Below, piece after piece: positions 1 to 34,447 of a stretch of DNA of 34,447 nt. The notes under the pieces were generated by a model. It did no database searches. It was not told the origin of the DNA and worked only from the letters and a program-made list of their open reading frames with translations. The stretch comes from Candidatus Poseidoniales archaeon (GTDB lineage Archaea; Thermoplasmatota; Poseidoniia; Poseidoniales; Poseidoniaceae). Where the stretch lies: assembly GCA_028283345.1 (NCBI GenBank), contig JAPOGE010000015.1, forward strand, positions 1 through 34,447, in the 5' to 3' direction. How positions within the stretch are numbered: position 1 is the stretch's first letter; every line of letters begins with the position of its first letter. Both the position numbers and the translations under genes were made by a program.

Positions 1-2
1 CA

Positions 3-239
3 CTCAGACTGGAAAGGATCCGTTCAAATCTCGAGGTCAACTTCAAAGATCTCAATCGCCATACGAAAGAGTACCCTGATATTGAGAATACGACTATGGG
101 TTCCACCGAGAAATTCTCAGTACCCACTACAGACTTGCAGGGCAACGTGCATACTGATGGTTACGAGTGGCTTGATTACGGTGGTCGCAAGTGGTACAGA
201 GGCGCCAATACGGGTGGAGAGTGGACCCGTTGGCAGTGA
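3..239 (+). CDS. C-terminal end of an unknown protein (partial)
   Basis: An open frame runs from base 3 to a TGA at 237-239 with no stop, so this is the last 78 residues of a gene that begins outside the window. The tail is rich in Trp, Tyr and Gly (GYEWLDYGG, KWYRG, GEWTRWQ), which suggests a small aromatic beta-strand module at the end of a longer, possibly surface or membrane protein. I do not recognise a named family. It converges on etfA, and a 7-bp hairpin lies between the two stops. Confidence 0.6.
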   Translation, partial: LRLERIRSNLEVNFKDLNRHTKEYPDIENTTMGSTEKFSVPTTDLQGNVHTDGYEWLDYGGRKWYRGANTGGEWTRWQ

Positions 240-262
240 CTGGTTGTGTGTTAACTCGCAAA

Positions 263-284
263 CCTCTGCGCGCAGGAGCAGAGG
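263..284. terminator. Hairpin between convergent genes
   Basis: CCTCTGC (263-269) pairs perfectly with GCAGAGG (278-284) around an 8-nt loop, in the 61-bp gap between the stops of the partial gene and etfA. No clear T-run follows on either strand, so a termination role is inferred from position only. Confidence 0.3.
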
Positions 285-300
285 CTGATTCTCAAGGGAT

Positions 301-1230
301 TCAAGCCAAGAGTGACTGAAGTTCTGACTTCAGGGTTGGCAGAACCTCTTCCCAAGTTGCAACAATGCCGTAGTCGGCGTGCTTGAAGATAGGCGCTTCG
401 GGGTCTTTGTTGATGGCGACGATATACTTCGAGGTGCGCATTCCGGCAAGATGCTGGATGGCGCCAGAGATTCCGACCGCGATGTATAGGGAGGGGTTGA
501 CGGTTTTTCCGGTCTGTCCGACTTGCATGCTGTGAGGAATCTCCTCCCAGGTGTCGACCGCGGCGCGCGATGCGCCGACCGCGGCGCCGAGAACATCGGC
601 GATTTCTTCGAGTTGGGAGAAATTATCCGGACTGCCCATCCCACGTCCACCCGAGATGATGATATTGGCTTCGGCCACGTCGAGGCGCTCGCTGGCTTTG
701 GCCAGCATCTCGCGCACCGCGGTAGCGACGTCTGCGCTCTGGTTGACGATGCCGATATCGGCCTGACCACCGCCGGGCGCAGGGGCGAAAGTGTTGGCTC
801 GCACGGTGATGACCGCATCACCGGAAAGTGCGGCGGTCTCGTGGGCTTTGCCTGAGTAGACCGGATAGGTGACATTGCCATCTTCGATTGCAATAACATT
901 CTGTACCACCGAGATACTGCGTCGGGCGGCGAGGCGAGCACCCAGATCCTTACCATCGGCCGAAGCCGAGAGCAGTAGATTGCCGGCTGGGCTGACAGAA
1001 TCGATGGCGCTGGCCCAACTGCTGGCATCATAGGTCGCGAAACAATCACCGACCAGGGCGATTACCCGCTCGACGCCTGAAATTTCAGCCGCAGCAGCGG
1101 CTGAAGAATCATCACCTGCGGCTACGACGATGATGATAGAGCCACCTAGTGCGCCCGCCGCAGTTACCAATTCTGCGGTTCCGGGGTGAATTGTACCATC
1201 TTTGGTTTCTGCGATAATCACATTGCTCAT
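301..1230 (-). CDS. etfA: Electron transfer flavoprotein alpha subunit
   Basis: 309 residues, normal length for EtfA. The C-terminal half carries the typical FAD-binding domain, including the [17 protein letters not shown] stretch and the following [10 protein letters not shown] segment; the N-terminal half is the ETF alpha/beta fold. With EtfB it takes electrons from acyl-CoA dehydrogenases in the cytoplasm and passes them to an ETF:quinone oxidoreductase or another acceptor. The ATG at 1230 is preceded by a perfect AGGTGA site that overlaps the TGA of etfB, so the two are probably translationally coupled. A downstream hairpin at 263-284 may end the transcript. Family assignment is firm; the acceptor is unknown. 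Confidence 0.95.
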
Positions 1231-1239
1231 CTCGTCACC

Positions 1240-1986
1240 TCAAATCACATTCGCCTCATCGCGCAATGCCTGTACCACCGCAGGGACATTTTCCGCCCCG
1301 TGGTAGGTCTTACCGGGGGGTTTGGCAGGGGGAGTGGATTTGGAGATGACCGAAATCGTCGCCGCTGGAGCTTGCCCACCCTTGAGGTTGACCTCGGCCT
1401 TCCTGGCCATCATGATTCCGCGTACATTTGGACGACGTGGCTCGTTAGGACCTTTGTCGATGGTGAGCAAACAGGGGAAGTTGATTCCGACCTTGGCCTG
1501 ACCACCAGCAACTGGCACCAATGCTTCCACCCCGCCCTCCTCAAAGGAGACAGAAACCACGTTGGAGATACTCGCCCATCCCAACTTCTCAGCCACTCCA
1601 GGACCGGTGGAACCGGCATTGGTATCGGCTGCGGCCTTACCGCAGTAGACAATCTCAGAACCCAGATCGGAAATTGCTCCTGCCAGAATCGACTGAACCC
1701 CATTTGAGTCAAGACTTTCCCAACCATCTTGCCACAGTCGCACCAGCTCATCGCAACCCAATGCCTTGGCATCCTTCAGGGTCTTATCACAATCGGCATT
1801 GCCCAAGGTGATGGCGGTCACACTACCGCCAGTGGCCTCGCGGTGCTGTAATGCCGACTCGATGGCATACTCATCATATGGACTGATGATCCACTTGACT
1901 CCAGAGAGGTCGATGGTTCCGTCCACTACGATGATTTTGGCAATGGTATCGGGAACCCGCTTGATTAGAACTGCAATATCTGGCAT
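1240..1986 (-). CDS. etfB: Electron transfer flavoprotein beta subunit
   Basis: The protein begins MPDIAVLIKRVPDT, the classical EtfB N-terminus, so I place the start at 1986; the frame stays open to an ATG at 2049 but the extra 21 residues do not look like EtfB. GGTG lies just upstream of ATG 1986. An AMP-binding type segment is visible in the middle (GKAAADTNAGSTGPGVAEKL), and a conserved ENVPAVVQAL tail is present. The length of 248 residues fits the family. The gene ends 9 nt before etfA and forms the ETF heterodimer with it. It follows the IYD-like gene after 129 nt, on the same strand. Confidence 0.93.
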   Translation of the reverse strand: MPDIAVLIKRVPDTIAKIIVVDGTIDLSGVKWIISPYDEYAIESALQHREATGGSVTAITLGNADCDKTLKDAKALGCDELVRLWQDGWESLDSNGVQSILAGAISDLGSEIVYCGKAAADTNAGSTGPGVAEKLGWASISNVVSVSFEEGGVEALVPVAGGQAKVGINFPCLLTIDKGPNEPRRPNVRGIMMARKAEVNLKGGQAPAATISVISKSTPPAKPPGKTYHGAENVPAVVQALRDEANVI

Positions 1987-2115
1987 CGTTTTCACCATCC
2001 ACTCTAAAGGGTGAGACAAGCCGCCGACCGGAACTCCATTCATTAACATGATGTCGCTTCAACGAAGGCCACGATGATGCGAATTCTGTCGTCGTCTTCG
2101 CGAGCCTCTCTGTAA

Positions 2116-2790
2116 TTATTCTTTGATGACCAGAATCTCCTCCAGCGCTTTCCGCTGAAGTTGCGGCACCATCGCATCGTCTCTAGGGTATCCAACAGGT
2201 AGTAACAACATGGCGGTCTCGTGTTCGCCTCGTTTGAGGATTTCACCGAGGAAGCGCATCGGTGAGGGCGTGTGGGTCAGGGTGACCAGCCCCATATTGT
2301 GGATTGCGGCGATGAATAGGCCAGCGGCGATACCGCAAGATTCCTGGGAATAATAGGTCGGTGACCACTCACCATTTGAGCGTTGACGCTGACTGTGGCG
2401 GAACAGAACGACTACCCACGGCGCGTCGGTGATATGCTCCTTGACGTGGTCGGTGCCCAGTGGGGCGAGAACCTCTTCCCAGGCATCGGGCATCCTCTCG
2501 GTGTAGAATTTTTCTTCCTCTTCCTCGGCCGCTTGACGGATTCTCATCTTCAGGTCGGGATTGGCGATGGCAACGAAAGTCCACGGTTGGAGATGCGCTC
2601 CCGAAGGTGCGGTACCGGCGGTCTTGACCGCAGTCTCAATCAGTTCAGAAGAGACCTTCCGTGAAGAAAAATGTCGTGTAGTGCGGCGTTTATCCATCAA
2701 TTCGTAAAACTCATCAGCGCGACTGTGCATCTCATCCTCGGTCAATTCCGCGAATACCAGGGGGATGAATCCCGACTCATCATCGGCCAT
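2116..2790 (-). CDS. Iodotyrosine deiodinase-like nitroreductase-fold flavoprotein
   Basis: About 224 residues of the FMN-dependent nitroreductase fold. The match I recall is to the iodotyrosine deiodinase (IYD) branch rather than to ordinary nitroreductases: KRRTTRHFS (FMN phosphate site), TAGTAPSGAHLQPWTF, then an acidic run followed by KFYTERM, and near the end LLPVGYP, DAMVPQL, RKAL. The lid residues that grip the zwitterion of iodotyrosine in human IYD (Glu, Tyr 4 residues on, Lys 21 residues later) all appear here as E94, Y98 and K119, counted from the GTG at 2796. IYD-type enzymes reductively remove halogen from halotyrosines. I prefer ATG 2790, which has GGTGA upstream. It sits between an acyl-CoA dehydrogenase and etfBA on one strand. 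The substrate in an archaeon is unproven. Confidence 0.82.
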   Translation of the reverse strand: MADDESGFIPLVFAELTEDEMHSRADEFYELMDKRRTTRHFSSRKVSSELIETAVKTAGTAPSGAHLQPWTFVAIANPDLKMRIRQAAEEEEEKFYTERMPDAWEEVLAPLGTDHVKEHITDAPWVVVLFRHSQRQRSNGEWSPTYYSQESCGIAAGLFIAAIHNMGLVTLTHTPSPMRFLGEILKRGEHETAMLLLPVGYPRDDAMVPQLQRKALEEILVIKE

Positions 2791-2846
2791 GTTCACCGCT
2801 GACGCTAATGCACATCAATGGTTTGGATTTGTCGAATCACCTCAAA

Positions 2847-4016
2847 TCAAGGCAGATTTCGCACGATGACCAGTCTCTGCACCTCTTGGGTGCCCTCGTA
2901 AATCTGGGTCACCTTGGCGTCGCGGAAGAATCTCTCTACCGGGAAATCCTTGGTGTACCCGTAACCACCGAGAATCTGTACCGCCAAATCAGCCACCCAC
3001 ATTGCGGTGTCTCCTGCATACAACTTCGCCATACTCGCTTCCAAGGAATGTCGAGGTGCACCATGCTCGTAATGTTGTTGCTTCGCCCAAGAAGCCCGAT
3101 ATACGAGATGCCGTGCGGCGGATATTCTCGTCGCCATGTCGGCCAGATAGGCAGTAATCATCTGGTGGCGCTGAATCGGCACCCCGAAGGTCTCACGCTC
3201 GGTGGAATATTTGAGCGCGCAGTCAAATGCTCCTTGCGCGATTCCCAAGGCTTGGGCGGCGATGCCGATGCGGCTGTTGTCGAGTGCATTCATGGCAATC
3301 GGGAATCCCGACCCAGGAGACTTCAGGACATTTTCGACCGGCACTTTGCAATCGGTGAGAATCAAGGTACAGGTATCACTACTGCGGATTCCGAGTTTGT
3401 CCTCTTTCTTGCCGACCTCGAATCCTTCAAAACCGCGCTCGATGATGAACGCGGTCGTGCCGCCATGCTTTTTGACGCCGTACTCGGGATGGTCGACATC
3501 CTTGGCGAAGAGGATGTAAATCTCGGCCTGCTCGCCGTTGGTGACCCACATCTTCTCCCCGTTCAGGAGGTAATGCGAGCCATCCTCGCTCAACTTCGCC
3601 TTGCAGACCATCGCCGCGGCATCGGTTCCGGCGCCAGCCTCGGACAGTGAATAGGCGCCCACTTCACCCGCGGCCAGGCGCGGCAGATAGGTCTCCTTCT
3701 GCTGTTGATTACCGTGCAGTACTATGGTCTTGGCGCACAGGCCGACATGAACGCAGAACATCACCGACAGCGAGGGGTCGACGCGCGCCAATTCCTCGAT
3801 GATGATCGATTCAGAGATATCATCGACGGGGTTGCCGCCGAATTCCTCGGGGATGGTAACCCCCTGAAGTCCCATTTCGCAGAATTGCTTCCACTCTTTT
3901 GAAGGCGCAATCTGCTCATCATCTCGCTTCGAAATGGTGGGAGGAAGTACCTCTTCAGCCCAATCTCGAACCAGTTTACGAATCATCTGTTGTTCGTCAC
4001 TCTCGGCAAAGTCCAT
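2847..4016 (-). CDS. Acyl-CoA dehydrogenase
   Basis: 389 residues with the complete ACAD architecture: N-terminal helical domain, central beta domain with YSLSEAGAGTDAAAM and MWVTNGEQAE, and a C-terminal helical domain with LGGYGYTKDFPVERFFRD and IYEGTQEVQ, whose Glu is the usual catalytic base of short/medium-chain enzymes. It oxidises an acyl-CoA to the 2-enoyl-CoA and reduces FAD, which ETF re-oxidises. The start is placed at MDFAESDEQQ (4016) because the 18 upstream residues of the longer frame (to 4070) do not look like the family. It heads a minus-strand run with the IYD-like gene and etfBA. Chain-length or branched-chain preference cannot be read from sequence alone. Confidence 0.93.
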   Translation of the reverse strand: MDFAESDEQQMIRKLVRDWAEEVLPPTISKRDDEQIAPSKEWKQFCEMGLQGVTIPEEFGGNPVDDISESIIIEELARVDPSLSVMFCVHVGLCAKTIVLHGNQQQKETYLPRLAAGEVGAYSLSEAGAGTDAAAMVCKAKLSEDGSHYLLNGEKMWVTNGEQAEIYILFAKDVDHPEYGVKKHGGTTAFIIERGFEGFEVGKKEDKLGIRSSDTCTLILTDCKVPVENVLKSPGSGFPIAMNALDNSRIGIAAQALGIAQGAFDCALKYSTERETFGVPIQRHQMITAYLADMATRISAARHLVYRASWAKQQHYEHGAPRHSLEASMAKLYAGDTAMWVADLAVQILGGYGYTKDFPVERFFRDAKVTQIYEGTQEVQRLVIVRNLP

Positions 4017-4105
4017 CCTCGCACCCGTACAACGGAATCGTTGTTGGATGATAATAACTCTCCCGGACATCTTCCCATCAGGGGAAAAAACCGCATTCGC
4101 GAGGT

Positions 4106-4114
4106 TGATATATG
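4106..4114 (+). promoter_or_regulatory. Candidate TATA box for the GcvH-like gene
   Basis: TGATATATG lies about 35 bp before the ATG at 4145, in the divergent region between the acyl-CoA dehydrogenase and the GcvH-like gene. It would give a short leader of roughly 8-10 nt. Weak evidence; no transcript data. Confidence 0.3.
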
Positions 4115-4144
4115 GGATGTGGGTGCGCGGTTCGGCGGGATTTA

Positions 4145-4552
4145 ATGCAAGATGACGAGTTTTTGGAGTTCAGCATCGCACATCGAAGGAAATATTCGAT
4201 AAAACACGTTTGGTATCAGGAGAATGATGAGCAATTCACCATCGGTATCAGCGACTTTCTGGCAAAGGAGATGGGCGAGGTATTCCGGGTCATCCTACCC
4301 CATGCCGACGAAGAATTTGACGAGGATGATGAGATGTTCTCGATCTGGACTGCCGAGGGCAAGCACTCCTTCCGCACACCCTTCAGCGGTACTGTGATGG
4401 AAGTCAACGGCGAGGTGGAGATCAGCCCTGACCTGATCAACGATTCACCCTATGACCTCGGCTGGATGGTAATTTTCAAACCACACCACCTCAATGATGA
4501 GGACTTGCTCGAGCCCGATGAGTACCTCGAGACCCTGGAAGAAGTCGACTGA
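4145..4552 (+). CDS. GcvH-like protein lacking the lipoyl lysine
   Basis: 135 residues counted from MQDDEF at 4145 (the frame is open from 4112). It aligns along its length with glycine cleavage H protein: KYSIKHVWY, FTIGISDFLAKEMG, a hammerhead-like region ending TPFSGTVMEVN, then LINDSPYDLGWMVIF, and the C-terminal LLEPDEYLETLEE. In GcvH the lipoylated Lys lies 11 residues before the Gly of the conserved SG; here that position is Glu71, and the nearest lysine is K73. It therefore probably cannot be lipoylated at the normal site and may have another role, or K73 may have taken over. No other glycine cleavage gene is nearby. It is followed by a hairpin at 4564-4586. Confidence 0.75.
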   Translation: MQDDEFLEFSIAHRRKYSIKHVWYQENDEQFTIGISDFLAKEMGEVFRVILPHADEEFDEDDEMFSIWTAEGKHSFRTPFSGTVMEVNGEVEISPDLINDSPYDLGWMVIFKPHHLNDEDLLEPDEYLETLEEVD

Positions 4553-4563
4553 TCTGGTGCGGC

Positions 4564-4586
4564 CTGCTTCGATAAGGTTGAAGCAG
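4564..4586 (+). terminator. Hairpin downstream of the GcvH-like gene
   Basis: CTGCTTC (4564-4570) pairs perfectly with GAAGCAG (4580-4586) around a 9-nt loop, 12 nt after the stop codon and 20 nt before the next ATG. It could end the upstream transcript or fold in the leader of the lipoprotein mRNA. There is no T-run. Confidence 0.3.
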
Positions 4587-4605
4587 AATTGTTGCACGGA
4601 CGGTC

Positions 4606-6081
4606 ATGGCAAGCCGCGGCTCGCTCGCTGTTGTTCTCATCTCAATGATGCTCTTACAGGTGTTGTCGGGCTGTTTCGGCAAAGGCGAGGCCGCAGTACC
4701 GGCCGAAGATGACTCCCCGTTCAATTTTGAAAAACCAATTGCGAAAAACGTCTGGTATCACTATGCGGGTGCGGTGGACGCAACTAATTCGACCGCTATT
4801 TATGAGGCCAACCTGACGGTCAATCTGAGCGGGGATAACCGCCCCTTCTGGACTAACGGAAGTTATTACAGCATCGGCATGACCACCTTTGAGCCGACCA
4901 TCGGCATCACCTCGGCCGACAATCTGTTCATCTCCAGTTGGGGCAACGGTCCCGCCGGCTCGACCGCGATGGTGCGCTGTTCAGGACTGATCGAGATGCA
5001 GAATCTGGCAGATTATTCGTGCGAGAATACCTACGACCCACTATTCCCGGTCGCCAATAGCAACGACCCCTATCTCTATGTCGACAAGTGGACTGACCGG
5101 ATAATGAAATTCGACATGCACGCCCTGCTGGGGATGACGGTGGAGTGGTCGGACGACGAAGGAGAATCTTGGTCACAACCTCCGACCATAGCAACCTCGG
5201 TCTACTCGGTGCAAGACCACCAGACCATCACCTCCTCTCCATATCCGGCGGCGCTGCACGATACCACCTGGGTCTTCTGTATCAACGGCAATGCCCCCCA
5301 CCCGCTGTGCTCGACCAGTTTCGATGGCGGGGCGACCTGGTCTCCCGAGGTCTCCGGGGCACCCCTGAATTGTCAGAGTGGTGGATTGACCGCTCACCTC
5401 GAGGGTGGCGGGAACGGAAATTTCTATCGCGGAAACATCGGTTGCTCCGGCAATGGCTATTCTATATACCGTAGCATTAATGGTGGTTTCACCTGGACTG
5501 AACACCCCCTTCCGACCACTGAATCGGGTACTGCCGATACTTGGAATGGTGAGGAGGCACAGGTTGCAATCGATGATGACAACAATGTCCACGCGCTGTG
5601 GATGGGATTGGATAACATGCCATATTATGCCTATTCCAGAGATGAGGGGGGCACCTGGTCGCCGGCGATGATGGTCGCTCCCCCCACGCAAATCAACGGT
5701 ACCGGATTCCCGGTTATCACCGCCGGGGCGAGCGGGCGGGTCGCTTTCGGCTATGTCGGAGATAGCGGTGGCGATGTCTGGAACGGATACATCACCATCG
5801 CCACCGATGTTTTCAGCGAGAACCCGCTCTTCACCACGGTGCAGATCAATGATGATGGCGACCCACTGGATACCACCGCCGATTGTGGCTACAATCGCTG
5901 TGGCGGGCTGGGAGATTTCCTCGACATGGGGGTCGACCAATATGGCCGGCCGTGGTTCGGATTGTCGCATAATCTGGCCGGTGATGTCGGCATCTTCGCG
6001 ACCATTACCGACGGCCCTAAACTGCGCGTAGACCTCGCCGCCCTGAGTTCCATGCCCAGCGGTGGCAATGCAACCTTGTGA
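4606..6081 (+). CDS. Sialidase-like (BNR/Asp-box) lipoprotein
   Basis: 491 residues. The N-terminus has a short basic start, a hydrophobic stretch and a lipobox-like LSGC, so Cys23 is probably lipid-anchored on the outside of the membrane. Four Asp-box motifs (S-x-D/N-x-G-x-T/S-W) are visible: [24 protein letters not shown] and SRDEGGTW, the mark of a six-bladed sialidase/BNR-type beta-propeller. Several cysteine pairs suggest disulphides outside the cell. I did not locate the full sialidase arginine triad, so a glycan-binding or other surface role is as likely as hydrolysis. The gene stands alone between two hairpin/gap regions on the plus strand. Confidence 0.8.
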
Positions 6082-6130
6082 AGGCATAAAGTGGGATGAA
6101 GTCAATACTTGTCGCTACGACCGGAAAGCG

Positions 6131-6241
6131 ATGTCACCTCCTCGCGGGAGCAAACTCAAACCACTCACCTTTGGTTTGATTCTCGTTGCACTGCTTCTCG
6201 CCACCTATGTTGTGGTTGCTGAAAGTGGCTTTGATGAGTGA
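6131..6241 (+). pseudogene. N-terminal segment of the CREST-like gene, cut off by TGA
   Basis: ATG at 6131, with GGAAAG upstream, opens a 36-codon frame with one hydrophobic helix (roughly residues 13-30) and ends at TGA 6239-6241. The same reading frame then stays open into the CREST-like protein, and the residues between the TGA and the first usable start include SCE, which matches the Cys-Glu near the N-terminus of ceramidase-family proteins. I infer that this is the true beginning of that gene, separated by one nonsense codon. It could instead be an independent small membrane protein. Confidence 0.5.
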
Positions 6242-6280
6242 AGCCAGCGAAAGATAGGCAAGAGCCCGGGCTCTTGTGAA

Positions 6281-6991
6281 TTGAATCGTGATGGCTATAT
6301 CCGCCAACCGGCAAATGCCTTCACCAGTCTGGCCATCGTCGTTCCGGGGCTGATAATCCTCCATCGGATGGAAAATCTACCGAGCCAGACCTTTGCCACC
6401 TATGAGCGGAGAACCAATTCCCCATACTGCGAGAAAACATTCGAGGTCGGCTTCTATGCAGTCAGCGTAATCATGGTTGGAATAGGTTCTTTCTATGCCC
6501 ATGGCTCGATGATGGTTTTCGGTTCGCATTTTGACAGGATTGCCATGGCAGTATGGATTCTCATCCCCCTGACATATGCTCTGGTCAGGGCATTTGCTTT
6601 GGGCCGACTCCACCACCTGATGATTTGCGCCTCAGCCTCGGTCATCTGTGCATGGTCGATGATTACGATAGATAAGTTCGGTGTGGTCGACCTTTATTTC
6701 ATACTCATTCCGATATGGGTCGTGCTGGAAATAATAGCTTACCTTAGAAATGAGGCAGGAATCGGCTACAACATCATCATTGTCGCCGGGTTATTCATTC
6801 TCGCCTATGGTGTACGCTCTCTCGGCAAGAAAGGTGATGCCACATGTTTGCCTGAGTCACTTTTCCAATGGCATGGATTATGGCACCTCCTGTGCGCATT
6901 CATCATCTGGTTCGTCTGGTTGCACATGACTGAGTTCAAGCCCAACTCCGGGGCTGGTGAAGATTGCGAAAGTGATGAAGAATCAGAATAA
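6281..6991 (+). CDS. CREST-superfamily (ceramidase-like) membrane protein
   Basis: 236 residues from a TTG codon at 6281, with about seven hydrophobic segments. The CREST metal-hydrolase pattern is present: S70 and H74 (SFYAH), D85 (HFDRIAM) and the H198-x3-H202 pair (WHGLWH). Such proteins (alkaline ceramidases, PAQR receptors, Per1) use these residues to bind zinc and hydrolyse amide bonds in lipids within the membrane. QPANAF near the start resembles the family's QPxNxxSN segment. The only in-frame start after the TGA at 6239 is this TTG, which would lose the Cys-Glu motif just upstream, so the gene is probably broken or misread here. The substrate in an archaeal membrane is unknown. Confidence 0.72.
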
Positions 6992-7051
6992 TTGCTGCAT
7001 TGACTCAAGCCAGAATAGGGAGGTATGCAGTGAGGGCGTGTAGCGCCGAAT

Positions 7052-8290
7052 CTAATCTGCATCCTTGTTTCTCTTGCTCGCGGCCTTCTCTTTTTCCGCA
7101 GCCATGGCCTTTTCCTTTGCCTGCAAGCGCTTGGCCTTGCGCCAGCCATAATACCAGCCCTGCAAGGTCTTGCTATTCATGAAAATCAGACCGATGATGC
7201 AACCCGGAACCGAAATGAGTAGAATCAACATCACCGCCTTAATTATCAGTTCATCTTCTTCGACCATGGTCGGCGTGAACTGGGCCAGACTGCCATCGCT
7301 GGAGAGGATGAAACCGTGAGTAATATCATCGCCCCAGACTTGGACCAGGCTGGTACTGCTCAATTCGATCTCGGAATCCTTGACAAGGTCGTGCTCTAGC
7401 ATCTTGTAGGCCTTGCGATTGTCCAATCGATACTGCACCAAGCCGTACGGCGCCATGGTGATTGAGATTGTATTGTCTCGCATGCTGGTGATTCCGGTGA
7501 ATTCTCCGGATAACTCGCCGATGACCTCCGGCGGCTCAACGATTGAGGTTACCGCATCATCGGGCTTGAGGATTATCGCACTGATGCGGCGACCGCTGGC
7601 GATGACCACGCACTCGTTGACATCCGCATCACTGCAGACTGCGCCGATCCAGGTATTCTCTGCGCTTCCGAGCCAATGGACTTGGCTATCACGGTCGATT
7701 ATCGCCACCCCATCTTGCACGGTGGTGACGATACAGACGGTGTGATGACGGTGGCAGGCAATGCTGGTAATCATGCTATCAGCGGTCTGGTCCAATAGTT
7801 GAAATCCATTTTCAGCATCGTAACTATAGATTCTACCACCCTCACCACCGAGATAGGCACGGTCACCGTTGTTACGCCAGGAGATGGCTTCGATATCGGT
7901 TCCCTCCAACATGCCGGTGCCGTCGACATTCTCGATGCTCTGGTCATTTTCCACATAGCGTAGCACGACCCCGGAATCCCCGGCGATGAGGGCGGTCTTG
8001 CCGCCGGTGTGCCAAGAGACCGAATTGAGCGGTGAGTTGACTCCGGTGTCGAACTTTATCCGAGTGCTGGCAGTACCGGGTGAATCGGCATTGAGCAGAA
8101 TTGCATAGCCTTCGTCGCCGACCGCGAGAACCCGGTCACCCTGAGGATTCATCTGCGCGTCATTCAGTCCGAGAGCCTGACTTTCGATTCGCCCCAGAGA
8201 CTCGATTTCGATGGTATGCGACTCGGCTATCACGGCGCTGGTCGATGATAGCAATACGAGAATGGCAAGCGACCACATCACCCTGCGCAT
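7052..8290 (-). CDS. Membrane-anchored beta-propeller protein
   Basis: 412 residues: an N-terminal signal peptide (MRRVMWSLAILVLLSSTSAVIA), then a WD40/YVTN-like repeat region where units of the kind NSVSWHTGGKTALIAGD and EAISWRNNGDRAYLGGEGG recur, then one transmembrane helix around residues 348-371 and a strongly basic Lys/Ala-rich cytoplasmic tail. The architecture implies an outward-facing propeller held in the membrane. No catalytic motif is visible; a binding or scaffold role is inferred. It is transcribed away from the plus-strand gene starting at 8426. Confidence 0.7.
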   Translation of the reverse strand: MRRVMWSLAILVLLSSTSAVIAESHTIEIESLGRIESQALGLNDAQMNPQGDRVLAVGDEGYAILLNADSPGTASTRIKFDTGVNSPLNSVSWHTGGKTALIAGDSGVVLRYVENDQSIENVDGTGMLEGTDIEAISWRNNGDRAYLGGEGGRIYSYDAENGFQLLDQTADSMITSIACHRHHTVCIVTTVQDGVAIIDRDSQVHWLGSAENTWIGAVCSDADVNECVVIASGRRISAIILKPDDAVTSIVEPPEVIGELSGEFTGITSMRDNTISITMAPYGLVQYRLDNRKAYKMLEHDLVKDSEIELSSTSLVQVWGDDITHGFILSSDGSLAQFTPTMVEEDELIIKAVMLILLISVPGCIIGLIFMNSKTLQGWYYGWRKAKRLQAKEKAMAAEKEKAASKRNKDAD

Positions 8291-8425
8291 GCCCCGGCGA
8301 CGCGTCTCTACTCATCAAAGGTAAGGTTGGGAACAACCCCCGAGTTTCGCCCTTGCCGAGGGAGGGGGTGGGATAAACCTCGTCCAGAAGGTCAAGCAAT
8401 CTCAGTCATGTGGGAGGTAGGTCTT

Positions 8426-8983
8426 ATGGGTGGTCTGCGATTCGGCGTGAATATGGAGAAGTTTGCGGTCAAGCGCGGTCTAATAAAGCAACTCGGCACA
8501 TCTGGTCTGACACAATTGGGGGCGAAGCATTTCGACGATGTCGTCGCCTCTGCCGAAGGTGGTTTTACCGCTAGCAAAGGGATATTGACCCATGTCGAGG
8601 CAAAATATGATGGCGAAGGTGCATTGGTTGTCGATTCACAACAGATGCGCGGCGTCGACCTTGAAGCGTTGCTATCGGAAGATGGTGGTCGTGAAACCGC
8701 AATGGCCAGCCGTACTGCGTGGTCATCCTTCCTCGACGAGGCGACCGGATATTCCCCCAAGCAACGCAGCGATAAGGCCAAAGTGGAAGGAAAGAAACTA
8801 TCCAAGGCCAAGAGTTCAATCAGGATGGCACTGAAAATGATCGATATGTCGAAGAGTATCAGCGATGAGACCATTGTCAAAGTGCATGAGTTAATCGCCG
8901 AGATCGAGGAGAAAATCGAGCAGAAAAATGCCGCTCGGGCGCAATCCCTAGGTGAGAAATTGGGGAAGCTGGTCGAAAGTTGA
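8426..8983 (+). CDS. Conserved hypothetical protein, possibly DUF5611-like
   Basis: 185 residues from ATG 8426, chosen because a perfect GGAGGT lies 7 nt upstream; the frame is open further but those codons look non-coding. The N-terminal half is an alpha/beta region (FAVKRGLIKQLGTSG, LTHVEAKYDGEGALVVDSQ). SSFLDEATGYSPKQR follows, and the C-terminal third is a charged coiled coil. The FLDEATGY-x-x-KQR stretch reminds me of DUF5611 proteins of Thermoplasmata and methanogens, but that is from memory and unsure. It lies 33 nt upstream of tyrS and is probably co-transcribed with it. Confidence 0.65.
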   Translation: MGGLRFGVNMEKFAVKRGLIKQLGTSGLTQLGAKHFDDVVASAEGGFTASKGILTHVEAKYDGEGALVVDSQQMRGVDLEALLSEDGGRETAMASRTAWSSFLDEATGYSPKQRSDKAKVEGKKLSKAKSSIRMALKMIDMSKSISDETIVKVHELIAEIEEKIEQKNAARAQSLGEKLGKLVES

Positions 8984-9016
8984 AAACTGAGAAGACCACT
9001 CTATCGAGATGAAATC

Positions 9017-10189
9017 ATGAACACGATGGCGCAGATGAGCGAGACGGAAATCGACGCGGTGCTGGCGCCATACGCCGAGACCCACGAAGTCGTTGCCACC
9101 CTTGATTCCGACCAGCGCTCCCGTCTGGCGTGGATGGTCGGCAGTGCCCAGGAAGTGGTCGGCATCGACCATCTCGCCAACTGCTTGTCCACCGGGACTT
9201 CGGCCGGCGGTGACGGCATCATTCGCGCCTACGTCGGATTCGAGCCGAGCGGGCGCGCCCATATCGGCTGGAAGGTGCTCTCGCTGGCATTGAGACGAAT
9301 GCTCGACGCCGGTGTCAACGTACTGATTTTCATGGCCGACTGGCACGCCTGGGTGAACGACAAGTTCGCCGGTGACATGGCCAAGATTCGCACCACTGCA
9401 GAGTATATGGAAGATACCTTCAGGGTTCTACTCGGCCATCCCGAAGAGGGAGAGGGGGCTGGTCAACTCCGTTTCCAATACGCCAGCGAATTGATGGATG
9501 ACGGTGATTATTGGGCGCGCGTCCTGCGCTGTTCAAAGAATATGAGTCTGGCGCGAGTTCGCCGAACCTTCTCGATAATGGGGCGCGACGAGGATTCATC
9601 GGATGGTGATCTGTCAAAATTCTTCTACCCGGCGATGCAGGCGGCCGACATATTCGAGTTGAATATCGACATCGCCATCGGCGGGATGGACCAACGCAAA
9701 GCGCACATGTACATGCGCGAGGCCGGTGACAAATGGAATTGGCTGAAGGCGACCTGCCTGCATACTCATCTGATATCGGGCCTTAAGTCGGCCGGCACCC
9801 GTATGGAATCATTCGACCACAAGATGAGCAAGTCCGACCCCGGCGGGGCGTTATTGCTACACGATACCCCTGAGCGTATGCGCAAGAAGATACGTAAGGC
9901 TTTCCTCGACCCGGCCGAAGGTAACTCGCCGATCTACGAATTGTTCGAACACATCGTCCTACCTGAATTCGGCCAATTAACCGTCACCCCGAATCCCGAG
10001 TATGGCGATCCCAGCACATGGTCTGATATCGATGCATTCAAGGCTGCAGTAGCCGATGCGAGTATTCACCCACTCGATGCGAAATTCGCCGTGGCTGACG
10101 CCCTTTCGACCGGCTTGGCCGATTTGGCGGAACACTTTGAGGCGAATCCGGAAAAGTTGGCCGCGGTGGTAGAGTTCACCCAAGACTGA
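9017..10189 (+). CDS. tyrS: Tyrosyl-tRNA synthetase, archaeal/eukaryotic type
   Basis: 390 residues, class I synthetase. The HIGH-type signature is AHIGW (residues 81-85) after YVGFEPSG, where the Tyr contacts the substrate tyrosine. FYPAMQAADIF supplies the Tyr/Gln/Asp set typical of TyrRS, and GGMDQRKAHM follows. KMSKS is at 269-273. Together these exclude TrpRS. It charges tRNA-Tyr in the cytoplasm. The ATG at 9017 has GAGATGA upstream. The N-terminal 70 residues before the catalytic core are longer than in compact archaeal enzymes. It is downstream of the 8426 gene and on the same strand as the acyl-CoA dehydrogenase at 10254. Confidence 0.93.
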   Translation: MNTMAQMSETEIDAVLAPYAETHEVVATLDSDQRSRLAWMVGSAQEVVGIDHLANCLSTGTSAGGDGIIRAYVGFEPSGRAHIGWKVLSLALRRMLDAGVNVLIFMADWHAWVNDKFAGDMAKIRTTAEYMEDTFRVLLGHPEEGEGAGQLRFQYASELMDDGDYWARVLRCSKNMSLARVRRTFSIMGRDEDSSDGDLSKFFYPAMQAADIFELNIDIAIGGMDQRKAHMYMREAGDKWNWLKATCLHTHLISGLKSAGTRMESFDHKMSKSDPGGALLLHDTPERMRKKIRKAFLDPAEGNSPIYELFEHIVLPEFGQLTVTPNPEYGDPSTWSDIDAFKAAVADASIHPLDAKFAVADALSTGLADLAEHFEANPEKLAAVVEFTQD

Positions 10190-10253
10190 GACATTTTTCC
10201 TTAGCCAACGGTTATCAAGTGCGGGCTGTGGCATTGAGCCATAGGTGAAAAGC

Positions 10254-11429
10254 ATGGCTTACGAGGGCTTGGACTTCTATGATGTCGAATCACTGCTGAG
10301 TGAAGAAGAGGTGATGATTCGTGATATGGTGCGAGATTGGGTCGAGGACGAGGTCCTCCCGAAGATCGAGCACGCCTGTCGTGAGGGGATATTTCCCGAT
10401 GAATGGCGGGTTGCCCTAGGCGAGATGGGAGTCCTAGGTGCCCCATTGAAAGGCTATGGTTGCCCCGGACTGTCCTATATGGCATATGGCCTCATCTGTC
10501 AGGAACTGGAGCGCGGTGACAGCGGTCTGCGCTCATTTGCCAGCGTGCAGGGCTCATTGGCGATGTACCCGATATGGGAATTCGGTAATGAGGAGCAGAA
10601 GGAGAAATACCTGCCAAAGATGGCCAGCGGAGAATGGGTCGGCTGTTTCGGACTGACCGAGCCAGATTACGGCTCAAACCCAGGGGATATGATAACCAAG
10701 GCTGAGGATATGGGCGACCACTATCTGCTCAACGGCGCCAAGATGTGGATTACCAACGGCACCATTGCCGATGTTGCAATCGTCTGGGCGAAATTGGACG
10801 GAGTCATCAAAGGCTTCATCGTCGAGAAGGATGATGAAGGGTTCAGCGCTCCGGAAATGACCGGTAAGCACTCACTCAAGGCCAGCGTCACCAGTGAACT
10901 GGTATTCCAGGACTGCAAGATTCCCAAAGACCGAATGCTACCCGATGTGAAAGGATTGAAAGGCCCGTTCTCATGTCTCAACAATGCCCGCTACGGCATT
11001 TCATGGGGAGCAATCGGTGCGGCGCAAGCCTGTTTCCATTCGGCCAAGGAATACGCATTGTCGCGGATTCAATTCGACCACCCCATCGCCTCTTACCAGT
11101 TGGTGCAGAATAAATTGGCGTGGATGTTGAGGGAAATCACCAAGGCACAACTCCTCGCCTACCACCTGGGATTGAAAAAGGACGATAGTACGTGGTTTGC
11201 CGAACAGATTTCCTTGGCTAAGATGAACAACGTCGACATGGCGCTGGAAATTGCCCGGATGGCGCGTGACATTCATGGTGCCAATGGAATCCTCGATGAA
11301 TACTGTATCATGCGGCATATGGCGAATTTGGAATCAGTAAAAACATACGAAGGTACTCATGATATTCACAACCTGATAATTGGCAAGTACATTACCGGCA
11401 TTCAGGCTTTCACCAGGAAACTCGATTGA
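10254..11429 (+). CDS. gcdH: Glutaryl-CoA dehydrogenase-type acyl-CoA dehydrogenase
   Basis: 391 residues. The glutaryl-CoA dehydrogenase branch is clear from RSFASVQGSLAMYPI, GCFGLTEPDYGSNPG and the C-terminal KTYEGTHDIHNLIIGKYITG, which contains the catalytic Glu. Characterised enzymes of this branch oxidise and decarboxylate glutaryl-CoA from Lys/Trp breakdown to crotonyl-CoA, passing electrons to ETF; some relatives act on other acyl-CoAs. ATG 10254 has AGGTGA 5 nt upstream (10243-10248), better than the in-frame GTG at 10245 that overlaps it. It lies 64 nt after tyrS. ETF is encoded at 301-1986 in the same window. Confidence 0.9.
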   Translation: MAYEGLDFYDVESLLSEEEVMIRDMVRDWVEDEVLPKIEHACREGIFPDEWRVALGEMGVLGAPLKGYGCPGLSYMAYGLICQELERGDSGLRSFASVQGSLAMYPIWEFGNEEQKEKYLPKMASGEWVGCFGLTEPDYGSNPGDMITKAEDMGDHYLLNGAKMWITNGTIADVAIVWAKLDGVIKGFIVEKDDEGFSAPEMTGKHSLKASVTSELVFQDCKIPKDRMLPDVKGLKGPFSCLNNARYGISWGAIGAAQACFHSAKEYALSRIQFDHPIASYQLVQNKLAWMLREITKAQLLAYHLGLKKDDSTWFAEQISLAKMNNVDMALEIARMARDIHGANGILDEYCIMRHMANLESVKTYEGTHDIHNLIIGKYITGIQAFTRKLD

Positions 11430-11563
11430 CCTAAGTGAATCTATTCGACGTAACCCGAAGAGATGTGCCGTGATATTTCATCTTGGCCTTTTTACAATGG
11501 TCGCCCTCTAATGGGAATTTAGTAGGTCGTTTCTTACGCTACCATGTGATGAAATTAGAGAAA

Positions 11564-12020
11564 TCAATCGTCATCCACTTCAATCATGAAGAGGGAACTT
11601 TCCAAACTTCGCACTTCGTTTTCGAGTTCTTCAACCTCATTCTTTTCAAGGTCAGGGTTTTTCAACAGTTTCTTTATTTCCTCGACGCGAGACTTCGACT
11701 TCTTGCGCTCTTTCTGTTGCTTATTGTCCACCTTGGTCATCTGTGCCTTGGCAACGCGTTGACGAGAAGCCTTGCTTTTGTCTGGTGTGCCACTTTGTAA
11801 TTCGTCCAGTTTGACTGCAATTGGGTAGGGGATGACGATATTCTCTGTTGCGAATTGCTCATCAATCTCACTCAGCAACCAATCCCTCGCAATCAATTCA
11901 TCTGTGTAGCTTGAGGAAGAACAGTGGATAGTCGGTGAGGTCGCCACCAATCTCATCGGCATGGGCGGCATAGTTGCGAAACACACACCAAGCCCCGTTC
12001 ATGGGTGAGCGACAGGTCAT
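11564..12020 (-). pseudogene. Frameshifted C-terminal piece of an MscS-type channel
   Basis: Two overlapping frames carry one apparent protein. Frame A (12020 to 11898) encodes 40 residues ending DLTDYPLFFLKLHR and a TGA. Frame B (11564-11986) contains DELIARDWLLSEIDEQFA and NIVIPYPIAVKLDEL, then a Lys/Glu coiled coil. The RDWLLSEIDEQF...IPYP pattern matches the end of the MscS cytoplasmic domain (E. coli WDLLERIKREF...FPYP). The two parts would join near 11900 with a one-base shift. No channel helices are encoded upstream, where stops occur in all useful frames, so I read this as a truncated, frameshifted remnant. Frame B might still be expressed as a 140-residue protein. Confidence 0.5.
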
Positions 12021-12062
12021 GGACTTGATTAAACTGTCATATCACGTTGGTGCTCAAAGGGT

Positions 12063-12533
12063 TCAATCCTCAGTGTCAGCATTGCAGATCGGACACATCC
12101 CGCAGGTGCAGCCGGTGGGAGAGAAATGGGGGATGAGCCAAAAGCCCCCGAGTAGTGCGGTCGAGTAGTGAAGCACTCCTACGACGACGCGCGCCTCTTC
12201 GCTCCCCGCCGAGGTGCCTGTCAATATGCCGCAGGTCCACAGGGTCTCCAGTGTGGCCAGTATCAACGCCAGCACACCGAAATGTACCCAAGCACCGTCT
12301 CCCCACTTCCCGTGCATCCACATCCAAACGAACGCTCCGACAGTCCCGGCGATACAGCAGGTGAGGACCATCATCATGGTGAACTGGCCGAATAGCATCA
12401 CCTCACCCGAGATCATGTCTTTGGGATACTCATCGTATCCAGCCACCTTGAGCACGATAAGAATGAGAATGTTGGTCGTCGCAATTACTCCCCCTGCCTT
12501 CAATCCACCCAAGGAAATCTCTTTCGCATTCAT
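12063..12533 (-). CDS. Four-helix membrane protein with C-terminal cysteine cluster
   Basis: 156 residues from ATG 12533. Four hydrophobic segments are visible (around residues 10-30, 46-72, 82-104 and 118-136), and the tail ends CTCGMCPIC, a C-x-C-x2-C-x2-C cluster suited to binding metal. No family is recognised. The start is 2 nt after the TGA of the CDGSH gene (TGAAGATG), with a G-rich SD-like stretch inside that gene, so translation is coupled to it. The pairing of an Fe-S protein with a cysteine-tailed membrane protein suggests, as inference, a redox or metal-handling pair at the membrane. Confidence 0.7.
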   Translation of the reverse strand: MNAKEISLGGLKAGGVIATTNILILIVLKVAGYDEYPKDMISGEVMLFGQFTMMMVLTCCIAGTVGAFVWMWMHGKWGDGAWVHFGVLALILATLETLWTCGILTGTSAGSEEARVVVGVLHYSTALLGGFWLIPHFSPTGCTCGMCPICNADTED

Positions 12534-12535
12534 CT

Positions 12536-12784
12536 TCAATCCCCCTTCGAATGGGTGCCGTCGCAATACGGTTTGTTGCCGCTCCGGCGGCAGCCGCAGA
12601 GGGCGATATTGCCCGACTTCTCCGCCTTGAAGACAATTGGAGCCAGCCCGGTCTCCTCCTTCGAATGGGTTCCGTCGCAGCGGGGCTGGGAGCCGCTCCT
12701 GCCACAAGCGCACCAGGCGATTGTCTGACCTTCCTCGACCTCGATGATGTAGGGGCTGGACTGAGACGCGACTGGGTTTGCCAT
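12536..12784 (-). CDS. Tandem CDGSH iron-sulfur protein
   Basis: 82 residues from MANPVASQ at 12784. Two CDGSH motifs of the form C-x-C-x2-S-x3-P-x-C-D-G-T-H occur: CACGRSGSQPRCDGTH and CGCRRSGNKPYCDGTH. Each binds a 2Fe-2S cluster through three Cys and one His, as in the CISD3/MiNT type with two motifs in one chain. Known relatives transfer electrons or clusters. The two DNA segments are also similar (GAATGGGTxCCGTCGCA occurs twice on the plus strand), pointing to internal duplication. The start at 12784 is favoured over the upstream frame (to 12826) because a TATA-like box is centred 24-25 bp before it, as for a leaderless gene. Confidence 0.9.
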   Translation of the reverse strand: MANPVASQSSPYIIEVEEGQTIAWCACGRSGSQPRCDGTHSKEETGLAPIVFKAEKSGNIALCGCRRSGNKPYCDGTHSKGD

Positions 12785-12804
12785 GTCAATGACGTGAGTC
12801 TGGT

Positions 12805-12812
12805 GATATATC
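12805..12812 (-). promoter_or_regulatory. TATA-like box of the CDGSH operon
   Basis: GATATATC is centred about 24.5 bp upstream of ATG 12784, with no Shine-Dalgarno site between. This spacing puts the transcription start at the A of ATG, typical of leaderless archaeal mRNAs, and equals the spacing seen at 31664-31671. Confidence 0.45.
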
Positions 12813-12997
12813 AATTTACTAGTCACAGTTCACGGCCCGAGCATTCATCCGCGCAAGCGTCGACTGCAGGCTTACGCACCGCTGGGAAATGCGACACGTT
12901 CGGTGCGTTCAATTTCAGGCAGAATTCTCATTTCCCTTGTTAGTTCTCATCAATATGTCAAAGCACAGCGTCACAATCTTTTTGTTGCGAGAAATGA

Positions 12998-13230
12998 ATT
13001 TCATCGCATGGAGAATGGCTGATTATCCTGCTGTGTACGGTTTTCGCCGGGATTGTCAGTGGTGCTGATATTTACTTCAAGTTGGTCTGGCTCCCGAAGA
13101 TGCGTGAGGAGAATACAGCATGGTCCTTGCTGAAACTGTTCGTAGTTTTTTGGTTGCTTCCATGGCCACCCCCCCCCCCACGCTAAAGAGGCGTGAGAAC
13201 AAAGGAGCACGAGAACCAGAGGTCTTGTAA
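12998..13230 (+). pseudogene. Broken small membrane-protein ORF with an 11-C run
   Basis: In the 456-bp gap between the CDGSH gene and the methyltransferase, one plus-strand frame (12998-13186) encodes WLIILLCTVFAGIVSGA, then IYFKLVWLPKMREENTAWSL, then LFVVFWLLPWPPPPP: two hydrophobic helices around a charged loop. It has no good start in frame; ATG 13009 (MEN) is shifted by one base. At its end an 11-base C run (13169-13179) leads to a stop; one extra C would continue the frame as a basic tail (TLKRRENKGAREPEVL) to TAA 13228-13230. I infer a gene with one or two frameshifts. The remainder of the gap (12827-12997, 13231-13283) shows nothing I can name. Confidence 0.35.
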
Positions 13231-13283
13231 TTATGAATCCACAAGTGTTCGTACCCCTATGCGAGCATTTTGAAGAAATATAT

Positions 13284-14099
13284 CTACTTGGTGAGCAAGT
13301 AGCGATGATATCCCAGCGAACCGTTCTGGAAGGACTCGTAGACCGGCGTGCCGCGCACGCCGGCGAAGGTCTCGAAGCTGCGTCTGATGGCTAGCGATGT
13401 ACCATTCTTGATTCGAGCCTGCTTATCATCACTCATCTCGTCCAAGGCCTTGAGCACCTCTGCTGTGACGTCGGAATGCTCAACTATCCCGAATCCGGTG
13501 TCGAGGAAAATATCGTGGACCTCGCGCATCCTCGATTCATCTCTGAAATCGGTCCAGGCGAACAGACCACCGGAGCGCAACACGCGGTGAACCTCGGCGA
13601 CAAATGCACCCATATCGCTGTAGCAATGGCTGGATTCGACATTGTAGATGATATCGAAGGACGTGTCATCGAAGGGCAGGGCCATCGCGTTACCCTTGAC
13701 GAAATCGAGGTTACCCTGCCCCGCATACAACCGTTCACAGAGTTGAACGGCCTTGGCGGAGTAATCCACGGCAGTAAGGGTTGAAGGAGAATAGGTCCGG
13801 GCGATCCAGTCCGCGCCTCCACCTCTTCCCGAGCCCACTTCGAGGACATTCTTGCCTCCGAGTTCGATGTCGCGGATGTTCATGTGATAGAGTTGGATGA
13901 ACAACCGGTCGCTCTCATCCTTCTCGTCGAGAACCGGCTGGTCTGCATCGGTGAAACCATAGTTCATGTAGTTCAGTTCGCCCCACTCCTTCGCCTTCGC
14001 CAGACGCTGGTACCACAACCGCCACATGCCATCTCCCATCCTCGCTGGAAGAATATGGTGCATCGTTGCAAAGATGCGCGCTGGAATCCCGAGTCGCAA
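13284..14099 (-). CDS. SAM-dependent methyltransferase, Rv2952-like
   Basis: Up to 271 residues, class I methyltransferase. Motif I is VLEVGSGRGGG; LPFDDTSFDIIYNVESSHCY and VLRSGGLFAWTDFR follow. The order and spacing, including the early NYMNYGF, LYHMNIRDIELGGKNVLEV and the C-terminal YHRYLLTK, resemble mycobacterial Rv2952 (phthiotriol dimycocerosate O-methyltransferase), as I recall that sequence. Such enzymes methylate hydroxyls on lipids or other small molecules; the archaeal substrate is unknown. The start is uncertain: the first codon of the frame is TTG (14099), with ATGs at 14063, 14039 and 14027, the last preceded by GGGAGAT. It lies in an accessory region between the 11-C and 9-G runs. 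Confidence 0.82.
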   Translation of the reverse strand: MRLGIPARIFATMHHILPARMGDGMWRLWYQRLAKAKEWGELNYMNYGFTDADQPVLDEKDESDRLFIQLYHMNIRDIELGGKNVLEVGSGRGGGADWIARTYSPSTLTAVDYSAKAVQLCERLYAGQGNLDFVKGNAMALPFDDTSFDIIYNVESSHCYSDMGAFVAEVHRVLRSGGLFAWTDFRDESRMREVHDIFLDTGFGIVEHSDVTAEVLKALDEMSDDKQARIKNGTSLAIRRSFETFAGVRGTPVYESFQNGSLGYHRYLLTK

Positions 14100-14199
14100 T
14101 TCTCACACCCGTTCAGCGGACCCTCTACAAGCACATTTTGATATGCATGCCACTCTCAGGATATTCGAGTTGCATTTCCTCCGTCAGTCATGGAGGTGC

Positions 14200-14208
14200 G
14201 GGGGGGGG
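14200..14208. repeat. Nine-base G run in an intergenic gap
   Basis: A run of nine G (plus strand) sits in the 171-bp gap between the start of the methyltransferase and the end of the 5-oxoprolinase gene. Apart from it I see nothing in this gap. Similar runs occur at 13169-13179 and 16136-16144. Confidence 0.6.
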
Positions 14209-14270
14209 TGCGGATTCACAAGCGTCCGTACTCCCGACTTGGCCCAAGGACCACGATGCTCACAAATTCA

Positions 14271-17200
14271 TCATTCAGGTGACTGATTATCCCAGGCACC
14301 ACCACCTGGTGTCTCTATGAGGACCCCCATGCCAGCCTCAAGTATCTTCTCGAACCGACCTGGGAGCACTTCAAGTCGGCCATCTCTGTGGACCAGGAAC
14401 TGGCACCCCACCGCTCCGTCCGCCCCACCTTGCATGCCAGGAGGGGGGAACTCCCGTCGCGAGGATAGCAGGGAGAAGTGTAGCCGTCGTCGGGCCTCGA
14501 TGTGCCTGACCACACCATCCCCTCCGCTGACTCGTCCAGCGCCGCCCGAAGCACGCCTCCTGGCAAACCTGCGCACAAGCACAGGGTAGCGAGTCTCCAT
14601 CACCTCGACGTCGCTGATCAAGGTGTTGGTCATGTGCACATGTCGGCAGTCCACACCTCGCAAAGCCTCTTCTCCGGGATGCAGAAGTGGGCCTATCGCA
14701 CCACCTCCTCCACCGATGGTCTCGTAGAATCCGAAGCTATCATCACCGAAGGTCAGGTTGTTCATCGTGCACTGAGAGCCTGCCATCAGACCTAGTGTGC
14801 GCATCAGCAGGTCGACGACCAGTTGCGAGGTTTCGACGTTGCCGCCGGCGACCGCATCGTCTGGCCCAGGGTCGAGCAGAGAGCCCGATGGAATGAAGAT
14901 GTTGAAGGGTTTGAGACAACCTGAGTTGAGTGACAGGTCCTCACCGAGCAGAGTTCTGAAAACATAGAGAACCGATGCTTCGACCACCGCTCGGGGAGCT
15001 CGTAGATTTCCCTGTGCCGGGGTACCGGTGCCTGAGAAGTCGAGCCTTGCCTGCTCCCCGGTTATCTCGACTCGGACCTGCAATGGCGTACCATCGTCGA
15101 GATGGTCGATACCGCTGAAGGTCTCTGCTGGCAAGCGAGCCAGAGAGCGCCGCATCGCCCTCGCCCCTCTTTGCAGCAGTGCTTCCATGCCGCTGGTGAG
15201 TGCTGTTGCATCCCAGCGTCCGAGTGATTCAATGACTTGCTGGCGACCCAGCTCGTTCGCAGCAACCTGCGCCTCGAGGTCTGCGAGCACGGACTCGACA
15301 TCTCTCACCGGCCAAGGGCCACTCGACAGCACTTCCGCAATGTTCTGCCGCTGAAACTGACCATTCAAGACCACAGGTAGGGCATGGAAGCAGACCCCTT
15401 CCTCAGATGCACTGGATGCGCTGGGTGACATCGAGCCTGGTGTCGAGCCTCCGATGTCAGCATGGTGAGCCCTGTTACCACATAGGCAGATCAGGCGGTC
15501 ACTGTGGTCATGGACGGGTGTGACGACCGTCACATCAGGCAGGTGACTCCCTCCTTGTGTAGGGTCGTTCGTGGCTAGCACAAGGGCGGCAGGCCAAGCA
15601 TTGCCAAGACCGGATTCATTTTTCGCCTCACCTGGGTTGACAAAGGTGGAGAGGAGCGCTTCAATCGATGCTGACATCGCACCGAGGTGGACGGGGATGT
15701 GGGAGGTGTTTGCCACCAGTTGTCCGCCAGCATCGAACAATGCGCAGGAGTAGTCTCTTCGGCGAGCGACGTTGACCGAGCGAGCGGTTCGGCGCAGAGT
15801 CTCGCCCATCTCGGCCGTGATACCGTCAAGGTGCTGACTCAAAACTTCGAGCGAAAGCGGTTCCTTGTTCCATTCCTCGACACTTTTTGCTGTCACTGAC
15901 CGCATCGAAGGTGTGCTTGTTAGCCTGAGCACCCAGTCACCATGTTCGTCGAGGTCACCTTGCCATCCGCTCTCAATCCACAACATGTGGGTAGGTGTCG
16001 ATATCATCATCGGCCCATCGAAGCGCGTGCCTGTGGGCAATGCATCATCAGCCAACAGCGGTACGGTCCACCATTCTCCATCGATCCATACTTGAGCCGA
16101 TTCCTCTTCCTTCATGGATGAGGACACAACTCTGCGGGGGGGGGTCGGCTGACCTTTCATCGAGGGTCGTTTACAGGTCACTCTGAGCAGTACGAACTCC
16201 AGTTCCAGTCGTTCAGGCACATAGCCATGAGTACGACTGTGCCGGGTTCGAAATGCACTCTCCAGTTCATCGAGTCCCGCCCAGTCGAGGAAGACCACAT
16301 CCTCCCGTCCGCGTTGGCGCACCCCCACCGAGAACAATTGTTCGAGGCTAACGGAGCCGTGCTTGAGTGCTTCACTCGCCTGTGCAGCCAGTTCCTTCAG
16401 TCCCTGCTCTGCCTGCTGCAGTGCTGACTTATCCCAACCGAGGTGCACCGTACGCTCACGGCGCTCTGATCTTGTTGCCACTGCGACGCCACGAGCAGAC
16501 AATATTCCAGCGTCAGAAGGCACAATCACCATGCGGATGTCAAGCATCTCCGCCAACTTACATGCAAACTGTGGACCTGCACCGCCGAAAGCGATGAGGG
16601 CATGTTCGCGCACGTCATACCCTTCAGCCACGGTGACCTGACGCATAGCCTGCACCATTTGAGCGACTGCAACATCAAGAAATCCCTCGGCAAGGTTCAG
16701 CATCCCCGCCTCGGAATCCTGCTCTTCATCCGTACTGTCAAGAGCAGCTAGCAGGCTTTGCAGCGCTATGGATGCAGGCTTGTAGTCGAGCGGGCGGTCA
16801 GCATCGGGGCCGAAACAGAAGGGGAGGGCTTCGGGAGGCAAGCGTCCGAGGACGACCAATGCATCGGTGAGAGTGGGAGGTCCGCTGCAGCCATAAGATG
16901 CAGGGCCGGGTACCGCACCTGCACTCTGTGGTCCGACCCGAGGGCGACCTCCCTCTATCTGCAGGATGCTGCCCCCGCCGCTGGCGATGCTGTGAATGGG
17001 TAGTTGGGGCACCGGAATACGCCTGCCTGCAAGCATCCTATCCTCAGCGAGACTCGTACTGCCGTCCCAACGACACACGTCGGTCGAAGTCCCTCCCATA
17101 TCGAGACCAACCGCCTCCGCTAACCGGTGCCTGTGGGCAATTTCACCTACAGCAATCAGCCCTCCAGCAGGTCCCGACAACAGTAGTTCGCTGGCCGCCA

Positions 17201-17942
17201 CCTCATCGATCGGTGCCAGCGAACCGTCCGAGCGCAAGCAAAGTGCATCGCTTTCATCCGCTAAATCCGCTGAGAAGGCATCGAGGGCTGCTCGGGTGTC
17301 AGGCAACAGTCTTCCTTCGAGCACCACCCGCTCGGTCCGCCGTAGCAATCCCTGCCGCGGATGCAATCGATGAGAGAGAATCACATGGCCGGCACCGAGT
17401 TCCCCGGCGATGCGTCCCGCAAGAATTTCGTGGGCCGGGTTCTCCACAGAGTGGACGAAAGAAATGACGACGATACCACCCTTTTGCAGCGATCCGGCCA
17501 ATGCTTTCCTAAGACCTTCTTCGTCGAGTTGCCTCTCCACGTCACCTTCTGGCAGCATCCGTTCCTCAACCTCGAGCACCCGATGGGTCAGCGGTTTGGG
17601 CGGATGCACCCAAGGCTGGAACAATTCAGGCCGAGTGCCGTCACCGAGCAGCAACAGGTCGCCAAACCCCGCTGTAATCAGCAGTAATGGTTGCTCACCC
17701 CTCCCTTCCAGCAACAGATTGGTCGCGATGGTGCTGGCGAACCGCACCTCTCCAGCCAACAACTGTTGCAGGGACGATAACTGCAGGGCGGCGGCCACTT
17801 CATTCCAAGGGAATGGGGCCTCCGAACCATCAGGCAACCTCGAGGGAAACTTCCCACTCGCCAGATTGTTCCCGGCATGATTGAACAGCAACCAGTCTGT
17901 GAAGGTTCCACCGCGGTCAAAGGCGAGGCGCCAACCGGTCAT
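14271..17942 (-). CDS. 5-oxoprolinase / hydantoinase A-B fusion
   Basis: 1223 residues from ATG 17942; the 41 residues of the longer frame (to 18065) do not resemble the family. The N-terminal half is the HyuA-type ATPase part: FDRGGTFTDW at the start (phosphate loop) and GLDMGGTSTDV in the middle. The HyuB part begins near residue 690 and has DYSCALFDAGGQLVANTSHIP and NDPTQGGSHLPDVTVVTP; it ends with the usual Gly-rich tail. The one-chain arrangement matches eukaryotic/bacterial OPLAH-type 5-oxoprolinase (about 1280 residues), which opens 5-oxoproline to glutamate with ATP; N-methylhydantoinases share the fold, so the substrate is not certain. A 9-G run (16136-16144) lies within the frame. 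It neighbours gene fragments and is probably transferred. Confidence 0.88.
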   Translation of the reverse strand: MTGWRLAFDRGGTFTDWLLFNHAGNNLASGKFPSRLPDGSEAPFPWNEVAAALQLSSLQQLLAGEVRFASTIATNLLLEGRGEQPLLLITAGFGDLLLLGDGTRPELFQPWVHPPKPLTHRVLEVEERMLPEGDVERQLDEEGLRKALAGSLQKGGIVVISFVHSVENPAHEILAGRIAGELGAGHVILSHRLHPRQGLLRRTERVVLEGRLLPDTRAALDAFSADLADESDALCLRSDGSLAPIDEVAASELLLSGPAGGLIAVGEIAHRHRLAEAVGLDMGGTSTDVCRWDGSTSLAEDRMLAGRRIPVPQLPIHSIASGGGSILQIEGGRPRVGPQSAGAVPGPASYGCSGPPTLTDALVVLGRLPPEALPFCFGPDADRPLDYKPASIALQSLLAALDSTDEEQDSEAGMLNLAEGFLDVAVAQMVQAMRQVTVAEGYDVREHALIAFGGAGPQFACKLAEMLDIRMVIVPSDAGILSARGVAVATRSERRERTVHLGWDKSALQQAEQGLKELAAQASEALKHGSVSLEQLFSVGVRQRGREDVVFLDWAGLDELESAFRTRHSRTHGYVPERLELEFVLLRVTCKRPSMKGQPTPPRRVVSSSMKEEESAQVWIDGEWWTVPLLADDALPTGTRFDGPMMISTPTHMLWIESGWQGDLDEHGDWVLRLTSTPSMRSVTAKSVEEWNKEPLSLEVLSQHLDGITAEMGETLRRTARSVNVARRRDYSCALFDAGGQLVANTSHIPVHLGAMSASIEALLSTFVNPGEAKNESGLGNAWPAALVLATNDPTQGGSHLPDVTVVTPVHDHSDRLICLCGNRAHHADIGGSTPGSMSPSASSASEEGVCFHALPVVLNGQFQRQNIAEVLSSGPWPVRDVESVLADLEAQVAANELGRQQVIESLGRWDATALTSGMEALLQRGARAMRRSLARLPAETFSGIDHLDDGTPLQVRVEITGEQARLDFSGTGTPAQGNLRAPRAVVEASVLYVFRTLLGEDLSLNSGCLKPFNIFIPSGSLLDPGPDDAVAGGNVETSQLVVDLLMRTLGLMAGSQCTMNNLTFGDDSFGFYETIGGGGGAIGPLLHPGEEALRGVDCRHVHMTNTLISDVEVMETRYPVLVRRFARRRASGGAGRVSGGDGVVRHIEARRRLHFSLLSSRREFPPPGMQGGADGAVGCQFLVHRDGRLEVLPGRFEKILEAGMGVLIETPGGGAWDNQSPE

Positions 17943-17967
17943 GCACCGGGGAGGCTGAATGCCCACA

Positions 17968-18150
17968 TCAGTGTTGCACCTGCTCGTAGTATGTGTCGAA
18001 AGAAGGAGCGGCATAGAAACTCGCAACCACGTTTTGAAATTCACCTTCGGGAGACATATTTTCAAACAATGTCAGATCCACAAGAGTCCGCACCCTTTGC
18101 GCAGGCCGAACGTTGTAGCAATACGTAGTAACCTTCGTTTTGGAGATGCT
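17968..18150 (-). pseudogene. C-terminal fragment of an unknown protein
   Basis: A minus-strand frame reads convincingly as protein, with CYNVRPAQRVRTLVDLTLF then EGEFQNVVASFYAAPSFDTY and a TGA at 17968-17970, just 25 nt before the 5-oxoprolinase start. The frame has one internal Met but no proper upstream gene body: it runs into the decayed duplicate at 18143. I do not recognise the family. The 360-bp gap 17943-18302 is thus filled by two gene remnants, with nothing else visible in 18253-18302. Confidence 0.35.
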
Positions 18151-18252
18151 CGCGCGCAGAGGAGTCGCCCTCCAGGGCCACCGGTTCTGCCCCGACATCC
18201 ACGCTGAAGGGGGTGGCGGAGACGAATATCTCTTAGCCTTCCTTCAGTTCGC
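18143..18252 (-). pseudogene. Decayed copy of the 3' end of the EF-hand gene
   Basis: This 110-bp stretch matches 19481-19591, the last 36 codons of the EF-hand membrane protein, at roughly 85-90% by eye, with about a dozen mismatches and two compensating one-base gaps. Translated on the minus strand it gives ELKEG, a stop, EIFVSATP, a shifted segment, then VALEGDSSAREHL, against ELKDGSEIFVSATP and VALDADSFAREHL in the intact gene. The in-frame stop and gaps show it is no longer coding. It lies in the same orientation as the intact copy, with the desaturase between them. Confidence 0.8.
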
Positions 18253-18302
18253 AATACGACAGTTCGAATCGATGCCTCAAATCCAGATGCACCACTGATA
18301 AT

Positions 18303-19334
18303 TCAGCACTGAATAACCTTCGGCTCATACTTCCAAGCTTTGTTGATGTAAACTGTAGACACCCACAAAGCCTTCCAAAAACCGATTTCTTCGTAAATCC
18401 AACCATTTTCCTCGGCGTACTTTTTGACGTGAGGAGCAATTTTCGGTAGGGAAAAGTGAGAAGCCGAAGGCAATAGATGATGCTCGATCTGATAATCTAA
18501 TCCAACAAAGAAGAAACTGCTGATTCGACTCATCTTGATACGACGAGAAGTCTCAACCTGCAAGCGCCAATTCTCATTTGAATCATACATGATTGGGCGT
18601 GCGGCATGGCCGACGATAAAAATCATCGAAAGAAATAACCCTACAAAAGACCACAATGCGAGATAAAAGCCCAACACCATGTACCACGATATTCCGGCAA
18701 GAACCGGTACTACCAACCACAGGAAATAGTGGAATACCAATAAAATACAGTCTAGGGCCCATATGCGGTTGAAGCGTTTCTGTTTGGAAACCTTGAAAGG
18801 ATGAGTGGCCAGAAACTGAATACTTTCCAAGCGCATTGAATGTCCAGCGAATAGGGTTAACGGCCAGAACAGCCACCCTTGGAGATTTTTTTGGAAGAAT
18901 TTTCTCAGCCTGCTGGAATTTTCATAATCCACGACCGAGAATGCCAAAGGCCAAACCTGGATATCTGGATCCTTATCGATGACATTCGGATGAGCATGAT
19001 GTTTGACGTTATGTTTGTCACGCCAGTGTTCCATCGAGAGCCCCGAGAATAAGGGAAAGACGATTGCCGCGAGACTGACATTGCCAAATCGCGAATTGCA
19101 AGCCGAAGAGTGTACCCCCTCATGGCCGGTCATGGCCAATGTGGTGGTGAACAATCCAGTCAGGGGTAATAAGGCAATACTCCAGCCCAATGGCAGGAGA
19201 AGATGGGTGAGGTAAAGGGTGGCAACTATAGCGAATAATAAGGCAACTTTAGTCCATGATCTAAGTGCGGATTTTTTCAACAATCCGAGTTCTTGCAGAT
19301 GATTTCGTAAAGCGGCAAGAGGATGTTCAGACAT
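18303..19334 (-). CDS. Membrane fatty acyl desaturase, front-end type
   Basis: 343 residues with the three histidine boxes of integral membrane desaturases: HEGVH (71-75), HNVKHH (108-113, after HWRDK) and QIEHH (282-286). Gln in place of the first His of the third box is typical of front-end (delta-5/6-like) desaturases; no cytochrome b5 domain is fused. Four to six hydrophobic helices surround the boxes. Di-iron enzymes of this family insert double bonds into acyl chains using O2. Its base composition looks more AT-rich than its neighbours, and it lies between direct repeats made from the end of the adjacent gene, so recent acquisition is likely. A substrate in an ether-lipid archaeon is unclear; carotenoid or polyketide-like chains are possible. 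Confidence 0.88.
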   Translation of the reverse strand: MSEHPLAALRNHLQELGLLKKSALRSWTKVALLFAIVATLYLTHLLLPLGWSIALLPLTGLFTTTLAMTGHEGVHSSACNSRFGNVSLAAIVFPLFSGLSMEHWRDKHNVKHHAHPNVIDKDPDIQVWPLAFSVVDYENSSRLRKFFQKNLQGWLFWPLTLFAGHSMRLESIQFLATHPFKVSKQKRFNRIWALDCILLVFHYFLWLVVPVLAGISWYMVLGFYLALWSFVGLFLSMIFIVGHAARPIMYDSNENWRLQVETSRRIKMSRISSFFFVGLDYQIEHHLLPSASHFSLPKIAPHVKKYAEENGWIYEEIGFWKALWVSTVYINKAWKYEPKVIQC

Positions 19335-19351
19335 GTTGAGACCCTCATTGG

Positions 19352-19360
19352 TAATTATTC
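19352..19360 (-). promoter_or_regulatory. Candidate TATA box of the desaturase
   Basis: GAATAATTA on the minus strand is centred about 22 bp before ATG 19334, in the 144-bp gap after the EF-hand gene. No Shine-Dalgarno site is visible, which fits a leaderless transcript. Moderate to weak evidence. Confidence 0.33.
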
Positions 19361-19478
19361 GGTCCGAGCATCATCTAATCAACTTTCAGTCTGAATGGGC
19401 TGAGACCATACCGATATCACAATTCAGCCCAACTTTGCAACTACTCTAGTGCGAAGAGACACATCGGGCGAATTATCC

Positions 19479-21464
19479 TCAGAGATGCTCGCGCGCAAAG
19501 GAGTCGGCATCCAAGGCAACCCGGTTCTGACCCGACATCCACGCTGCAGGGGTGGCAGAGACGAAAATCTCTGAGCCGTCCTTCAGTTCGCCAACCTCGT
19601 CATTGGCTGTTACCGGCAATCGGACGACCACTTCGACGCCGCTTTCTGTATGGCCTAGAACCGACATGCCGCCGCGGTGGGTATCGGGCAGGCCAAGTCC
19701 GAGCGTCCTCTCGGTGCGCTCGACCGAAAGGTGAAGATTGAGAGGTTCATTCCATTGGCCGAGCACCGCTTCACGCTCGGACATGAAGCGGGCGGCGCTC
19801 AGTTGTTCGACCAGCTGGGTAAGATCGACATCGGCAAACTCTGTATCGGCTGGCTCGGGCTCATCGGCTGGCTCGGACTCATCGGCTGGCTCGGGCTCAT
19901 CGGCTGGCTCGGGCTCATCGGCTGGCTCGACCTCGGACTCCAACTCGCCATCTTGCTCACCGGTATCGTCCAGCCCTTGCACGGTGGTCCCGGCCTCGAG
20001 TTCACCGGCATCGGCCGATGGTGCTGGCTCAAAGTCCAGTTCAGCCGCATCGCCAATGTCTTGGCCCTGCTTCATCGCCACGACTCCGGCACCGGCTACC
20101 GCACTCAACGCCGCCAATGAGGCCCATTTCTCGATCGACAACCCGTGCACGACATCGTCGACGAAGGTCGAGAGCAGGGCTTGAGCACTGGCTTTTTCGG
20201 AATCGTCATCGGCAGAGGTTATCATACCTTCAATGGTCTCAGCGGTCTCCCAGGCCTTGGCCTGATTCTCCTCGGGCAGGGTTGCGATTATCTCCTTCAA
20301 GGGGTGGTCATCTCTTCCCTCGGCGCTCTCGGCCTCCTCCTCAAGTGGGGTGTCTGGCTCGGTCTCGCCGGTCACGTCGGCATCGACCGCGACGGTCTCC
20401 GTGGTGGGCTCGGCTTGGTCGACTGATTCGGTGGCTGAATCGAACGCTGAATCACGATAATGGGGGATACCACCCATCGGTGCCTCGGCGACCACCATTG
20501 AGACGCTGGCCACTTCCATGGCGGTCTCGACAAACTCGGAATCATACATGCGAATATCCCAGAAGCCACCCTCGGATACGGTGAACTCCATCTCACCTTC
20601 GGTATTGCCGGCCAGATACTGGTAGTCTATCTCGTACTCCTCCAATTCCTCGATACCCCCGTGCGGGGCATCACTCGGCACCAGCCCGATCCAAGACTTG
20701 CGCTCGCTCGCCCAAGGGGGGGCCAAGAAGGTCACCTTCACCGACGAGCCGGCTACCGGATTTTCATTATCTACCTCGACCGATGGTTCAGCCGCATGCC
20801 AACCCATTCTCGCAAATAGGGCCAGCCATTCATCATAATCGATATTGTCGGAATCATCGGCATCGACCATAGCGATGATTGAGCCCATCAACCACGGCGG
20901 CAGGTCGGCGATTTTAATCTCGGCAAAGCCTTCGCGAATCTCAAAATGGTCGAGATAGCCATTGCCATCCTTGTCGATGCGGCGGAACAACATCCCCGGC
21001 GTGGTGCCGGTGCTAGCCATCCAATTGGCCACCTGACCGAACAGCAGGTCGGCATCGATACCCTCTCCCTGCAAGGCCCTGGCGCGCTGGGCGACCAGGC
21101 GTGCGTGCTCCTGTTGTTGCTGTGAGATACCCAGGTCATCAGCGCGACTCTGGGCGTTGGCCATCGCTATCCCGCCCAGTCCAGCGGTGCCGGCGACCGC
21201 GGCGGTACTGGTGGCGGCCCCGGCGATTATTCCGGCGACCATGAGGCCGATTAGTCCGATACAACAGGTAACTGATGCAATAGTGCCCCAGGTCTCTGAG
21301 CCGGTCAGCCACGATAACACCATGAACATCGCCGCTAAGCCAATCGAGGTTTGACCGAATTTCAGCCATCCGGCATTTGTCGCCACAGTCTGCACCGCTT
21401 GGGTAGCCCCGGGTGGCATCGCCATAGTGCGGGGATGAAGTAGGGGGGTATGATTGTTCACCAC
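19479..21464 (-). CDS. EF-hand membrane protein with PADEPE repeats
   Basis: Up to 661 residues. Two hydrophobic helices (about 33-53 and 61-84) are followed by a paired EF-hand: loop 1 at 164-175 (DKDGNGYLDHFE) and loop 2 at 201-212 (DADDSDNIDYDE), both with good Ca2+ ligands at positions 1, 3, 5, 9 and 12. A beta-rich domain follows (220-330), then an acidic linker, a short hydrophobic patch (ASLAALSAVAGAGVVAM), and a run of PADEPE units. The last 100 residues form another domain ending DSFAREHL. A calcium-responsive membrane protein is inferred. The frame starts with GTG 21464 directly after the stop of the CCA gene; ATG 21425 is an equally good start. Confidence 0.75.
   Translation of the reverse strand: MVNNHTPLLHPRTMAMPPGATQAVQTVATNAGWLKFGQTSIGLAAMFMVLSWLTGSETWGTIASVTCCIGLIGLMVAGIIAGAATSTAAVAGTAGLGGIAMANAQSRADDLGISQQQQEHARLVAQRARALQGEGIDADLLFGQVANWMASTGTTPGMLFRRIDKDGNGYLDHFEIREGFAEIKIADLPPWLMGSIIAMVDADDSDNIDYDEWLALFARMGWHAAEPSVEVDNENPVAGSSVKVTFLAPPWASERKSWIGLVPSDAPHGGIEELEEYEIDYQYLAGNTEGEMEFTVSEGGFWDIRMYDSEFVETAMEVASVSMVVAEAPMGGIPHYRDSAFDSATESVDQAEPTTETVAVDADVTGETEPDTPLEEEAESAEGRDDHPLKEIIATLPEENQAKAWETAETIEGMITSADDDSEKASAQALLSTFVDDVVHGLSIEKWASLAALSAVAGAGVVAMKQGQDIGDAAELDFEPAPSADAGELEAGTTVQGLDDTGEQDGELESEVEPADEPEPADEPEPADESEPADEPEPADTEFADVDLTQLVEQLSAARFMSEREAVLGQWNEPLNLHLSVERTERTLGLGLPDTHRGGMSVLGHTESGVEVVVRLPVTANDEVGELKDGSEIFVSATPAAWMSGQNRVALDADSFAREHL
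19843..19932. repeat. Five 18-bp tandem repeats within the EF-hand gene
   Basis: Five nearly identical 18-bp units (TCATCGGCTGGCTCGGGC on the plus strand) follow each other; each codes for six residues of the PADEPE/ADEPEP type on the minus strand. The unit length is a multiple of three, so copy-number change keeps the frame and only lengthens or shortens the acidic spacer. Confidence 0.85.
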
Positions 21465-22790
21465 TCAGGGCCAGGCCAATCTCGGCCACGATAACTCGTC
21501 GCCATGCTGCCAAATAAGGGTACATAACAGTGATTCTATTTCGGAGATGTCGCCCAAGTCTCTCTCGACCTGCAGGAGGTGTATCCATTCTTTCAGTCGC
21601 CCAAGTCTGCGACCTTGAGGCATCCCAGTGAAATCCATCAACCATAACCCATCGACGAGTGATTTATCGCCGGCTGTAAGTATTGGAAGGTCGCTGATTC
21701 GCGTTATGAAATCATCAAATTCCGCTTCTCTTGAGTCATCGAATGCATTAGCAAGCGCACGGTCTATATTTAATTGAGTGACCATCGATTCACCCAGAAC
21801 CGCACGGTACCGTCGCAGGATTCCAGCCGGCTGGTCGAGCGGAGTAGTGCCGAGGCGGCGGCGCAATGTCAGCGTGGTGGCAATCTGGGCATTCGACATC
21901 TTCAGCGCTCGTAAACCCTCCTCGATCGAGTCGTACTCACTCTCCTTCAATAACAGCGCCAGGCGCGCCTCGACCTCGATTCCATTCAGGCAAGGGTGTC
22001 TCTGGGCGGCGATACACGACTCCGCCGAGTGCCAACTTCCCGGTAGGATTCGATTCAGCAGTCCATCCCCGGCCATCCGCCGCACAATCATCCCGACCGA
22101 ATCACCCGAGAGAATCCGCCGGAATTCATCCCAGACCCGCTCTTTGGAGACGTTGTCAATCATGTACTGCTTGGTCACCAACGCCTTCTCCAGCGATAGA
22201 TCTGGCTTGCACAGAATCCCCCCGCCCAGGTCAAGAAAACGATAGGCGCGCATTATCCTCAGACCATCTTCACCCAATCTGTGCACCGGGTCTCCGACCG
22301 CGCGCAGACGCTGGTTGGCCAAATCGATTCGTCCTTCGAAGGGGTCGTGCAGTAATTCTCGTACGAGGTCGACGGCCATCGCGTTGAAGGTGAAATCACG
22401 CCGCGCCAGATCGGCTGCGAGCGATTTGGAATAACTGACCGAATCCGGCCGGCGACCATCGCCATAAGGGCCTTCGCCGCGCAAGGTCGTGGCTTCAAAC
22501 AGATACTCGCCGCGGCGTAGGGTGACGGTGCCATAGCGCACCCCGGTGGCCAGCGCATTGGGGAAAATCTCCAGCATCTGTTCGGGTTCAAGGTCGACCG
22601 CCAGGTCCCAATCATTGGGCTGTTTGCCAATCATCCCTTGCCGCACTGCACCACCGACCAGCCATGCGCCACCACCGGCGGCGGCAATCTTCTCGACGCA
22701 CCACAGCAATTCCTCAGGCCGGGTGGCGATGACCTCACTCAATATTTTCGGCAGTGCCAGACCCTCGACATCAGCAAGACTTCCTTCCAT
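21465..22790 (-). CDS. cca: CCA-adding enzyme / poly(A) polymerase, bacterial class II type
   Basis: 441 residues from ATG 22790, with GGAGGT 10 nt upstream (22801-22806), in place of a GTG at 22802 that overlaps that site. The nucleotidyltransferase head shows GAWLVGGAVRQ, then the catalytic Asp pair in PNDWDLAVD, RRDFTFNAMAVD and EDGLRIMRAYRF. This is the class II family of bacteria and eukaryotes, which adds or repairs the 3' CCA of tRNAs; textbook archaea use an unrelated class I enzyme. The C-terminal half is helical, as in the family. CCA addition as opposed to poly(A) activity cannot be settled by eye. The EF-hand gene follows without a gap. Confidence 0.88.
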   Translation of the reverse strand: MEGSLADVEGLALPKILSEVIATRPEELLWCVEKIAAAGGGAWLVGGAVRQGMIGKQPNDWDLAVDLEPEQMLEIFPNALATGVRYGTVTLRRGEYLFEATTLRGEGPYGDGRRPDSVSYSKSLAADLARRDFTFNAMAVDLVRELLHDPFEGRIDLANQRLRAVGDPVHRLGEDGLRIMRAYRFLDLGGGILCKPDLSLEKALVTKQYMIDNVSKERVWDEFRRILSGDSVGMIVRRMAGDGLLNRILPGSWHSAESCIAAQRHPCLNGIEVEARLALLLKESEYDSIEEGLRALKMSNAQIATTLTLRRRLGTTPLDQPAGILRRYRAVLGESMVTQLNIDRALANAFDDSREAEFDDFITRISDLPILTAGDKSLVDGLWLMDFTGMPQGRRLGRLKEWIHLLQVERDLGDISEIESLLCTLIWQHGDELSWPRLAWP

Positions 22791-22861
22791 CCCTCGCCTC
22801 ACCTCCTAGGTCTGCACAACCACCAGACGCTCCCTTCTCTATGGGGAGACGTTTCTAGGTA

Positions 22862-23323
22862 ATGGTTATTCACAAGAACTCAAGGCCGCAGATGGGTGGA
22901 ATCATGGGGTGGACGGCCGACGACGTGGAATTGGTCAGAATCGATTGGTTGAAGCCGCACGAAGAGATTCGGGCCAAGAATATGCAGCAACTGAAAATGA
23001 TGACCCTACGATGGGGGGGATTTACCAAACCTCTACTCGCCGACGCTCAGAGCGGAGCCATTCTCGATGGTCACCATCGCTACAATGTCGGGTTGGCCCT
23101 GAATCTGGTCCGGCTGCCAGTCTTGCTGTGTGATTATCTCAATGACGATGATGTCGAGGTCGAGGTATGGCCGAATTGCGGGATTGAGTCGATAAGCAAA
23201 CAAGATGTGCTGGACATGGCGCTGTCGGGTGAATTATTCCCGCCCAAGAGCAGTCGCCATATCCTGGCCAATGATATCCCGCCGATCATGGTCTCGCTGG
23301 AAAAACTTCAACAGGGAGAATAA
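22862..23323 (+). CDS. ParB/SerK-like protein (possible free serine kinase)
   Basis: 153 residues, or 139 if it starts at ATG 22904 (MGWTADDVELVRIDWLKPHEEI), which has GGTGG just upstream. The ParB/Srx-type fold is shown by VRIDWLKPHE, then ILDGHHRYNVGLALNL and VRLPVLLCDY. The later FPPKSSRH matches the PPKxTRH motif of SerK/SbnI proteins, ParB-like enzymes that phosphorylate free serine. DNA-partition ParB proteins lack that motif. The role as ADP- or ATP-dependent serine kinase is inferred from this likeness. It is a single gene, convergent with the M61 peptidase. Confidence 0.68.
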   Translation: MVIHKNSRPQMGGIMGWTADDVELVRIDWLKPHEEIRAKNMQQLKMMTLRWGGFTKPLLADAQSGAILDGHHRYNVGLALNLVRLPVLLCDYLNDDDVEVEVWPNCGIESISKQDVLDMALSGELFPPKSSRHILANDIPPIMVSLEKLQQGE

Positions 23324-23364
23324 GAACTGGCATTGTGCCCTCGGTAAATTAAGTTGGTCGTTAA

Positions 23365-25332
23365 TTACTCAGTGGCTTGCGGACTTAATAGTGCCTTCCA
23401 CAGACGGTTACCTGTGCCTGTCAATGTCGTCAGGTGGCGAGGGATTTGCCCTGCCGTGACCGAGACTTCGATGATGCTGTCATGGCGGGCTAGGGTTAAC
23501 TTGACCACCGCTCCGGCCTTACCCTTCAGTGCCGCTTTCAGCGCCTTGCGGCTTCGCACCCTGATTCCGTCCAAGGCCACCAGTTCATCATCGGGCAGGG
23601 ACAGGTCCCGCAATGGCGAAGCCGATTCGACTTTGGAAATCACCAGGGTATTGCCTCGCTCGGATAGTTTCACCCCGAGCCAGCCGGTCTTTTCACCCCC
23701 CTCATCGCCGGCACCGGCCGCATCACCGTCGCCGGTGGCATCTCCAGCCGATTCACCGGCTGAGACGGTTATGGTGGTATCTGCAGCGGCGGCGGCTGAG
23801 CCTGAATCATTCTCTGTTCCGCCACCAGGGTTTTCCTTCTTGCCTTGGCGCAACTTCAGTCCGAAGGTCTGCGCCGCCTTGGCCAGCGGCGGTCGGGCTC
23901 GCCGGTGAATCAGTTGGTCGAGAAATCCGCCCAAGCGGGCGCCACCGGCGCATTTGCCCAATGCCAATTTGATTTCAGCCTCTTCAATTCCCGGAGATTT
24001 ACCTGCTAGGCCATGACGATTGAATAATTCAGCGAATAATTGCTCCAGTCCGGCGCCGCCGGAACGGCGGCGCATCTCCGCATCGAGGCAGAATAATGCC
24101 AGTTCAGCGTCATTATAGTAGGAAACCTGTGATTCACTCGAATACGGATGCCCGCGATACAGATGGATCCAGGCCTCGTGGCTCGATTCGGCCAGCGATT
24201 GACTACCATGTCCGCTGACCTTGAGATGGCGCTCCATCTTACGCTTGAATTCGTCGCGATAATCCTGCTCCGACCACACCCCACAGCGCACACAGATGAC
24301 ATCCCCGAGCCAACTCGTCCCCCCCTCGAACCACCACAGCAGGTCGGTGGTCTGCTCGACATTGAGGTCATAATCGAGGAATTTCTTCGGTCGCAGGTCC
24401 TTGACATTCCACAGGTGAACATATTCGTGCGACAGCAGGCTGACCAAATCTCGCCATTCCTCCTTGGCATCAGGCCAGATTGCCACTCGTGGAACCATGC
24501 TGGTCTGCGAGCGCATATGCTCGAGCCCACCTCGAAGTGACCCGGTCAGGTGTAATATCACGGTGTAATCGGCAATTTCAGGAACCCCGAAAAGAGCGAA
24601 ACTTTCGTTGGCGATATTTTCCATGCAGGAAAGAATTCTGTCGATCGCCTCGGCCTCAATCTCATGACCGCCGGCATCCCATAATTTCAGGTGGTGGGTG
24701 ATTCCTTGAACCTCAATCGAATACGACCGGTTAGCATTAGCCTCGAAAACCCCGTCGAGTAACTCGTCACGGTTTTGGCCAAGGTAATGATGACTCACAC
24801 AGCCATCCATCTTTCCCCACCCCGCCACATGCTCTGGCAATCCGTCCGGGCTTGCCAGTGGCGATTGCTGGGTCGCTACCGACCATTCCTGTGGAAGGTT
24901 CAGGGTAATCGATACCGGCCCGCCATTCTCAGCCCATTCACAGCCCTTGGTCGGCAGGAACCAGGTGTAGGGGGGCATCAGATGTAGGTGGGAAGAATCG
25001 AGGTGATTCGAGCGCACCGAGAGTTCGGGGCATAGGACCTGATAGCGCAGGAGTACGGATTTGCTCGGGTTTCGGGCTGAGATAACCACGCCGTCAACAC
25101 CACTACGGCGCCATTTCAGTGACTCACCATTTTCATCTTCGACCGTCAATTCCCGCACGTATCGAAACGGTTCCCGAATCATGTATGATCCGGGAATCCA
25201 GCGCGGGAAGGTGAATTCCATCGCTCCGCTCCCCCGGCCTTGTGCGCTGACCACGACATCGAGAAGACGACTACCCGGATTCGGGCATGATGCTGACAGG
25301 TGCAGTGCAATGCCGATGTGAGACCCCCTCAC
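23365..25332 (-). CDS. M61-family peptidase with C-terminal PDZ domain
   Basis: 655 residues from GTG 25332, which has GGAGGAG 6 nt upstream; the frame is open to 25368, overlapping the PCMT stop. An N-terminal beta domain (TFPRWIPGSYMIREPFRYV) precedes the catalytic domain. Its zinc motif HEYVHLWNVKDLRP (HEYVH at 302-306) is the exact M61 pattern, and the third ligand lies in WFEGGTSWLGD. After a Gly/Ala/Asp-rich linker a PDZ domain closes the chain (GWLGVKLS, LPDDELVALDGIRV). Relatives are glycyl aminopeptidases. No signal peptide is seen, so it probably works in the cytoplasm on peptides. It is coupled to the PCMT gene upstream. Confidence 0.92.
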   Translation of the reverse strand: MRGSHIGIALHLSASCPNPGSRLLDVVVSAQGRGSGAMEFTFPRWIPGSYMIREPFRYVRELTVEDENGESLKWRRSGVDGVVISARNPSKSVLLRYQVLCPELSVRSNHLDSSHLHLMPPYTWFLPTKGCEWAENGGPVSITLNLPQEWSVATQQSPLASPDGLPEHVAGWGKMDGCVSHHYLGQNRDELLDGVFEANANRSYSIEVQGITHHLKLWDAGGHEIEAEAIDRILSCMENIANESFALFGVPEIADYTVILHLTGSLRGGLEHMRSQTSMVPRVAIWPDAKEEWRDLVSLLSHEYVHLWNVKDLRPKKFLDYDLNVEQTTDLLWWFEGGTSWLGDVICVRCGVWSEQDYRDEFKRKMERHLKVSGHGSQSLAESSHEAWIHLYRGHPYSSESQVSYYNDAELALFCLDAEMRRRSGGAGLEQLFAELFNRHGLAGKSPGIEEAEIKLALGKCAGGARLGGFLDQLIHRRARPPLAKAAQTFGLKLRQGKKENPGGGTENDSGSAAAAADTTITVSAGESAGDATGDGDAAGAGDEGGEKTGWLGVKLSERGNTLVISKVESASPLRDLSLPDDELVALDGIRVRSRKALKAALKGKAGAVVKLTLARHDSIIEVSVTAGQIPRHLTTLTGTGNRLWKALLSPQATE

Positions 25333-25364
25333 ACCTTTCTCCTCCGGCAAGCCCATAGCCCTTC

Positions 25365-26435
25365 TCAAGGGATGAAGTCTTCGTGCTCGCCGCGGAAATC
25401 ACCGCGGAATTCAGTGCGGAAATCCCTTCCCTGCTCATCTTCTTGCGAATCTGAAGAGGACTCTGGGTCATCATCATCGGGAGCACCGGGGTGGGTCATC
25501 CGTACGTCGAATAGCATCGCCATCAGTGGCCACAGCCCACTAAGCCACTCCCCTTCATCCTCCAGAATCTTCACCAGAGGATGGTCCCGCCGCCGCTCTT
25601 TCTCTTCACCGTCATCGTCTCCCGGGGGATGCATCTTCGGTGGTTTGAGATCTTTAGGGAGTTGACGCAGGTTGGCGACCAGATCATCGAGACGAGAGAT
25701 ATGGAGGTGTTCGAGGGAAAAATTATCGCGAATCACCAATCCGGCTTCCTCAAGCATATCGGCCAACTCGTGGGGGCCGGGTAGTGAGGGCTCGCTCTCA
25801 GCGATATCGACCGGGCCGAAAACCACATTGCCGAGGTCGGTGTCGAACATTTCTCCGCCTTGATTCTCGCGTTTTATCAAGGTCTGATGCATCGGATTGC
25901 CGAGTGGCGCGATCAGGAATCCACCCTCTTCCAAGCAGTTGACCAGCCACTCGGGCGGCTGCCGCAGCGAACCGGTGATGAGCACCCGGGAAAGTTGCGT
26001 CGGAATACCGGCCGGCGCAACCGCGATATCTTCCAGTTTCAGGACTCTGACATTGGAATATGAACGTAGGCGCTCAAGTGCGTACTCGACCACTTCACTC
26101 GATGGGTCGAGAATTATCACCTCACCCTCTGGGCCGACCAATTCGGCTATGATAGCGCCCATATAGCCTCCTTTTGAGCCTAACAATAGCACGGTTTGTC
26201 CGGTTTCCAATTCGAGGTTTAGCAATAGTGAGGCAATCATGTGCGGCGCCGAAATCGTCTTCACTCCACCATTGGGAGTCTCGAGGAATACCAGTGGGCG
26301 GTCGTGGAAGAAAGGCGTCGGGTCGAGGTCACTGAAATGACGAATATCGACTTCCATCAGTGCCGCCTCAAGACGCTCATCGATATCGATAGAGGCATTT
26401 CTCAACCTCTCGATCAGAGCCAGCATCGGGTCCAT
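25365..26435 (-). CDS. pcm: Protein-L-isoaspartate methyltransferase homologue with C-terminal extension
   Basis: 356 residues, longer than the usual 210-230. The PCMT core is visible: VKTISAPHMIASLLLNLEL, motif I as LLLGSKGGYMGA (family LEIGTGSGY), LVGPEGEVIILDPSSEVVEYA and LEEGGFLIAPLG. The normal enzyme methylates isoaspartyl residues to start repair of aged proteins. Motif I has lost its acidic residue and GTGSG form, so activity may be altered. The last 150 residues are extra: a linker, a segment with EWLSGLWPLMAML, and a very acidic Arg/Phe/Asp tail. The M61 gene starts within or just after its stop, and the Smr gene ends 37 nt upstream, so the three probably form an operon. Confidence 0.83.
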   Translation of the reverse strand: MDPMLALIERLRNASIDIDERLEAALMEVDIRHFSDLDPTPFFHDRPLVFLETPNGGVKTISAPHMIASLLLNLELETGQTVLLLGSKGGYMGAIIAELVGPEGEVIILDPSSEVVEYALERLRSYSNVRVLKLEDIAVAPAGIPTQLSRVLITGSLRQPPEWLVNCLEEGGFLIAPLGNPMHQTLIKRENQGGEMFDTDLGNVVFGPVDIAESEPSLPGPHELADMLEEAGLVIRDNFSLEHLHISRLDDLVANLRQLPKDLKPPKMHPPGDDDGEEKERRRDHPLVKILEDEGEWLSGLWPLMAMLFDVRMTHPGAPDDDDPESSSDSQEDEQGRDFRTEFRGDFRGEHEDFIP

Positions 26436-26472
26436 CGTCAGTGCATGGATGCGTCACCTATGAACTATACCA

Positions 26473-27261
26473 TCACTGGGAATGGGTTGAAAGCATCCAT
26501 GCAAGGAAAAAACCGGCGATGAAACCGACCAGCTGTGAGCCCGGGATTCCATTCGACACGTCGGCGAAAGCGACAGCCCCCAAGGCCCCCAATGGAAGTC
26601 CGAATGAGAGCACCCGCAATACCATCTCACGAGGGGGAACAGGCGGGCTGCGTGGCCGCAAGGTCACCGCGTGTTTCTTTTTCATGAAAATCCAATACCT
26701 CTCTGCATCGGAGTTATTGAGCCAATCGATGACCGCACCGCGCATCTGCGGATTCTGTGAGTCATGCCGGCCCCTGCCGGTGATTATCTGTATCCGCCCG
26801 ACCCGCGAATGGGTTGCTATCAGCACCGTCAACAGGGAATTCGCGGTCGCCACATCCAATTCATGCAAATCTATGGTGACGCCATTGCCGCGTAATCGGA
26901 TATGTGTAGCAGTCATCCATTGGGAATCACCATACAGTAAATCTGCCGCTGAAGATTCAATCGGTGAGAGCACACTGCGCAGAGTTTTGAGAGATTGTAG
27001 ATGGTCGACATCGATTCTGATTCGCCGGCCATTGGTGGCATAATAGAGGAATGCAGTGATTAAAATGAACCCGCCGGCACCGCCGGCGATTTTGAAAGCC
27101 AAGATGAAGCCACCACGGAAAGCGTGCGCATAAACCACCACTATATAGGTCAGCATCGCGGTATACAGGGACAGTATCAAGGCGGTGGTGGCGGCCTCGC
27201 GTTTGCTCAGTTCCTTCCTCGACCACGAGGCCGAAGTCGCATCACCGACATCCTCGCTCAC
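26473..27261 (-). CDS. Membrane protein with an internal Smr domain
   Basis: 262 residues from GTG 27261. Two helices (about 25-46 and 53-75) are followed by a soluble part and two more helices (214-233, 243-258). The soluble part has an Smr-type signature: TIDLHELDVATANSLLTVLI (LDLHG-like) and IQIITGRGRHDSQNPQMRGAVIDWL (the TGxG...H...LR...WL block). Smr domains, as in MutS2, are nicking endonucleases or RNA nucleases. Here the domain is held between transmembrane pairs, which is unusual; H133 and the TGRG loop are kept, the Gly of LDLHG is Glu. It lies upstream of the PCMT gene. The function is open. Confidence 0.6.
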   Translation of the reverse strand: MSEDVGDATSASWSRKELSKREAATTALILSLYTAMLTYIVVVYAHAFRGGFILAFKIAGGAGGFILITAFLYYATNGRRIRIDVDHLQSLKTLRSVLSPIESSAADLLYGDSQWMTATHIRLRGNGVTIDLHELDVATANSLLTVLIATHSRVGRIQIITGRGRHDSQNPQMRGAVIDWLNNSDAERYWIFMKKKHAVTLRPRSPPVPPREMVLRVLSFGLPLGALGAVAFADVSNGIPGSQLVGFIAGFFLAWMLSTHSQ

Positions 27262-27348
27262 GGATAGACCTCATCCATGAACCTTCATCACTTTGTCCCT
27301 TGCCCGGTGCCAGCAAAGATGAAATAGACCGCGCCACACCTCGCCGAT

Positions 27349-28149
27349 GTGAACAAGAATGGGCTTGAGGAGCGCAAACGTGAGCGCAAGGTCAGCCTTT
27401 GGGTGATGCGGGTTTCCGGATTCTTTCTCCTCTCCTTCTTCTTGGTTCCTCTGATCAATGACGAGGGGGCGATTCCCCGACTCTCAGGGCGAGCCAACGC
27501 CATGGATTATGCCACTATCGATGGTTGGGGTTCATGGGGGAATGTCGATTATCAACGCGGTCAGGACCTGGGGCAGGACCAGAGCGAGTACGGTTATTTC
27601 GCCTGGACTAAACTCGACCCTTACTCGGCCTTCATCTACGGTTTCGGAGATTTGAACTGCCACAATAAATACGAGCGAAGTTGGTTCATCAACGGCAACC
27701 AGATGCCGGTCTGCACCCGCGATATCGGAATCTTCTTCGGCGCCTTCCTCGGCGGTCTGCTGTTTTTTCGCCGCGGCCATAACCGCTGGACGATTCGCGA
27801 TTCATTCCTGTCGGTCTTCCCCGATGATAAAATCAAACCATTATACGATAATGACCGGAGAATCCTCGCCATGTGGGCAATCGCCGCGTTTGCGGTCATC
27901 CCAATCGGACTTGACGGTGGGATTCAGATGCTCACCAGTTACGAATCCAATACCATCAGCCGACTGGTGACCGGCGCCCCATTCGGCTTATTCATCACCT
28001 GGTTCTTCTGTTCCTCATTATGCTCACGCCCGGCGAAATTCTCGCTCGATGCCAGCAAGGTGATGCTGCCCGGAAATGCGCGTCTGATGTTGATGCCAGA
28101 ATCTCCGGACTCGCAAGATTCGTCCGAGACAAGTGGAGAAGAGGAATAA
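27349..28149 (+). CDS. DUF2085 family membrane protein
   Basis: 266 residues from GTG 27349. A basic N-terminus and one helix (VMRVSGFFLLSFFLVPLI) lead to an exposed loop, then the DUF2085 core: LNCHNKYERSWFINGNQMPV and CTRDIGIFFGAFLGG, followed by further helices near residues 180-200 and 205-222. The conserved Cys-His and Cys-x-Arg residues of the family are present. The acidic tail ends EEE. DUF2085 has no settled function. It diverges from the Smr gene, and its 3' end is partly duplicated just downstream (28166-28188). Confidence 0.75.
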   Translation: MNKNGLEERKRERKVSLWVMRVSGFFLLSFFLVPLINDEGAIPRLSGRANAMDYATIDGWGSWGNVDYQRGQDLGQDQSEYGYFAWTKLDPYSAFIYGFGDLNCHNKYERSWFINGNQMPVCTRDIGIFFGAFLGGLLFFRRGHNRWTIRDSFLSVFPDDKIKPLYDNDRRILAMWAIAAFAVIPIGLDGGIQMLTSYESNTISRLVTGAPFGLFITWFFCSSLCSRPAKFSLDASKVMLPGNARLMLMPESPDSQDSSETSGEEE

Positions 28150-28189
28150 GAATTACCACCATACAGTAGTGGAGAAGAAGAATACCACG

Positions 28190-28322
28190 GCTCGGCACTT
28201 TCACTTGCTCGGCACTTTCACTTTCTCGGCACTTTCACTTGCTCGGCACTTTCACTTACCTATCGGCAGTCCACTTTCACTTCCTCGGCACTTTCACTTA
28301 CCTATCGGCAGTCCACTTTCAG
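28190..28322. repeat. 17-bp tandem repeat cluster (minisatellite)
   Basis: Between the convergent DUF2085 and kinase genes, a 17-bp unit (GCTCGGCACTTTCACTT) occurs four times in a row at 28190-28257 and once more at 28283-28299. A second unit of about 25 bp, ACCTATCGGCAGTCCACTTT with a CACTT or CAG end, occurs at 28258-28282 and 28300-28322 and runs into the stop codon of the kinase gene. There are no spacers of equal length, so this is not a CRISPR array. The cluster fills most of the 169-bp intergenic region. Confidence 0.85.
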
Positions 28323-29704
28323 TCCGCGAGGGGGCCACTTTCAGCCGGCGGTTGTGTCGACCACCACACCAGCAACTCATCAATATTGGTCGGCTCCGGG
28401 CAACCTATATGGCCCGAGGTCAGCAACTTCAGGCGGTCGAGGGTTGCATCGACCGCTTTCAGCAAGGTCGGCGACAACTTCCTTCCGGCATTTGGCCCGG
28501 TCTTTTGCAGGATTACTGAAAGTGACTTTTTCCACCCGGCCGACGGGTACTTACGCCGCCACGAGGATATTTCTGCCATTAATGGCCACAGCGCCAGCCA
28601 CAATCTCCCCAGGGGGACCCAGTCTTCCCTGATTTTGAACAACGGCGCATCGGCGAAGGGAACGTGGGTCTGTTGTCTCTGCGTCCATTCAATCGTATCG
28701 AACCACTTTATCATCCGCTGGGTATGCCGCTGGGTGACCGAGCGCACCGGCCCGAGGTGCTTGCGCAAACGGGATATCTCGGTCGCGCCGATGAACGAGA
28801 GGGTGCCGAGAATCGACCATACCGGATGGGCCAGAGGTCGGCCGGGGACATCGGCGGAGCGGGCGCTTTTCAGGTCCCAGGCCTTGTCGGCATTCTCCAT
28901 TATCGTATATGGTGCAACCCCAGCCAACCAGCCTTCGATGAGAGAGGTCGATTCGCGCGGTGCCCCGGGCAGGCGTTGTTGCTTGGCCAACCCGGTGACC
29001 AGAGTCGACAGGTGATGCCGGTCCACTATCTCCTGGTCGACATTATTTGCCGGCGGGTGACGATTCAAGAAGCTTCGCAGGGCGCCGGAAAGGGCTGCTC
29101 TGAGCTCCTTCTTACTGCCTTCGTTGACTATTGGCCCGGCGATTGCACAGCGATCAAAAGGCGCCGGCATCGAGTAATCCGGGCTCAGTATTTCGTTGAA
29201 TCCGCGTCGTATCTCGGTCTGTATCTCGAGGGTTTCAAAATACTCGCCTTGACCTTTGGACTCGCTTCGCAGGGTTCCACTCTCGATTCGCTTCATCGCC
29301 ACTTCCGGGTCACAATCAATCCAGATCACCAGATCGGGAACCATTGCCCCGGCATTCATCGCCGCGACTTTTTCGACCCCCAATTTTCCGATGACGCCCT
29401 GATAGATCAGTGAGGAGTGGACATTGCGGTCACTGATTACCAGATCACCCCGCTCCAAGCGCGGGCGAATCCAGGTATGTGAATGGTCGATGCGGTCTGC
29501 GGCGAACAGCCCAGCCTCTTCCAGTGAAGTCTTGTCACCGCTCTTCACCGCCTGCATCGCCAGCGCCCCAATCTGTGAATGGCGGCGTGGCTCATGGGTC
29601 AGGTGGACTTGTGGAAAGGGATAATTGCGAGCTAGTTGGAGAAGAATTCGCACCGCCTCACCCTTGCCGGAGCCATCCCCCCCCTCGACGGTGATCAGAT
29701 ACAT
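28319..29704 (-). CDS. Thymidylate kinase-like protein with a long C-terminal extension
   Basis: 461 residues. Residues 1-210 are thymidylate-kinase-like: P-loop GGDGSGKG (8-15), FAADRIDH (68-75), SDRNVHSSLIYQG (91-103) and a lid-like region with Ser/Arg/Gly. The enzyme family phosphorylates dTMP to dTDP; the DRN in place of the usual DRY and EGGDGSGKGE in place of ...GKS/T may change substrate or activity. The remaining 250 residues are not part of Tmk; they contain many Trp and Arg (FDTIEWTQRQQ, WLALWPLMAEISSW) and a closing WWSTQPP. I do not recognise that part. GGAGG lies 11 nt before ATG 29704. It is the last gene of a minus-strand operon. Confidence 0.78.
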   Translation of the reverse strand: MYLITVEGGDGSGKGEAVRILLQLARNYPFPQVHLTHEPRRHSQIGALAMQAVKSGDKTSLEEAGLFAADRIDHSHTWIRPRLERGDLVISDRNVHSSLIYQGVIGKLGVEKVAAMNAGAMVPDLVIWIDCDPEVAMKRIESGTLRSESKGQGEYFETLEIQTEIRRGFNEILSPDYSMPAPFDRCAIAGPIVNEGSKKELRAALSGALRSFLNRHPPANNVDQEIVDRHHLSTLVTGLAKQQRLPGAPRESTSLIEGWLAGVAPYTIMENADKAWDLKSARSADVPGRPLAHPVWSILGTLSFIGATEISRLRKHLGPVRSVTQRHTQRMIKWFDTIEWTQRQQTHVPFADAPLFKIREDWVPLGRLWLALWPLMAEISSWRRKYPSAGWKKSLSVILQKTGPNAGRKLSPTLLKAVDATLDRLKLLTSGHIGCPEPTNIDELLVWWSTQPPAESGPLAD

Positions 29705-29719
29705 TCATGGGGCCTCCGA

Positions 29720-30583
29720 TTACTCGATATTCTGGTCGAGGAACTGCTCTTTTGCTATCGCCAGAAGTGCCATGCCAAACAAGATGAGAAGCGGGCCGAA
29801 GAAAATCAGACCGCGACTGAAAAGTGCTATTCCGCACAGATATTGCGTGCGGCGATATTTCATCCCGCGATGCACCTCGGCGGCGGCGATGAATCCAACC
29901 AATGCGAACAGCAGGGTCAACACCGCAATCGCTGAGGTCAGAGCGACCACACCTTCGAGATTCGATTCCAGGATCTCATCGGCTGATCCCTCTTCAACAA
30001 TCCCTTCACCGGGTTTCATCGTCAATGGGTCTTCACCCCCCAGGTCGGGGGAGAAAATTCTCTCGATGGTTATGTATCCATCCTTCTCAGCGATCATGAC
30101 CATCAGGTCGACCTTGACGTTTTCAAATCTATAAAACCCATGGCTATCGGTTGTTGTAGTGAATAATTCGGTCTTGCCGTCACCGCTCATCAAGGTTATT
30201 CTGACCCCTTCAACCGCTTCCCCACTCTCGGCTTTGAGCGCATGCCCGGAGACCGATGAATGCTCGGGCGAATCAAATAATGATGAGGAAAGGATGTCGC
30301 TGGGATTTCCGCTCAGCAACAAGGCTCCGGTGACGAGACCGAGAATGCTACCGGCGATGATACACCACATCGCTACCGTGCGAGTGAACGAGGTTTCGGC
30401 AGCGATGTCGCGGCGGTGCTTGATTCTTTGAATTCTTGAGCCGCTTCCCTTTGAGGTTCTGACGACGATTTCTTCAATGTCCACCATCTCCTCCATCTCT
30501 TCCTCGGCATCTTCGGCGGCGGCAAGTTGCTCGTTGACGCGTGAGCGGAGGGCGGCCAGTCGACTTGCGCGCTCATCGCTCAT
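29720..30583 (-). CDS. Membrane protein with carboxypeptidase-regulatory-like domain
   Basis: 287 residues: a charged cytoplasmic N-terminus, helix 1 (69-91), an outside domain, then two helices (211-235, 249-276). The outside domain (108-180) has the carboxypeptidase D regulatory-like beta-sandwich pattern: VSGHALKAESGEAVEGVRIT, then TTDSHGFYRFENVKVDLMV and KDGY. Such domains bind or stabilise proteins or glycans at the surface; no enzyme motif is seen. The start overlaps the stop of the glutaminyl cyclase gene by 11 nt and has GGAGG 8 nt upstream, so the two are coupled. Confidence 0.75.
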   Translation of the reverse strand: MSDERASRLAALRSRVNEQLAAAEDAEEEMEEMVDIEEIVVRTSKGSGSRIQRIKHRRDIAAETSFTRTVAMWCIIAGSILGLVTGALLLSGNPSDILSSSLFDSPEHSSVSGHALKAESGEAVEGVRITLMSGDGKTELFTTTTDSHGFYRFENVKVDLMVMIAEKDGYITIERIFSPDLGGEDPLTMKPGEGIVEEGSADEILESNLEGVVALTSAIAVLTLLFALVGFIAAAEVHRGMKYRRTQYLCGIALFSRGLIFFGPLLILFGMALLAIAKEQFLDQNIE

Positions 30584-31643
30584 TTTCTTTGCCTCCGCGC
30601 ATGGGAGAGTGTGTTACCTTGTGAGTTTGCCCCCCACGGTTTATTCGTATCATCAGCACCGTTGCCGTGATTATCATGGTGCCGACCAACAACATCAGAA
30701 TCAGGGAGATTATTTTGTTGATGATCGGCGTCTCTCCTCCGGTGATATTCGACTGACCATTGGCGCCACTGGAATTGTTGGAATCAGCCGAGGTGTTGTC
30801 ATTTCCGGTAGTGTTGCCACCTCCACCACCATCACCCGTCTCCGGCTCCGGGGTTGGCACCAAATCCACCTTGAACAATTTCGGCCAGTTCTTTCCGGTC
30901 AGAAGAAATTCCCCCGAATCGGTGATTGCAATTCCGTTGAGAACCCCGGTTCCACTCACACTTTCATCTTCCAACAGACTCCCGGCGTCAATCACTTGGT
31001 CGACATCTCCGGTGGTTGAATTGATGCGGATGAAAGACTCACTGCCCCAGATATTCGCCCAGACATACTCTTCATCACACTCCAATTCATTGAGAGATGA
31101 CAGTGGCAAGCCCCCTTTAGTCACTTGGATTTCTCTGATTATGGAGAAGTTATCAGGGTCGCGAACCGTGAGGACATCGGTGCCATTCGACATGATTAGG
31201 TGCTGTCCATCGTTGCACAGACCCCATCCTTCGCCGTCATAGGAATAATTTCCGAGCGGGGCGAAATCACTCAGATTCCATAACAGTGCGGTATTATTCT
31301 TCCAAGTGAGTTGAATCAGAGTCGAGCCGGAAAGTGCCAGACCCTCACCGAATTGTGCATCGTTCAAAGCCACCGAGCGGGTGATGACGCCGGTGCTCAG
31401 GTTCACCTCGCGTAAACTGGAATTACCATACCCCCCGGTGCTTTCATAGAGGTATCCCTGATGGTAAAGTAAACCTTGGGTAAAAGCTCCGGTGTCGTGC
31501 GAATAATTGGCGATTATCTCCACCTGCATGGCGACGGGATGAGGGTCAGATGGAGAACTATTTTCACCTTCTCGGGCGCCGAGAGAACCTGAAAAAATGC
31601 TGGACAGAACGATGATTGCGGCAAATAGCGCCCGACGCATGGA
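30573..31643 (-). CDS. Glutaminyl-peptide cyclotransferase, membrane-anchored
   Basis: 356 residues from ATG 31643, which gives a clean signal peptide (MRRALFAAIIVLSSIFSG) and lies 24-25 bp after a TATA box; the ATG at 31658 is less likely. The body is the plant/bacterial five-bladed propeller type of glutaminyl cyclase: YSHDTGAFTQGLLYHQGYLY, ESTGGYGNSSLREV, LTWKN, GWGLC, SLNELECDEEYVWAN, VLNGIAI and TGKNWPKLF. It turns N-terminal Gln into pyroglutamate on exported proteins. After a Gly/Asn/Ser linker a helix (KIISLILMLLVGTMIITATV) anchors it, with a basic cytoplasmic end. The anchor is an addition to the usual soluble enzyme. First gene of an operon. Confidence 0.9.
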   Translation of the reverse strand, partial: SMRRALFAAIIVLSSIFSGSLGAREGENSSPSDPHPVAMQVEIIANYSHDTGAFTQGLLYHQGYLYESTGGYGNSSLREVNLSTGVITRSVALNDAQFGEGLALSGSTLIQLTWKNNTALLWNLSDFAPLGNYSYDGEGWGLCNDGQHLIMSNGTDVLTVRDPDNFSIIREIQVTKGGLPLSSLNELECDEEYVWANIWGSESFIRINSTTGDVDQVIDAGSLLEDESVSGTGVLNGIAITDSGEFLLTGKNWPKLFKVDLVPTPEPETGDGGGGGNTTGNDNTSADSNNSSGANGQSNITGGETPIINKIISLILMLLVGTMIITATVLMIRINRGGQTHKVTHSPMRGGKENER

Positions 31644-31663
31644 TGATGCTTGCTTCATTGATT

Positions 31664-31671
31664 CTTAAATA
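31664..31671 (-). promoter_or_regulatory. TATA box of the glutaminyl cyclase operon
   Basis: TATTTAAG on the minus strand is centred 24.5 bp before ATG 31643, with no Shine-Dalgarno site in between. This fits a leaderless transcript starting at the ATG and decides the start codon against 31658. Confidence 0.55.
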
Positions 31672-31723
31672 CCTCATGTGAAGTCGTGAAATTCGTAACG
31701 CGTAGCGTATGGTAGGTGATGGC

Positions 31724-34447
31724 ATGAAAGTGGCTGCGCGTAGCGCAAGATTCAGCAAACCCCAGTCACTGATTCTGCTATTGCTGATTTCGATTTTATC
31801 GCCACTCGTCGCTCCGGCCATAGCCGGCGACGAAACCGCACCTGAGGCGGTCGAAATCAGTTATGAGCTATTTGCCGACATCGATGATTTCAATGCTATA
31901 GAAGGAAAGCCGTACACGTTTTTTGAAGATGACCAACCGGTCTATTCCGCCACCCGCCATTTCAAGCAGGGTTGGGTCGATGCGGGCCGACCCGGAGTCG
32001 ATGATTTCGTCGATTGGCAACCCGACTCGAGTTCCGATATTGCAGGTGCCAGGTCGGCTCGGGCCTGCAGTCGCCATAACGTCGGCGAGAGTGTCTCGGT
32101 TCCGGCTAGTGGCGGAAGTGTCTCCACAACGGTGATGAAAACCACCAATACGGTCGCTTTCCTGGTGCAGGACGGCCGCACCCTCTCTTCGACGATTCTC
32201 AATAACTGGGCGCAGACCTGGGATCAGACCATCTATCCGACCACGACCACCTACTTCGGCAAGGATTACGGCGATGGACGTGGCCCCTCACCTCCCGATG
32301 TCGACAATAACTGTCAGGTCGAGATCGCCATCATCGATATCGACGGCCAATACAACACCGGTGGCTATTTCGCCCCCGGTCAGGCACCCTATCGCGAGAT
32401 TATTTTCGTCGACCACGCCGATGCCTCGATGTCGTGGAGCAAGGTCATTCTCGCCCACGAACTTGAGCATTTGCTGCATAATGCCGTCGACCCGTACGAA
32501 TTCCTCTGGGTCGACGAGGGTAATGCCGACATGGCCGCATTCCTGTGCTTCGGCGTGTCGTCAACCCTGACCGGCCACTCCAACGCCTGGACCGCATCAT
32601 CCGGCATTTCGGTGCGCTGGTGGAATCAGCGCATCGCCGACTACGGCGGCGGATTCATCTTCATGCTATACCTGGCCGACCATCTCGGCGGCGGCTCGGC
32701 GATTCGCAACCTCGTCGCCGATACCTCGGTCGGGGCGACCGCAATCGAGAACCTCGGTCGCTCACCACCGGGTGGAACCGCAGGTATCATCGGCAATACC
32801 TTTGAAGACATGTTCGCCAATTTCACCATCGCCGCCACCCTCGATAGCAGTCAGGGAATTTACGGTATGGCTAATCTGGGACTGACCGACATCTGCACCG
32901 GCGGGGCATTCTGTAAAATTCAACCTGCGGCGACCAATTCGGACTGGACCTCACCGTGGACCTCAACGGGTAATGCCATCGAAGGTTGGGGAGTCAGGGT
33001 GTTCAAGATGACCCCCGGCAGCGCCGCTCCAGCACCGCTGACCATCCGCGTCAGTGCCGATGTGCAAAACATGGAGGGGAGGATTGTCACCCGTTCGGCC
33101 TCTGATGGTTTGTACTCGGTCGTCAAGATGCCTTTCACCAATATGATCGGCACCGGATTGATTCCCGGATTTAGCAATCTTACCGATGAGGTCTGGGTAA
33201 TCACCTGGTATGCCAGCAATGTCGGTGACTGCGATTACAATTCATGCGGCACCACGTATCCAACCGGTATCGTCGACATCGAGGCGGCGAGGATCACCTC
33301 TCCCGCTAGTCTGAACCTCAACAGTACCGATACCAGTGACCGCGATGGAGATGGCTTGATCGATACCGCGCATCTTGAGTTCACGGTCACGAGCAATGCC
33401 TTCTTTGAGGACCTCGATGTCGAGATTCAAGTGATCGATCAGTCGCTGCAGGTGGTGGATTCACTCGAGACCAGGGTTTCGGCCGGTGGCGGAGTCCCGG
33501 TTTCAACCTCGGTATGGTTCACACCGGCAACTAGTGACACGTACTCCTTCCGCTTCATCATGAAAGACCTGCTCGGTGATGTGGTGGACCAGATTTCGAG
33601 CCCAGTCATCTCACTCGAGAATATGCTACCGATAGTAAATGGTTCACTCGAACCGAATAACTCGTTGACTTGGGATAATATTCTCTTCTCCGGCCAAGGT
33701 TATGATTACTGGGGGATTTCGACTTCAAATAATACCTTGCCACACGTCGATAATCCGGTCGCTTACCTATGGTCATTCGGTGATGGTAATACTTCTACCC
33801 TGAAGAGCCCGGTGCGCAGTTTCCCAATGGTCGGTGACTATGCCGTCACCCTGCAGGTACAGGACCAAGGCGGAATGTGGAGCGAGGTGCAAGCGATTAA
33901 TCTGACGATTACCGACGATACACCGCCGATTCCAATCATCACCATCAATGGACAGATCGTTGGCGATTCGATTCAGATAAAGACCTACCAGAGGATACAG
34001 TTCTCGGCCGGACAGAGCCAAGATAACGTTCCGATCGACCATCTCGACTTCCAGTGGAACTGGGGTGATGGAGAACTGGAGGGAGGAATCGGCGATTATT
34101 CTGCCTACCATCAATGGACCGAAGGAGAAAATACGGGCACCAATTACACCTTGACCCTAACCGTCGATGATTCGGTCAATGAAGCTTCGATTACGGTACA
34201 GGTATTGGTTTTCAACCGATTGCCGCGCACCCTGTTCAACGAGACACTGGTGGTGCATACCTTGACCCCGCTGCACCTGCCGGCGATGTTTGAAGATGAT
34301 GATGGTGAGATGAGCAGTTATGACTGGCAATTCCCCGGCGGGGTCAACCTGTCGGCCGCCGGAGTCGGTCGCAACAGTGACTTTGGGTTGACCTCGAGCA
34401 CTTTGGCTCAACCTTGGGTCTCGTGGCGAGGTTCCGGAATGAAGCAG
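31724..34447 (+). CDS. Secreted metalloprotease with PKD domains (3' end outside the window)
   Basis: 908 codons without a stop to the last base. ATG 31724 follows AGGTGAT (31714-31720); ATG 31709 is in frame upstream. A signal peptide (QSLILLLLISILSPLVAPAIAG) begins the chain. The catalytic domain has HELEH (245-249) and a downstream Glu265 in WVDEGNADMAAF, the layout of zinc metallopeptidases related to M30/M6-like secreted enzymes. A beta region follows, and then PKD-type domains: YLWSFGDGNTS with a conserved VGDYAVTLQVQD, then FQWNWGDGE, then YDWQFPGG at the edge. It probably digests proteins outside the cell. The family level is inferred; C-terminal anchoring is not visible. Confidence 0.85.
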   Translation, partial: MKVAARSARFSKPQSLILLLLISILSPLVAPAIAGDETAPEAVEISYELFADIDDFNAIEGKPYTFFEDDQPVYSATRHFKQGWVDAGRPGVDDFVDWQPDSSSDIAGARSARACSRHNVGESVSVPASGGSVSTTVMKTTNTVAFLVQDGRTLSSTILNNWAQTWDQTIYPTTTTYFGKDYGDGRGPSPPDVDNNCQVEIAIIDIDGQYNTGGYFAPGQAPYREIIFVDHADASMSWSKVILAHELEHLLHNAVDPYEFLWVDEGNADMAAFLCFGVSSTLTGHSNAWTASSGISVRWWNQRIADYGGGFIFMLYLADHLGGGSAIRNLVADTSVGATAIENLGRSPPGGTAGIIGNTFEDMFANFTIAATLDSSQGIYGMANLGLTDICTGGAFCKIQPAATNSDWTSPWTSTGNAIEGWGVRVFKMTPGSAAPAPLTIRVSADVQNMEGRIVTRSASDGLYSVVKMPFTNMIGTGLIPGFSNLTDEVWVITWYASNVGDCDYNSCGTTYPTGIVDIEAARITSPASLNLNSTDTSDRDGDGLIDTAHLEFTVTSNAFFEDLDVEIQVIDQSLQVVDSLETRVSAGGGVPVSTSVWFTPATSDTYSFRFIMKDLLGDVVDQISSPVISLENMLPIVNGSLEPNNSLTWDNILFSGQGYDYWGISTSNNTLPHVDNPVAYLWSFGDGNTSTLKSPVRSFPMVGDYAVTLQVQDQGGMWSEVQAINLTITDDTPPIPIITINGQIVGDSIQIKTYQRIQFSAGQSQDNVPIDHLDFQWNWGDGELEGGIGDYSAYHQWTEGENTGTNYTLTLTVDDSVNEASITVQVLVFNRLPRTLFNETLVVHTLTPLHLPAMFEDDDGEMSSYDWQFPGGVNLSAAGVGRNSDFGLTSSTLAQPWVSWRGSGMKQ

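Follow-up and report, generated by a model that had tools for sequence, protein, structure and literature searches.

In the genome of a Candidatus Poseidoniales archaeon, a member of the marine group II archaea, a fatty acid desaturase gene is flanked by two copies of the end of the neighbouring EF-hand gene, raising the question of which DNA was inserted at this locus and how a second gene end came to lie there. A preliminary description had taken the repeat as the scar of a desaturase insertion at the EF-hand gene 3' end. Since the joins seldom survive, the swapping of unrelated gene blocks among uncultured ocean archaea has mostly had to be deduced from gene content. At this locus the two joins are still legible: one is probably the gene end of a relative, and at the other two broken genes are fused. 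The window is the whole stretch of DNA that was analysed, the 34,447 nucleotides of contig C66. The draft genome comprises 201 contigs with a total of 2.14 Mb. The sole congener with a genome is Euryarchaeota archaeon UBA60 (G001; contig DARQ01000098.1), which NCBI places in Ca. Poseidoniales; the genus is represented by these two genomes only, and in UBA60 the locus is divided over two contigs (C37 and C73). The features in and around the repeat are:

18099 to 18142, minus strand: rep1, 44 bp, directly next to copy 1; a degenerate copy from a dispersed family of hairpin repeats
18143 to 18252, minus strand: copy 1, a decayed 110-bp EF-hand gene 3' end with two frameshifts and a TAA; right end of the genome-specific segment and probably its seam
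18303 to 19334, minus strand: fatty acid desaturase gene, intact, 343 aa; at the same place in UBA60 (97% at the amino acid level)
19479 to 21464, minus strand: EF-hand gene, 661 aa; 79% in UBA60
19482 to 19591, minus strand: copy 2, the 3' end of the live EF-hand gene; 92% identity in UBA60

Pairwise alignment of copy 1 and copy 2 shows identity at 98 of 111 columns (88%) in direct orientation, with one single-base gap in each copy and ungapped pieces that are 94, 91 and 88% identical. The match has an E value of 6e-35 when the flanks are compared with each other by BLAST and the repeat is therefore not a chance similarity; a search of the whole draft genome gave no further match beyond copies 1 and 2. 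The identity of about 85 to 90% estimated earlier by eye is thus confirmed, with the second copy starting at 19482 and not 19481, as is the view that the first copy is frameshifted and stopped: it contains a +1 shift, a -1 shift and an in-frame TAA codon. The 110 bp correspond to the final sense codons of the EF-hand gene, with the stop codon excluded. Copy 2 ends with TGA and has no rep1 sequence after it. The codon following copy 1 is CAA, and in two of the four other copies of rep1 the repeat begins precisely at the TAA that closes an open frame; an intact rep1 copy folds into a strong hairpin, which is lost in the copy at 18099-18142. Judging from the other rep1 copies, the stop codon of copy 1 was presumably a TAA that has mutated to CAA. 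Because rep1 starts at TAA elsewhere and CAA is a single change away from TAA, copy 1 and rep1 together resemble a genuine EF-hand gene end, from a gene other than the one that ends in copy 2.

The desaturase (Pfam FA_desaturase, E 4e-33) is the only gene between the two copies. Its G+C content of 0.453, compared with 0.55-0.60 for most neighbouring genes, agrees with the earlier impression that it is more AT-rich; it is clearly lower than both flanks solely in this genome, and in UBA60 only the EF-hand side is richer. The gene is patchily distributed, being found in 54 of 171 family genomes, and its nearest relative beyond the genus is at 82%, in the sole g10 genome with a match. The desaturase is itself probably an acquired gene. 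Most likely, however, it does not account for the repeat. UBA60 is collinear with the window through the EF-hand gene, a 147-bp spacer, the desaturase and the next 50 bp, with near-identical spacers, and has no second EF-hand end corresponding to copy 1. None of 18 other desaturase loci (UBA60 included) has flanking repeats, the best candidate being an 18-bp match. These observations do not support the interpretation of the repeat as a desaturase insertion scar, and a desaturase acting as a mobile unit that duplicates its target is rejected on the same grounds. Once one relative is compared, the likely insert lies on the far side of the repeat, and a repeat that flanks a gene need not mark that gene as the insert.

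Several conventional routes of entry were also rejected. A site-specific element with attL and attR at the gene 3' end is contradicted by the absence of an integrase gene between the repeats or among the Pfam-scanned genes of the neighbouring segment, and by the missing second repeat in UBA60 and 17 further desaturase loci. No recombinase is present among the Pfam-scanned genes of that segment, and integration at a tRNA or known RNA gene is rejected since the window contains none. A virus as carrier of the desaturase was rejected because no close relative of the gene was found in viral contigs.

BLAST homology to UBA60, followed from the EF-hand gene and its neighbours, halts exactly at 18253, the inner edge of copy 1, and a far block at 289-11909 is collinear with UBA60 contig C73. 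The stretch at 11910-18252, 6.3 kb in length, is specific to this genome relative to UBA60; for 11910-18142 there is no UBA60 counterpart except short dispersed repeats. The segment and its left border contain:

11564 to 11909, minus strand: MscS channel gene, last 116 codons (319-434); whole in UBA60; left seam at 11909/11910
11910 to 12020, minus strand: FAA-hydrolase-type (FAH-type) gene, first 37 codons, cut at the left seam
12536 to 12826, minus strand: CDGSH iron-binding protein gene, within the genome-specific segment
13282 to 14203, minus strand: methyltransferase unit, with the gene at 13284-14099; a unit of another genus (G030 C27) matches it at 92% nucleotide identity
14271 to 17942, minus strand: hydantoinase/oxoprolinase gene, absent from UBA60

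The hydantoinase has a single distant relative among 167 family genomes. The methyltransferase and its leader match the G030 unit at 92% over 924 bp with no match in the surroundings, suggesting that this unit was moved between genera. One small ORF in the segment has no family assignment. Both ends of the segment are broken genes, the EF-hand end on the right and the hydrolase and MscS genes on the left, where FAH-type codons 1-37 are joined out of frame to MscS codons 319-434. The 37-codon fragment matches 13 solved chains, nearly all of them named as fumarylacetoacetate-hydrolase family, with a best E value of 0.0015 (Pfam alone gives 0.2), and it matches genes of other Poseidoniaceae at 33-44%. 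There is no other close MscS copy in this genome. No shared sequence is evident at the junctions 18252/18253 and 11909/11910, although a microhomology of a few bases may exist there. On the UBA60 side, the desaturase on contig C37 is succeeded by a long gene of which only the beginning fits on the contig. Contig C73 opens within a long Ig/TSP3 gene that has the same orientation; after it come a complete MscS gene and the shared dehydrogenase. The two contigs presumably meet within one giant surface-protein gene.

In genomes of genera g5 and g6 the EF-hand gene leads straight into genes from the block found, in this genus, beyond the variable stretch, and in the other genera of the family the next conserved block adjoins the EF-hand gene with nothing in between. 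This genus has extra genes after the EF-hand gene, with contents that differ between its two known genomes. The empty arrangement elsewhere indicates that the site beside the EF-hand gene 3' end accepts insertions. The extra genes, the AT-rich and patchily distributed desaturase, and a step in divergence near 19.7 kb all support the insertion of foreign DNA adjacent to this end, and to that extent the preliminary description stands; the desaturase insertion as the cause of the repeat is not supported. The comparison with relatives that it had proposed cuts both ways, since UBA60 keeps the desaturase at the same place without copy 1, against a scar, and the other genera pass directly from the EF-hand gene to conserved genes, in favour of insertion. 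The term integration hot spot is drawn from two genomes of one genus.

Sequence divergence between the two congeners is uneven, with two tracts that are shared at low divergence:

10200 to 11909, no strand assigned: second tract of low divergence from UBA60, 96-98%, with the acyl-CoA dehydrogenase gene and the MscS remnant
18253 to 19700, no strand assigned: low-divergence tract shared with UBA60; desaturase, its spacers and the EF-hand 3' end, ending at about 19.7 kb, within the EF-hand gene

In comparison with UBA60, synonymous divergence is 0.16 for the desaturase, 0.05 for the MscS remnant and 0.11-0.13 for the dehydrogenase; for most other genes it is 0.38-0.86, with two at the far left at 0.15-0.17. 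Spacers within the tracts are 96-98% identical, and the other spacers, pooled, are 81% identical with wide scatter. The low synonymous divergence and the spacer identity indicate that the DNA flanking the segment on both sides was exchanged between the two lineages more recently, after most of their shared genes had separated. Between copies 1 and 2 there are 11 differences in 109 sites, against 8 in 346 between the MscS remnant and UBA60 (Fisher p 0.0012). Copy 1 was thus probably already diverged on arrival, provided that the flanks were not homogenised after the seam formed. Such divergence speaks against a local duplication, which is disfavoured when dated by the MscS remnant; this clock argument fails if homogenisation of the flanks with the UBA60 lineage came later than the seam, as the low-divergence tracts would allow.

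On balance we consider that copy 1 is probably the right seam of a fragment of roughly 6 kb from a relative's chromosome that was spliced in beside the desaturase, and not a target duplication made by the desaturase. Prior to the event the locus would have had the order seen in the congener, namely EF-hand gene, desaturase, giant surface protein, MscS and acyl-CoA dehydrogenase. The part that differs from this arrangement runs from 50 bp past the desaturase to MscS codon 318, and would have been replaced by DNA arriving in the order EF-hand 3' end (copy 1), rep1, hydantoinase, methyltransferase, CDGSH and FAH-type codons 1-37. The donor DNA would have been a linear chromosome fragment from a relative whose hydantoinase gene lay directly behind its EF-hand gene. 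This fragment, broken at random within the EF-hand and hydrolase genes, would have been joined at both ends without evident homology. A single replacement, the simplest course of events, would then have deleted the giant gene and most of MscS, and copy 1 would be the end of the donor's EF-hand gene, now a functionless and decaying relic. We judge from the broken MscS gene which way the event ran. This reading is supported by the collinearity with UBA60 that ends at 18253, the collinear far block at 289-11909, the fusion of truncated genes at the left seam, the position of rep1 at TAA stops, the movement of the methyltransferase between genera, the divergence of copy 1, and the 18 repeat-free desaturase loci. 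No genome with the postulated donor order of EF-hand gene, rep1 and hydantoinase was found.

Some of this evidence would also suit an arrival from the opposite side, in which the EF-hand gene, rep1 and hydantoinase were the resident order and a UBA60-like piece, consisting of an EF-hand 3' end and the desaturase, crossed over within the EF-hand gene and closed illegitimately, displacing copy 1 to a position behind the desaturase. The low-divergence tract that starts in the EF-hand 3' end and spans the desaturase, the AT-richness of the desaturase, and the resemblance of copy 1 and rep1 to a formerly live gene end are all consistent with it. However, it leaves the MscS remnant, the second low-divergence tract and the truncated hydrolase gene unexplained, and because the desaturase haplotype of UBA60 order is present on both sides of the hydantoinase segment it needs a second event; we regard it as unlikely.

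Copy 1 could instead be a duplicate of copy 2, a patch left by repair synthesis that, as the hydantoinase segment was joined, used 110 bp of the EF-hand gene, at a distance of 1.3 kb, as its template. Repair is known to fill breakpoints with sequence copied from nearby, and copy 1 lies exactly at a breakpoint, but the copying would have had to end by chance at the last sense codon, beside a repeat that elsewhere starts at stop codons, and the divergence of copy 1 exceeds that of the MscS remnant at the opposite seam, a comparison to which the caveat of homogenisation applies. We consider such a patch rather improbable. An artefactual repeat in a chimeric contig, formed when the assembler merged two strains or organisms, has to be considered for a draft genome of 201 contigs, and is very improbable indeed: the copies have no long exact stretch in common, nothing is shared at 18252/18253 and an assembly overlap there is accordingly rejected, the sequence contains no Ns, and the outer blocks match the congener and adjoin each other in other genera. 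Replacement by a relative's fragment remains the reading that we prefer.

No published report of this locus was found in the literature; neither desaturases nor UBA60 nor genomic islands come up in the main texts of the two main Poseidoniales surveys, and the phylum of this genome goes unnamed in the paper on archaeal integrons. The kind of event is known, both as replacement islands and as illegitimate recombination, and most likely this is an ordinary type of gene swapping in ocean archaea with unusually readable seams. De Vries and Wackernagel in 2002 and Hulter and Wackernagel in 2008 reportedly demonstrated illegitimate or homology-facilitated illegitimate integration of linear DNA experimentally in transformable bacteria. 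Both studies are cited in PMC13344027. The present locus resembles these in having joins inside genes without evident homology and a deletion of resident DNA, but those are experiments in bacteria and here the process is deduced from one archaeal draft genome.

Replacement flexible genomic islands are known from aquatic prokaryotes (Lopez-Perez et al. 2014, PMC4033161); their boundaries are reported to lack clear hallmarks of illegitimate recombination, and the alternatives are similar in function, typically encoding exposed cell structures (PMC4033161). The locus works like such an island, with unrelated content at the same place between shared flanks in two related genomes, a giant protein gene in one version, and a recombination signal in the bordering shared genes, seen as divergence steps at both borders. 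It is not a typical member, however: the functions are dissimilar (hydantoinase, methyltransferase and CDGSH here, a giant Ig/TSP3 protein and MscS in UBA60), the seams are visible, the border divergence is lowered and not raised, and the comparison is between species and not strains. Gene replacement by horizontal transfer has been documented in Ca. Poseidoniales for proteorhodopsin (PMC6461757), which likewise involves genes swapped among close relatives in the same archaeal order; there a gene replaces its homologue, whereas here unrelated content was swapped and the seams can still be seen.

A family of short hairpin repeats also occurs in this region, and two copies lie in the segment:

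13231 to 13254, minus strand: degenerate copy of the GTACGGACGCTTGTGAATCCGCAC hairpin repeat, 7 mismatches, weak
14208 to 14231, minus strand: hairpin repeat GTACGGACGCTTGTGAATCCGCAC, between methyltransferase and hydantoinase

The identity of the methyltransferase unit ends no more than 16 bp from a hairpin repeat in both genomes that carry it. With at most one mismatch, the core GGACGCTTGTGCGTC is present 10 times in this genome, while the counts for three g6 genomes are 7, 6 and 4 and those elsewhere 0-2; the control gave no hit in this genome or the three g6 genomes; 40 single hits, one each, among 2.9 million viral contigs are taken as chance. An integron gene-cassette array, with attC sites that have RYYYAAC/GTTRRRY cores, cassettes in a single orientation and an integron integrase, was considered for the hairpin-bounded units. 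By eye the hairpins are short palindromes without these cores, and the flanking genes lie in both directions; the anatomy of the repeats thus lends an integron no support. It is conceivable, though in our judgement doubtful, that in genera g1 and g6 this family, with its GGACGCTTGTGCGTCC core and modular arms, marks the boundaries of exchanged gene-sized units and acts in cassette exchange through a putative recombinase or homologous pairing; if so, the segment beside copy 1 would represent a small array of these. At the hairpin loci inspected the copies are intergenic with modular arms, and several blocks shared between genomes end no more than 20 bp away, a lead and not a result as the loci were chosen for carrying the repeat. 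In being short and intergenic with modular arms the family can be likened to bacterial interspersed mosaic elements.

In genomes of the related Poseidoniales genera g1 and g6, a dispersed hairpin repeat lies between genes and consists of a core (GGACGCTTGTGCGTCC) with modular arms (for example TTGGGCCAAGTCYGGGAGT); blocks common to different genomes often end 20 bp or less from it. A second dispersed repeat (TCTAAACCCGGGATTTTAACACGTTTTTCCCGGGAACATTGG) is frequently joined to the hairpin repeat and frequently located at contig ends, and its exact start is the point at which the window and its congener UBA60 diverge. The features are:

Window 14208-14231, 13231-13254 and 18075-18090: hairpin repeat, with further copies in the compared stretches L102, L144, L230 and L235
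L033:11127-11196: second dispersed repeat, also present in stretches L083, L084, L085, L087 and L243
Window 2847-4070 and 10245-11429: a pair of paralogous acyl-CoA dehydrogenase genes, one at each end of a single block

Relative to the genus g6 genome G006, the end genes of the block bounded by these paralogues are exchanged in position, which suggests nested inversions.

An MscS channel gene adjoins the desaturase gene in divergent orientation in G193, a genome of another genus (L112:2668-5174). UBA60 likewise has the two genes close to each other, and they may move jointly. Within the window, the EF-hand gene contains an 18-bp tandem repeat (19845-19952) that encodes an acidic repeat and is close to the gene's region of highest divergence from UBA60. 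Intergenic 17-bp and 42-bp repeats at 28196-28313 (CACTTTCACTTNCTCGG) are largely gaps in the alignment to UBA60.
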